NCBI GenBank assembly: GCA_001247695.2
Contig: LGRX02013719.1
Location: 1-64,000 of the forward strand
Reading direction: 5' to 3'
DNA length: 64,000 nucleotides
From: Cymbomonas tetramitiformis
Lineage: Eukaryota; Chlorophyta; Pyramimonadophyceae; Pyramimonadales; Pyramimonadaceae
Below the pieces are notes generated by a model, which saw nothing but the letters and a program-made list of their open reading frames with translations, was not told where the DNA came from and did not search any database. Made by a program: the position numbers and the translations under genes. Positions 1 through 64,000 of the stretch are shown here, in pieces; the stretch's first letter is position 1, and every line of letters begins with the position of its first letter.

Positions 1-1019
1 GGGGCTGCTGCTGCTTCTGTTGTTGCTTCTGCTTTTGCTTCTGCTGCTGGGGCTGCTGCTGCTTCTGGTTTTGCTTCTGCTGCTGGGGCTGCTCCTGCTT
101 CTGCATTTGCTTCTGCTTCTTCTGCTGGCTCTGTCAGGGCTGCTGCTGGCGCCAACACCCTCTTCAGGATGCGGTAGTTTTCCATATCAAAGTCGACGGT
201 CTCTTCCGCCGGTTGCTTGGGGACTTGGAACTCTTTATTGACGTGCACCAGATGCTTATCACAATGCGGGAAATACTGATGCACTCACACCAATGTGAGC
301 ACCGCCTTCTGCAGCAAGTTCTCTGCGTAGTTCCAGAGAACCAACCGGTCGTTGTCCTCGTCCGATTTCTCGAGTCCAGCGGGCTGCTGGCCCCCTTCCT
401 CGTCCACCTTGTAGATCACCTCAAAACCGTTGTTAGTTGCGAAGGTCGTGTACTTCTTCTCTGGGTCCTCTGCGGCGGGCTGTGCGCAGTGGATCTCAAT
501 TTCGTCCTCTTGGTCGTCCTCCTCATCGTCCTCCTCCTCCCCATCGCCCTCCTTCTTCGCCTCCTCCTCCGACTCGAACTCCGACGCGTCCTCCTCCTCC
601 CCATCGCCCTCCTTCTTCGCCTCCTCCTTCTTCTCCGCCGCGTTCACCATTGTGAAAATATCATACAATCCTGGTTTTGTGCCTCGTTTCTCCGCCTCCT
701 CCAGCTTATCCACGAACTGGGTTTGCGTCACCGATTTCAAAAATTGCCACGACGCCAGGTTGCGGTAACACGCCGCGTCGTCCGGCGTGTAGTGTTCAAA
801 ACAGTTCTCAATGATATCGGGAGTGAGCAACACCTCCGACCCCGTTCCGGACAGTTGACTTTTGTTCCCCGAAATGGGGAAAATCGTTTCCAGCTGCTCG
901 TCCGTCAACAAGCGTTTAAGGATCTTGGCGCAGTTTCGGACCTCTTGTGTGCCGCTGTTGTCAAGGTCTTCCACCGATTGAGCTTTGAAGCCTTCACCAA
1001 AGAGTTTTTCGTCAGACAT
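1..1019 (-). CDS. acidic hypothetical protein, in-frame TGA, runs off window
   Basis: I do not recognise the family. The chosen start ATG (1017-1019) opens MSDEKLFGEG; an in-frame ATG further up at 1073 is possible but its peptide looks like leader noise. About 240 residues follow: a mixed N-terminal part, then two near-identical acidic blocks (AKKEGDGEEEDxxE) and then DRLVLWNYAENLLQKAVLTLV. A TGA at 285-287 interrupts the frame, yet the same frame continues as plausible protein (HQYFPHCDKHLVHVNKEF, then NYRILKRVLAP) into an Ala/Glu-rich low-complexity tail that reaches base 1. No convincing intron removes the TGA; a 15-nt GT..AG segment would, but that length is implausible here. Either the gene is broken at this codon or the stop ends a shorter protein. 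It is divergent from the DUF7869-type gene that starts at 1369, the same layout as the pair inside the 49-58 kb element. Confidence 0.5.
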
Positions 1020-1129
1020 GATTACGTAGGAGTATGGTAAGTGAGAAGAAAGAAGATAAAAAGTTGTGTCCACAGAAAAGTATACTTGCGATAGTGAAAA
1101 TCAATTCTTAAAGATAGCATATCGCGAGT

Positions 1130-1240
1130 ACCGCGCTAGTACCACACTATTAACGCACTACTCACGCCACTAGTCCGTACTAGTCGCGCGACTAGTGCGA
1201 AATCAGATCGCACTAGTGATGTGACTAGTGCGATCTGACT
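1130..1240. repeat. ACTAGT-rich inverted-repeat cluster between divergent genes
   Basis: At least five copies of ACTAGT or CTAGT occur in about 100 bp. A perfect hairpin sits at 1205-1239: a 15-bp arm (TCAGATCGCACTAGT), a 6-nt loop and its complement. The same motif returns in inverted orientation at 3591-3607. The position, between two divergent start codons, suits a promoter or a protein-binding site, but that role is inference. Confidence 0.55.
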
Positions 1241-1368
1241 ACACGTGACGATTGAAAGGCAATCAAACGCTCGAACGCCTGGAACGTCGCGCCGGTCATT
1301 AGTTTTGAAACTTTGAAGCTTAAACATTTGAGATAGCGCCAAGTCGCTAAAGCGGGAAGGAAGGAAAT

Positions 1369-4300
1369 ATGTTATGCTCGTCGTGCTCTGAAGGCGAATC
1401 TGAGCTTAGCGCTTCGTCTAATTCTTCTGGTTCAGAAGATTATTACTATGAAACGGTGGAAGACTTTATATGCAAGACGAAAACCATCAACCCAAGAAAG
1501 GCGAAGCGTTCCGAACCGGAAGCAGAATCCAAAACGTCGGGATATGGGCCCAACAATACTGCGGAAAGCGTGACAAAGATCGGGGATCTGATGGACCCCG
1601 CCAACGAATGCAGGTGTGGGAGGCGCTGTCTGTCCCAATTCGAGTATCGTCCCGTGCAGGCGTACTTACGTGAGAAGTCTACGCTAAACGGTCGCCAGTT
1701 CAAGGAGAACATCATCGCGGAGCTTACTCGTGCGCGTAGGTTCAAGCCCGGATCGCAGAAGCTTGAAATAGAGATGTTCGACTCGCTGACGTTCCTGGGC
1801 AAGAAAGTCTGCAAGGATGCGTTTCGACGACTGCACTTTATTCCCGAAAGCACATGGTTCAAGTGGCACGCGCACGTGTGTGGGGGCGGCATGCTGGAGA
1901 GCACAAGGAAGAGGAATTTGACGCTGTACAACGACCCGACGAACCTGAACTGGACTTATTTCTTGGAGTACGCTGCTCACGAGATTTTGCCGTTGGCGGA
2001 GCCACAACCTCAAAACGGCAAACTCCAAATGAATCCGATCCGACCAGCCGATAGTTATGCCGCATACAAGCTTATGCGTCGCGGCGTTTATCAGGTTAAA
2101 ATCACGCAGTTTCGCAAGTATCTGCGCGAGTACCTCCGCGCGAAGCATATTACCATGCGCAAGCGGAAGGATTGTGCAGGTAAGTGCACGACATGCGAAA
2201 TCTTGACGAAGCAGCGCCGTGCTGTAAAGGACTTGGAGGACCTGGAGGACTGGAAGACGCTTAACGACGCGCACCGGAGTGATTATCGAAATGAGAGAGC
2301 TCAGTACAATAACACCCGTGCTGATAGTTCCAACCAGTTCGGCATCAGTGACTCGTATTGTTTCGACGGGGCGGCAAACAACAACACCGTTTGTCCGCAC
2401 TTCCCCGTGAAGGTCAAGGCGATGAGCGACAAAGCTGGAAGTTTCTTCCACCTTCATCTGCAAGCAGTCGTGATGCACGGCACGGTGTTGTGCATGTGTT
2501 TACTTATGCCATGGGTTCCTGGCAAAGACGTGAACATGTGCCTCACGACGCTCAATATTCTGCTACGGTATGTGGTGGAGAACACGGAGCGGCACTTTCG
2601 GCAAACATGCCACGTGCAAATGGACGGAGGGTCGGGGAACTGGAACCGGCATCGCCTTCTTCTGCATCCTGGTTCACCACGGGCTGTACAAAGAGATCTA
2701 CCTACACCGTCTGCCCGTAGGCCACTCCCACAACGACGTCGATGGCTTTTTCGGGTTGCTGAAGATGCTGTTGTGGGGTAAGACCGCGGATAAAAAAGGC
2801 CACTGGTTCATATCTTTGGAACAATGAATTGCCTTTCTCTTTGCCTGGACGATAACAACCATCAACAAGCACACGTACGTCGTCGGCTGCAACTTGGACT
2901 TCAAATCGTGGATCGACCCGCACTTGAACGAAGAGTTTGGTGGCCACGCTGGACGAGACCGCAAGGTGCATACTTGGTGCTTTTACGTCGCTCCGGACAA
3001 GCTCGTCCGAGCGAAGTACAAGTTTGGTGACAGGTTCAAGGAATGGCTACCAAGTGGCGTGGACGAGGACCCGAACCTTGGGTTGATTATTTGTACCAGT
3101 TATCCCGACGTCGACTCCGCCCCGGGCTATATGGACAACCCGGAATGGAAGCGCAAGGGGAAGGGAAACAAGGTATTGGACATGGAGCAAACAACGCGGA
3201 GCTGTCTATTGGGACTCCGAGCCGCAACGCCAGATCTGGTGAGCCAACAACGACACGAGGAATTGAAAGCAACCTTCCCCTTGCCTTTGAAGGTGGAGGC
3301 CGTGCGAGAGCGACATCCCGAGCGATTACCTCCGAAGTGGGACCTTTCACTGCTGCTGACACGTGCGCATACCCGCGCATCTACAGTCAAATGCGATGGG
3401 CTCTTGAAGACGCGGTATGCTAAGGCGGAGCAGTTCAATGTATGTTTCGACGGCGTGACGCATAAGAAACAAGTGGTGGAGAAAGAAGTCCTGAAAAATA
3501 TTGACATCAACGAGGTTGTGGCTTTTATGCGCGAGGCCAAGTATTGTACTGAGCTGATTTCCAGAAGGTAAGACGACCGTTTACCAGCCTAGTGCGATCT
3601 GATTTATACCTTATTTATATTTTATTTTGTCATTATTGTCCTTCAAGTGTCTAAGCAAAGTCAGGTAGGTTTCTTTTTCTAGCTCCAGATCTTCCTACAA
3701 CAAGGGCATTTTGCAATATCCGTGCAACTTGCCAAGTAGGCCTGGAAACAAGGGTGATGATACAGCACGTTTTTGCAGTCACATCCTAACCCCGAAACCC
3801 ACGTTTCCGCAGGGAAAACTATTTCTAAGCAGACGACGCACTTGTTTCCTTCCTCTCTTTCCGAGTTGGTGGTGGTGGCGGCTTGCTCCTGTGTTGCGGG
3901 AGTCCTTTGATTCCCGGTAGAAGAAGTCGTCGCTTCGTCTTCAGGTGTCGCTGTTGTGGAGCTTTGCAACCAAGGAAAAACCTGCCGCAAGATTGTAACC
4001 TCGTCGTCCGAGTCCGTTGTTCCTGGTGTGTTCGGAACGACGGTAGAAGAGGTCGTTCCTTGTTCTTGATTTTCGCTAAAAAAACCCTCACTCATCCAGG
4101 GAAAAACTTCCCTCAGGATTCTAGTCTCGTCGTCGTGAGAGTCCGTCATTGCGGTGTAAGAGTATGCGAAGATAATACGAAGTGTATAGAGAAGTTTCAA
4201 ACTAGGGTTCGCTTACGCAGGTACGAGGATAAACACTTACACCGAGTGTTATCTGAGCGGAATGCTGAACTGCGGGGTCTTACGACCAAGACCAAGAAGT

Positions 4301-5160
4301 TGGAACGCCTGATCCAGCTTTTGAAGGCAGAAGATGCTGGTGAAGAAGCTCCCGCAGTTCGTGCAGAGGCAGAAGAAGCTGCTGAAGAAGCTCCCGCAGT
4401 TCGTGCAGAGGCAGGTGTGCGTGAAGCAAATGGAAAGAGGAGTCGGAGAGGAGCTCCACCTGCTGCTCGCAAGAGGTTTTCAGGCGCACAAAGGCAAAAC
4501 AGGGCGCGCAGAACTTCACCCGCCTCCGAAGGCGACAGCGATGATACTGATATGGAGATGGATCTTGCCACTCGCAGTCGGAGTCGGCAGGTTGCAGCGC
4601 GCAAGAAGAAGCCTGGAAAGCAGCCAAAACAGCAGAAACAGCCCAGCAGCAGTGAGGGCACGGATGATGGCGACGATGAGCACTCCTCCGGTGTTGACGA
4701 GAGTCTATATGACCGTGGGATGCGTTTGGCATCGCAGAAGGAACACTTGGCAGCCGACTACCGGTTCGAGGACATGACTGTGGGCAGCTATGCCGTGACC
4801 GTTGCAGGCGGGGAAGCCAGCGACAAGTGTTGGTTCAACGTTATGCTCCCGGACGGCGGTAAGTCACTCCCACTCCATTTCGTGGAGGTGGTGGGGCAGC
4901 ATGCCTCACGGAAGGAGATAACCTGGCAGTTCTGGTTGCCAGCACAGTCACGGAGAACGTTCGAGACGGTAGAACAACTCTGTGAGGCTGGAGCTTTCGT
5001 ACGGGGTGCCCGCACCCTTCGCATGAAGTCTACATTTGACGTGAACGAGGTGTTGACATGCTGGGATGAGACCGCAAAATCTGGTGTTCAAGGCGGAATT
5101 CCAGGTTGTGAGGAGAAAGCTGAGCTTTTAAAAGCACTGCTGGAGAACTCTGAAGAGTAA
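1369..5160 (+). pseudogene. DUF7869-type transposase-like gene, frameshifted and stop-interrupted
   Basis: The protein resembles the gene at 53780-57713 along its length. Shared blocks, in order, are a cysteine cluster (ECRCGRRCLSQF), FLGKKVCKDAF, an aspartate block (VQMDGGSGN), and the family hallmark LPVGHSHNDVDGFFGLLK, equivalent to LLVGHTHENIDQMFSRF in the other copy. Such proteins are annotated DUF7869 and are common in protist and animal genomes as multicopy genes; a transposase role is generally suspected, not shown. Damage seen: a frameshift at about 2640-2655 and a TGA at 2825-2827 that replaces one residue. The frame then runs to 3568, where AGAAG is followed by a good donor (GTAAGA). 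An acceptor at 4217-4218 has the matching phase and leads to a C-terminal exon (4219-5160) with Ala/Glu repeats, a basic region and the MTVGSYAVTVAGG domain, also present in the other copy (MTVGSFAVALAVES). The intron holds an antisense RING gene. If the splice is wrong, the gene stops at 3571 and 4219-5160 is a separate remnant. Confidence 0.65.
3679..4149 (-). CDS. RING-finger protein with duplicated CUE-like motif
   Basis: A 156-residue protein starting MTDSHDDETR. The N-terminal half holds two copies of the same motif, DDETRILREVFPW and DDEVTILRQVFPW, about 45 residues apart. The LRxVFPW core resembles the MFP motif of ubiquitin-binding CUE domains, but that is a weak resemblance. The C-terminus is a compact RING-type zinc site: CVVC, then GCDCKNVLYHHPC, then CPCC. 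By family knowledge such proteins are E3 ubiquitin ligases, with the RING binding the E2 enzyme. It is encoded antisense inside the probable intron 3569-4218 of the DUF7869-type gene. Whether it is a host gene caught there or cargo of the element cannot be told. Confidence 0.6.
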   Translation of the reverse strand: MTDSHDDETRILREVFPWMSEGFFSENQEQGTTSSTVVPNTPGTTDSDDEVTILRQVFPWLQSSTTATPEDEATTSSTGNQRTPATQEQAATTTNSEREEGNKCVVCLEIVFPAETWVSGLGCDCKNVLYHHPCFQAYLASCTDIAKCPCCRKIWS

Positions 5161-5773
5161 ATAAGTGCAGTCAAGAGTTCGTATGTGCATGCATGTACAC
5201 ATGTGGTTGTGCTTACACCTAAATTGGTGTTACCACTTAGGGTTTCCCCCGCTAGAGGGCCATTTGCTCCAGAAATATGCACGGAGATGCAAGTGCTTGA
5301 TATTTTATTTGTTCAAATATGTTTTATGGCAAACTACATTATAACATAGCACGTGACGGGTCCATTAGCAAGAACCTTTACATATGTTACCCGCCCTTTG
5401 TGAATACGCGTGTGATAAAGCATAGGGTTTGAGGGGGGTTTTGGCAAAATTGTGCTGAAATCGATGAAAATATCAAACATACGATAAATAGGTACATATT
5501 TTCCCTTTTTACTTCCATTTTATAACCTTTAATCTCGATCTAATACCATATGTGGATTTTTGGAACACTCCTCAATATGCCTAAGAGTCACGCGTAAGAA
5601 TTCTGAAAACCCCGCCTCGTACGATGAGAAAAACTTCCAAAATTATAACCACCCTATTTTTTGGGCATGATATGTTTAAAATAATGTAAGAAACATCAAA
5701 ACAATGACCTTCAAAAAATCTTCCAATTTAGAGCGCATCTTCCAATTAAGAGCGATCGTCGTTCTTTCAAGAT
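5161..5773. other. AT-rich intergenic, no gene seen
   Basis: No coding signal. I looked here for the left terminal repeat of the downstream Harbinger gene pair and found no convincing partner to the 8.7-9.3 kb side. Neither is there a copy of the AACACACTATTCG end seen on the 49-58 kb element. Confidence 0.5.
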
Positions 5774-7029
5774 ATGCCCAAAAGCAACTTCTATGAGGAA
5801 TCCCGCGAACGTGCTCTCACACACAAGGCAGGGTACACGGCATTTATCCAATCGTGTCGCCTCACAATTGAAGAATTTGAGGAACTCTTAAATATGCCAC
5901 TATCTGATCCCGATTATGAAGCCCTCGGGTTGGGAACAACTCTACGAGAGTTGCTTGGGGAATGCTACAACCCTGGTGCTGAAAAGAGTGACTTGGAAAA
6001 CACGTTGGAACGACGGGATAAAAAAAAGAAATTCTCGGCTCCTGAACAGCTCTTCTATTACTTACATATTATGGCATCCCCTCACACTACTTGGCAGTCT
6101 TTTGAGGCAAAGTTTGGATGCGACAAGGCTACTGTGATGAGGCTATACTATCACGTGCAGTCGAGCATTTTCAGGGTGACTGCACCCGAAATCTCTTGGC
6201 CAGACGAAGACGAGCGCCGAGAGTTGGCTGAAAGATATTGTGGTGCTTTTGCGGGTTGCCTAGGCTATGTAAACGGGACACGGTCTGGAATAAAAAAGCC
6301 ACTACATTGTCAAACCGCCCTTTATTCCGGGAAAATTGCAATGCACTGTGTGAATACTCAGGTGATCGTGGATCTTACGGGCAAGTTTATCCAAGGGACA
6401 GTGGGTGTAGCTGGGAGTGTGCATGACAAAATAATATATGATGCGTGGGACGGGTATGTAAACGAGGAAACTTTTTCAGCCCTGGTGAGTTCATCTTGGG
6501 CGACCCTGCATATAATTCCAAGCTCACCGCACACCGTATTCTTGCCAACCCGACCGAGACCGATTACAGAACGGTTAAAAAAGCTATCAGCGAAGCAAAA
6601 GCAGCAGGTGACCACGACCGCATGCACCGTTACGAAAAACAACTCGAAACGATGCAACGCCAATCCGATTATATTCGTCGGCTCCGCGTACAGGTCGAAA
6701 GATCACTCGGAGTGGTCAAACAGACCTTCCCGTTTGTGGGCTTACCTGGTCGTGGAAAGTGGAAAAAAGATCCGTGGGAACTTGGCATCGGTCTCACGTG
6801 CGCGATGCAACTTCAAAATTTCATATGGAGGAAACGTGAGCACCGTGAAGGAGACGGAGGCTTCCCACGTGGAGAAAAGCACTTCGCGGGCGAGTGGGAA
6901 GCTTGGGAAAAAACCCTTATGAAAGAAATAAAAGCAGCCTCTCACCAAGCATTTTTTGTGGAAGACCCGACGCAACTTGACCCGCGGGTGGGGATTGTCG
7001 ATGATCTCGAAGTTTGGGCACAAGAGTGA
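5774..7029 (+). pseudogene. PIF/Harbinger transposase (DDE_Tnp_4), frameshifted, first Asp lost
   Basis: The start ATG opens MPKSNFYEESRERALTHKAG. Residues about 110-140 contain a helix-turn-helix-like stretch (FGCDKATVMRLYYHV). The DDE nuclease core follows. The first catalytic position reads GYVNGTRSGI, where the family has a DGT motif, so Asp is replaced by Asn (around 6271). Next come GTVGVAGSVHDKIIYDAWD, the second Asp in FILGDPAYNSK, and the Glu in RVQVERSLGVVKQTFPFVG. The frame changes in the T5 run near 6470: the upstream frame reads EETFSAL and the downstream one FFSPGEFILGDP, so a single-base indel explains it. With both lesions the protein is predicted inactive. By family knowledge, Harbinger elements need this nuclease plus a separate DNA-binding protein and use 3-bp target duplications. 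The gene ends five bases before the stop of a convergent minus-strand gene, a layout usual for a two-gene transposon. Confidence 0.8.
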
Positions 7030-7034
7030 CTTAC

Positions 7035-8723
7035 CTATACCGAGCCACTGGAACCAGCTCTGGCGGACCCCTCGACATCCACTACCATGACCTCCTCCGC
7101 GTCCTCTTCATCATCAGAGTTGGTCAAGTCGATGGCAACTTGCTCCCAAAGTTTGTTCTCGAGGCTCTCGAAGATTTTCTTCTTTTTATCGTCCCACTGA
7201 TTTTTATTCTTCCCCGCGATCATCGTCAACTGCAGGAAGAAGCATGGCACGCACTCAAAAAACAATACGTAGGCGTGACATTTTTATTTACGTTTTGAAT
7301 TATTTTGTTTTTGATTTATGAAGGTTTAATAACATTTTAAAAATGTGAGAGGTGCAAGCATGCATGTGGGTACAACTCACCAGTAACGTCGACACAGTCG
7401 AATCCTTGACCTGCCGTTTCTCCAAATTCCGCTTCCTTTTCATATCAGCAGCAGTAGGCATGGACCGTGCAACCTGCTGCAGCAACACCCGTTGCTCCTT
7501 GGCGGCAGCAGCGGCCTCCTGCTGCAGGCGACTCCGTTCCTGCTCCTGTTGTTTCACCTTCGAAATAAGCTCGGCCTTCTCTGTCATCATTTTGTTCTCA
7601 ACCTGCTTCCGTAAATCCTGTGCTTCCTGTTTTGCGCTTGTTGCAGCCGACCGAGCTTGCGAGGTTTCGGCGGCACACTTGCTCTTCTTGTCCTCCATGA
7701 CCTGGCGCGCCATATCGTCGATCGACCTGTTATTGAACGAGAAGAGGCCATCACCGTAGGAGGGGAAACGAAATAATTTAAAGGAACCCTAATATTCGTT
7801 GCACCTAAAATTCAAATAGACTTAAGAGACAAAGAGGGGCACTTACTTGTTCAGGGCTACAGTTTTCTGTGCTGCCGTTAATTTTTTAAGTGCCGCTGCG
7901 TGGCCAGTTGGATCAGCAGTTGCGCTGACGGCATCCAGCGCGACCTTCGCGTCCTGAAGCACCTTCGCACGTTTCTGGCCATCTGCGTAAGACTTGCGTT
8001 GAACCTCGGTCAAAATATCATAGCTACCATTAATGCCAATGCTTTTCGCCAGCTTCACAGTCGTCGTCAACATGTTCGGCCATTTTTTTGCAGTGGAGTA
8101 GTACGTGTGGAGCGTGGTCAGGTACTCTAGCTTCTTGTTCCGCTTGGCTTGGTTCTCCCCAGCACCCTCCGATACCCCCCAGTCAATGGCTCGCTTGCCA
8201 TTCTCACGTTTTGATTTTGTCCCTTTCACTGCATCGCTCCGAGCAACCGCTTCGCAAGGTTTTTAGGAGGAGTGCCATCGTCGTCGGCCTCCCCCTCCGC
8301 GTCCATCTCTTCGACACCACCCGCATCACCAACATCACCAGCAATCCGCTCCGGATAATCTCCCCCCATAGGAGACTCGTTATCAGCCTCATTGATAATT
8401 CTCACCGGGTCTGAAGATTCTGTCCCGACCCCGGCTTCTGTTGCCTGTTCTGTTGTTCCTTCTGATGTGTTCACGGTGATGTTGTTTGAAACATCTCTTA
8501 AAGGTTGTCGGGAGGTTGGAGTTGCTCCAGCGCTATTTGGGGGCGGTTTCTGCTTCACAGGAGGGGTGTGTTCGACCGAGGGGTTTTCTGCATTTATCAC
8601 AGTACGGGCGGCTCTAACTGCTGCTAGGATCCCCAAGTCATCTGCGCCCTCTGAAATATCATCAGGAGAAGTCGTCTCTGGGAGCTCGTGGCCTTCCAAA
8701 ATTTTATCCGTGATGATATCCAT
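7035..8723 (-). CDS. four-segment hypothetical protein, coiled coil and acidic tail
   Basis: Family not recognised. The start ATG (8723) opens MDIITDKILEGHELPE. Segment 1 (8723 to about 8230) is acidic and Ser/Thr-rich. Segment 2 (about 8229-7847) is basic then helical, beginning GTKSKRENGKRAIDWG; the frame between segments 1 and 2 is off by one at ATGCAGTGAAAG, so a one-base deletion or an unrecognised splice lies there. Two introns are clear: 7846-7727 (donor GTAAGTG, acceptor AACAG) and 7380-7230 (donor GTGAGT, acceptor CTGCAG), both preserving frame. Segment 3 (7726-7381) is a strong coiled coil (KQQEQERSRLQQEAAAAAKE) ending in a basic stretch (MKRKRNLEKRQVK). Segment 4 (7229-7035) reads KNKNQWDDKKKKIFESLENK and ends acidic. 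The convergent position next to a Harbinger transposase suggests the companion DNA-binding protein, but I see no clear Myb/SANT triad. Confidence 0.6.
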
Positions 8724-8768
8724 GATAAGAAAATAAGCGTGGCAGAGAACTTCGGTCGAAATATTCAA

Positions 8769-9340
8769 ACTGTCAGCAGGGTTTCAAACCGAGTTTCGAA
8801 CTTGCATGCGGAAATTTCCTCACCGCTCCTCTGGCCTCTCTGAGGAGCGGTGAGGAAATTTTGCGGGATTCCGCATGGATCGGACCTCGAACGTCATCCT
8901 TTTTTGCGGCACCGATCGACGAGAAATCGTACCCGATCTGCGGGAAATTTTGGAATATGAAACACGTCGCGCCCGCATGGGATATCGGGATTCCCATGCG
9001 GAAATTGAATATGAAATGACTGTTTAAATTGTGTCACACTTTCACAGAGACACAGAACAGAGAATTGCAATCGTCAATAAAAGTTAAAACTCGGTTACAC
9101 TTACTAATCGTATCGTGCCAGTGCCGTCCGATCGCAAAATGACGTCAAATATTCGGTCGCAGCTCGCAGGCCTAGTGGAGATCTCTAGATCGACTGGCCT
9201 AGTATCATACAGATACACGACCCGAACGTAACACGTTTCGTGCATTAATGATTAAACGTAAGGTGTATGAAATGTATCCCTTCGTTATAGTCCAGCTGTG
9301 TGTTTGCTCCTATGTTTTTCGATAACCTAAGCATTCCGGT
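8769..9340. other. intergenic with two strong hairpins
   Basis: No gene. Two inverted repeats stand out: 8808-8866 (arms of about 23 bp, GCGGAAATTTCCTCACCGCT, 10-nt loop) and 8973-9001 (CCGCATGGGA and its complement). They could be subterminal repeats of the neighbouring transposon or attenuator-like structures; no terminal repeat pair was found. Confidence 0.55.
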
Positions 9341-10299
9341 ATGAGCTGGGGAGTGGAGACCACTCGGAAAGACAAGCTTTTCCTCAATATATACGATCTG
9401 ACCTCTAACGGCGTTTTGCACAACATAGGCATAGGTGATAGTCGTTCGTTATATCGCGGTTTGCCTTGTTTCCACGACACGTCACTCCTGGTTTGCTACC
9501 CAGTTATCCGTTCTCTCCCTGTCTGCATTGCCCATACGAAAATTAATTCGATCGAGGGCCTTTGGATGACAGGCGCTTATCACTCTGGGGTGCAATTTAG
9601 AGATGAAGAATACACCTTTGCTGGTGGTGCCGGAGTGTTCCATCATGGCCCTAAGGTTAGCTCTTTAGTTATGCGCCCCTTAGGGCATTCTGGTGTTTTT
9701 TCCCAGCTGAACGCTGAAACGAAAGCTATTTGAGTCTTCGTAGGCACATTCTCCGTTTATCACTTTTATTTCAGATCCGCACATATGATTCACAGATATC
9801 GGTCTGAGGAGAGAGCACTTGTTTCTGACGTTTGCAGGAAGCCCCAGGGGCAGTGTACCGTGAAACCCTTGAAATTGGAAGCTTTGAAGGGGGTATGACC
9901 AGAGTGCGAGAGGTCATTGAAGCACTTCAAGAAGAATTTGGATCCACTCGATATCACGTGATTTTGAACAACTGTAATCACTTTAGCGACAGATTTTGTA
10001 AACTTCTGACTGGAAAGACCATTCCACCCTATGTCAATCGATTGGCATACATAGGCTCCTTCGCCGAGTGTCTGTTCCCAGATCGCTTCAAACGCTCTCT
10101 CACAAGTGGAACTCCCTATTCCCAGGTTACTGAAGTGGGCTTCACTGCTTTTAGAGGCTCGGGCAGGAAACTCAACGACGTCGGATCGACTTCTGCTCCC
10201 ACCCAAGACAACGTGTCCCTGATTCCTTCTTCGGCGGGCGAAACTGAACGGCTGGAAATGTTGCGTAAGCAAAGACTTGCTAAATTCGACAGCTCCTAA
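9341..10299 (+). CDS. PPPDE/DeSI-2-like cysteine peptidase, three exons
   Basis: Exons 9341-9434, 9573-9655 and 9838-10299 join in frame to 212 residues. Introns are GT-AG: GTGATAG..GATGACAG and GTTAGC..TTTGCAG. The assembled protein follows the PPPDE fold order: a first strand (LFLNIYDLTSNG), then IGIGAYHSGVQFRDEEYTF with the catalytic His in YHSG, then GAGVFHHGPK, an EIGSFEGGMTRVREVIEALQ helix region, and YHVILNNCNHFSDRFCKLL with the catalytic Cys in NNCNHF, followed by PPYVNRLAYIG. By family knowledge these are thiol isopeptidases that remove SUMO or ubiquitin, or depalmitoylate proteins. The C-terminal 50 residues are low complexity. No damage is seen: this looks like a working host gene and a control for sequence quality. 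The start is the first ATG in frame; an upstream exon is not excluded. Confidence 0.85.
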
Positions 10300-11751
10300 G
10301 CTTTTCTATTTTAAGGCTGTCGGTGTGTATAGCCACTGAACTAGCCACTATATCCACTGAAATTTCGAGCGAAACTAGAAAGACTGAAATTTTGAGCGAG
10401 ACTAGAAACACTGAAATTACTTGAGTTGTGTTTGAACGTGTGCTTCACACAAATGACTTGCTCAAATCCTATCTTTCTATCGCCCAAATCTTTGGTATCG
10501 GTGGCTACCTTTACAATAATTTGCATAGATTCGCAAACAGCTGGGCATTCTATGGTACTCGAGCTCTTTGATTCCTTTTGTCGTCCTCACGTGTCGACTT
10601 GACCCAGGTGAACCACCCTCGACGTGGATTCAAGCTCTTTCGAACCCTTGTCGCAAGGAACTCGGCAGCCGTGTCTATTACGTTATGTGCTATCGGTGGC
10701 ATATAGAGAGGGAGGGGAAGAGAAGCTTACTGGCCTTACAGCGGGGCGACCTTGTCGTTTGAGCAACTTTGTTGCACGTCACCACGAGGGTCATAAACTA
10801 GCTTTGTTGTGCATCGCATGTTAAATAAAATCATGAATTCAACCGACCTATTTTAAGACGCAGAGTGGCAATAAGGATCTTTTGAAGGTATCGCCAAGTT
10901 TCAAGTAGGGTTGTTTCATGGAGATGCCAACTTTCTCCCCCCATAAAATCCATAATGGGGGAGCAGTGGTGCACCCCTGTGTCACCCCTCGCCCGGATGT
11001 CATGTATGTGTGCAGCTTCCTGTGTTGGTAAGAGCCGGTGTACGAGTACATCCGCATCATCCAAGGCACCCAATATGTCACGATGTCTTTGGTGTTGCCA
11101 ATGATAGCTTGGCTCATCGAGTTTGAGTTGCGGAACCCCTCTGTTGACTTGACATTGGCGGATGGGACGGTGTCGAGGCACTCTGCGTTGTTGCCTGCTG
11201 TACGCACGGGGCGGGAAGACATGTGCAACGACTTCGTGCAGAGGTGGTATAAGGATCTCTCCATGTAGAGCATCATGGAAGACTACATTCTTTGTCTCCG
11301 CACTCTTAGATCCCCGCAGGCTGGGAAAGCTAGGATTTCGATGGGTGCAGCATCTCCGCTTACAACGGCGATATGACCCGTGAGCGCTGAGCGGGCCCTC
11401 AGCATTATCCGGACTGCTTGGACTGACTTCATGTTCGGTTGTGAGGACTGAACCAGTCTCACAGGTATGTAAGCAAACACTTACAGGTAATATGGTGCAG
11501 AGACCATAGGGTGATATCGGGTGACTTTGGGTAATGTCGGATATTTCGGATATTTCGGTTAAACTTTTACTGTTTGAGGTTACAAGACACCAGAGGTTGG
11601 TGCCAATGTGTAACTAATTCAAAAACTGACATGAGAGCTTGTTCAACTCTTTAAGTAGTAACATGTCGACTCGAATTCCCTCGGATCACTTCGGATTCGA
11701 CAGTCACATTGCTCAGTCACTTCATGTTCACCAGTCCGATGGCCTGTCTTG
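10300..11751. other. intergenic, short repeats and possible retroelement debris
   Basis: A 27-bp unit (CTGAAATTTCGAGCGAAACT) occurs just over twice at about 10357-10420. A possible reverse-transcriptase scrap on the minus strand is listed separately. Otherwise I see nothing coding. Confidence 0.4.
10848..11276 (-). pseudogene. possible LINE reverse-transcriptase fragment
   Basis: The minus-strand reading contains SGRGVTQGCTTAPPLWIL, which resembles the GvrQGcplSPlLF motif of non-LTR retrotransposon reverse transcriptases. Nothing else of the RT (no F/YxDD) is visible nearby. Low confidence. Confidence 0.3.
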
Positions 11752-12207
11752 TCATTTAGCCCTTGGGTTGCAGCTGCCATTCATACAATGATCTCTGCTC
11801 TGATTTGTTGAATAATCATAGATCTGATGATGTGGCAAGAACTGAGGCTCTCTTGGTTTCCCTCCAGTTCTGTTTGGCTGTTTGAATATTAAATGGTTCC
11901 CGCCATTTCTGGATTGGTTTCCCACCAATTCTCTCAACCTGATCTGCTGTGGTTGCAGATGTTCAAAAGTCACATGCTGTCAGTCACCCTCGTCAAGGTA
12001 TCTACACGCACCTATGATCTTGGCGTCCTCGTTGGGTTGTTTCTTCTTTTTGGTGGGATGTAGGCTGTTCTCCTCTTCCCGTTTGGCACGGAAAGCTGCT
12101 AAATCTTGCTCATGCCCAGCAAGATTCTCTATGGGCTCCCACGTATTCGCCTTTTCGGAGCGAGTCCTGCCCATGAAATTGGCCATTAGGGCTTACCACC
12201 TTGAGTA
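11752..12207 (-). pseudogene. chromodomain gene remnant, 3' half (split by LTR element)
   Basis: The minus strand reads FMGRTRSEKANTWEPIENL, the second half of a chromodomain (family form: YLVKWxGY...NTWEPxxNL), then a basic tail (HPTKKKKQPNED). After a TGA the same frame continues as QHVTFEHLQPQQIRLREL and further to about 11752. The first half of the domain lies beyond the LTR retroelement, at 24933-25272. Joining the two halves across a single GTTCT target copy restores the order YVVDKIF..NYSRW..FMGRTRSEKANTWEP but leaves a TGA and a TAA inside the domain, so the gene was already dead or spliced unusually. Chromodomains bind methylated histone tails; they also occur at the end of chromovirus integrases, so the parent may have been a retroelement. 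Confidence 0.6.
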
Positions 12208-12212
12208 GTTCT

Positions 12213-12456
12213 TGCTGGAATCTGTATAGGGAGCCCTGACTGGGAGTCCCTATGACAGACCCCTAGGCCAACACTGGACTGCTGACTGATCTGTAGGCTC
12301 GTGTTGTGACACACGCTGTGTCACAGGTAGGCTAGACTCCGTTACCGTTGCGAGACCGTTCGGGGTATATCTAGCTTAGGGTTTATATTATTAAGGGAGT
12401 TTATCCAGACACAATTCGAGACCCTCTGATATCTAGTGAACTAGGATATTCCGGTA
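12213..12456 (+). repeat. 5' LTR of outer element
   Basis: It starts TGCTGGAATCTG and ends GATATTCCGGTA; it matches 24684-24927 with no difference seen. The termini are TG..TA, not the usual TG..CA. Confidence 0.92.
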
Positions 12457-12849
12457 GGTCGTGGCCCCATCCACGCTATATTCCACATTGCTTTTGGCCA
12501 TGATTGGCTAAAACAGCCGCTTTGGTAGGTGGTGCGCACCGGCGCGTTTGGGTGCGCGTGGGAAATTTGGGATGAGCAGCTTTTGAGTATTTGATCGGCG
12601 GCTATGGGGGTTCGACCTGGATCGGACTTTGTCGACGCAATGTCCTTGTACGGTTTTCTCTTTGCCTTGATCCAGCAATCTACCGTTTCTTGGGCTGGTG
12701 ACTGCAGCACCTTCGACCTCGACTTCGTCTTCCAGTGCCCCTCGCTGCCATGGTTTTACCGCTCTTCGCGTGGCTGTGTACTCGCATTCTCCCCACGCCG
12801 CTACCCTTACGCGCCCCAGCGTACCACCTCCCATCAGGCTCTCTACGTG

Positions 12850-14702
12850 ATGGTTTCTACGAGATCCAAAAGGTCCCTTATGAGGGACTCCGACATCGAT
12901 GCCTCTCTGAGGCTGACCGACGCAGTGCGCAACACGCCGACGGTCAAAACCCCGACTTTTGTGTATCCCGCACCTACTTCCAACGAGGACGCCGACGTTG
13001 CCACCAGGAAGTATTTGCAGGAGCAGTTCAAGCTCGTTGACGAGATCTACAAGCAGCGGCTGCATCGGTCTTGGGCCAAGGGTATCCGCGAGGATATCCT
13101 TGGGGACAAGAAGCATTATTTCAGCGGCACGAATGACGCGAACCTACTCTCCGACATGGTGGTGCAGCTTCGTACGGAGTTCGCGTCCGCTGGACTGGAG
13201 CTGGCCTCGTTCGATCTGGACGAGCCTATGGCTCTGGTGGTGAGCAAAGTCAACGGCTTGCTCTACGACGTGCTCCAGCTGGTCATCGAGAAACACAGCA
13301 ACGCCCACGTCTGGCTTACGGGGACGGACGCGTCTGCTGACCGAGATGGGCGGCGTGCTCTGGTGGACATCATCAAGCGCTGCGTTCCGGTGGCGTTGCG
13401 GGAGTCCTTCCAGCAAGAGCATGCGGCTCTCAGCTATCCCGCCAACGTTGACCCGCAACCCGTTCTGGCTCGGGAGCAGCGTTTGGTGCGGGACAACAAG
13501 GCGGCTGACTGGACGCCCACCGAAGCCACCAGGAAGCTCAGCTTGTACACCCGGTGTTCTACGCCGCGGTTAAGGTGCGCTATCCCATGGTAGCCGATCT
13601 TGCGACGGTTTCCCTCAGTGCCCTTCGCTCTCTGGTGGTTGAGATTTACCAGGCGTGGGCGGCGACGGAGGCCGGGAAAGCTGCCCTGGCCAGCCCCTCT
13701 TCTGGTGGCGCGTCGGCTTTGCTCTCCAGCGACAAGCACCAGGTGCTCCTCGGCAAGATCCAGGAGTTGACTGAGCTGGTGCAGCGGCAGTGCGGGGCGG
13801 CTCGGCCGGTGGTGCAGCGGCAGCGGGATCCGCCGCAGCGGCAGCACGGGCAGCGGCCGCCGCAGGGACGCCAGCCGCAGCGGCAGGGGCAGCCCCAGCG
13901 GGGCTTTCGCATGGGTGTGAACAACCCGCCCGCCGTAGGCTTCGATCGCGACGAGCAGTGGGCGAAACCGCTCTGCATTCGCTGCAAGAAATCCGGTAAG
14001 GAGCTTTATCACTTCTACCGCGACTGCCCTCTTGGCGGTCGCCAACATTCCCCTGGCACGGCCGCAGCTTTCTGCGTTCCCATAGACGACGAGGATGCGG
14101 AGGGCGTGCACGCCCTCGCCATGTGTGCCGTGTTCCAGGAGGCAGCGGATGAGGGGGCGGACGCCTTTGCCCGTGCGGCGACGGCGTACGGCCCGCCAGC
14201 GGTGCTTTGCGGGGGCGTTGTAGGGGGCATTGACGTGTCCGCCTACGGCTTCTCCGTGGACGCGGTGCCACCAGTGACGGGGACGCCCGGTGAGGACATC
14301 CTCCAACGGCTGGACGACCTCGCGGCGGAGGTCAACGCGGCCGTTGAGCCTAAGGTACATTACACTCACGCCTCCTTCCTGCCGTCTGGGGGCGTGGACA
14401 CGCAGGCTTCGGCTCTGGTGTGTGACCCTGCCGAGGCAGGTGACACACCGGAGAAGCAGGTTCCGGCAGGTGGTGCGGCGGCATCGGCATCCGCCGTGCC
14501 GGCCCCTGCTATGCTTGTCCTGGAGGACGAGGAGGAGCTCCTGAAGCTCTACGGCTACGGCGAGCCCGTGTCCCTTCAATCGGCACGGGTGACCACTACG
14601 GCGAACACGGACGGTGAGTTCAAGGGCATTGTGGAGAATGTCAACCACGCCGCGGTTGTGCCGGTCGACCTGACTGGCTACGACACGGATGACCACGAGG
14701 AC
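12850..14702 (+). pseudogene. outer-element Gag, 5' part (frameshifted)
   Basis: The likely start is the ATG at 12850 (MVSTRSKRSL), although the frame is open upstream to 12604. The N-terminal region matches the inner element's Gag, including a DRDGRRALVDIIKR block and a following VDPQP motif. The frame shifts by one near 13548 (KLSLYT continues as VFYAAVKVRYPMV). A Gln/Arg/Pro-rich linker (PPQRQHGQRPPQGRQPQRQG) leads to a zinc-knuckle variant, CIRCKKSGKELYHFYRDC (CX2CX8HX4C, longer than the retroviral CX2CX4HX4C). The coding frame then runs into the AGGAC target site of the inner element and resumes exactly in frame at 23641. By family knowledge Gag assembles the particle and packages RNA. 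Confidence 0.8.
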
Positions 14703-14958
14703 TGCTGAGATTCAGTAGTTCAGTACCACGTATGACGTATGACAGTGACAGTGACAGTACAGTGACTTCCTACCTGTACTCAGTAGTTCGACTTCGGTAG
14801 CTTAGACTGTGACACACGATATGATTGCCTAGTGACGGCCTCAGAGCTTAGATAGCCTGAGAGTCGTGTATTCATTTCTATCTTTTGATATACCCGATTG
14901 CCTCGCTCAAACCCTACGGCGTTCAGCGTTTTCACTGTGTCACTAGGACATTCTAGTA
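14703..14958 (+). repeat. 5' LTR of inner copia element
   Basis: It starts TGCTGAGATTCAG and ends CATTCTAGTA. One difference from the 3' copy was noticed (CAGTACCACG versus CAGTATCACG). Confidence 0.93.
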
Positions 14959-15628
14959 GGCTATAGGCCCACCACTTGCCTAAAGTGGTTTTGATTCAAA
15001 GCCACTAAATGGCTGGCTAAAGCTGTAGAGGGGCGAGCGTGGCTGAGTAGGTAGAATGTTGCGGGGTGCCGCGTTTTCGCGGCACAACTGACTGCGTGGA
15101 TGGAGAGGTAAGCGCGACGAGTGGCGGAGGAGAGTACGGAAAAGATGGGTCAGAGAGCGCTGGGGCCCCCGATGGTATGCAGCATTGCGCAGAGTTTGGT
15201 ACTGAGTGGTTCGCGACACGTTAAAAAGGCCATGACCTCGGACATCGACAAGCGCGGAGACCTCGACCCTACTCTCCTACTTTCCGCCCACCCCCGCCGC
15301 TCCGCATTTTTCCTCGCTACTCTATGCGTCTTTACCCGTATCATTTTACCTTAATTTGTTACGCTTGCCGCTTGTTTGTGAACTTTGAGCGGATTTTGGA
15401 ATCTTGCGGGCGACTTGGCCGTTTTTGACCACTTATAACTTGCGGACCACTTGGACTCAGACATTTTCCCTTGGAGGGTGTTTTTACTTCGCCATTACCG
15501 GCCGTGTTACCGAGTTTCGTGGGCATCGGAGCACATTTTGAATTTATCTCGGATTTGGCCCCTTCCTTGAGGGGGGCTCACCCTTATCGTTAGGGTTTCA
15601 TCGCTTCGGTGCTTCGCTTACGGTTACC
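14959..15628 (+). other. inner-element leader, no gene seen
   Basis: Untranslated leader between the 5' LTR and Gag. I could not assign a primer-binding site with confidence. Confidence 0.5.
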
Positions 15629-18240
15629 ATGGCTGCCGTGGATTCTTCCGATGGATTCACCACTCCGGTCCCGGCTGGGATCGACACGCGGAGGGCACTT
15701 CCCTTTAGCGACGGCCCTGAGGAGCCTGTGCCCCCTACACCTGTGAAGAATCGCCCACTTGCGGGTGATGAGACAGGCGGTGCTGTGGTTATCAGGGAAT
15801 TCCTTAAGGACTGCCAAACTATTCTCCGCGAGCCTGGTCACAGGGCCAGTATTATCTAGCAAGTTCGTGACCAGTGCCGGCCCACCCACATCAAAGCCTC
15901 GGAGTGGGTGTTCGACATCGACAAGATCAAGGGCCAAGTGCCTCGGGAGATCGCCTTGGACCGCTTCACTCAGGCGGTAAAAACCCAGCTGACTGACTTC
16001 AATCTCCAGTTTGCCACGGTATTCCACCCGACAGACCTCACCACATCTGTTCTCCCTGAGGCCACTCGTATTCTCTACCGCATCTTGACGTCATTGGTGC
16101 GAGGATCATGCCTTCGGCTCGTTGAGGAGTCGGCTACGGTGTCTCCGGATGATGGACGCCGTGCATGGCTCGTCATCTGCCGGGCCGTTGCCAGGCGACG
16201 CAGGCCGTGGGTGTCCCATGGCTACCTGTTCGAGACAGCGCCGGCGATCGAGCTGCTGGAGGATGTTGACCCCGAGCCCTATATTAAGGGTTTCATGCAG
16301 CACCACACCGCTGTCCGGTCCGAGCTCAGACCTGGTATAGAGCCTGACGACGTGTGGGGTGTGGGGTTCGCCTTGGACCTCCTCACCCTTCGCATGTGCC
16401 CTCTGTATTATAAGGATCTTCTGCAGGAGTGGAGTTCTAAGACGGCCGAGGGCAGGGAGAAGCGGGCTCTCGGCATTCAGCAGTTCACGTTGGCTGTCAA
16501 GGCCTTCCACCAACAGAAAACAGAAGAAAAGAAGCTGCTTAAGGAGAAGAAGAAAAAGGATGGGGTCTCCGCGTTGGCGGCCTCACTTCTCTCTGGGGAG
16601 TCCCCTTCTGCCGCCCTTATGGCCCGTGCGGGCATCCCGCAGACTCGCATTGTTGGTGGCCGCAGGCGTGACGAGCCCAGGCACCCGCCACAGGCTCGGG
16701 ATGCTCAGCCGCAAGCATCCGGACAGGGTGCTCACCGGTCTGGGGGCGACAGGGGTACAGCTCCCCGCGCCAGACCGGCCCGCGGCGGGAAGAATCGACA
16801 ACAGAACATGAAGGGACACAGGAAGGGCTCTCACCCTTCCCCTCATGCCCCTCCGCCGCGGACTCAGGGGCGGCGGCAGCCTGCATCCGGTGGTTCACCG
16901 ACTGACTTGAGAGTGACCCGAGATGCACAGGGCCGCCACTCGGTCCAGTGTTGGGACTGCGGCGGCCCTCACTTCCGCCGTGATTGCCCTGGAGGGGTGC
17001 AGAGTGCGCATGTGGCGGGGTTCCACCCCGAGGGCACGCCGATTGCGGAGATCCTGTCAGTGCTGGATGAGGCTTTCCTCGATCCGGAGGAGGAGGTTTA
17101 CGAGTCATGCTTGTACTCTTACTCATTGGAGCTCGGGGAGGCACCGCTTGACCTCCCCGCGGCCCAGGCGGCTGCCGTTGTGCCGCACTCTGCCGTTGAC
17201 GGTGAGGAGCCGTGGACTGAGTCGGAGTGGGCTATCTGGGACTCATGTGGCCGCTCGGAGGAGCAGTACTACGACGCTGTCAACCGCTTCAACTCGTACC
17301 AGGACCCTGGCGATGGGGACTGCCCCGACGGTGAGATGACACCTGCTCAGCTCCACGTTGCCGTGCACCAGCCTTCGGACCCTGCCATGTCTCTGCAGCA
17401 CTTCAGTGTTGAGCCACAGCAGCCAGCGGTGCCGGCAGCCGACGTGCAGATCACAACAACCAACACCGAATTCCCTGGAGCTGTGCAGCTGGTGAGCACG
17501 GCACCGCCGTCCCAGCCCAGGGGTCCGGGTGGCCCGGGCCGCAGGCCCTATGGGGCGGGTCACTTCATGTACATGAGTCTGCTGTGCATTCTAGCATTCT
17601 CTGGCACGGCAGATGCGGTGCAGTCTGGTGGTGCCTCCGGTGCTGTGCTGGAGGTGCACCCACGGGCTCTGGTGCTTTGGCATGCTATCACCTGGGGTCT
17701 GGCTATCTCGGCTTGTCTTCCTGCCGTTGGTGCCAGGACTCCCGTACGCACCTGGCGACACCTTGTCAACCGGCAGTCACCAGCGGGCGGGCCCCAGCCC
17801 TCAACAACCCAGCCTCCGGCGGGTGAGCCCCGTACCTCTCGCCGCTCCTCACCAGTCTGGACTGCTGTTCTGGTTATCTGTAGCCTGGCCCTGTGTACCT
17901 CGGCACTACTGTTTGGGTACTCTCTGGGTCTGCGGCAGGCAGTCAGGCAGTCAGTCAGTCAGTCAGTCAGTCAGCTTACCCCGCCAGCAGGGGGGTCCGT
18001 CGGCCGTTCTGCTGGTCAGCTTTTCTCAGCTGATGGACTGGCTACCGGTGATACCGGCTTATGTCTGGTCTCTGGTTATGCTGTGGGTACTATGCTTCTG
18101 TGGAGCTTGGTGTACTGTCTGGTCAGCTTGGGTCAGTTACAGTGGTCTACCCTCTGGTACCCGCTGGCTATACTGGTATTCTGGTCTATGGCAGTGCAGA
18201 GTCAGTTCCGTTGTATGTGCCCGACGAGGAGTGGGCTGCT
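15629..18240 (+). pseudogene. inner copia Gag with zinc knuckle and membrane segments
   Basis: The start ATG opens MAAVDSSDGFTTPVPAG. A TAG at 15857-15859 interrupts the frame, which continues as QVRDQCRPTHIKASEW. The capsid-like region has SPDDGRRAWLVICRAV and LLEDVDPEPYIKGFM, matching the outer and the third copia Gag. A basic linker precedes the knuckle CWDCGGPHFRRDC (CX2CX3HX4C, one residue short of canonical). Unusually for Gag, at least four hydrophobic segments follow: FMYMSLLCILAFSGTA, LVLWHAITWGLAISACL, WTAVLVICSLALCTSALLFG and the stretch from VSGYAVGTMLLWSLVY to LAILVFWSMAV. A (CAGT)n run at about 17940-17977 encodes QSVSQSVSQ and could slip. The frame changes to the protease frame somewhere between 18061 and 18427. 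Confidence 0.8.
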
Positions 18241-21200
18241 TCTGGATTCAGTTCTCTGGCCAGTGCTGTCCCTGCACCCGTCCGGGTTGACAGAGGCATC
18301 GTGTGTGACTCTGGAGCCACATGTGTCATGTGCGGGGACCTGTCGGCCTGCACCGACGTGGACTACACCCGTACGGTGGCCTTCACCATGGTCACGGCTG
18401 GGTCTCACAGGACGGATGCTACTGTGACATTCCATCTGTATGGGGTCTGTATCCAGGACGGAGCCATCGACCACTTCGTTCTCCCAAACTCACACTATAA
18501 GGCCGGCTGCCGCACTCTCCTGTCTTCTCGGGTTATGCTTTCCCTCGGCTTCGGGTCCCCTGACCTTGTATCCCTCACTTACACCCACCCACCTGCCTAC
18601 TGGCCGTGTCTATCGGATCATTGACTCTGGCACAGACTATATGTGGGCGGAGGTCCCTGAGGGGGCAGCCAGTGCACTCACCCAGACTGCCTCACGTGTC
18701 CGCACCGGTGAGATCTGTGACTGGATGTGGGCACGCTCAGAGTATGCCAAGTGGGCTTTCCTGAAGGGCTCGCCTGCTGCCCTGGCCAAGACCGGGGAAC
18801 ACAACTTTGACATCTCCCTCTTCGGAGACGACCTCCCCCCCCGGCGTGGGTAACAACCAGACCTGCCCAGTCAGGTATTCACTGTCTGATTCCTGCTGGG
18901 GTCACCTCTGGGCCGGTGCCTATATATATGGCAACCCGCCTTTTGACAGACTCACCTGTGAGCGGATGCTCAAGAAGGCCAACCGAGACTTTGCAACCGA
19001 CCCCGAGCACACGGTATTCCTCTTCCTGATTCCCCAGTCACACCTCAGTACCTTCAGGCAGCACCTTATTCACTGGGAGGTGCTACATGTGTATCCGGCT
19101 GGCACATACAGAGGGCATATTCAGCTACCGTCGTGAGCACACCTATGCTGGACGGCCCCTTCAGTCGGCTGGCTCGGAGGGCGGGGGGGACCGTGTCTTC
19201 ATTGCTGGTACCCCGTTCCCGGTGGCTATCATCTACCGTGATCAGTACACGTCCATGAGGTTCACCCCTGAGAGGTGGTGCCATTCCGCATATGCTCATG
19301 CTCATGGTCTCAGGCTGGCTCAGCTCATGGACCGTGGTGTTGACATCGCCCGACCTGGCACTACAGTTACCCGGGAGCAGCTGCTGGCTCACAGGACCTG
19401 TGCTGAGGCCTGTGCTGTGTGTGCCCGTATGCGGACAGTGCAGCCGAGTCCGAAGTACCCTCCGGCTGACAGATACAAGGCTCAGAAGCCCGGATCTATG
19501 TGGGCGGCTGATGCTACAGGCCCGATCACGCCTATTGGCTATGACGGGTCGAGGTACCGCTGGACCTTTGTGGAGTTCACTGTGAGGTTTACACTTTGCT
19601 ACTTCTCTGCTGAGAAGTCGGCATACAGCTTCATTCTGGCTCAGTTCCTGGCAGATGTTGTTCATCACGGCTTTGCCTGCACTGGCCTGGTTCTCCGCAC
19701 TGATTGTGCCCCGGAGCTGTGTGACCCTGCAGCACAGGCTCTGTACAAACACCATGGCATCAAACACCTGCAGTCGTCACCCACCCTGCACTGGCAGAAC
19801 TTCATGGCTGAATATGTGATTGGTAAGATCTCGTCGGTCTCCTGTGCACTCCTGGAGACAGCCGGTATGGACCTCACCTACTGGCCTCTTGCAGACAGTC
19901 ATGCCTGCCTGCTATGGGATATCCTGCCTCATGGGCGGGACGCCGTGGTGCCATTATATCACCTTATGGGCTATCACTTTACCTACTCCCGTATCGAGAT
20001 ATTCGGCACCCTGTGCACTGTGGCCATGGATGCTCAGCAGCAGATGCGGGCCCGCCATCCGGGGGTCTCCAAGAAGCGGACCCCCCGGGCCTGGCAGGGG
20101 CGGTTTGTGGGCATCAGCCTCAGGTCCTCGGCCTACAAGGTACTGGACCTGGAGAGAAACAAGGTTGTTTCCGAAGGCCGGCCAGACTTCATCAGAAACT
20201 ACTCGGAGTTCGGGCAGGTGATGTCATCGTTCCCTGCCCCCGCTCCCGACGAGCAGCACTCCACACCCGTGCCCAGTGACAGGCCGGAGCCGTGGAAGGA
20301 CTACACCACTGACATGGTGGTGACGGTCCATTCCGTGGCTGCCTATTATGACACCCGGGACGGTGAGACCTATGCCACCGTACAGTTGCTTGACACTGGT
20401 TCAGCCGACACTTTCTGGACCACCGCCCAGCAGTATGTCATGGCTGACCCTGCGGGCACTGCTTGGTTTGACTTGGTCCACTGGCTGGACCGCCGCAGGG
20501 TCATTGACTGTGTCAATCACCACTACCCGCTCTGGACTCTGGCTAAGGCTCAGGAGGCCCGCGGTGATCCGCTGTATCCGGCACTCATTGTGTCCACGGA
20601 CATGAGGCGGTCCAGGTCCTATGGGGTACTCTTCCGGCCTATGGCCTACGGTGATGTGACTGCCCCACGTGCCTATGCCATGGACCTCCGTGCCAGTCTG
20701 GTGGTGTTCCCTGATACCCACAGTGCTTGCCACCTTCCCTTCTCCGACCACCCGGAGCAGGACCAGTGGCTCCTTCCGCACTATGTGGTCCCACCAGAGG
20801 ACACGGTCGGTACATTGCCAGCCAGCGGCACACTCAGCTTCAGTCATATCTCTGCTGACCTCGCCGAGCGCCTGTACCACACTGCAGCTCCTGATCTGCC
20901 ACTGCCGGGTGGGTACCGCCAGGCACTGTCTATGCCTGATGGGGCTCAGTGGGAGGAGGCTATTACCGGTGGGGAGGTGCAGCCTCTGATTGACCAGGGT
21001 AAGATAGAGCCGGTGGAGGTGCTGCCCGACGGTGAGATCGCCACCAGCACCATCTTTGTGCTGAATAAGCCCTGGAAGCCACGGGATGGTCTACCGCCCG
21101 TCCAAATTCATAAAGCTCGGATGGCCGTGGCTGCCACATGGCACTGGGGCTACACCCAAGCTGAGACCGCATGCACGGTAGCAGACCTGCCCACCTTCCG

Positions 21201-22835
21201 CCTTCTCTTCATCCTGTCTATTATCTTTGCTGGTATGGGGGTTATGGTCTATCACTTTGACGTCAGTCAGGCCTTTGTTCATGCCCGTCTGGAGGTTCCT
21301 ATATATGTGCGGTTCCCCTCTGGGTATATGTATAAGGGCAGATATGGCTATGCCAAGCTGCTCTATGCTCTCTACGGGCTACGGACGGCTGGTGCTTCCT
21401 GGCAGAAGCTGGCCAACAAATTCATGAAGTCCTTCACCTATCAGGGAATGCACTTCACCCAGTCCACATATGACCCGTGCCTATACTATATTGTGACCTC
21501 TGTGTTCGTGGCCTTCGTGGCTGTCTACGTGGATGACTTCGGGCTGACATGTGATGATGCCTTCCACCAGGCTTTCTGGGCAGCTTTCCAGGCGGCATTC
21601 AAGAGCAAGAATCTTGGCCGCGTATGACAGCCGTCCTGCAGCTTGCGGTTGACTATGATCGGTGGGGCATTGCACTGTCCCAAACCAGGCAGATCAAGGA
21701 GCTCATGTCCAAGTTCAAGCTTCCGGCCAAAACCTTTCACAATTCGATGGATGTGAACCTCGTTATCCAGAAGCCGGAGCACCCTGATCTCACCCTTGTC
21801 ACCCCGTATCTCTCACTGCTTGGGTCCCTGCTGTAGATTGCACGGTGCACCAGGCCAGATGTGTATTATTCGGTCATATATCTGGCACAGTTCTCCTCAT
21901 GCCCCTCGGCTCAGGCCTGGGAGGCACTTCAGAGAGTGGCTCAGTATCTATACTTCACACGGCACTACCGTATCCGTTATGCTTACCCCAGTGCACCGCT
22001 TTCTGTGCTCACAATACAGGTGTATTCGGATGCTGGCCATGCTCGTGACAAACTCAACGGGTGCCTCTCCTACTCGGGGGGCATTGTATTCCTCAACGGC
22101 ATGGTCCTTCATTGGGTATGTGCCCGCCAGACTGATGCTGAGATGTCCTCCACTGGATCTGAGTATGTGGCCGCCTCTGTGGTTGGGCAGCGGGCCATGT
22201 CTGCTATCCATATGATTGTGGAGATGTTCGGATTTATCAGAATCACGCAGCAGGAGCCGGGTGTGTCTGCTCTGGCTCTGTCTACGGCCTTCCCTGCAGC
22301 TGACACTTCTTGGATGCAGAGGGCGGCCACGTTCTTCGAGAATCATGCTATGGGTCATGGTCAGATGGGCCCCGCCTCCCCCCTACACTACCAGGAGGCT
22401 GAGCCTGTTCCTGACAGCAGCCTGTATGCCCTGCCTCACGCGGTGCCAGTACCATATGATGGCACGGGCTACGAGGACGGTCCGCGGGAGTACCACTCTC
22501 AGCGGTCTGGCATGTATGGTACCTCTGGACCCTTCATTCCCAGGCTGGAGCTCCCAGTGGCTGTCATGATTGACAACCAGGCGGCCTCCTCCATTCTGAG
22601 GAATGTCATGCTATCCACCAAGATTAAGCATGTGTTGATCCGTTTTCACTGCTTTCGGGGGTGGGTGTGTGCTGGGTACCTAGTGCCTGTTTACATCAAC
22701 ACTTTACTCAACCTGGCTGATATCTTCACCAAACCTCTTCCTGGGCTCAAGGACAAGGTGCGGGTGATCATCAGCATGATCGAGTCCTTCATGGACGTGA
22801 TCCGCCCGCACCCCAGTGGTGCGGGTGACTCCTAG
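18061..22835 (+). pseudogene. inner copia Pol: protease, integrase, RT, RNase H
   Basis: The protease active site is RGIVCDSGATC (about 18307). The frame then changes near 18595, 18845 and 19090-19136, with conserved sequence passing from frame to frame. The integrase has an H..H / CAVCAR zinc region and the acidic residues in WAADATGP, LVLRTDCAPEL and WQNFMAEYVIGK. The reverse transcriptase has TIFVLNKPWKPRDG, VYHFDVSQAFVHA and the catalytic YVDDFGL (about 21526). At 21624 the frame changes again (NLGRV, then MTAVLQLAVDYD), and a TAG at 21834-21836 stands where the family has Tyr before IARCTRPDVYYS. RNase H follows with VYSDAGHARDK, SSTGSEYVAAS and KHVLIRFHCFR, ending at DIFTKPLPG and a stop at 22833. 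All catalytic motifs survive, but no single long product can be made without recoding. Confidence 0.88.
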
Positions 22836-23379
22836 GTTCTCTGGTCCTCTGTCCGGCTGAGCTGCAGGCCTATGAGCCGGCAGCGGTCGGGCAAGGGGTC
22901 TTTCTGGTCTGACTGGATTGATGCCCTTTGACGTGGTGCCCTTCTGGACTGGACTTTGTGTTCGTGGACAGACTGGTACCTATGACCTGCCCTATGAGAC
23001 CTTAGACACCGACAGCTCTACTCTGACCTTAAGCACATCTGACTGGATTCTGGCCTTTGACTACATCCTGTACCTCTTTGACATCTTCTATGACCTCGAG
23101 TACTGGTTGACCGTCGAGCTGAGCAGCATCCGGATGAGAGTATCTATCGGGGAGCGAGATCTGGCGGAGACCAGTCACTATTTTCATATCCTTGTGGCAG
23201 TCCACCTAGTTGGCATGCATATACTAGTACTTTAGCATTCGGTTTAGAGGGTTAGCCGGAAGCGGGGATGGCGGCAGGTCGGCCCTTTGGTTGATGTTGT
23301 TCTGATCCGTGGACGGGGACCTCTTAGTTTGCATTAGCTACCTGTTTCACATTCTTGTGCCACCTCAGCCGAGGTGGTG
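22836..23379 (+). other. inner-element 3' region with small ORF
   Basis: A 105-residue open frame (22918-23235) has no recognised domain; a hydrophobic stretch (FDYILYLFDIFYDLEYWL) is its only feature. A purine-rich GAGGTGGTG directly precedes the 3' LTR and fits the polypurine tract. Confidence 0.4.
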
Positions 23380-23635
23380 TGCTGAGATTCAGTAGTTCAG
23401 TATCACGTATGACGTATGACAGTGACAGTGACAGTACAGTGACTTCCTACCTGTACTCAGTAGTTCGACTTCGGTAGCTTAGACTGTGACACACGATATG
23501 ATTGCCTAGTGACGGCCTCAGAGCTTAGATAGCCTGAGAGTCGTGTATTCATTTCTATCTTTTGATATACCCGATTGCCTCGCTCAAACCCTACGGCGTT
23601 CAGCGTTTTCACTGTGTCACTAGGACATTCTAGTA
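23380..23635 (+). repeat. 3' LTR of inner copia element
   Basis: Same 256-bp sequence as 14703-14958 with one noticed difference; followed by the AGGAC duplication. Confidence 0.93.
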
Positions 23636-23640
23636 AGGAC

Positions 23641-24357
23641 CTCCCCGATGGTAGCTTCAGGCTGAGACCGCAGGCTGTCTTGGCGGATCACGCGCGCCAG
23701 CCGCGGGCTCCTGCCATTTCGGCGAATCATGCGTCGGAGCCCGCAGCCCACGCACCTCCCTCTGGTGGTGCCCTTGGGGATTGGCGTGACGGTGCTCACC
23801 GCACCTCTGGTTGCGGCAAGCCACCATGGGGCTTCCCCGCTCAGCCGGGTATGCGGGGGATGCCCTTCCTTCTTTCCTTCATTCTCTTGATTTCAGTCAT
23901 GGGAGTGGGAGCTGCCACCTTCACGGTGGCCAACGAAACCGACCTTCTGCGGGTGTCGGATGAGGAGGCACCGCTTGTTACGGTGCCGTGTGCTATTCCA
24001 CCTCGTCTCCACCGGCGGGAACAGAGGCGGCAGGGCCTCTATATGGCTCCGGTGCCGTGGCATCCCGGGCCGCCGCCGCCTGCCGTGTTATTTGAGGACG
24101 GTCCTCCGCTGTCGCCGGCATCGTCTTCAGATGGCGAGGCCCCACCGTCGGGCAGCACTTGGCAGCACCCCGGTGCGGTGCAGCCTCCCGTGATCGACGA
24201 ATCAACAACACCGACTCCGTCAAATTCTCTGGCGAATGATTTTTCAGTGATCGACACCTTACACTTTGGCCGCCCCGTGTTGCTCCGCCGTGCTACTGCG
24301 GGCTACTACGGTGAACGATGTGGTGAAGGTGCTCCTCTGAACTTTGACCCCGAGTAG
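23641..24357 (+). pseudogene. outer-element Gag, 3' part
   Basis: This continues the outer Gag in frame after the inner element (LPDGSFRLRPQAVLADHARQ). One hydrophobic segment, MPFLLSFILLISVMGVGAA, is followed by an acidic Ser/Pro-rich tail and a TAG at 24355-24357. So the outer Gag also carries a membrane segment downstream of its zinc knuckle. Confidence 0.75.
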
Positions 24358-24683
24358 ATCTCCTTCTGGCTTTGGCAGTGCACCACTTTCTGGTGGTGTA
24401 CTGAGATGTACTTTGACCTCAACACGGTCTTCAATCTGGTTTGATTTACTTTGACACCTTTATATTCTTCAATCTGACTTGCTGGTGCAGACTTTTTCAG
24501 TAGTTTAGCAGGACACTCAATTGCCTGTATGCTTTTGCTCTTGTACTAGCTAGAGGGTTCCAATTTGTGTATCAGAATGGCACAGTTGGATTAGCAGTTA
24601 GGACCTGTCACCCTGGCTTCTACCCTAGCAACTTACACTTCTGACTCTCCTAGCCAGTCACCACCCACAGTGTTGGGGTGGTG
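24358..24683 (+). other. outer-element 3' untranslated region
   Basis: No coding signal; it ends in GTGTTGGGGTGGTG, a likely polypurine tract, directly before the 3' LTR. Confidence 0.5.
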
Positions 24684-24927
24684 TGCTGGAATCTGTATAG
24701 GGAGCCCTGACTGGGAGTCCCTATGACAGACCCCTAGGCCAACACTGGACTGCTGACTGATCTGTAGGCTCGTGTTGTGACACACGCTGTGTCACAGGTA
24801 GGCTAGACTCCGTTACCGTTGCGAGACCGTTCGGGGTATATCTAGCTTAGGGTTTATATTATTAAGGGAGTTTATCCAGACACAATTCGAGACCCTCTGA
24901 TATCTAGTGAACTAGGATATTCCGGTA
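24684..24927 (+). repeat. 3' LTR of outer element
   Basis: Identical by eye to 12213-12456; followed by GTTCT. Confidence 0.92.
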
Positions 24928-24932
24928 GTTCT

Positions 24933-25272
24933 CTCAGCTAAAAATTTTATCTACCACATAGGTCCTGTCCTCACTGCCGTCGCAGTCATAGGGGTGCAAC
25001 TGCGTGCGCTTCACCAAGCCTTGACCCTGAGCCACAAGGGTAACACCGGTCGCAGCTTTACGTTTCTTCGGACGACCGACTTGCATGGTGGATTCTGGTG
25101 GAGCTTTGAGATTCGCACTTTGAGAATCCCCGTTTTGAACTATCGGATGGGTCGCGACCGATCTGAGAGGGACCTCCAGGCCCTCAACGATTGGAGTAGG
25201 GGTGCAAAATCCCAAAATCGATCCCAAGACAGGTTCTTTCGAAATTGCCAGTGGTAGATAATTACCATGCAT
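24933..25272 (-). pseudogene. chromodomain gene remnant, 5' half
   Basis: The minus strand reads MQVGRPKKRKAATGVTLVAQ, with an AT-hook-like GRPKKRK, then SEDRTYVVDKIFS, the start of a chromodomain, and a TGA immediately before the retroelement junction. The rest is at 11752-12207. The frame is open up to 25272, so the real start is uncertain. Confidence 0.55.
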
Positions 25273-25274
25273 GG

Positions 25275-25510
25275 TTCACGCCAAGTATCAATATATTGAT
25301 AATTAATAATTAAATTCGGGTATCGATATGATATTGATAAGTGTCAAGTATCGATATGATACTGATAATTAATTCGGCGATATCGATATGATACTGATAA
25401 TTAAGTGTCAAGTATCGATACGATATTGATAATTAAATGTTGGTATCGATATGATACGATATCGTTGATATATTGATATATCAAGGTATCAGAGTTATCG
25501 ATACCGAGCC
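25275..25510. repeat. AT-rich minisatellite (TATCGATATGATACTGATAATTAA)
   Basis: At least five irregular copies of GTATCGATATGATACTGATA with TAATTAA linkers. No coding signal. Confidence 0.7.
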
Positions 25511-25629
25511 TTGCTCTAGCTTTAGCATGTATTATTTTTTTTGCGTAAGCTCTCATCGACCACTTGTGACTTTTCTAGCTTCTAGGCTTAACAATTTTGC
25601 ACCTTACACTGTAAGCCTAGTAGCTAGGG

Positions 25630-25756
25630 TGGTGTGTTGACACAAGCTGTCCACCTCAGATGAGATGGTGTGCTGGAAATGACACCCTGACTAGTTCGTA
25701 CAGTCAGGTGTCATATTCAGTGTGTCATCTTCGGTGATCAGCTTGTGCGACAAACT
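25630..25756. repeat. nested inverted repeat, possible LTR or MITE remnant
   Basis: Outer arms CACAAGCTG / CAGCTTGTG enclose inner arms ATGACACCCTGACT / AGTCAGGTGTCAT. The left side is preceded by GGGTGGTG, as before the two 3' LTRs above, and contains GGTGTGCTGGAAATG. A solo LTR of a related family is possible; no second copy is in the window. Confidence 0.4.
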
Positions 25757-26483
25757 CAGTATATATTTGTATTATCTGAGTTTATCTTGGTTCGTTGTTT
25801 CACCGTCGGCAGCGTCCCCTCTCGTGCGCTGCTGAGTTTCCAGCAATACTTTATGTAATCGAGTATGCATATATGCACATGTTCGATATCGATTATACAT
25901 CATGCATGCACGACATGGTAGATTATCGATGTATGTACGCATGAAAAATTCTTCGCGAATGCTCGACTCCTCAAAGAAAGAATTTCCGTCACCGCTCTCA
26001 CGATATGCCACTCGTGCACATGACATTCATACAGCACTTAAAGCGTGCAGAGATGAGTCGGGTGACCCCAAAAACTGCTACGCCATTAGAAGAAGCCTTC
26101 TTGACATCATCATTGACGACCGTAAAACCACATGCTGAAGGGCTGGATGGAGAATATCTCCAGACCCGAAGGCAGTATACAGTGTTCAAAATGCAGCTGG
26201 TAACTGCTGAACACTGTCCATACCTTTTACTATCGCTGGAGCAACATCAACGTCTACATTGCATTCTGACAATTGATACAGTTCTGATCAGTTCAAATGC
26301 ATGTAAATCTCTCAGGTCAGTAATCATATTGACAGCTGATAAAGGTTATTACAGACACTGCTCTGATTCATTATTCGAGCTTTGTTCTGATTTACTTAGA
26401 ATCTGAAGATATCACTTTGATACTCTTTCAGTAAGTAAGTAAGTAATAAATCAACTGACAAGTTATCAATTAAGTGACTGCAC
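25757..26483. other. no clear gene; weak ORF 26005-26406
   Basis: A plus-strand frame of 133 residues (MPLVHMTFIQHLKRAEMSRV...) overlaps a second open frame and has no recognised domain. I would not call it a gene. Confidence 0.3.
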
Positions 26484-26487
26484 TTAA

Positions 26488-27331
26488 CCCTTAAGCCGGT
26501 ATCTGGGTCAGATCTGACCCAGAAGCGATGGCAAAGTATATGCTGCTTGGGCAATTGCAGTTGCATACCTTGCATGATTTGTGCACTGAGTATTTGCACG
26601 TACACCGTTGTGTGCATATGTAAGCGTAGCGTACTTGTGCGGGGCACGTATGCATAATATATATCGCACGTACCCGCATATTTGTCGCGAATCAGTTGCA
26701 CATTTGTACGTTTTTTGCGTAATTTTATCTTGCAAACCATACAAAACGCGCCTAAACTGCAACGTTATACTTACCTACGGCTCATCTACAAGCACGCGTT
26801 GCATCATGGGCCATGTCCCGATCATTATGTAAGTGATTGGTGGCTATCATCATGGAATATGACCCATAGTATCGCAAAAATCACCACACGTGTCCCTTAA
26901 GTATGGAAAACATTCCTTAAGTATGGAAAACATTGTGAAATATATGTATTTTTAGTGTTTTTTTTGGCATAAATCCACAGAAAACGATAGGCAGATGAAC
27001 GCACATCGGTGCAAGTGAATCATCCTTGGAACGTATCATCAAGGTCGATGATTTAATTCCAAAATTGTGCAAAAATATGTCGAGCAGATGTCGTCAACAA
27101 TGACGATAAAATTAAATCGTGCCTGTAAAATCGAAAACATTCTGACCATGTGCGCATATAAGAGTGGATATATTCGACATATATCGACATGTAGTGTCGC
27201 AAATAGTTGGTAATATAGGTATGCAATAATTGGTAAACCAAACGGGCATTTAGTGACTAAGCATGCATCGCAAAAATCCATTCTCACAACACATATAGAA
27301 AATCCTCGAATTCTAACCACCGGCTTAAGGG
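26488..27331. mobile_element. piggyBac-type non-autonomous element
   Basis: 13-bp perfect terminal inverted repeats, CCCTTAAGCCGGT at 26488-26500 and its complement at 27319-27331, are each flanked by TTAA (26484-26487 and 27332-27335). TTAA duplication with CCC-starting ends is the piggyBac signature. The left subterminal region has a perfect 20-bp palindrome, CTGGGTCAGATCTGACCCAG. The interior (844 bp element in all) has no transposase; it contains a 19-bp direct duplication, CCTTAAGTATGGAAAACAT, at about 26895-26932. Confidence 0.82.
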
Positions 27332-27367
27332 TTAACTGTTGATACACCTATATATTCACATTAGGGT

Positions 27368-30300
27368 TTGGTCTATTTGTCATGGGTTTCAATCAGCAAA
27401 ACTCAATGTACTCAATACAAATGGGGCCCGCGATCGCTGTGGCACGCGGGAAGAAGAGGACCCCCCACGACCTCCATGCAAGCCAAAAACGCCTTAAAAC
27501 AAATGGCGACAGGTTATTGCGCCAAGGATGAAGACCACGAAGACGCCTTTAAATGCCATGATATTGGAGTCAGACCCACCCTGCTTGAGGACCCGGGGGG
27601 AAGGGTCATGATAATGGACTCCGTGGGTGTAAGACCCAAGGCGGAAAAAACCCTCTCAGACCTGCGACACGCAGCCAGAGCCGGAGCAAGACTCACCGAG
27701 AAGGAGGCGATGGACTGCAGGAGGGCGATGCGGAGAAACCGCACTGAAGGGTCCCATGCGGACAGCCTCCTGAAGGGGGGAGGAAGAAGAGGAACTGCAC
27801 CCCGGAGGGAGGGCACCCCCAGGCACAGGACGGAAGGGGTCTTCTCGGACACCAGAGGCAGGGAGGCGTGGCTTAGCTCCATACAAGTGGAAACCCACAG
27901 CCTCTGTACGACGGGAGTGGCCACAGTGTCGATGCACCAGACGAAACTTGCGGATGCCCTCAACGGAATCGAGTTCGAGCAGTCGGACCAATACGACTCG
28001 CAGATGCGCAACACGATGGAAACGGTCCGGGACGGGGGATTTTCCTTCGTCCTGACTTGTGACGGCAGCCACTGGAACGTGCTCCTCTTCGGACGAAATG
28101 AGGACACCAGCGTCTCAGTCTACCTCTATGACCCGATGGGGGGGAGGACACGCGCCTACTGACGGCGCTGAGACAATGGGCAGGACCGCCGGGATGGCCG
28201 CCGGTCAACATAACGGTCTCCAGCATGGGGGTCGCACACCAGCGGGACGGATACCAATGCGGCGTCTGGGTGTGCTACATGATTGATAAGTGGCAGGAAT
28301 GGAATAGGTCCACCACGGGAGCGACGTGGGAGTCCTGGATCGGGCTGCATGGGCCCCCGGTGGGCAGAGAAGCGACGACCTCCAGGGGATACCGGGAAGC
28401 CATGAGAGGCCCAATCATGGCGCGCATAGGAGAATTGGAACAGCGGGAGCGCCACCACGTGTTCCACGGGGAGGGAGAGACTCATGACCCAATCTCCTTC
28501 GAGGAGGGGGATGACGAAATCCAAGAAGAGGCCGGCGCAGGGCCAATGCAAGTCGGGAAGAGCCCGACCAGGCAGACCCAGACAGACACGGTGCCAAAGA
28601 TCCCCGGGCACGCCCAGGAACTCCCGAAGGTCGGTGAGAAAAGGACCAGGCAGACCCTACGAAGCCCCCAAGCCACGGTGGAGAGCGAGGAGATCAGACC
28701 CAGGCCGAACCCGCCCGCACAGACGCTCCAGGGGGAAACAAGCCCCCGCCAGATCACAAAGGTTAGCCTGGACGACGGCAGAGGCACGAAGTGGAAAGGG
28801 ACCAAGGCGCAAATCATGATGCTGAGGACATGGGTCCTCGCTCAACTGGCCAAAGGGGATGTCAGGACGGGGGAGCTGTTCCAGCATGCGGCCAAAATCG
28901 GATACTCGAGAGATGCGGTTAGGCTGATGACCACGCACCTCGTAAGCAGTGAACAAGTCGTATGGGCAACGCACCCCCCTGTCAACGACTACCGGAGCAG
29001 AAACAAGTGGTGGAGGATAGACACCATGGAGCTCTCGGTAGGCACTGGCCCGACGGCTGCCAATGATCCGGAAGTGCCCGAAGAAACGGAGGAGGAACCC
29101 CAGGCCGTTGAGGCGTCCGAGAGCACCACAATCCTAGCGGTTAGGACGCACTGGGGAAGCAGGGAATACCTGCTCGGGCCAATTCGCCCACAAGGGGAGG
29201 CATGGGTCGAAGAGGACACCCTGCTGGCAGGAGGAATTGCGGGAATAAACCCGAGCCAGGCCGAACGAGAGACCGACATGTTCCACAACAAGGAGCGGGA
29301 AGAACAGCAGGCTCGGAGCCCCACAGAAAGAGAACCACTGTCAGGGACTCCCACGAGGCATGCCCACTACTGGCCGGGGGTCACCAAGCTCAACATAGAC
29401 ACTGAACCCTTTAACCCAGATTGGGACGCAGCACCCTCGGGCAAGTGCACGCTCACGACAGAGACAGGCAGGCACCACGTGTTCGCACACGACGAGCGGG
29501 GCAAGATGGTAGGCGCCCTCAAAGAGGAGGTACTCGATAGGCTCTACGACAGATATGTGGCCGCGACGGGCACGAGCAGCACAGATCAGACCCATACAAG
29601 GGCGGGGGAAGAGCGAAGGCGGTCCTTCGAGGAGCGGGAGCCACAGCTGGGCACAATCCACGGATTCGCCACAGAAGTGGTCCTCCTGCTCAAAAGATAT
29701 TCCTGCGAGGAGGAGGAGGAAGTCAAGAAAACTGCACTGCAGAATCACTGGACGCTCCCTCCAGAAATTATGCAAGCGCTCCAGGAGGCCTTCGGGATCC
29801 AGGCGGAGATATTCGCGTCGCCGCTCAACGTACACAGCCACACGGCGACATACTGCTCCAAGTTCGACAGGGACAAGATTTTTGGATCCAAAGGGTCTGC
29901 ATGGGACACCCACTGGGGAGAGCTGGGCGCCTTCGAGTTCAATCCGGAGTACACAGCGGCAGACCTGGACAAAGCGCTTCAGGAGGCCCTGATGTCCACC
30001 ATGGCGAAAACCCCGGTACTGGGGGTAGGAATTTACCCGGCCTGGACGAGAACACCAGCCAAGGCATACTGCAGGAGATATGGAGATACTAGGATACATG
30101 AATTTGGGGTGATCCCAAGAAAAAGCTTTACGTTCCTTCCCCCAGACCACTGGGGAGGCACCACAGTATCAGGTGTCACGAAGAAGGACTACAGCAACTG
30201 GGGAGTTAGGATCCTAGTTGTTGCCAACGCAGAGGGATGGCAAAAATTCTGCCCGGACCCAGAGGGGGCAGCGGAACTAGTCGGGAGGGCCCTGCAGCGC

Positions 30301-32934
30301 AGCACGTACTGCACGGTCCGTAAGTACCACACGATTCGAAACCTCAGGCCGGCCAACCCGAGGGTCCACACCTCGGAGGCAGTGTCAGACATGGCGGCGG
30401 TTAAAAATGCGATGGAGAACGCTAGTCAACACGACATGATCTTCGACCCTCACCCGATGAGAAAATGGGAAATACCGAGCATGTCGCGCAGACAGGGATG
30501 GGGGAACGGAGGGAGTGAGGTCCCCAAGGAAGACCGCACCCCGGAGGCAGCGAGGGCCATGAGACAAACATGGCGCGACAGAGGACTCACCGAGGTCACG
30601 ATCACGGAGTACCATGCGGCGAACACGGCATGGCCTTTGGACAAGATCAAAGAGGACTCGAGGGCCAGATGGCTAAAGGCAATGGAGCGCACTCCCATGC
30701 TCTTCAGCAGACAAGACAGGGACAGGGGACACACGGAAGTAAGGGAGCGGTTCCCCACGTGTCCCATTAAGCACAAAACCAGACTTTCCAGAACCCTAGA
30801 GAAAATCAACAAAGCCTGGGATGCAACCTCGTTCCTCTATACGGATGGGTCGCGACTGGACCCAGAGGAAGAAGGGGGGTTACATAGAGTAGGGGCGGCC
30901 TACTGGGACCCCAGAGGGGATGAAAACCCCAGAACCTGGAGGGGCACGTGGTCGACGGGTGGACACCTCACAATCAACAGAGCGGAACTCCTGGCGATCC
31001 ACGCGGCACTCAGGGCCAGAGAACGCACAACACCAGGCGAGATAGCAATCTGCACGGACAGCCTCTGCAGTATGCACCAAATCCTCAACATGTTGTCCAG
31101 ACCCCACACGATGGAGTGCCATAGACACAGAGATTTGCTTGAGGATATACTCTCCCTGGTCGAACAGCATAACAGCCAGGGAACGAAGGTCTCACTCAGG
31201 AAAGTCAAAAGCCACACAGGGGTGAAGGGCAACGACAAGGCAGATGAGGCGGCCAAACAGGCAGCAGAAAACCTGGAGGGAACCACCCAAATTGAACCAT
31301 GGGACAACAGGACCATGTACACGCTCGTGGCCAATGCCCGAGATGGTGAATCGATGAGGCCCCTGCAAGGGGAGGGGGCGGTGGAAAGGTATGTGGCAGA
31401 AAGGATTGCACTTAAAGCGACGCAGCACAGGTCAGTGAGAAAATGGCTACAGCCCCCGAACAGCCCGTGGGAAGAATGGGGAACACCCGGCAGGGGAAAT
31501 CGGGAAGGAGCTCTCTCAGTAGAGGGCTCTATAACGGAGAACCCCACGCCCGGCGCCCCAGGGCCAGCCCAAGGCCCCGACCGGGGCCAACAGGACGTGG
31601 AAATGGAGACACCAGGGGAGAATCTCCAGGAACTGATGCTCCTGAAGGAATTGCAGCACGCTCCCTGGAGCCAGGGCGACCCGCCGATGCGACGGGAGCC
31701 GGGCGACCAGGAGGAGCAGGTACACCTGCGGGACCAAGTGACCACTCAGGACGAGTGGGACCTACTCTGGGAATTCGATGAGACGCGGGGGCCGCCTCTT
31801 GACATGGAAGAGAAGGGGGCCATGAACTCGCCAGAAAGGGAGATGATGCAAGCGATAGAGGAGGCAGAATGTGCGGACCCAATTGACGGTCTGTGCCGCT
31901 CGATGATGGAGATGGACCTGGGAGAGTCGAAACTCCAAAACCTGACGGACGTCCCACAACAAGCGATAGACGCCTACCAGGAGGCGGCCCCAGCAAGAAG
32001 AAGAAAGAGGAACAGGGACCGGGAGGCCATGCACCGGGGAAACGGAGACAGGGCCGCCACAAGCCACGCAGACGCTGCCGCGGTCGAGACACACATGGGA
32101 AGAAGAGTGGAGGAGCCCCCACGGGAAATTCTCCAGGACAAGTCGATACCAGGAATATCCAATCACTTCTGGAAGGTTACTCCACCGACATTCAGGTCCC
32201 TGGTCCTAAGATGCCGGTTTGGGGTCCTCATGACGGCTGCCAGAAAGCACCTCATATGGCCGAACAAATATCCGGATCCGGGCTGCGCCCTCTGCGGGAA
32301 GAGGGACACTCCGGCACACAGGCTAGCTGGATGCAAAGACGAGACCAGCAGGAACATGGCCACAGCCAGGCACAACGAAGTGGCAAGGACCCTTTATGAA
32401 GCAATCAGGAAGGGTCGAACGGGTGCCAGTCCGATCTGGATTGCGCACCACGCTGGACTCGACGGGACTAACAGATGCACCCGCCCGATACCGGACTTCG
32501 TACTCAAAAGAGGCCAGTGCCGTAGGGACGGAAGGGACCACCCGGGGGCGAAGGACCCCCCAGACGACATACCACACTTTGTGGATATTGTCATGATCAA
32601 GGGTGCAGAGGACGTCAGGGACGCCCCCCCAGGCAGGCCGGAAAACACCCGCAGGGAGGATGTGGGGGAAATCCACCTCATAGAGGTGGCCTTCACGTGG
32701 GACACGCACTGGTACGTGTCCCTTCACGATAAACTCAACAAGTATGAGCCCCTTATGGAGCTACTCAGATCCAAGGGCTATAAAGTGTTCTTTCACCCGA
32801 TGGTTTTCGGAACCACGGGGTCGGTATATGAGCACAACGCAAGGGCTCTCACGCAACACCTCGGCTTCAACAAGAAGGAAGCGGAGGCCCTCCTCAAGAA
32901 AATCAGTAGCATCGCGGTGGAATGGGCAGGGTAG
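27368..32934 (+). CDS. mobile-element ORF: Ulp1-like protease, PCIF1-like MTase, RNase H, zinc knuckle, RLE-like nuclease
   Basis: One coding unit with a frame break in the G7 run near 28136-28142; from 28225 the frame is open for 1,569 residues. The part before and across the break has a C48/Ulp1-type triad: SHWNVLLF (His), VYLYDPM (Asp) and GYQCGVWVC (Cys). In the 28225 numbering, residues about 475-675 match the phosphorylated-CTD-interacting-factor (PCIF1) methyltransferase: LPPEIMQALQEAFGIQAEIF, ASPLN, FGSKGSAWDTHWG, and FEFNPEY where the family catalytic motif is NPPF. Residues 871-1005 are RNase HI: FLYTDGSRLD, TINRAELLAIHA, AICTDSLCS, GNDKADEAA. Residues 1353-1369 are CALCGKRDTPAHRLAGC, and 1420-1500 resemble the R2-type restriction-like endonuclease (IPDFVL, HFVDIVMI, IHLIEVAFTWD), ending HNARALTQHLGF. 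No F/YxDD reverse-transcriptase motif is seen. The start codon is uncertain. It sits between other mobile DNA; element ends were not found. Confidence 0.75.
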
Positions 32935-33604
32935 AAGTCTTACCGTGGCGGGCCGGCCCGGGGCCGCAGAAGCTCGCTCCGGGCCGAAACCGGGCCGAAG
33001 GGGCTTTCGCTCCCGGGCCGCACAAAAATATGAGCCGGCCAAACTTCGGCCAAAAATATAGGCATTTTATGCCACTTTTTATCAAATCCCCATACTTAAT
33101 TTCAAAATTTCGCGCCTGCGGCGGGCATTGTTCTTCCTTGACCGTTTTGGCCGAAAGCGGGCCAGCGGAAACATAGTTTACGGGCCGTAAAGAAATTTGG
33201 AAGACTTCTACCCTGGGAATGGGCTGCCAAGATGTTGATTTCACACAGCAGGTCGGAGAAGGAGAAGGCTCTGAAAAACAGTAAGAAGCCGCCTTGATTG
33301 TGCATGTGACTAGGGGCAGGCGTAACAGCTGTGCACCTTCAAATATCACGCTTCCGGTAGGAAGAGTCACATTTTTTCCCCCCAATTGCTTAGATTGCAC
33401 GCATAACACGCATAATGTTTCCGGATGGAGCTTTAATCTTCTAGTCCCCTCTTTTCCGGGAATTACCGCGCTTCGGCCGGTGTAAGCTGCTTGTGCTCAC
33501 GCACGAGTGGTGAGTTTCTGGATCGGCGGGTGCTGGTTGCCGCGCGTAGCGTAAAGCACTTCCAATTAGTTAGATTGCACGCATAGCACGCATAATGTAT
33601 TCGG
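32935..33604. other. intergenic with 46-bp direct repeat
   Basis: Two similar stretches, 33383-33428 and 33563-33608, share TTAGATTGCACGCATA and CACGCATAATGT and end GGATGGAG. The second copy spans the start of the next gene. GC-rich GGCCGG runs lie at 32940-33010. No gene. Confidence 0.5.
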
Positions 33605-36600
33605 ATGGAGGGGAATTTCAAAGTCGGTCGGGTCGTCGTGGGAGGGGTCGGGCCGGCGCCGCCCCCGGCTCGGCCGGAGGGTCCGGTCAGTCAGGGTCTC
33701 GCGCTGCGGGTCTGTCGGTCGACCAGGGCTCTTCGGAGTTCTGGGGCGCGGCTGGCAGGTCGGACGGCCGGGATTGGCGCTCCGGCGGAAGGGGGGGGAG
33801 TGCGGCGTGCACTCGCACGCCAATACGGCGGTGGAGCCCCCGAGGCTACACCGGCGTATACGCCTCTGAGGGCCCCTCCGGGGTTGTCGGATGAGCCCCC
33901 CAGGGCCTCACCACCGGGAACCCCCTCACCAGCGAGAGTCAGTGGGGCCGAGCCGGTGTCCGAGCTCGCATTGAGCTCTACACTACGGCAACCGGCGCGC
34001 CGGAAGCGTGCGTCGCCCGGAGCTCTGGCACCGGCGGCGAGCGCCAGCTCAGAGTCGGACTCGGACCGCTCGGCTAAGGGACTGAACCCCTCAGCAGCCC
34101 CCTTCTCCCCGCCCCCTGCGTCCAGCAGGAGTGCGGGTAGTAGGCTCGTCCGTCAGGAGCCGATGCCGGAACCGGTAACGCCCTCCCTCTCTCCCCTCGT
34201 GGGGTGTGAGCAAGGGAATCTCACCAGCGCCCCAGGGCGCTTGGAGATTTTACCGAGCTAGTGACTGTAGCTCCCCTGCAGAAGAGGAGTTTGACGATGT
34301 CCGGCGCTCAGAGCTGCTGGACGTCGTCCAGTCAAGGGAGCACGAGGCTCGCATCCGGCTCAAGCCGGATTGGCGAGGGGAGCAACGTCAATCCGTGCTT
34401 GCATTGGCCCTCCGTCAGTGGATGGAGTACCTGGGCGCTGGACTCAGCGCAACGACGCGCGAGAGTCTCCCTGCTGGCTCGTCAGCGCGCAACCGCGCGG
34501 CTTGCGTGGGTCGCATGGAAGGCCAGAGCGGACCGGTCAGCGCATCAGCGCGAACTCTGGCGCCTGGCATTCCAGACCTGGAAGGTCGTCACCCAGCAAG
34601 TTGCCCAACTTCAGGGCCTGTTTGTCAGAGGCAGTCGGCGTCGAGTCGAGTCCGCCTTCGTGGCGTGGCGCCAGCGAGTCGTCCAGTCGCAGGGTCTGTG
34701 GCTCAGGGGCAGTCGACGTCGAGCTGGGGCCGCCTTCATGGCATGGCGCCAGCAAGCGATGCTCGCCAGGGAGAGGAGCACCTGGTGGGTTGGAGCCCGG
34801 AGCCACCGGATGACTCAGATGGTCGGGAGGTGTCTCCGCGAGTGGCGCCGACTCCCCAGGGCGACCCCAGTCAGCTCGGATTCGTCCCAGGGAACGAGTA
34901 CCCGCCGTCCAGTAAGGAAAGCGGGAACCTCACCCGACGGCAGCTCCCTCTCGGATTCCGACCCGGAGTCTTGGTGGCAAGACATCCGTCGAGGCCTAAG
35001 GCGCCTGGGGAAAGACCACCCGCTGTCAGGGGTAATGTGGTTCCAGTTCAAGGACCATGGGCTCTCCGACGACGGCGCTTATCGTCTGGAGGTCCACCAG
35101 AAGTCAGTCTCCGAGTCCAAGGGATTGATGCAGCAAAAGCGCGAGGACCCTCACAACTCCCTTGGGAGGTGTAGATTCTCCGCCTTTGCCATCATCAACG
35201 TCCGCAGACCAGGGGAGATAGTGAACCGAGGAGTGGACCTCAGGGAGGTAAGGAGAGCGGTCGTTGCTGCCGTCAGGATGAGCGGCAGCACCTGGAAGTC
35301 ACACAGGGGCCTTAGGAAGTCAGGTACAGCACCTCCGAGTTCCGCAGCCTCCGGTGGGAGCTGGGCAAACCGGTTTGCTCCCCTCTCGTCCTCATCGGAG
35401 GAGGAGCATCCCGTGGAACCCCCAAGGCCCAGGACTCAGGCGCCTAGACCGAGCGGCCCCAGTCGCCCAGTATCTCGCACCAGGAAGCCCGGTCGAGCAC
35501 CCTCGGCCCCGCACCCCGGTCCGACTTCCTCAGATGACACGTCGTCGTCCCCGGAGTCCACCTGGAGCAGGAACAGTCAGGACCTGCAAGAGCTAAAGGA
35601 AGCCTTGCAGAAGGAGTCTCAAGCTCGGGAGGCAGCTGCCGAGGCTCGCATGGAACAGCTGTCTCGGCAACTCCAAGAGAGTCAAAGAGCTGCCGAGGAG
35701 CGCAGGGTCTCCGAGCAGCGCGCTGCCGAGGAGCGCAGAGCCTCCGAGCAACGCGCTGCCGAAGAGCGCTGGGCCGCAGACCGGCTGGCTGCAGAAGCTC
35801 GGGAGACTGCCAGGCAGTTGGCTGTCGACGAGAGCGTCGCTCAGCAGATAGCTGCTGACGAGCGGCGGGCAGCAGATCGGAGGTCAGCCGAGGCCCAGTT
35901 GGAGGAAAGGCTGCAGGCGGTCATAGAGTCACAAGTCCAGAGGCTCGCCCTGGTTCAGGCTTCGCCCTCGCCCGTAGAGTCAGACGCTCGAGGGCCCGCA
36001 GCGGCAGTGTCGAGTCCGGTTCAGGAGACGCCCATCTCCCGAGAGGGACATGAGCTGGTTGAGCCGGCTTCCGTCGTCACCTGTGACGTCGAGAACCGGG
36101 GCGTTCATAGCCCGCCGGAGGAGTCATGCGCGGGCGTGGCAATGCAACCGCCGCACACATGTGACTTTGTTTCCCTCCCAGTGAAAGTCTGCGCCGCCCT
36201 CCGGGAAAACGTGGTCGCGCATGGCAAACAGGGGGTCGACGCCCAGCACCTGTTTTACGACGCTGCCCGTAGGTATCGCTCCCTTGGTCAGGTCGCTGGG
36301 TGCGTGCATCCTACCAGTCAGATCAGGCAGTGCCTGAAAGCGAGGGTCTCGGACACTGACAGAGTCCTCGGGTCGCAGGTGGTTCACAGTCTCACGTCGG
36401 CCTTGGCGACCGTCACAGAGAACTGTGCTCGTTGCGGGTGCGGGCACGCGGAGAGTCCGGTGCAGATATGGACGTGTCAGGTGGGCACTAAGAGAAGTGC
36501 AGTGGCGCTCCTGAAGACTGTGTACCTGCCGGTGTGTGGGTTTTGCTCCGCGGACGTGTGGCCCGGCGCTTTCGACAACTTTCCGGTAGTGTCACCGCCT

Positions 36601-37248
36601 CCGCTTGCTGCTGCGACGGACACACCAGGAGACGGGGGGGGGATGGTCCCTCAACCTGAGCACTCGGAGCCAAACGAGTCCCCGGAGGAGTCCGGTGTCG
36701 GCAGTCATGGAGGACCCGGAGGCTCGGGGGGTGATGATCCTGGATGGAGGGCCAGGAGGACCGGGGGGTCCTGGCGGAGGTCCTGGCGCTTTGCGAGCCG
36801 AAAGGACGAGCAGCACGCCCTTAAGGAAGCCCTCAAAGCCATGGAAAAGGCGGTGGACAAATACCACAAGGAGGTGGAGGGGTCGTCCCACGTCTTTGGT
36901 CGGCTCCTTCGGTTTGTCCGGCAAGTCAGAGAGGTTCGGGAGTTGGAGCCGGTGCGCTACGCCATGGAAATGGTGCGTCTGGGCACGCTGGCGGGCGGGA
37001 GTGAGGAGCCGGTGTTGTCAGACCACTCCCTGCTGTCGGAAGTGGCCAGACACTGCTTCGGCTCACTGAGCTCCGAGTACCGCGAGCTTTCTTCGGTGTT
37101 GAAGGAAGCCCGGGACGATAAGAGCCTCACCCTGGACGTGATAGTGGTCCCCTTAGCGCGGCTGGTGATGCCCGACAAAGGGGAGATGGCATCGATTGGT
37201 CCGTTCCTGCGTCGTGTGCGTCAGAGTCAGGACAGACAGTCTAGATAG
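33605..37248 (+). pseudogene. Gag-like protein with Sfi1-like repeats and coiled coil, two frame changes
   Basis: Coding signal runs through three frames. From 33605 to about 34250 there is a Pro/Ser/Arg-rich region; then about 34262-34430 reads EEEFDDVRRSELLDVVQ and LALALRQWMEYL; then about 34430-37248. The repeat LALRQWMEYL, ARLAWVAWKAR, WRLAFQTWKVV, ESAFVAWRQRV, GAAFMAWRQQA resembles centrin-binding Sfi1 repeats (AFxxWR). A long charged coiled coil follows (about 35580-35940; SEQRAAEERRA repeated), then a Cys/His cluster (CARCGCGHAESP .. C .. VCGFC at about 36420-36550), a Gly-rich linker and a helical C-terminus (YHKEVEGSSHVFGRLLRFVR). The overall order (linker, coiled coil, zinc-like cluster) suggests a retroelement structural protein, but no enzyme domain is attached and no family is recognised. 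The 3' end touches the reversed copia fragment, so it may be truncated. Confidence 0.5.
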
Positions 37249-40200
37249 AAGAGTCCTGGCGCCCTCCTTAAAGTGGCAGCCAGGAATAGAATACTCATCT
37301 ATCTCTCCTGATAGTATCCCACGACCGTACAGGTGCAGTGTGCAGGTCCCGTCTGTCCTGGACACAGGTCCTGTCATCACTGTAGAGAAACCAATAGTGG
37401 ATGATGTGTCCAAAGCTGAGATCCTAGCTGCCTATTACCCGCAGCTTAAGGTGGCTTAAGCCACCCTAACTTAAAGGGCTCATGGGGGCTTTTTCGGCGG
37501 TGCTTTCAAAATTTGGAGACCTATGTCGTCAAGATCTTGAGCTGCTCTTTCTGCAGTGTCTTATCAAAATTTTGATCTGAGTTCATCTTGACCCTCAAAG
37601 TCTCGGTTGAAGTAGGGTGGGTATTTCCCAATTTTCCTTAAGATGGCTTAAGCCACCTTAAGCTAATTAGCTCACCGGGGGCTTCCTCTAAGACGCTTTT
37701 AAATTTTGGAGACCTATGTTGTCAAGATCTCGAGCTGCTCTTCCTGCAGTGTCTTGCCAAAAGTTTGATCCGAGGTCATCTTGACCCTCAAAATCTCGGT
37801 TGAAGTAGCATGGGTATGCAAAAACAAGGGAAAATTGCTCAAATTTTACTAAATGTTGCACCCTCTTGGATACTTCCCAAAATTGCTCACCGGGAACTTG
37901 GGCTCGCCTAATAGTGCACATAGTGTCTACAAGAAGACAATGTCGCCGTCATTTTGAGCTAAAAAAATCTAGCTTCCGGTACCGATAGCTCCCGTAATAA
38001 TTGAAAACGTTAAGGTGGCTTAAGCCACCCTAAATCGCTGTTAGGGTGGCTTAAGCCACCCGAAGGGTAATAGCCACTAGACCTGGTGCCTGTGATATTG
38101 CCTGTGGCACCAGAGTCTACCACAATGCCGTCACCGTCTCGTGACAATGCATAGGCCGAAACAACTGAACTACTGGTGAAAACTAGTCCAGGCGGTGGTG
38201 TGCCGTGTGCTGTCCAGGTGAAACCGAGCCACCAAGACATGCGTACCAAGGCACCACCGACTGTGACCATGATCTCTGCAAGGTGTGAGGTGGTCTGGTA
38301 GACACTGCCAGTCTCATGCAAGGCCGCTGAGCTGACACCACCGAAACCTCTGTCCAATGCACTGTCGCCTGAGAGTGACTGAAAGTCCAGAAAGAAGAGA
38401 AACAGACACTGTATTATGATAGCCAGAATAGTTGCCAGAGCCAGAGCTGTGAGGTGGCGAGTCCGCCTACGGCGGTCCTCACTGTCTGATGTTGTTGCTG
38501 CCCGGAAGAGTTGTATCTGGGAGGCGGTATCGGGCGGCATACCAGAGCTGGTGAACTGGCTGTGGTCGCTGCGAAAGTTGTCTGAACCAGGTCCAGAGGA
38601 AGAGCCGTGTCCCGCCTCAAGATCTGACCAGTCCCAATCACATGAGCCACTATACCCAGTGTTACCATCCCCAGTGCCACCATCAAAGCCACCATCAGAC
38701 AGTATCCCCGTCCCCGTCCCCTGGGCCCCTCCCCGTGGGCCCCCAGGTGATAGCGGTCTCAGTCCGTACAAGGTGTCCTCCTGCCCTACAAGCAGGCTCG
38801 CATCTGCCATGGCACAGCCTAGGAAGCAGAGGACAACGAGTGTGGAGACGAGGGCATGTCTGTAGAAGGGTACACCACCCCTACCTACACCTCTACGCGG
38901 GGTAGGTCCGGTGACGGGTGGCGGGGGGTCAGAGTACTTGTCTTCCCCTGAGTCTCGGGGCTCAGGGCAGTCGGGCTCGTCCGAGGCCCCGACTACGGAC
39001 CCCGCAGACACCCCGTGTCCGCTGGCAGGGGGGTCAGTAGCCGTGGCATACAGTCCAGCTCCTGCGGTGACAAAGCACGGGGCAGAGCTGGGAGGGAAGG
39101 GCACTACCGGATGTGGTGCTCGCGGCTCCCTCGATGTCATTGCGGCCGAAGCCGGTAGGGTGTCGTGCCACTGGGTAGGCTGGGTGTGATTGTGATTGTG
39201 AGCACCACATCCTGTCCCAGTGGTCCCGCTCCCTGTCGGTGAGGTCGGGAGGAGTGCCGAAGCTACGCCGAAGCTCCTCGAAGGGGCCGGGCTCCGGCCC
39301 AGTCACAGGCTCCAGCTGTGGACTCCAAGGCCTCGGCCCCCAAGCCCCCTCAGACTCCCGAGTCTCACTAGATGGTTGTTCGGCCATTCTCTGGAACCGA
39401 AGGTCACCTGCAAGCACCAGGTCAGCAAACAACCCGGAGCTAGGCTCCAGGGGTGTGTCGTGTGCAAACAGTGCTGAAACAGGGTGAATACAGGTGTCCT
39501 CCTGATCAACACCGTCAGGTGTGTCAATCGAGGACGGCACGGTGTGCACCGGTGGCTGAGCGGTCCCGTCTAACATCACACCTGCGTCAGGATGTGACCG
39601 GGTGGACGCAGTGTGTGTGCACATGGTGAACACGTGATGCTCGGGGCCGCAGTGTAGAATGCAGAGAGATCAAGCGGTGCCTCAGGGGTAGCAACAGAGT
39701 CCATGCGGTCATCGGCCGGTGGGGTTGGTGTGGTGTCACGATCGACACCACCCACCCCGAAGCTGCCGAAATGAACTCTCCCTAGAGAAAGGGAGGAGAG
39801 AGGCTCCTGAAAATCTAGCCCATCGTAGTTTTGGTCGTCCCCTTCACAACAAAAGGCTTGGAATTTCGCCGAAGCCTTCCGTTGTAGTCGATTCCACTCG
39901 TCATGTTGTTCCTGGGTGTAGGAATCATGCTCCCAGGCATCCCACTCGGAGTCAGTCCACTCCTGCGGTGCCCAAGCGGGTGCATGAGAAGCATCATCCC
40001 CCTGGGTGAGGTAGGCGGCAAAGGACAGAGACCCGTCGTCCGGGTACGTGCACACCGACTCCGATGAGTCACAGATGTCAGGTGTGCCGTGCTCCCAGCA
40101 GACCGCCTGGAAAGCCTCCTCCGAATGCTCGTAAGCCGCCTGGTAGCGTGCTGCCAGAACATCGGTGAAGGCTCCCTCGGCCAGAGCCTCAGGATCAAGG

Positions 40201-41429
40201 CGCATCGAGTGTGCCGCCAGGTGCTGTGTGTGTACACAGTCTGCCTGGCGGTGTCTTCCACCGCAGGACCAACAGTTTCCGTAGAACTGTTTGACCCCTG
40301 GGTGGAAGGTGACGCGGGCCTTCTGCTGTTTTCCTTTGCCTTTCTTGCCTTTTCCTTTGCCCTTCCTGCGGATGCCCTGCGACCAATCCCCCCCTTCGCC
40401 AAGGGGGAGGCAGCAAAGCGGAAGTTCTTACCCTTCCCCTTAAAAGGGTGGGAAGAACGACCAGGATAATACACATCACGAGTGCGGGCATGAGGGTGGT
40501 CGGGAGCTCCCCTGGGGTCCAGGCCACCACGTTCACCGTGGCGGCGACCTGCATCATTGTAAAAAACGGTAGTCAGTGCCTTCGCTTTGCCTGAGTTGTT
40601 GTAGGCCCGCTGGATCGCGAGCCCACAACTAACCAGGGTCAGGTCGGCATGTTTCTTGACTTTTTTCAACCGCATAATCCTCGTGCACCTGTTTGTAGGT
40701 TTGAGGACAGGTGCGACGCAGGAATAGCCGGACAGAATCTTCCCTCGAGATGTCGAGGCGGCCGTGTTGTCCCAAGTCCGTCGCAGCTCCACTGATAGCT
40801 TCAGTGAAAGCCTTGATGAAATCCTTGGGGTTTACACCAGCCGTGACCTCCACTTTGCGAGTGAAGACGAAGTCAGTCTGTGTAAAGTCTTCCAGTTCAG
40901 GCATTACGTCCCTGACTAAGGCAGTCATCAAAATAACCTTGCCATCGTCAGGGAAGTAACGGTGTGCTTCCCGAACTGAAGCGAGCGCTGGGCCACCACA
41001 GAGATACTCCAACAACTCTTTCAAGAGTTTGTTAGCGTTGGGCATCACTGTGGCCGTCACGTCGTCCAGCCGGAAAGCGTGTGCGTAAAGGGGGTTAAAG
41101 CGCGTGAGGCGCGAGGTAAGCTCTTCAACGAGGGAGTCAAGTAGTAAACGAGCATTAGACTCGTCACCACAAAATCTCCACTCGTCGATCGCGTCCCCTT
41201 TGACACACAGCTTTGATTTAATCCCCCTTACGAGGGCTTCGATTTTCTGCTGATCGTCCAGCAAAATTCCAGCATCAACTTCAAATTTCTTTTCCGTTGC
41301 TGACTGTGCCGAAGCCGCGGCAACTGGTGTGGGCACCAGTTGGTCAAACTGCAGTTGTCTCCTGGAGGCACCTGCTGGGTGAGCTCTCAGTCGCGCTGGA
41401 GCCATCAGTTGATAAGGCGTTGAAGCCAT
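37235..41429 (-). pseudogene. third copia relative: Gag and partial protease, truncated
   Basis: Read on the minus strand from the ATG at 41429 (MASTPYQLMAPARLRAHPAG). The capsid region has YFPDDGKVILMTALVRDV and VNPKDFIKAFTEA, matching the inner copia Gag. The frame changes near 40680, 40310, 39610 and 39130. The zinc knuckle is CWSCGGRHRQADC (CX2CX3HX4C) near 40260, followed by QEWTDSEWDAWEHDSYTQEQ, like EPWTESEWAIWDSCGRSEEQ of the inner element. Hydrophobic segments again precede the protease: LVSTLVVLCFLGCAM and LALATILAIIIQCLFLFFL. The protease site is GIVVDSGATGNITG (about 38100-38128). A 636-bp insertion splits the domain, which resumes as STIGFSTVMTGPVSRTDGTC and GARTLLS near 37255. 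Homology stops there: integrase, RT and RNase H are missing. No LTR was identified upstream of 41429. Confidence 0.75.
37435..38070. mobile_element. palindrome-ended MITE inside copia protease
   Basis: It begins TTACCC and ends GGGTAA, with TA on each side (37433-37434 and 38071-38072). Removing it with one TA keeps the protease reading frame, although a TAG is left at the joint. Near both ends lies the perfect 16-bp palindrome GGTGGCTTAAGCCACC, once at the left (about 37450) and twice at the right (about 38015 and 38045). The interior is a two-copy tandem duplication of about 180 bp (37445-37625 and 37637-37816). No ORF. Confidence 0.65.
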
Positions 41430-43286
41430 GCCGGAGATTTCAGCAGTTATAGGGCAACTCGCGCGTTAGTAAACAAACAAAATTCAAAATGTGGTCTAAT
41501 CAAAGATCTAAAAAATACACGGTCAAGATCTCGTTAAGAGAAAACAAATTTATACTCGAGCAAGTGATAGAAAATAAGGGCAAGGGCTTCAAATTCAGGG
41601 TCAAAGTTCAGAAATGTACAGCCATGGGGTAGGGTAAGGTGAGAGAGGGCCGGCGATCGTGTTGTGAGGCTTGATTTCGACGCGCGTACTGCTTCGGAGA
41701 CTGCGGTTAGCTACACCGGTCCATCTAATTCCTAAGCGATTGTGCTCACAACGGAAAAGCTTGCCTCTCACTCACACTACCTTACCCCGTGACTAGTGCA
41801 CTCTAGAACCTCATCCCCTGATTCTCAGCCCCACGCCCCTATAAAGCTTTTAGCCAGCCCGCATACTCGGCGGTAATCAATAACCACCTAAGGCCGGTGG
41901 TGGGCGCAAACCTGTGAGAACACACACAGTGAAGCACTACTAACAGGTGTGCTACGCTCGCATATGTCAACCGTGAAACTGTGAAGCTATACACAAGATA
42001 ACCCCTAAGGGGCGGATGGAATTTCTTGCAAAAAACGGTGTTTTGGGGATTGTAGGCATTGTCGCGTATCGCGGACATCGATGTGCATTCACGTTATCAT
42101 GTATGCTGTGTATGACCACCATGTAACTTTAAGAGCGCCATAACATGCATCCGTGCACCATATATATTCAGATTTTCGGCATATCCAACCCAGTTTTCAT
42201 GATTTTGGGACATGTAAAATTTCTCCAATCTCCTATTACAACTTACATTTCGACTTCGTTGGGTGACTATCGTCATGAAAACTTGGGGATTGGTCACATG
42301 AACATATTCCCACCCGGTAGCGCACCTGTATACCGGCAAATATACCGACTATGAGCAAAAACGCCCCCCAAAACACCAAAAAAACACCCAAAAAACACTT
42401 AATTGTAAATGTTTTCCATACTTAAGGAATGCTTTCCCATACTTAAGCGCAATTGAAGGCGATTGCTTCCTATTTGTGGGGATATATAGCATGTGTCATG
42501 CAAACAACCATGCAGGGGACGCTAGTGGACATTGGGCACGCGACATGCCTTCACAACTCCACCCAATTGGGCGGGATCGTCGGGTGTAAGCCTTGATTTC
42601 GTATATTTTAAGACAAAATTCAAGCTCTAAAAGGCAAGTTTTCAAGAATTGTCGTAATTGAAAATGTTGCTATGTGAGATATATGTCCTATATGGACTAC
42701 CCATCCCAGTGATTAGTCATTTGCGACATACACACAGGTAGGTGCACGCGCCTTGGAATGCATATTTCGGCAAGCCAAGGGCATGTAGAACCACTTGGAT
42801 GCACATTCTCACAATCGAATCCGTCCGTATACGGTACAAACCGCCCCTTAGGGGATAATACGAAGTGATATAGCTTCCGCTGAAAGAATGTGATGACAGC
42901 CCCTCGAGGAAGTCAGGTGTGGAAATGACAGATGCTAAAATGAACTGTCTGACTACCGAAGTCGATATCGGAGATGGCGCTGATGACAGTGAAGTACTCA
43001 TAGTAGTCGAGCCGTATCGGTGATGACACAGATGACTATGACACTGTCGGCGTGCCAAATCCAGCATAGTTATAGTTATAGTATAAGTGTCTGTATGTGA
43101 AAAGGCTGTGGCCAATATGACGACGGCGTTTGAAAAGTTTTTTGTTTTTTTCTTTAGTTCGTGTGGCCAATATGACGATGGCGTTTGGAAAGATTTTAGA
43201 ATGATATGCATATCATATCGATATGGCATGCTATGCTATGCTGGCTCTCCCAACCGCCAAGACAGCTTGTCAAAAAAACGTCAATA
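41430..43286. other. no gene seen; AAGTATGG duplicate motif
   Basis: The 5' leader and any LTR of the third copia element should lie here but I cannot delimit them. At about 42406-42447, on the minus strand, CTTAAGTATGGGAAAGCATT and CCTTAAGTATGGAAAACATT occur side by side, the same doublet as inside the piggyBac-type element at 26.9 kb. Short open frames look random. Confidence 0.4.
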
Positions 43287-44234
43287 CGGTAATACCTCAC
43301 ATTTAAGAAAATCTTGGTTAAGGGAAACACTTTTCGGGGGGGTCGGAAAAATGCGGAAAAAGCTGGGCTGGAAAAAACATTAAGAAAATGTACCCAAATA
43401 AGGAAATGAAGGCTGCCGAATCATTTCGTTAACGGAAATCGGAATGTCATATTAAGGAAACGAAGGCTAGCTGAACATCAGGAAATTCCATTATTATTAA
43501 GGAAATTGTAGCTGAATCTAAGGAAATTATAGTCGGTATTTCATGAAATTCTGGAAATTTTCAATGGCAAATAAAGGCTTTTTCTGCACCGCGTTTATTA
43601 TTAAGGATCATTGGTTAATGCACGATAGCTACAGTACGGTTGGTCACGATAATCAATCGGAGCTATGATCGAAGAGACGCGAGGTTTTCCGCTTTTTCGG
43701 ATCTATTGCTACTTTCGTCGCTAAGGACTTCGCGATTGGAGAAGGGACTACCGATTCGGAAATAGTGGCACTTGATATCGACTCGCTCCCTATTGGGATA
43801 TCCATAATTGCGGGAAGGTCCTCATCCGAGTCTTCAACCAACTCAACCGTGTCACTCTGCATTGATGCTTTCTCGGTCTCACCGCTGGGACACTCATTGA
43901 GTGGCGCTTTGGCCTTGATACGCGTTATGACTATCGACTTCAAGTCGTCGTAGTCTTCCTGACTAATCATCCCACTTTGCAAGTCAGCATGTAATTCTCG
44001 CAGTTCCTGGCGACTGCTCGGATCCATGCCGAATTTAAGAGAATGAGCTGGTTGACTGCGCTTTCCAATCCCTAAAAAGAAATGGATTTAAGAGAAGAGG
44101 CTGGCTGACGCTCGAATCGCGTTTCCTTTTCGTTAGTAATTTCGGTAAGAGGCGACGCTGGCGGGGGTCAGAAAAATACGGAAAAAGCTAGGCTGGCTCC
44201 AAATTCCTGTTTCCTTAAAGGTGAGGTATTACTG
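43287..44234. mobile_element. pogo/Tigger-like non-autonomous element
   Basis: 21-bp terminal inverted repeats with two mismatches: CGGTAATACCTCAC.. at 43287-43307 and the complement of CAGTAATACCTCAC.. at 44214-44234, each flanked by TA (43285-43286, 44235-44236). CAGTA-type ends and TA duplication fit the pogo branch of Tc1/mariner. Inside, a 34-bp stretch (GAAAAATRCGGAAAAAGCT) is directly repeated near each end, and TTAAGGAAA recurs many times. It carries one small minus-strand ORF and no transposase. Confidence 0.78.
43653..44027 (-). CDS. small ORF inside pogo-like element
   Basis: A 124-residue protein opening MDPSSRQELRELHADLQSGM and continuing ISQEDYDDLKSIVITRIKAK, an amphipathic helical pair somewhat like a short oligomerisation (SHOCT-like) motif. 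Then comes an acidic Ser-rich stretch and a basic end (DPKKRKTSRLFDHSSD) that could be a nuclear localisation signal. No known family. It could be a leftover N-terminal part of a transposase or a captured gene fragment. Confidence 0.45.
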   Translation of the reverse strand: MDPSSRQELRELHADLQSGMISQEDYDDLKSIVITRIKAKAPLNECPSGETEKASMQSDTVELVEDSDEDLPAIMDIPIGSESISSATISESVVPSPIAKSLATKVAIDPKKRKTSRLFDHSSD

Positions 44235-45081
44235 TAACGAAAACAACCAAGTGACAGCTTGTGTTATAACCATAGAGAAATGAACATGTATCTCACAGCT
44301 CAATTTTCTTTATCAGAAATTGTGTCTACGAAAATATACACTCTCAACCCAGACTAACTTAACCCAAGATGGCGATCTCGTTCAAGTGCTTGGTTGCCGT
44401 GATCCTTGTTTTGAAGAGTTCGTCTGCCAGAGCAAGAGCTTTTCACTTAGCCATAATCGACAACCTTGAACGCACAGAAAAAATGTTCTTTGGACAACAT
44501 TTGCACCAAATGTCACCCAAATGTCGCCTGGGACAAATCCTGGATCATCAGATCAAAAATTCAGGAACGGTTCAGAGAGACCACCGGCTAGCTGGGGTGC
44601 GAACATCGTGTATCGCTGGACTGGAATATGCTGCCGATTTTCCAATCACAGACACTGTTCAAGATGGGGTCGTCTAGTTTTCAAACGTTTATATTTTTCA
44701 AACGACGCGGACGCGATCTGTACACACGAGCACGTTTTAATGATGTTGTCCACGTCGGACCGACGCGCGTTTGCCCGAAATATTCCTTTTTAAGTCGTTT
44801 CGCACGTTCGATAAGGCGAATGTCGATTTTAATCTGATCGCGCGGACTGTGATTTATAGATTTGATAACTCGTCTGAAAATGATCGCCGGGTCATACGGA
44901 GATTGTATGACCCGGCGAAACGAATCTTATTTGCTTCTCGACAGTGTACCAAAATCCGGTGTAGCACAGGCCTTAATGTGACGTCAAAGTCTCCTTGGGA
45001 TTTTTTTTGGGATTTTTTGAACGGTTAGAACTACCGCTACTGTAGAGGTTCTAGAATACGATTTAATAATAATAATAATAA
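44235..45081. other. no firm gene; hairpin and weak ORF
   Basis: A 102-residue frame at 44369-44677 (+) begins with a signal-peptide-like MAISFKCLVAVILVLKSSSA but has no other support. A perfect 13-bp stem (CGCCGGGTCATAC) with a 7-nt loop lies at 44885-44917. A short AAT trinucleotide run is at 45065-45080. Confidence 0.4.
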
Positions 45082-45935
45082 GGGATAAGTTTACATCGGG
45101 GGCTGACATTTCATTTTAATCCACATCGGGGGCCGACATCTCATTTTAATCCACATCGGGGCAGACACTTCATTTTAATCCACATCGGGTGCCGACATTT
45201 GACCACATCGCGCATCTCATTTTAATAATCCACATCGGGGACCGACATTTGATTTTAATCCACATCGGGGGCTGACAAGCCTAAACGTTTCACATCGGGT
45301 GTAGAAATCTCATTTTAATCCACATCGGGGGTTGACATTGCATAGCATGCGTAAACAGAAGACACACGCAACGATATAATGTAAACGAAACATAACTACG
45401 CAAATCCAACCGGTAGATATGCAACTCGTATTACGATGAGCAAATCTACCGGTTGGATTTGCGAAATAATGTTTTTTTGGCGCCGCAAACGATGAAAGAC
45501 TGTCTTGTTTGGCGAAATGAAACAGTTTTTCACTGCTGGACACTCCAAAAAAACATTATTTCGCGAATCCAACCGGTAGATATTTTCATCGCGATATGAT
45601 TTACATATCTACCGGTTGGATTTGGATAGTTGTGTTTCGTTTACATTATATCCTTACGTTGAATGCAATGCATACCCCCGCGATGTGGATTAAAATGAGA
45701 TGTCTACAACCGATGTGGATTAAAATCAGATGTCGGCCCCCGATGTAGATTAAAATGAGATGCACCGATGTAGATTAAAAGTGACATGTCTACCCCCGAT
45801 GTGGATTAAATAATGAATGAATTAAAATGTCTGCACCCGATGTGGATTAAAACAAGCGCCCCGATGTGGATTAAATGAGATGTCGGCTCGATGTGGATTT
45901 AAATGAAATGTCGGCCCCCGATGTAGACTTATCCC
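45082..45935. mobile_element. fold-back transposable element with repeated arms
   Basis: An 854-bp near-complete inverted repeat. It begins GGGATAAGT and ends ACTTATCCC, with TAA on both sides (45079-45081 and 45936-45938). The outer parts of both arms consist of tandem copies of a roughly 28-30-bp unit (CACATCGGGGGCCGACATCT then CATTTTAATC): about seven on the left and the same number inverted on the right. The inner arms are unique sequence: AATGTAAACGAAACATAACT and CCAACCGGTAGATAT at left, their complements at right, plus a second nested pair around CTACCGGTTGGATTTGCG. No ORF of note. The TAA duplication would suit a PIF/Harbinger-type transposase acting in trans. Confidence 0.8.
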
Positions 45936-45939
45936 TAAA

Positions 45940-46065
45940 TAATATACATATTATACATATGTGTATATGTGTGTATATATGTGTATTGATAATCAACCAT
46001 GCGCCGGAGCCAAGGATATGTGTATATATATATATATATATTATTACTATATATTATTACTATAT
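45940..46065. repeat. TA/GT-rich simple repeat
   Basis: TATGTGTATATGTG, then a (TA)n run and three copies of TATATATTATTAC. Confidence 0.75.
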
Positions 46066-46429
46066 ATTATTACGTGACACCATTCATCACGCGCGCGCCC
46101 TTTCTTCAACCCCCCCGCGCGCCCGACATCATCACGTCCCGCCCCATATAAATTCAGCGACGCGAAGCAAAACTCCCAACGAAGCGAATCGGACGGGCAG
46201 CGCGATGCCATAAATCATCAATCCGACGTGGCGCGCAGCGATGCCCGTAATTATGACTGTCGTTCCTCGCCATTTTTGTTGGAGCAAAATCTGCCATGCC
46301 ATGGCGATGGAAGTGTCGTCGCGGTACAGTGACGCGAATGCAAAACTCCAAACGAAGCGAATCGGACGATCGCCGCGACTTGATTAATTATCGTTCCGAC
46401 GTGGCGCGCTCAGATGGTCGCATTCTCTG
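46066..46429. repeat. satellite block A
   Basis: It contains AACGAAGCGAATCGGACG, CATCAATCCGACGTGGCGCG, GATGCCCGTAATTATGAC and TCGCCATTTTTGTTGGAGCA in fixed order; the monomer is about 170-180 bp. The same sequence recurs at 47160-47530, 48660-49059 and 58217-58415. Confidence 0.85.
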
Positions 46430-47155
46430 ATGCAGTGCAGTGCAGTGAAATGCGATGCGATGCAATGCAATGCAATCAATGCAGTGCAGTGCAATGCGAT
46501 GCAATGCGATGCAATGCGATGCAATGCAATGCAATGCAATGCGATGCGATGCGATGCGATGCAATGCGACGCGATGCGAAGCAATGCGATGCAATGCAAT
46601 GCAATGCAATGCGATGCGATGCGATGCGATGCGATGCGATGCGATGCGATGCGATGCGATGCGATGCAATGCGATGCGATGCGATGCGATGCAATGCGAT
46701 GCATGCAATGCAATGCAATGCGATGCGATGCGATGCAATGCAATGCGATGCGAATGCGATGTGCGGTGCAATGCGATGCAATGCGATGCGATGCGATTAA
46801 TGCGATGCAATGATGCGATGCAATGCGAATGCGATGCGATGCGCGATGCGATGCGATGCAATGCGATGCGATGCGATGCAATGCGATGCGATGCAATGCG
46901 ATCCGATCCGATCCGATGCGATGCGATGCGATGCGATGCGAGGCGATGCGATGCAATGCAATGCGGTTCAATGCGCAATGCGATGCAATGCGATGCGATG
47001 CGATGCCATGCAATGCGATGCGATACGATGCGATGCGATGCAATGCGATGCGATGCGATGCCATGCAATGCGATGCGATACGATGCGATGCGATGCAATG
47101 CGATGCGATGCGATGCCATGCAATGCGATGCGATGCAATGCGATGCAATGCAATA
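46430..47155. repeat. pentanucleotide (GCGAT/GCAAT)n array
   Basis: About 725 bp of GCGAT and GCAAT units with rare variants. It is open in several frames on both strands (MRCDA or IASHR repeats), an artefact of the 5-bp period. It separates two copies of the satellite. Confidence 0.9.
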
Positions 47156-47535
47156 CTATTACTATATATTATTACGTGACACCATTCATCACGCGCGCGC
47201 CCTTTCTTCAACCCCCCGCGCGCCCGACATCATCGCACCGCCCCACCCCATGTAAATTCAGTGACGCGAAGCAAAACTCCCAACGAAGCGAATCGGACGG
47301 GCAGCGCGATGCCTTCAATCATCAATCCGACGTGGCGCGCCGCGATGCCCGTAATTATGATTGTCGCTCCTCGCCATTTTTGTTGGAGCAAAATCTGCCA
47401 TGCCATGGCAATGGAAGTGTCGTCGCGGTACAGTGATGCGAATGCAAAACTCCAAACGAAGCGAATCGGACGATCGCCGCGACTTGATTAATTATCGATC
47501 CGACGTGGCGCGCTCAGATGGTCGCATTCTCAGCA
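47156..47535. repeat. satellite block B
   Basis: Near-copy of 46066-46429, including the ATTATTACGTGACACCATTC start. It contains the uninterrupted site GCCGCGATGCCCGTAATTAT (about 47338), the target later hit by the 9.16-kb element. Confidence 0.85.
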
Positions 47536-47624
47536 TGTACACGCTGCGCATCTGGCATTCAAAGCATTGAGGGCCATCAACTCGGTGGGCACCTCTCAAA
47601 GCTTCGAGGTCCATTAGGCCGACC

Positions 47625-48528
47625 CTTTTCATAGTGTAGATCACCGTGACACGAACGCGGTACAGCAGGCACGGACGGGCGGGTTTTTGGGTCAAATCTT
47701 GTTTTGAGTGGGGATTATAGTCAAATATGGTAAAATCTTATCCAAATGGTGAATTCTGATGTGTCAAGTATGGACGCGACATCATAATAATACAGTACTG
47801 TCGTTTTTTGACAGAGTATAGGCATTTTAAAAGTTAGCAAAGTCGCTCTTTCCCCTCACTTGGGGAAGGCCATTTGGCAGGAAAGTGAATGCGCTCACTC
47901 ATCAACATTAAAGCCGCAAAGGGGTTGATAACATTAGGAGTTGCGTTGGAGGCGACGTCGTTAGCAGACGTTTGATAGCGAAAGCAGGTGTGAAGATTGC
48001 CAGTTGTATCGGCAAAACCGGCCACTGTGAAAAACATTTCAGCCGAAGATTTCGCTTTGGAATGCCCTTCAACAAAAGGCGTTGTAGAAACATCTACGGT
48101 CACGTTTGTCGACTGCGCAAGAGGTTTTAAATCGTCTGATAGAGTGCCCAGGATATTTGCAGCGACTGCACTATACGTAAGCGTTGCATCTGTGACTTGA
48201 AACCACTTGGGTCCATGAACAACTTTCAATCCGAGACAGATGGTAACACAAATGTGGAATATGATCATGATTATAATATCTATATTGCGGGACAACATGT
48301 TGCGTGTAGCGAGGTTTTACATTATCCGTGGCTGCCGTGCTGTTCAGCTGTGCAAACTGTAGAGAAAACCTAGTTCGTGAGCCATTTTACAAGTCCGCTG
48401 GCGTGTGTCCATGTCCAAATCGACTAAACTTAACACTGTTAACCGTGTACGGTGCAGATTTGACCGTGACCCGCCCCATCCTGGTACATCAGGGACGGGC
48501 GGGTCACGGTGATCTACACTATGAAAAG
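47625..48528. repeat. 26-bp perfect inverted repeat pair around an ORF
   Basis: 47625-47650 (CTTTTCATAGTGTAGATCAC...) and its exact complement at 48503-48528 enclose about 850 bp. Just outside, GGTGGGCACCTCTCAAAGC-like sequence occurs at both sides in the same orientation. A 14-bp hairpin (ACCGTGACCCGCCC) adjoins the right copy. These could be the ends of a small element; no clear target duplication. Confidence 0.5.
47834..48298 (-). CDS. hypothetical secreted protein
   Basis: A 154-residue frame opening MLSRNIDIIIMIIFHICVTI, a convincing signal peptide or membrane anchor, then LGLKVVHGPKWFQVTDATLT. The rest is Thr/Ala/Ser-rich with one potential N-glycosylation site (NVTV) and two cysteines. 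No family recognised. It lies between satellite blocks and inside a 26-bp inverted repeat pair. Confidence 0.4.
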   Translation of the reverse strand: MLSRNIDIIIMIIFHICVTICLGLKVVHGPKWFQVTDATLTYSAVAANILGTLSDDLKPLAQSTNVTVDVSTTPFVEGHSKAKSSAEMFFTVAGFADTTGNLHTCFRYQTSANDVASNATPNVINPFAALMLMSERIHFPAKWPSPSEGKERLC

Positions 48529-48659
48529 GGGCGGTCTTAGCTCGTTGGGCACCTCTCAAAGCATCGCTCTCGCGGAAACAAAACGAAAATCCAACGGTCT
48601 CTGCAGTGCGATTAACATTATGGCGATCTCGCATGAGAGACGACCTGTCCATCGGACGC

Positions 48660-49059
48660 GGGCGCACAACGCCAGCAATCATCAATCCGACGTGGCGCGC
48701 TGCGATGCCCGTAATTATAACTGTCGCTCCTCGCCATTTTTGTTGGAGCAAAATCTGCTATGCCATAGCGATGGAAGTGTCCTCGCGGTGTCACAGACGC
48801 GAAGTAAAATTCCCAACGAAGCGAATCGGACGGGCGGCGCGATGCCATAAACCATCAATCCGACGTGGCGCGCCGCGATGCGGCCCGTAATTATGGCTGT
48901 CGCTCCTCGCCATTTTTGTTGGAGCAAAATCTGCTATGCCATGGCGATGGAAGTGTCCTCGCGGTGTCACAGTGATGCGAATGCAAAACTCCCAACGAAG
49001 CGAATCGGACGGGCGGCGCTATGCCATAAACCATCAATCCGACGTGGCGCGCCGCGATG
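48660..49059. repeat. satellite block C (three partial monomers)
   Basis: Three consecutive partial copies of the same monomer, with CATCAATCCGACGTGGCGCG at about 48680, 48857 and 49033. The last is cut at GCGATG by the 9.16-kb element and resumes at 58217. Confidence 0.85.
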
Positions 49060-49332
49060 AACACACTATTCGATGAAAATGACATTATCATATGTCATTT
49101 TTGGATTTATATATATTTCAAAAAAATCAGGGTTTAGTGATATTTATGCGCGAAATAGGGATACATAAAGGCAACACGGTAGAAAAGTGCAGTATGCGTA
49201 CAATGAAAACACCGAAATATGCATACATGTATCATTCTTTATTCAAATGTTTACGAGTAGAGTACTTTTCACCCTATACCGTCGAGGCATGACTGATACT
49301 ATCAGTCAGGGCGGTCGACAAATCCTACTATT

Positions 49333-52300
49333 TTATTCATCATTATCATCTGCGTCATCTTCATCTAATTCTTCTTCCTCAGATTCGGCAGTGGCCGCTT
49401 CCTTGCCCTTCGCCGTCGGTTCGCTCTTCTGTTTTGGCTTCGTCTCGGCGTCCTGATCGGGCTCGTTGTCGAAATTGATCAGCCGTTGCTGCGCAGAGCT
49501 GACCATGAACTGGTCGTGGTCGAAGCCGATCGCGTTCATACCACACCTCATGGCGGCCATGGACGTCGAGCCGACGCCGCAGCAAGCGTCGAGAATCCAG
49601 TTGAGTGGATGGCCGTTCTCATCCATCTTGCCCGGATTGTCACCGAGCATGTGGCACTGGATCAGCTCCATCAACAGAGCTTGGGGTTTCTGATGGTTAT
49701 TCACGGCTTTGTTGTCGCGTTTGAACATCTGGTGCACAACCGGGAAGCCGCGCAAAAGTGACGCGCGGCTCACACGTTCACCTTCTCCAGTATCAAAGTT
49801 GAACATCCACTCCGGCTTTTTAGAAGACTCCCCCTGGGCATCGCTCTTTACATGGTACCCCAGGACGCCACATTCAACGTCATTTTAGCGCACGGTCCTG
49901 TTGGGGTTCATGTTCACGTTCTGCTTGTGCCAGAAGAACCGCTCCGCGCGGCCGGAGCAGTAATTGTCAATCACCTCCAGGAAATCGTTTTGTTGGACGA
50001 AACCGCAAAAGATAGCGACTCTCCATGCCGGGGCGGTGGTCTTGGCGTTGAAAGACTCCAGGAACGGTTGCACCTCCTCCTTGGTCATCGCGTCGGGAGT
50101 CTTCTCCTTGTCAAGGGCGTAATTGCAGTCGATGATCGTCCCCGTGAAGGGCAGCCTCGGGACGTCCTTCATATCGCTCATGCTGCCCTTGACGATCTTC
50201 CAACGAGGGAACATCGGCACGTTCGTCTCATGTGTGGGCTCGTCGTCCTCAAGGCCTGCCTCTCCTGGAACCTTAAGCTCCGGCCCCTCGGTCCGCGCCT
50301 CCCGATAGAGTTTGATGTCGACTTTCACCTCGACCTGTTGCAAGCCTAGGATGTGCCCCGCGCGTGGCGCCTGCGCTTCTTTGAGATTCGCCCGCGCGTT
50401 CTCGACGTAATTCAAGCTCGCGTGCGGAACTTCCCCAGATCCCCCCCGGCGCGCTCCCCCCTGAGTTGAAGGTAAGCAGCCGATCAACGACTCGATTTTC
50501 TCTTGGGAGCTCCAGTAGGGGGTGAACTCGGCCTTGAATGCGTCCCAGGTTTGCAATCCCGCCGCGGACACCAAGTGCTTCTGCACCATGCGTTCCTTCT
50601 TGAACTGGCTTATCATCAGGCCCCCCTCTTTTACTGACAACTCCTTGTTGATAATCTGGCGCAGATACGTGTCCACCTTGTCGAACTCCGCCTCCCCCGC
50701 CAAGCCGCCCAAGTTAATCCAGAACGTCATACCCATGGATTTGGCATTGTGGAGAAACTGAGCTTCTTCCACCAAAATGCCTGCCCCTTTAGACGAGCCC
50801 GCTCCGTGGTCCCCGCCTCCTCGTTGCACCTCGTCTTCCATCTGCAAGTAAAAAAAACATTTTTAGCATGTCTTAAAATATAGAAAAGGATGCTTTGGGG
50901 GGTAAACACTGTTTGAAGCAAAAGTAAAAAGTAATTTACCTGTCGGTTGGAGGTGCCCTTTTTGCCAGCTTTCTTGGCGGGTCCCTTAGCGGGCGAAGAT
51001 GAGGCCTTGCGCTTTTTGGTCTTCGAAGCCAAAGGGTTTTTCATGCCCTTCAGGTCAAACCTTCTGTAAGCCTCCATGATGCTAACGCAGAGGTCCCACG
51101 TCTGCGGCCGGAAATTGGCAATTGTCCAGTGCATGAAGTAGTGGTTGATTTGCGTGCCGCCGAACACAGAATGCTTGGACATCGCTACTTCCTTCACATG
51201 CGTCTCCATCGACTGGTTCAAGTGAGACATTACGTGGTACCAACTTGTGACCCGATCGAGGTGAGCGTTGATGTCATCGTCCAGCGTCTTCACCGTCACC
51301 TCTACCTCAGGGAGGGTCTCAGGGTCTCCCTCGCGCTCAGACGTCTCCACATCCTCGATGTACTGGAATCCCTTGGGATATTTCTCGGGATCCGGGACTG
51401 AAAATCCATGCTGTGATTCGAACTCCGCCATTTTTTGCACCAGCCCTCCGACCTCGTAATACCCAGGTTGATAAGGGGTACCCCCTTCGGTGTCCTCGGG
51501 GACACCGGCGACGAACTCGGAGATCAACGCTTCTCGGTAAACCTTGTACACGACCCCATGCTTTTCGAAAAGGGTCGAACGAAGCCCTTGCATGAACTGA
51601 GTGTTGTCTTTGCCTTTCGTCTTCTGGTCGATTTGGTTCTGCATCTCGCCTAAGAACCGAATCATGTCAGGCGTGAGACCGATGTAGATCTTGCTCTCGA
51701 AGTACGCGAAGGCTATCTCCAACGGGATTTCCTCGTGACACTCGTCGGTGGCTTGATAACAGTGCTGGTGCCCAAAAACCTTGCCTCTGTATTCTCCCCT
51801 GAGAGCTTTTTTCAGGGAGAATTCGGCACGGGTTTTGACATCGTCGATCGCAACAAGACCCGCATTGAAAGGGGCCCACGGGTTCTCCTTCCTGCTGGAC
51901 TTGATCTCGTTCACCCAGCCCCTCTCTTGATCCCGGCAGGCCTCGTACCCCGTCGCGTGGTACAGGCATTCAATGGGGAGACGAAACACACTCCCTTTCT
52001 CCGCCGCCTCGTCGAAATCCATCGGGTTCGGCCACCGGTGCTCCATCTCGATTTGCCTGCACAGCTTTGCTTTCTCCTCATAATCCATCTTTGCTGCATG
52101 CTCCACTGTTAGCTTAGCGTGCCACCCATGTGCAGCCACCTCGGCTGCCTTCCTTGCCTCAGATGGGGTGGCCACTTGAGACATATCCACATTAGCGCCC
52201 GCTCCAGTAAACGCTCTGGAGCCACCAGGTCCTTGAAGGGCGCGTTCGGCAGCACGCTGCACATCCGTTCTCCTGGCAGCCTGGGACAAGACGAAACTGT

Positions 52301-53455
52301 TCATTAGCTAATGAACGCCTTCCGCTCCGGTCAGGGCTCAGGGCGCGCGGTTTGAGGCGGAAGGCGTTCATTAGCTAATGAACGCCTTCCGTCCCGGTCA
52401 GGGCTCAGGGCGCGCGGTTCGAGGCGGAAACTGTTCATTAGCTAATGAACGCCTTCCGCCCCGGTCAGGGCTCAGGGCGCGCGGTTCGTAACGAGGCGGA
52501 AACTGTTCATTAGCTAATGAACGCCTTCCGCCCCGGTCAGGGCTCAGGGCGCGCGGTTAAAGGCGGAAGGTGTTCATTAGCTAATGAACGCCTTCCGCCC
52601 CGGTCAGGGCTCAGGGCGCGCGGTTCGAGGCGGAAGGTGTTCATTAGCTAATGAACGCCTTTCGCCCCGGTCAGGGCTCAGGGCGCGCGGTTCGGGCCCG
52701 AAAGCGTTCATTAGCTAATGAACGCTTTCCGCCCCGGTCCAGGCGCAGGGCGCGCGTTTCGAGGCCGAAAGCGTTCATTAGCTAATGAACGCTTTCCGCC
52801 CCGGTCCAGGCGCAGAGCGCGCGTTTCGAGGCCGAAAGCGTTCATTAGCTAATGAACGCCTTCCGCCCCGGTCCAGGCGCAGGGCATGAAAGGGACGTAC
52901 CGAAGCCTCTACAACAGGTATTTCGCCAGCAAGTCCGATGTCATCGATCACTGGCGCTGGCCTCCTGCTTTGCCAGAAAGGAGCTGTAATCGACGCTTTC
53001 CACGCCTGGTTTACATAGCTCGCTAGATAGAATTCTTTGCTTTTATTTTCTTCTGCTGCCCTAGTTTTCAAACTTTGAAAAGCCAAAAGCCGATTTGTGT
53101 GCTTTGGAAGGCTTAAGGTTTCCTCAAAGTTTGCGCTGTCTAATTCGATCACAGTAAGCTTCCTGTTTCTGTAAGCGACGAAATACAGAATTGGAGTCTC
53201 GTTCTCAATGATACTGTACGCTACGCGTTTCTCAGGAAGGAGGCTACCCCCGAGTACAGTCGAAGAGGTAAACTGAGGAAAACTAAAAATCATTTCTTCA
53301 TTCTGCTCGGCAGGGTCATCAGAGTGAATCACTATCTGCAAACTGTCTGGAGGATCGTCGACTTCAAGAGTTCTAACAATGCTCCACTTGTTACCAAGAT
53401 AGAGCTGGAAAATATGTTGAGCCCTCAGTGCTTGAAATGTTTCGGCTGTCGCCAT
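49333..53455 (-). CDS. DNA amino-methyltransferase-like protein, three exons, internal TAA
   Basis: Exons 53455-52901, 52280-50940 and 50841-49333 join in frame (donor GTACGT, acceptor GTCTTGTCCCAG; donor GTAAAT, acceptor TTTACTTGCAG) to about 1,134 codons. The start ATG opens MATAETFQALRAQHIF. Exon 2 has no recognised domain and ends in a basic Lys/Ser/Ala tract (KTKKRKASSSPAKGPAKKAG). Exon 3 follows the layout of a beta-class N6-adenine/N4-cytosine methyltransferase: TGTIIDCNYALD at the catalytic motif IV position (family DPPY), AERFFWHKQNVNMNPN, then HQKPQALLMELIQCH and the cofactor-binding motif LNWILDACCGVGSTSMAAMR with IGFDHDQ. Motif IV keeps D and Y but not PP, so catalysis is doubtful. 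A TAA at 49885-49887 falls between NPNRTVR and NDVECGVLGYHVK, both conserved-looking, so this copy would end before motif I unless recoded. The end is acidic. Confidence 0.7.
52281..52900. repeat. palindromic minisatellite array 1 (intron 1 of methyltransferase gene)
   Basis: Nine units of about 67 bp. Each contains the perfect palindrome GTTCATTAGCTAATGAAC, often extended by matching GGAAGGC/GCCTTCC-type flanks, and a GC-rich spacer (CCCCGGTCAGGGCTCAGGGC). The array fills nearly the whole intron, from shortly after the donor (52900) to the acceptor (52281). Confidence 0.9.
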
Positions 53456-53779
53456 TGCGAAATGAGAGAAATTGGCTGTCAACTGTGAAAGGGGTGTGTG
53501 TGAAAGAACTTTGAAAAAGTGATGTAATTTTAGCAGAATATTAAAAGTCATTTCTGGCGGCTAAAAATGACATGTCAAATATCGATGTCAATTTTAATCA
53601 AAAATGACATTCGCTGTCGCTTTCTGATTCGGTCTGTTCAGATCAAGGATATGATTTTAAGATATCCTGGTGTCATTTGCGCTGAAATCGAGGATCGATC
53701 GAGTCAGTAAGATAGGAATTCTTGGTTGACTCGCAAGTCTATATCATTTTTAGAACGTAAAAAACGGCTTCATAAGCTA
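53456..53779. promoter_or_regulatory. shared divergent promoter region
   Basis: About 325 bp between the two start codons. It contains several AAAATGACAT-like repeats (53525-53610) and TAAAATGACAT/ATGTCA inverted pairs. No TATA box is obvious. The regulatory role is inferred from position. Confidence 0.45.
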
Positions 53780-56700
53780 ATGACGGCTAATTTTGACGAA
53801 AATATGTTTTCTATTCCTTTCGATGAAGGTTGCGAGATTATCTGCAAACCGTGCCCGGGAATAGTTATTGAAGATTCTATGGAATTAGGGGCTGACTTTT
53901 TCAATCATGAGCCAATTCCAAGCACAGCCCCGAGCGCAAATACGCAATTGGTCCTTTGGAACGCGCCTTTGACGTGTAGATCGGAAGTTAGCTCTAATTC
54001 TTCACGCGTTTCTGGGTCACGCGCTTTGCGCGAAATTGACTTACAAGAGATAAAAAGCAGACTTGATACAGAATTTTCAGAGACAAGTTTGGACTTGAGG
54101 AATGAAGACCCTCTTGTTTGTTTAAATGGTGAAGTAAACAAGCAGATTGTCGTGCGCAAACCGTACGAATCCGACATACGCAAGAAACAATATACGGGCG
54201 TAATTAGTATTAAGCAGCGACGTTTGCAGGCTGACAGTATATCATTGGCAGAAACCATTAAGTGCAATTGCAAGTCGCACTGCTGTCTATCTTTCTCATC
54301 CGCAGATATTCAGTCTTTTCGCGAAAATATTTTCAGCATGTCGCAAAAAGATAGGAAGGAATACTTCGTGAAGGACTTGCTAAAAAACAGCTTTCGATCT
54401 GAGGACAAGTTCGACTTCAAATACTTTTTGGGCAAGAAGCAGGTATGTTTATTTTTGAACTCGTTCATTAGCTAATGAACGGCCTCTGGCCAAAGCGCGA
54501 CTCACACATAGACACTTTGGCTGCGGGAACCGTTCATTAGCTAATGAACGGCCTCTGGCCAAAGCGCGACTCACACATAGACACTTTGGCTGCGGGAACC
54601 GTTCATTAGCTAATGAACGGCCTCTGGCCAAAGCGCGACTCACACATAGACACTTTGGCTGCGGGAACCGTTCATTAGCTAATGAACGGCCTCTGGCCAA
54701 AGCGCGACTCACACATAGACACTTTGGCTGCGGGAACCGTTCATTAGCTAATGAACGGCCTCTGCCAAAGCTTGACTCACACATAGACACTTTGGCTGCG
54801 GGAACCGTTCATGAGCTAACGAACGGCTTCTGGCTAAGGCGCGACTCACACATAGACACTTTGGCTGCGGGAACCGTTCATTAGCTAATGAACGGCCTCT
54901 GGCCAAAGCGCGACTCACACATAGACACTTTGGCTGCGGGAACCGTTCATTAGCTAATGAACGGCCTCTGGCCAAAGCGCGACTCACACATAGACACTTT
55001 GGCTGCGGGAACCGTTCATTAGCTAATGAACGGCCTCTGGCCAAAGCGAAATTTTTCTTGGACCTTGTGATAGATTGTGTAATGTCATCACAGGAATGTG
55101 GAATATTGTATCATAAATTTCTAAATTTCATAAAGTACATTCGCGACGCGTTGGTCGAGTTGGTACGGCGCTAGGCTATGAACCTCGCACTCGTGGGTTC
55201 GATTCCCACTAAGGGTGTAGGTTGCGCAGATTTAAGGCGTGGTTTGGAGAGTCGGCTGACGAGCACGCGACGGCCGTCCCGCCTGCAGACGTGCAGTGCT
55301 GGGGGTGTCTCCCAAGCGTCTTAAATTGGCCCGACCTATAAAAACCCTTATGCTTTTCTGGATAATGTGTTAATAATTTTTGAGTGACGGTGTCTTTTGT
55401 TTTGTAACAGGTGTGCTTTAAGTTCTACTATATGGCTTACGGCATCAGCTACGGGTATCTTCACGACTGTCGGACACGCGTGCTCGAGGGCCGACACACG
55501 TTTGTTCATGGATTGACGTACGAGGAGGACAACCGCAAGATTTCTCTGAAACGCGAGTCGGTCGTCGCCTGGCTCAAGAAATACGCCGACGAATACGGAC
55601 AACACCAACCTGACAAAGAACCGATTCATCTTTCGGATGGATTGACCATCGAAGAGCTGTGGGACGAGTACAACGAGGGCTTGCAAGAGAATGAGGAGAG
55701 GAAAAAATGCTCTCTCAGTTACTTCTACAAAATATTTGACGAAGATTGCAGGAAGTGGCTCAAGATTCCATCGACGAACCGATTTTCTCAGTGCGATGTT
55801 TGCGCGTCCTTCAAGTTATTGAAGGAAGGCTTAACCAAATCTCAAAAAGGTGAATATTCATGAATAGCTTTGTGATGTGTTTATATGCTTATGTAATTTG
55901 TTCACTGACCCAAATTTGTGTATCTTGCACAGCGCAATACAACGGGCCTCTCAACAAACATCATGCAATCGCACGAGCGGAGCGCCAGAAGTTCTACAAA
56001 CATGGTCGTAAAGCGAATATGACCAAGAGCATTACCATGAACAAAACTTGGCATAAGTATGCCTCGGTGATCATCGATGGCATGACGCAGTGGACCACCC
56101 GACTGCCACACTTTCGACGTATCCCTAAACATCTGGACTCTAAGGACTTCCTTGACGTGCACAACATGGGGAGCATGATCGAGAACGTGGGCCGCTTCAT
56201 GGATTTCAACTACGCCAACTTCAAGGACGATGCGAACTTCCTTGTCAACGTTTTGCACCGGGATATCCTCCGCATTCAAGAGCATCGACGCAACGGGGAC
56301 GGGGAAAATTCATACCCGATGCCGGAAGTATTGTATGTACAGCTTGACAATGTGAGCACCAACAAGAGCAAGTTGATGTTGGCATACGCAGCTTGGCTGG
56401 TGCACACGGACGTCTTTCGCAAGGTGAAACTCAACTTTCTGTTGGTGGGACATACGCACGAGAACATTGACCAGATGTTTTCACGCTTCTCCGTGCGTCT
56501 ACGACGCAAGCAAGCTTGGACGCTCGACGAGATGATAGAGGTCGCACAAGAATGCTTTACGGATGGTGTAATATGCGAGCACACCGAGAAGATCTTCGAC
56601 TTCAGCTCTTGGTTTGATGGTCACGTCTTCGATTGCCACAATATTTTGGCACAGCAGGCTTTCAAGTTCAAGAAGAACGAGCACGGCGAAGTGGGCATGC

Positions 56701-57713
56701 AGTACAAACAGTATTCCATTTCACCCAAATGGTTACCCGAGACTCCATTGCCAAAGCTTGTTTCTACACCCCCTGTCGCGGGGCCTGGATACATCAAGCC
56801 GATTCCTTTTACCGAAGAAGGCATCGAAAAGCTTGAGCATACCTTACAGGCGTTGAAGGACATTTTGGGCACAAAGCTCACGGAGGTGCACGAAAAGTTT
56901 TGGCGCGAGGATGTCATCGAGAAACAGCGCCACCTAACTGCTGGTGGAGAATGTCAAGCGCCCGCGATACCCTTCCAGCATCCCGAGAAAATCGCCATCG
57001 AGCGCAATACCACCTTGGTTCGACTGATAGAGGCGCCCGCGTTGGCGATAGAAGCTGCCGAGGCTGCCGCCGTCCCCGCTATACCGGTGCGCATCCAACG
57101 CCGAATTGATCGAGCGCCGATAGAAGTGTACAACGGTAAACGGAAACACCAAGGTCGAGCCCAAACGCGAGCAGAGCAGTACGTGGACAACGCCCAGTGG
57201 GAGGTCACCTACGGCCAGATGACAGTCGGCAGCTTTGCAGTGGCTCTCGCGGTGGAATCTGAAAACGACAAGTTCGCGTTCCGCGTACAACTGAAGCGAA
57301 GCGAATGGTCGGATCCGTTGTACTTGGTGAAGGTGGAGGCGCGCTATCCGTCAACTCAACAGCTGCTATATCGCTATTTCCAACCCAAAAAGCACACCGA
57401 CACCAAGAAGAAGCACCTCGGCAAGCAGCTTGCGAGTCACCCAGGAGCTTTCGCAGCGCCACCGGGGCACCGACCGTCTACCGAGACTTTCGATAAGAAT
57501 GAAATAGTGCTGGCATGGAATGTGGATGCGAATGACCCCGAACGGAGTATACCGAACGAGCAATACGCGCAGATAGTCGTCGCTTTGCTTGCACAACAAT
57601 CCAAACGCACGCGCAAGGACCTAGGTGACTTGAATGAATCGGATGATTCCGATGAAGACGAAGCTTTTGATAATTGCGTAGCGGTAGCGGTAGCACCTGA
57701 AGTGGACGCGTAA
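53780..57713 (+). CDS. DUF7869-type transposase-like protein, three exons
   Basis: Exons 53780-54442, 55411-55849 and 55933-57713 join in frame to 960 residues (donor CAG/GTATGT with acceptor TTTGTAACAG; donor AAG/GTGAAT with acceptor CTTGCACAG). The start chosen is MTANFDENMFSIPFDEG; the frame is open upstream without another ATG. Order: an acidic N-terminal region; the cysteine cluster CNCKSHCCLSF; KYFLGKKQVCFKFYYMAYGI; the helical LSYFYKIFDEDCRKW; CDVCASF; VQLDNVSTNKSKLMLAYAAW and FLLVGHTHENIDQMFSRFSV, the DUF7869 hallmark; FDFSSWFDGH; an Ala/Glu linker; MTVGSFAVALAVES; an acidic end. The HTHENIDQ and QLDN acidic residues could be catalytic, which is unproven. No lesions: this is the intact counterpart of the broken copy at 1369-5160, and the best candidate to move the element. 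Confidence 0.8.
54443..55045. repeat. palindromic minisatellite array 2 (intron 1 of DUF7869-type gene)
   Basis: Nine units of about 69 bp with the perfect 22-bp palindrome CCGTTCATTAGCTAATGAACGG (one unit altered: CATGAGCTAACG) and the spacer CCTCTGGCCAAAGCGCGACT plus CACACATAGACACTTTGGCT. It begins within 20 bp of the donor. The core equals that of array 1; the spacer does not. Confidence 0.92.
55140..55350 (+). repeat. tRNA-derived SINE-like sequence in intron
   Basis: Pol III A box (TGGTCGAGTTGG) and B box (GGTTCGATTCC) are spaced as in a tRNA, with a good T arm (GTGGG / CCCAC). The acceptor arms do not pair and the anticodon loop (CTATGAA) is odd, so it is not a working tRNA gene. About 140 bp of unrelated sequence follows, ending in TATAAAAACCC. 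Confidence 0.55.
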
Positions 57714-58216
57714 AGCAAGACGGAAAAAAACATGTAAATAATATGTGTATAACGTGTATATAGATTCTGAGTCAAAAGTTCTTTGTGTTTTCACTCCTCC
57801 TAGATTTCGAAAAAGTGCATTTGACCTCAATTTTGTACCATAAAAACCATTAAATCTAATGCACAACCTGCACTTGCATGTTCTTGACTGTTAAAATGCG
57901 GCTTTTTAACTCCTATGCTAGCATGGGTTTCATTACCTCTTTGGTCGACATACCATTCGAACTTTGTCATACCATTGTTTTCGCTGAAAGACCCTACATA
58001 TATTTGGCGGTGGTTCTCATGCGGTCCATTCGACATACCCACCAAGGCCATTGGGGGTCCCTAGAGGGGTATTATGGGGCTAAAATTCAAGGAATATGTC
58101 AATTAATCTTACCCCGTTTCCGGGGTAAATACCAGCATAGGAGTTAAGCCTATCATGAGGTAAATAAGGCAATATCATTTTCACATGAGAATATCATTTT
58201 CATCGAATAGTGTGTT

Positions 58217-58415
58217 GATGCCCGTAATTATGGTTGTCGCTCGTCCTTGTCACTTTTGTTGCAGCAAAATCTGCCATGCCATGGCGATGGAAGTGTCATC
58301 GCGGTACAGTGATGCGAATGCAAAATTCCCAACGAAGCGAATCGGACGATCGCCGCGACTTGATTAATTATCGATCCGACGTGGCGCGCTCAGATGGTCG
58401 CATTCTCAGCATGCA
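58217..58415. repeat. satellite block D (right flank of 9.16-kb element)
   Basis: Continues the monomer cut at 49059: GATGCCCGTAATTATGG, then CATGCCATGGCGATGGAAGT and the CGATCGCCGCGACTTGATTA end also seen in blocks A and B. Confidence 0.85.
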
Positions 58416-58585
58416 CACGCTGCGCATCGGGTCCGCCATGCCACGACGTCGGGATGGCGTCGCGGCTTCAGACACGCGACTGCGGAGGCGAGGTGGCGAT
58501 GCCATCGTTAGCGCCTCGTGGCGATCGTCAGATGGCAATTTCCATTGCGTCGCCCGTTGGGATTCGAGCTTTGCTGCTGCCGATT

Positions 58586-58590
58586 AAGTC

Positions 58591-58631
<41 letters not shown>

Positions 58632-58740
58632 TGATTGATTTGATTGATTCGATTGATTTGATTGATTTGATTGATTTGATTGATTTGATTGATTGATTTG
58701 ATTGATTTGATTGATTTGATTGATTTGATTGATTGATTGA

Positions 58741-58779
<39 letters not shown>

Positions 58780-58794
58780 TGATTGATGGATTGA

Positions 58795-58855
<61 letters not shown>

Positions 58856-58857
58856 CA
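58586..58857. repeat. (GATT)n tetranucleotide array
   Basis: About 270 bp of GATT units with interspersed GATTT. Just after it, GGACCACTAGCACRGCTAGG is present twice, and a variant occurs at 59497. Confidence 0.9.
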
Positions 58858-59595
58858 GTTCCCGAATAGGACCACTAGCACGGCTAGGGAAATAGGACCA
58901 CTAGCACAGCTAGGGAAGTTTCCGGATAGGTATGTCCCCGAGTCCGCAATCAATCTGCCTCAAAGAAATTAACGATATGGGGACGAATCCTCGATCTGGT
59001 CGCGTTTCTCTAGTGAGGGCTTTTTCGACTTGAGAAGAGTCGAACACTCGCGAGGCGCCTACCACCATACTTAAGATGGATACTTTTTGGCTTACAAATC
59101 CATCATCCAATGGGATTCTCGGGGGTTTCTATACATAACTATAAAGGGCTCGTCGAGGGCTATATTTTGGCTGGCTTACTTTTTTTATTCGGCCAATGAG
59201 CGCGAAGATACAAAAAGATCGCGTATAAAGGCCAAATCGAAAATGTAAGCCAGCCAAAATATAGCCCTTGACGAGCCCTTTATAGTTATATATAGAAACC
59301 CCCGAGAATCCCATCGGCTGATGGATTTATAAGCCCTATTATGACTGCTATAGCATATTACGAAATCCATATTTAAACGTTATTCCATAAGAAACGCAAA
59401 TGGAAAAAAGTCCGTGAAATTATATAGACCTTTTTTCGGGGTCAGAATTGCTAAGAGATAAAGGCAGATTGACTCAGAACGCGGGCACATAGATAGGACC
59501 ACTAGCTCACAGAGCTAGGGAATAAATTGACCGTCGGCTTCGTACACAAAAAAAAACCCCTACAGTAACATATTAACAATGGGCCCGTTAGTGAG
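58858..59595. other. intergenic with hairpin MITE
   Basis: No gene. Apart from the hairpin element at 59089-59335 (listed separately) I see only short repeats. Confidence 0.5.
59089..59335. mobile_element. hairpin MITE
   Basis: A 247-bp near-perfect inverted repeat with arms of about 90 bp (GGCTTACAAATCCATCATCC... inward to GGCTGGCTTAC) around a loop of about 67 bp. The two arms differ at a few places (CATCCAATGGG versus the complement of CCCATCGGCTG). No clear target duplication; a stem-loop MITE or fold-back element is likely. Confidence 0.7.
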
Positions 59596-62500
59596 ATGGA
59601 TCGGTTAGGGTTTACTCACCAGCAACCTATGGACCCACATTCTGGAAGAGGAGGCATGGCAATAGCTTGTGTTACGTATGGTGGTGCGATTTCTCCCATG
59701 GCACTTGATGTGCATAGGAGGACTTCCCCACCAAGAGCCCACTGCGTGCTTCATAAAGTCGAACGACATGTGCGGGTGCAAAAACGTGTGCCATGTCGAG
59801 ACTTTGGACGCATCTCGCGAGACATTACGAGAAAACCTTTAAGTGCACGTCGGCCTAGAAGCACAGTAGTTGCAGCGGTGGAGCCTTGGGCGATTTCCGC
59901 GGAGTCCTGGGAAAACTTGGAGGCAAACCTTTTCGCCGTTTCTCTCTTTCCATATCTCGCGTTTCTATATTACCTTGGTACGCTCAACGCGTTTTCCACG
60001 CTTTCAGCTGCACAGTGACTGATCATCTTAGCTCGCACAAGTGTAGTTCTATCTACTTTGCGACAAGATAGTTAAAAGCGTATAGCTATCAACGATCATG
60101 CGATTTGTCGCCTTTGCGTTTGTCGAGCTGCGTTGATTGTATGCTGTTGATTGAGAATGAAGGTAACGCGTATTTGAGCTGTTGCAGGAAAACCAGAAAG
60201 CAAAACACCGCCCCTGGCCAACTTTGGTTTCCGCTTCCTTCTAGTATTCGTCTTTGCTACAGCTCCAGCGGGAATTTATGCGAAGGTGGTCCTTGAGTAA
60301 ACCGCCACATCTTTTTGGACTCTTGGCGGTTCCTTCGTACCAGCCATCTATGATGTACAACTGAAGAACAAGCATTTGATTTTCTCGATCCGCACTCCGT
60401 TAGTTGAATTTCGTGGTGCCTTGTTGAAGCGGATGGCGATCCGCTTCTCTACGGATTGCTAAGCCCGCATGGAAGAACTTAAGTTATCCTTGTTATGGCA
60501 CGGTTTTCTTTGCACAGGTGCAATATGGGGATATCCTCGCCAATATTGACTGGTTGCACGGCTCTGCGGAATCTTTCCTCACCATTACGAACCTGCTAAT
60601 TGTGCTGGGAATGCGACAATACGTCGATTCACCAAACGACAAGGATGATATCGCGTCTGTTGAAGGCGCTTTACTCGGGTTCGTCGTCGCAGCTGGTGCG
60701 TCGTGGAGGCTATCTGCACTGCCTTTTCCTTTTCGCTCACAAAGCTTTTTCACGTGCTGTCCAAACGAGCCTTGGCAGTAAGCAACTCTGGAAAACCTAA
60801 CTGAGCAACGGTAAACTGGCGCACGCCAGTAGTTCTCTGAACAGAGCCTTGGAAGGGCTGTGGTTTGCCCAGGTGTGGCCTCTGCATTGATCGGGCTTCA
60901 GGGTGAGGCACAAGCTGCGGAACTTGCCGAAACCGCTGCTCTATGGTTTGGGCAGCACTCAGAGCCGTCTAACGCCCTCAGCCTTCCAACCTGGACCATA
61001 CACATCTCCTCATTGGTGGAGTGGCTTGTCGCCATGGGGCTCGTGTGGAAGTATGCCGAAGTTTCTGGAAACCCCAGGTCTGAAAGCAAGTGGAGTAGGT
61101 TGTCCTTCTCGCGAGCTGCCAGCTCCTAGCTGAAAAAATACTTCCGGTGGCGGTGACCATTCTTTTGTTTTGTTTCCGCGGCGTTCCCCGACTATTGATG
61201 TGATTTCGTGCAAGTGCTGCCATGCCTTGTAACCTTCCTCTGTAAACTTCCCCTCGAGGCTTTCCCTTTCAAACCCAGATAAACCCATTGAGTAGGTTTG
61301 CAAATCGTTTTGCACAAAATTAATCTTTTGTCGTGTCTTAAGCCGCAAGGCCCGGGGATCCGCCTGCTGCTCCAGGTGGAAGGGGCTGACTTGGGGTATG
61401 GTACCTGGCCACACGAGTGGGATCTGCGCGTGCACGTTCCACTTCTTCTACAACTCTCCAGCTCTCAACTCCGTCGTTGCTCTCCAAGGTCAGGCCCTTG
61501 GCAAGGGTCGAATCACCTTCTTGTTCCTGTCGTTTAAAACTGATCTGAGGCCTCTTCCCTTCATGCGTTGTCTATGAACGTTTCAAATTTCTATGATTCG
61601 CTGCTGTTGTAGCACATCTCAAAGGACGCACAAATCACGTTTTGCGCATCCCACCTGTTGAGAGAGTGCCGGAGGAGTGGAGTGGTATGCAGCCCTCCTA
61701 ACGGTGGTGGGCAACATCACACTCGCCGTAGCTGCATGGCGAATTTATGAGGTAAAGTAAAGTTCCATCCGAGGCTACTATATGGACGAAAGCTTCCGTT
61801 GAGGCATCGTAGCGCAATTACCTTGAGAGGCTTGGAAGGTTGCGTAGCACAGCGCTTCGCCGCTCTCGGTGCCGTGCTCCACAACCACTGACGACGAGAG
61901 GCAGCACATCAACACGCAGGAAATAGCAGGGCTCCCCTCCACCCACACGGACGTTGACCTAAGCACATACACACGCACCTACCTCTGGAACTCCGGATAA
62001 ACACAGCTCCGGATAAGTGTTCCGAAGTGTGTGCTTTATCCTTTGACCCCGGGTATGGGTACAAAGTGTAGCCGACATTCTGTGGCTTTATGGTGCCAAA
62101 GAAGTCGGTTCAAGGATGAGCCACACATACAGATGTGCACACACGTGTTTTCTGGTGGCTGCAAGCTCTGCCTAATGCGGCAAAAGTTGTCTTGGCTGGG
62201 CGTACTGTTAGTCTTGCTCCGAGAGAACTGTCTTTGCTTAATCAGTGATAGCCTGCAAGATACAGGCAAAGACGGCCCGCTTGCCATTGCTGTTTGTCCC
62301 AAGATACATACAGAGCGCGCTCCCTGCTGTGGGAGCTCAAAACCTCACACCCCGAGAGGGGTGCCTTTTTTCTTTTTCTTTCCTTCAGTTTTTTCTAGCC
62401 CGTTCCCTCTGAGATGTTTTTTCGTTATTGAGTCACAGGTCACTTGATGAAAGTGTGGGCCACATAGTATCCACCAGAATCACAGTGACATATATGCATA

Positions 62501-63475
62501 TATGTAATAAGGCAGGGCGGACACCATACCTGACACAGACAAGCACATGCGTTTGCCTGCTGGGGAGCTGGGCGGCAGCCTTGATTCAGACCTTTTCCAG
62601 CATTTCCAAGTCCGTGACTCTCTGTGAATAGAGATTTGTCTGTGATGCAAGCGGGGGCTCTTAGCCTGTTAATTCGTGTTGCAGTTCTCCTCCACAAATT
62701 CCGAGTCCAAGAGGGAGTCGCCTGTCGGAATCGCAACCTTCGCCATCGACACCTCTGCTTCAACGGCCAGTGCAGCAGCGTCAGACGTAGATCTGGTAAG
62801 CGTATCAAATTCAGTTGTTGGCACCAAAACAATCAAATGCATTAATGCCGTATTATTGTGCCGTGTTGCAATCCTTTGCGTGTTGCAGCACATATGTCAA
62901 TTGAGTGAAAGCGTTTGAGTGCCTCCATTTCGAAATGCGCCATCGATACGGCTGTTCACTCCCCCTGCTGCTTTTACTTCACTGAGAAATTCTTTAGGCA
63001 TATCCAACCAATAGGTTGTATATATATGGAGTATGACGCCGGCGTCAGAATAAGAACGCAAAACTTGCTGTGATGTTACCAGCTTCGTGCAGTTGTCACC
63101 GGATGGTGTCCAGATAGTAACCAAATGGTAGAGACATAGACAACATCAATTCGCAGTATACATACTGGTGAGGGATCAAAGCAAGTCACCGCGATGGCCA
63201 ATTGATGAGATTCTCTTTGATTATTTCCAGATCTTTGGGTGTTTTGGGATCAGGCGGGCTTTGAGGATCTTGGTGAAGCCTGGAGAAAAGACTCGGATAC
63301 CTATATCATTGCTAAATTATTGGTGCTGTCTGCCATGGTCTCGGCTGGGGTAAAGTGGGGCGAGTTATGGTTGGACGCCCCCTTCCAACCATCACTCAGC
63401 TTAGCACTGATTATAATTTTCCTTCCTACCGGCTTGAATTGTCTCAAGTGGTGGGAACTTAGCCAAGATGATTGA
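59596..63475 (+). CDS. Ycf49/DUF2499 plus DUF3593-type plastid membrane protein, eight exons
   Basis: Exons: 59596-59977, 60188-60285, 60518-60695, 60873-61077, 61376-61488, 61693-61751, 62685-62769 (or 62795) and 63231-63475. All junctions are GT-AG and keep frame except the last, where the best donor (62796, GTAAGC) is out of phase and a weaker one (62770, GTGCAG) fits. About 454 residues. The N-terminal 90 are basic and Ser/Arg-rich, as in a plastid-targeting presequence. Then DUF3593-like: LFAVSLFPYLAFLYYLGKPE, FLLVFVFATAPAGIYAKV, LANIDWLHGSAESFLTITNL. Then DUF2499 (Ycf49)-like: LPTWTIHISSLVEWLVAMGL, GNPRWKGLTWGMVPGHTSG, ICACTFHFFYN, ALLTVVGNITLAVAAWRIYE. The C-terminus has DSDTYIIAKLLVLSAMVSAG and KWGELWLDAPF. 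Five or more membrane spans. The families are known from cyanobacteria, algae and plants; their function is unknown. No frameshift within exons: likely a working host gene. Confidence 0.8.
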
Positions 63476-63567
63476 CCTCTTATAGGGCCAAATTGTATGG
63501 CTTAGCCTTGCTTGCTCTCACTCACTGTCTCTTCCTCTATATGGTATGTATATGCTAAATACGATAG

Positions 63568-63613
<46 letters not shown>

Positions 63614-64000
63614 CAACGTATATATACACCAGGTGGTATATATATATATAAAGAGAGAGAGGGAGCAGATGTGCACATGTTGTAGAATGCGTCATGTCCA
63701 TTGTAGGATGTTGGGCATCTGATGTTAGTAGTGGGTTGTTGGACATCTTCCGTAGGATGTGTGCCATGCACGCTGGGATGTGCACCGTTTGATATTGGAC
63801 GTATGGCCACGGAGAGATGTCGGATGCCCATGGATGAATGTGGGATGCCTTTGGTAACATGCGACATGCCTCGGTGAGATGTTTAATGCTCGTGGTAAGA
63901 TGTCGGATGCCCCAGTCGTAGGATGTTAAATATCCGATGTGAGATGTTGGGTCGTATCGATTGTGCCCTGCACGATACCACGTCTGAATACATGCAATAT
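63476..64000. repeat. CT and TA microsatellites, degenerate GGATGT-rich repeats
   Basis: (CT)n and (TA)n at 63570-63660 make an imperfect palindrome. From 63680 to the end, loosely repeated GGATGTYGGATGCC-like units recur every 25-30 bp. No gene. Confidence 0.6.

Follow-up and report, generated by a model that had tools for sequence, protein, structure and literature searches.

A DUF7869 DNA transposon of Cymbomonas tetramitiformis with a methyltransferase-like partner gene and matched palindrome arrays in its first introns

Introduction

It has been proposed that transposons equipped with a DNA methyltransferase modify the DNA of the element itself, but what would guide them there has not been clear. 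Arrays of sites recognized by a protein of the same element are a feature of the parS and sopC centromeres of ParB systems, where they serve plasmid partition together with a ParA ATPase.

As far as the available part of its description goes, the Ectocarpus element Sola1-1_Ec32 is 21.5 kb long, and the strand opposite to its transposase encodes a 1104-aa protein with an N4/N6 methyltransferase domain and a domain that the authors call ParB-like (PMC12477816). The Sola superfamily, according to the available parts of two further sources, is characterized by a DDD transposase, 4-bp duplications, terminal inverted repeats (TIRs) of 11-1124 bp and sizes of mostly 2-9 kb (PMC10741241, PMC3627910). 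Here, an element of 9.16 kb from Cymbomonas tetramitiformis is described. It is located on contig LGRX02013719.1, in a stretch of 64,000 nucleotides that was analyzed as a whole (hereafter called the window) and for which an initial annotation had proposed a transposon combining a DUF7869 protein with a DNA-methyltransferase-like protein.

Results

The element, at positions 49060-58216 of the window, is bounded by two perfect 23-bp TIRs (49060..49082, plus strand, and 58194..58216, minus strand). Their sequence, AACACACTATTCGATGAAAATGA, has only these two matches in the window when up to three mismatches are allowed, with none expected. The TIRs are flanked by a GATG target-site duplication (49056..49059 and 58217..58220, unstranded), identified by the duplication itself and by alignment to empty sites. 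The insertion interrupts a satellite monomer, and the flanks joined with a single GATG align across the junction to insert-free monomers near 46155, 47259, and 48651; a fourth such alignment, near 48764, shows a 3-base difference at the junction. The TIRs, the duplication and the empty monomers, on which the initial annotation had based firm limits, were thus all found again, and the interval is confirmed to be a complete mobile element. Searches of the window for tRNAs and Rfam families yielded no match at standard thresholds.

Between the ends lie two divergent genes of three exons each, which share an intergenic region (53456..53779, unstranded). The transposase gene on the plus strand consists of exon 1 (53780..54442), intron 1 (54443..55410; P0001 joins here), exon 2 (55411..55849), intron 2 (55850..55932), and exon 3 (55933..57713), both introns being kept in complete copies. 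The methyltransferase-like gene on the minus strand starts with the ATG at 53455 and comprises exon 1 (52901..53455), intron 1 (52281..52900), exon 2 (50940..52280), intron 2 (50842..50939, GTAAAT...TGCAG; annotated relatives run through this junction), and exon 3 (49333..50841, codons 633-1134). The intron-containing structure proposed in the initial annotation is borne out by the splice sites, which are kept across the complete copies with the exception of one intron deleted in copy L020.

Genome-wide, the TIR was counted 1571 times (797 + 774), whereas the reversed control sequence gave a count of 0. Twenty of these places were sampled via the left end, and the ten complete ones were used for copy comparisons. 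Further full copies, for which the initial annotation had suggested a search, exist, and eight of these ten are flanked by perfect 4-bp duplications of varied sequence, as is the copy in the window, while L025 and L027 are without matching duplications. The duplications seen were GATG, CGTG, CTTA, GTCC, TGTG, ATTA, CGTC, TGCG, GGTA, and TTAT. Both genes were present between the ends in all ten complete sampled copies; in one of these, a deletion has removed about 1.3 kb from the methyltransferase gene. The ten incomplete places count neither way with regard to linkage and were left out of the frame, splice-site and dN/dS comparisons; in five of them the sequence stops with the contig (L014, L016, L018, L030, L031), and in the other five no second TIR was seen in the fetched stretch (L015, L022, L026, L032, L033). 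At L016, most of the element is inverted relative to its own left end. With the window copy included, there are 11 complete copies, of which seven have an open transposase frame, three have the whole partner frame open, and three have both frames open.

Near-identical stretches numbered at least 40 for each gene. Among about 100 listed TIR places of the 1571, 19 convergent pairs on the same contig were counted by eye, 14 of them spaced at 8.6-10.0 kb. As no convergent pair below 5 kb was found by eye among these listed places, no MITE class is seen in this sample. At L043, a methyltransferase locus occurs without a transposase within 9.9 kb, and the match at L040 reaches only about residue 296 of the transposase. 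A reading of the pair as host genes can be dismissed, given the 1571 TIRs, the near-identical stretches of each gene and the location of the genes inside the ends in the complete sampled copies. An origin from a prokaryote or virus was likewise rejected: no exact TIR match was found in viral or prokaryotic contigs, and no relative of DUF7869 in viral contigs or phages.

The divergent gene pair is also kept in two further subfamilies of the same genome. In the second subfamily, the transposase matches at 65% over 827 columns and the partner at 54% over 877 codons; in the third, the values are 57% over 573 and 42% over 277 residues, respectively. Relatives of partner exon 1 beyond the array were found in both (E 8e-15 in the second and 3e-5 in the third subfamily). 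Perfect TIRs of 23 bp (second subfamily) and 19 bp (third subfamily), each with 4-bp duplications, are related to those of the window copy, and TIRs together with 4-bp duplications are thus found in many copies, the duplications being perfect in all three complete copies of the two other subfamilies. Since the pair is kept together with related TIRs and duplications, the two genes travel together. The check named in the initial annotation, on whether ends and genes co-occur, was made in part and did not contradict its reading. A second copy of the third subfamily, L045, shares with L044 only the last 2.2 kb within the fetched stretch, where it lacks one of the two genes. When the first and second subfamilies were compared, dN/dS values of about 0.2 (partner) and 0.08 (transposase exon 3) were obtained, dS being close to saturation. 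Within the family, the partner showed a mean dN/dS of 0.67, i.e., weak constraint, for seven copies of which four are not fully open.

The DUF7869 protein has a length of 960 aa. Its match to DUF7869 (PF25273; E 5e-48, 163.7 bits at a cut-off of 26) spans about 56130-56717 in exon 3, and all 19 scanned relatives match as well. Three candidate catalytic aspartates are encoded in the same exon, with codons at 56076 (just ahead of the Pfam match), 56346, and 56469. In an alignment from which P0053 was excluded, Asp416 was found in 63 of 63, Asp506 in 66 of 67, and Asp547 in 67 of 67 aligned rows, at spacings of 90 and 41 positions. A search of PDB sequences yielded no match to the protein, and an RNase H-like Pfam match was obtained for only one of the 19 members (E 0.074). 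The transposase role, which the initial annotation had only suspected, appears likely for a protein encoded within a complete mobile element, and the aspartate pattern suggests that it is probably a DDD-type, Sola-like transposase.

The partner protein comprises about 1134 aa, with a methyltransferase-like domain at the C-terminus (about 49437-50250, exon 3). Alignment with phage enzymes runs through motif IV, motif X (HPxQKP), and motif I in this order, and PHROG 67 was matched by all three scanned relatives (E 1.4e-12 to 1.6e-13). The Pfam cut-off for N6_N4_Mtase was passed by one of six relatives (P0071), while the window protein and the other five remained below it. The canonical motif IV of beta-class enzymes is [DNS]PP[YFW]. 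The window protein instead contains DCNY (50119-50130), and the proline at the third position is absent in all nine relatives holding the region as well as in the third subfamily. Eight of these nine relatives show DC[NV]Y, P0073 shows DGNY and the third subfamily DVIY, whereas the phage relatives have DLPY. All nine relatives and the third subfamily have retained the aspartate and tyrosine of motif IV. For motif X, the sequence is HQKP in eight of the nine relatives and in the third subfamily (RQKP in P0077), and motif I reads DACCG[VS][GA]ST in all nine and DAGCGVATA in the third subfamily. Of the beta-class amino-methyltransferase motifs named in the initial annotation, the order IV-X-I therefore stands, while the canonical motif IV is only partly present. 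Judged by sequence, the domain appears to be a beta-order N4/N6 methyltransferase-like one, the activity of which is uncertain because of the atypical motif IV.

The methyltransferase of the initial annotation is not supported in that form for the window copy: besides the atypical active-site motif, the gene is interrupted by an in-frame TAA (49885..49887, minus strand), where all ten other complete copies have TAC. A full-length partner could be made from this copy only by readthrough of the stop, or if the TAA is an assembly error. No DNA-binding domain, ParB or other, was detected in the partner. ParB matches were absent from Pfam, NCBIfam, and PHROGs at E-values up to 10 and from the PDB, and comparison with the ParB proteins of P1 and N15 gave no signal above that of unrelated proteins. 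By eye only, a ParB-like resemblance can be seen in GHQH ... LTPDMIRFLGExQN.

Two tandem arrays sharing one palindrome occupy the first introns of both genes. Array 1 (52299..52885, unstranded; 67-bp unit, 8.7 copies) with the palindrome GTTCATTAGCTAATGAAC makes up almost all of partner intron 1, and array 2 (54457..55048; 69-bp unit, 8.6 copies) in transposase intron 1 repeats this palindrome with an unrelated spacer. These arrays had been absent from the earlier reading of the sequence, and their matched occurrence in two introns is apparently a new feature. In each of the three subfamilies, one palindrome is common to both introns of an element, and it differs from subfamily to subfamily, with unrelated spacers and with periods of 67/69, 67/68, and 144/93 bp. 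The palindrome is somewhat better conserved than the spacer (0.944 versus 0.883 and 0.993 versus 0.948, with units anchored in the spacer). A degenerate palindrome, TTCATAAGCTAATGAC, is found at 53769-53784, overlapping the start codon of the transposase gene.

Discussion

We propose that the element is a young, high-copy cut-and-paste DNA transposon. The DUF7869 transposase would cut at the 23-bp TIRs and insert with a 4-bp stagger, and the divergent gene would give rise to an accessory protein with a C-terminal N4/N6 methyltransferase-like domain. An element-encoded DNA-binding protein, most likely this accessory protein, might bind the arrays flanking the shared divergent promoter and might in this way recognize the DNA of its own subfamily. 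The element's own DNA would then be marked, by methylation if the enzyme is active or by occupancy if it is not, and such marking may tune expression or counter silencing. We consider this scheme as a whole, i.e., a DUF7869 DDD transposon with an accessory protein that recognizes and marks its own subfamily via the arrays, fairly probable. The arrays, we infer, may be the sites by which a protein of the element recognizes its own DNA, and this protein could be the methyltransferase-like one. Somewhat short of probable is the more specific idea, drawn by analogy with ParB/parS, that the methyltransferase-like protein itself binds the subfamily-specific palindromes, co-evolves with them and marks or regulates its own copies only.

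Other explanations have to be weighed against this scheme. The accessory protein could be a catalytically dead methyltransferase fold that binds DNA and regulates or pairs elements via the arrays without any base methylation, a serious if tentative possibility. The departures of motif IV from the DLPY of the phage relatives are in line with it, and arrayed binding sites require no catalysis. Nevertheless, since the aspartate and tyrosine of motif IV as well as motifs X and I are kept, the sequences suggest that cofactor use was retained. The arrays might also belong to the transposase, as enhancers or internal binding sites, for which sharing within an element and divergence between subfamilies would be expected just as well, and the degenerate palindrome at the transposase start codon would fit such a role. 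However, about 3.2 kb separates the arrays from either end, and their core is, as judged by eye, unlike the TIRs; we regard these sites as unlikely to be those of the transposase.

Still less likely, in our view, is an action of the arrays in RNA, where intron hairpins would affect splicing or serve as a source of small RNAs, and where a single RNA-binding or processing factor would account for the palindrome being matched in the two introns. In each of the three subfamilies examined, the arrays do sit between exons. Compared with the mean of 10 shuffles per array, the predicted folds are more stable by about 106 and 126 kcal/mol, these shuffles being mononucleotide and not dinucleotide-preserving. 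However, the folding energies do not discriminate, because any tandem palindrome folds well, and an RNA stem alone would not impose identical letters on both introns. Least of all do we expect neutral minisatellites that grew in two expansions out of a short palindrome common to both. Minisatellites expand readily, and the arrays vary from 3.7 to 11.3 units among the 11 complete copies, but the same double location, the matched yet changed palindrome, the unrelated spacers and the different periods would be hard to obtain by drift.

Because each of the three diverged subfamilies of this genome has a transposase, a partner and matched arrays, natural protein/site test pairs are at hand: a preference of each partner for the palindrome of its own subfamily would open self-recognition by an accessory protein to a direct test. 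Additionally, the sequence data suggest a role for the uncharacterized family DUF7869, namely as the transposase of mobile elements.

Among the known systems, the arrays resemble parS and sopC insofar as they may be bound by a protein of their own element, which for the Cymbomonas element is a proposal; no ParA was seen and no ParB detected. DNA transposons with a Tc1/mariner transposase likewise encode a methyltransferase, but differ by the presence of an endonuclease and by Methyltransf_26 and cytosine C5 domains. DIRS elements with Dam-like methylases and the DNMT retrotransposons of dinoflagellates and charophytes also carry their own DNA methyltransferase, but are, in the available part of the source, retrotransposons with other enzyme classes (PMC5890265). 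With Sola elements, as far as they are covered by the source excerpts, the Cymbomonas element shares TIRs and the 4-bp duplication and, judging from the aspartate pattern only, may share the DDD transposase (PMC10741241), whereas the duplications of Sola2 are AT-rich (PMC3627910) and those found here are mixed. Compared with Sola1-1_Ec32, the Cymbomonas element is smaller (9.16 kb versus 21.5 kb) and has no ParB-like domain detectable by HMM; its first-intron palindrome arrays have no counterpart in the available part of the Sola1-1_Ec32 description, on which this comparison is based (PMC12477816). The pairing of transposase and methyltransferase that the initial annotation had called unusual is real but not new in kind, because Sola1-1_Ec32, as excerpted, is likewise an algal DNA transposon that combines a transposase with an opposite-strand N4/N6 methyltransferase protein of similar length (PMC12477816).

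A complete and young transposon with many copies

The element at 49060-58216 is bounded by perfect 23-bp terminal inverted repeats (TIRs) and a GATG duplication, and its flanks, when joined with a single GATG, align over the junction to other satellite monomers in the window. The limits proposed in the initial annotation from the inverted repeats, the GATG duplication and an interrupted satellite with an empty version are thereby borne out. The satellite of about 176 bp is split by the element (46159-49059 and 58217-58396), and an ATGCA/GATGC simple-repeat block (46430-47154) sits between its monomers.

Proteins from the window match Cymbomonas tetramitiformis records at up to 95%, in line with this green alga as the host. 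Copies were searched for in an 851.7-Mb Cymbomonas assembly, in which the window corresponds to bases 1-64000 of contig C10669; the published long-read assembly has 914 Mb with 68% interspersed repeats (PMC10675990). The exact TIR occurred 797 times in forward and 774 times in reverse orientation, the reversed control pattern not at all. A first look yielded 1039 candidates with the left end, 965 with a methyltransferase stretch and 933 with a transposase stretch, and 40 from each set were scored. The 40 transposase stretches scored showed 100% identity over 501 bp without exception, which suggests that the element spread recently. Twenty places were fetched via the left end. Ten contained complete copies, and the other ten were incomplete in the fetched stretch, five stopping at a contig end and five without one. 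The further copies that the initial annotation had proposed to look for were thus found: all ten complete ones held both the transposase gene and the divergent methyltransferase-like partner gene (the latter shortened in one copy by a deletion of about 1.3 kb), and eight were flanked by perfect 4-bp duplications (CGTG, CTTA, GATG, GTCC, TGTG, GTCC, ATTA and CGTC), with no match in the remaining two. All this identifies the window element as a real, complete and young transposon. At one of the incomplete places, near a contig end (L016, G000:C16985), most of the element follows a left end in the opposite orientation, through either rearrangement of the copy or an assembly join.

The DUF7869 protein as a likely transposase

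The transposase gene on the forward strand comprises three exons (53780-54442, 55411-55849 and 55933-57713), the model of which gives 960 aa; the window copy is among the 7 of 11 complete copies in which its frame is open. The third exon matches DUF7869 (E 5e-48). In an alignment of relatives, whose rows take in two frames of a second, decayed element of the window, Asp416, directly ahead of the Pfam match, Asp506 and Asp547, surrounded by GHTHxxxDQxF, are kept in 63/63, 66/67 and 67/67 rows holding the respective column. The spacing of these residues fits a DDD transposase, and the transposase role, described as only suspected in the initial annotation, is likely. Sola elements are described in a review as having a DDD transposase, 4-bp duplications and a length of mostly 2-9 kb (PMC10741241), and on this basis the window transposase is regarded as probably Sola-like.

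Within the first transposase intron (55140-55215), ARAGORN reported, at a relaxed threshold only, a tRNA-like sequence whose motifs resemble A and B boxes. The window copy has the exact B-box stretch in common with 4 of the 10 other complete copies, so the sequence may represent a SINE inserted into part of the family. In the predicted protein P0007 (CYMTET_16163), a DUF7869 transposase end is fused to a PF04937-domain protein, possibly as a chimeric gene or a gene-prediction artefact.

The decayed DUF7869-type element occupies 1-5160. Its transposase-like gene (1351-5160, forward strand) is split by frame changes, with the FDG, QMDG and VGHSHNDVD motifs kept, and a divergent gene runs on the reverse strand from about 1018 toward the window start. 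Inverted repeats around CACTAGTG (AGATCGCACTAGT...ACTAGTGCGATCT) were read by eye in the intergenic stretch at 1160-1240. Based on open reading frames alone, a copia-like retroelement (19030-22835), a long frame with an RNase H-like stretch (28132-32934) and a PIF/Harbinger-like transposase gene (5750-7029) were also called.

The methyltransferase-like partner

The partner gene on the reverse strand likewise has three exons (53455-52901, 52280-50940 and 50841-49333; 1134 codons in the model). Its frame is uninterrupted in three of the 11 complete copies, and its splice sites are kept in every complete copy holding them, with intron 2 deleted in one (L020). The window copy carries one stop, TAA, at a codon that is TAC in all ten other complete copies; among six protein relatives, the residue is Tyr in five and Phe in one.

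Similarity of the C-terminal domain to phage DNA methyltransferases was found in all three relatives scanned (PHROG 67, E 1.4e-12 to 1.6e-13). The domain aligns with phage enzymes across motifs IV, X and I, which stand in the beta order. The third position of motif IV is usually proline. The phage enzymes have DLPY, whereas the partner family has DC[NV]Y (8 of 9 relatives holding the motif), DGNY (P0073) or DVIY (subfamily 3, represented by L044). The window protein scores below the Pfam N6_N4_Mtase cut-off (25.3 vs. 26.7 bits), which one of six relatives (P0071) passes. The beta-class amino-methyltransferase motifs noted earlier are thus present in beta order, with an atypical motif IV. Judged by these similarities, the partner is a predicted methyltransferase-like accessory protein of a published kind, broken in the window copy.

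An old gene pair

The same divergent pair was found in a rarer subfamily 2 (six places at 87-100% to the protein P0074), of which two loci, L038 and L039, were fetched complete. Its TIRs are 23 bp long (AACACGCTATTCGCAGAAAATGA), its duplications are TGCG and GGTA, and its transposase and partner are 65 and 54% identical to those of the window's family. The methyltransferase-like gene of subfamily 2 seemingly lacks the second intron of the window family (L039, also L034 and L038), with one open frame there in L039. Subfamily 3 has perfect 19-bp TIRs (AACACGCTATTCGATGAAA), a TTAT duplication and identities of 57% (third transposase exon) and 42% (methyltransferase part of the partner). At least 74 near-identical copies of its transposase exon (L044/L045; G000:C25363, C871 and others) mark a second recent burst. 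Relatives of partner exon 1 are located past the array in subfamilies 2 (E 8e-15) and 3 (E 3e-5), at about 23% identity.

Between subfamily 1, the window copy's own family, and subfamily 2, dN is 0.42 and dS about 2.1 (near saturation) for the partner, and 0.22 and about 2.8 for transposase exon 3. Conservation of the pair across subfamilies at such values indicates that the pairing is old and under constraint, although the partner ratio within the family is only 0.67. A separation of the ends from the two genes, which the initial annotation had considered, was seen in none of the complete copies, and subfamilies 2 and 3 are paired as well. Counting against linkage, a further methyltransferase locus (L043) has no transposase within 9.9 kb, L045 has just its last 2.2 kb in common with L044, and in L040 the transposase is limited to its initial part.

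Matched palindrome arrays in both first introns

The first partner intron of the window copy is nearly filled by an array of 67-bp units (52299-52885), and its first transposase intron contains one of 69-bp units (54457-55048). The visible common part of both is the palindrome GTTCATTAGCTAATGAAC, whose 16-bp core (up to two mismatches) occurs 19 times in the window, always inside the element, vs. 0.01 expected. Across the 11 complete copies, the arrays comprise 3.7-9.7 and 4.6-11.3 units. In subfamily 2, the units in the same introns are 67 and 68 bp long and contain GTATCATTAGCTAATGATAC and mostly GTATCATTGGCCAATGATAC. Those introns of subfamily 3 contain 144-bp units (four sites of CTCATTAGGCTAATGAG) and 93-bp units (eight sites of GCTCATTAGGTTAATGAGC); outside its arrays, the subfamily 3 element contains TCATTA and TAATGA once each. 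The palindrome hence differs between subfamilies but matches between both introns of one element, whereas period and spacer do not match. In spacer-anchored units, conservation of the palindrome somewhat exceeds that of the rest of the spacer (0.944 vs. 0.883 in 67 units, 0.993 vs. 0.948 in 85 units).

A palindrome that changed between subfamilies yet remained matched within the element suggests a single sequence-specific factor for each subfamily, for which the accessory protein would be the natural candidate, because the transposase should recognise the TIRs. Sequence searches detected no DNA-binding domain in the accessory protein. The main alternative is that the arrays are putative sites of the transposase itself.

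Comparison with known systems

What appears to be new are the matched palindrome arrays, through which self-recognition by the element becomes testable; among the papers listed by a literature search with narrow terms and few subscription journals covered, no report of such arrays in methyltransferase-bearing transposons was seen. The pairing of transposase and methyltransferase itself is not new, since published elements carry it. Methyltransferases were noted in mariner elements of giant viruses in 2013 (PMC3627910), retrotransposons carry other methyltransferases (PMC5890265), and the 21.5-kb Ectocarpus element Sola1-1_Ec32 resembles the Cymbomonas pair in encoding a protein of 1104 aa, with ParB-like and N4/N6 methyltransferase domains, opposite the transposase.
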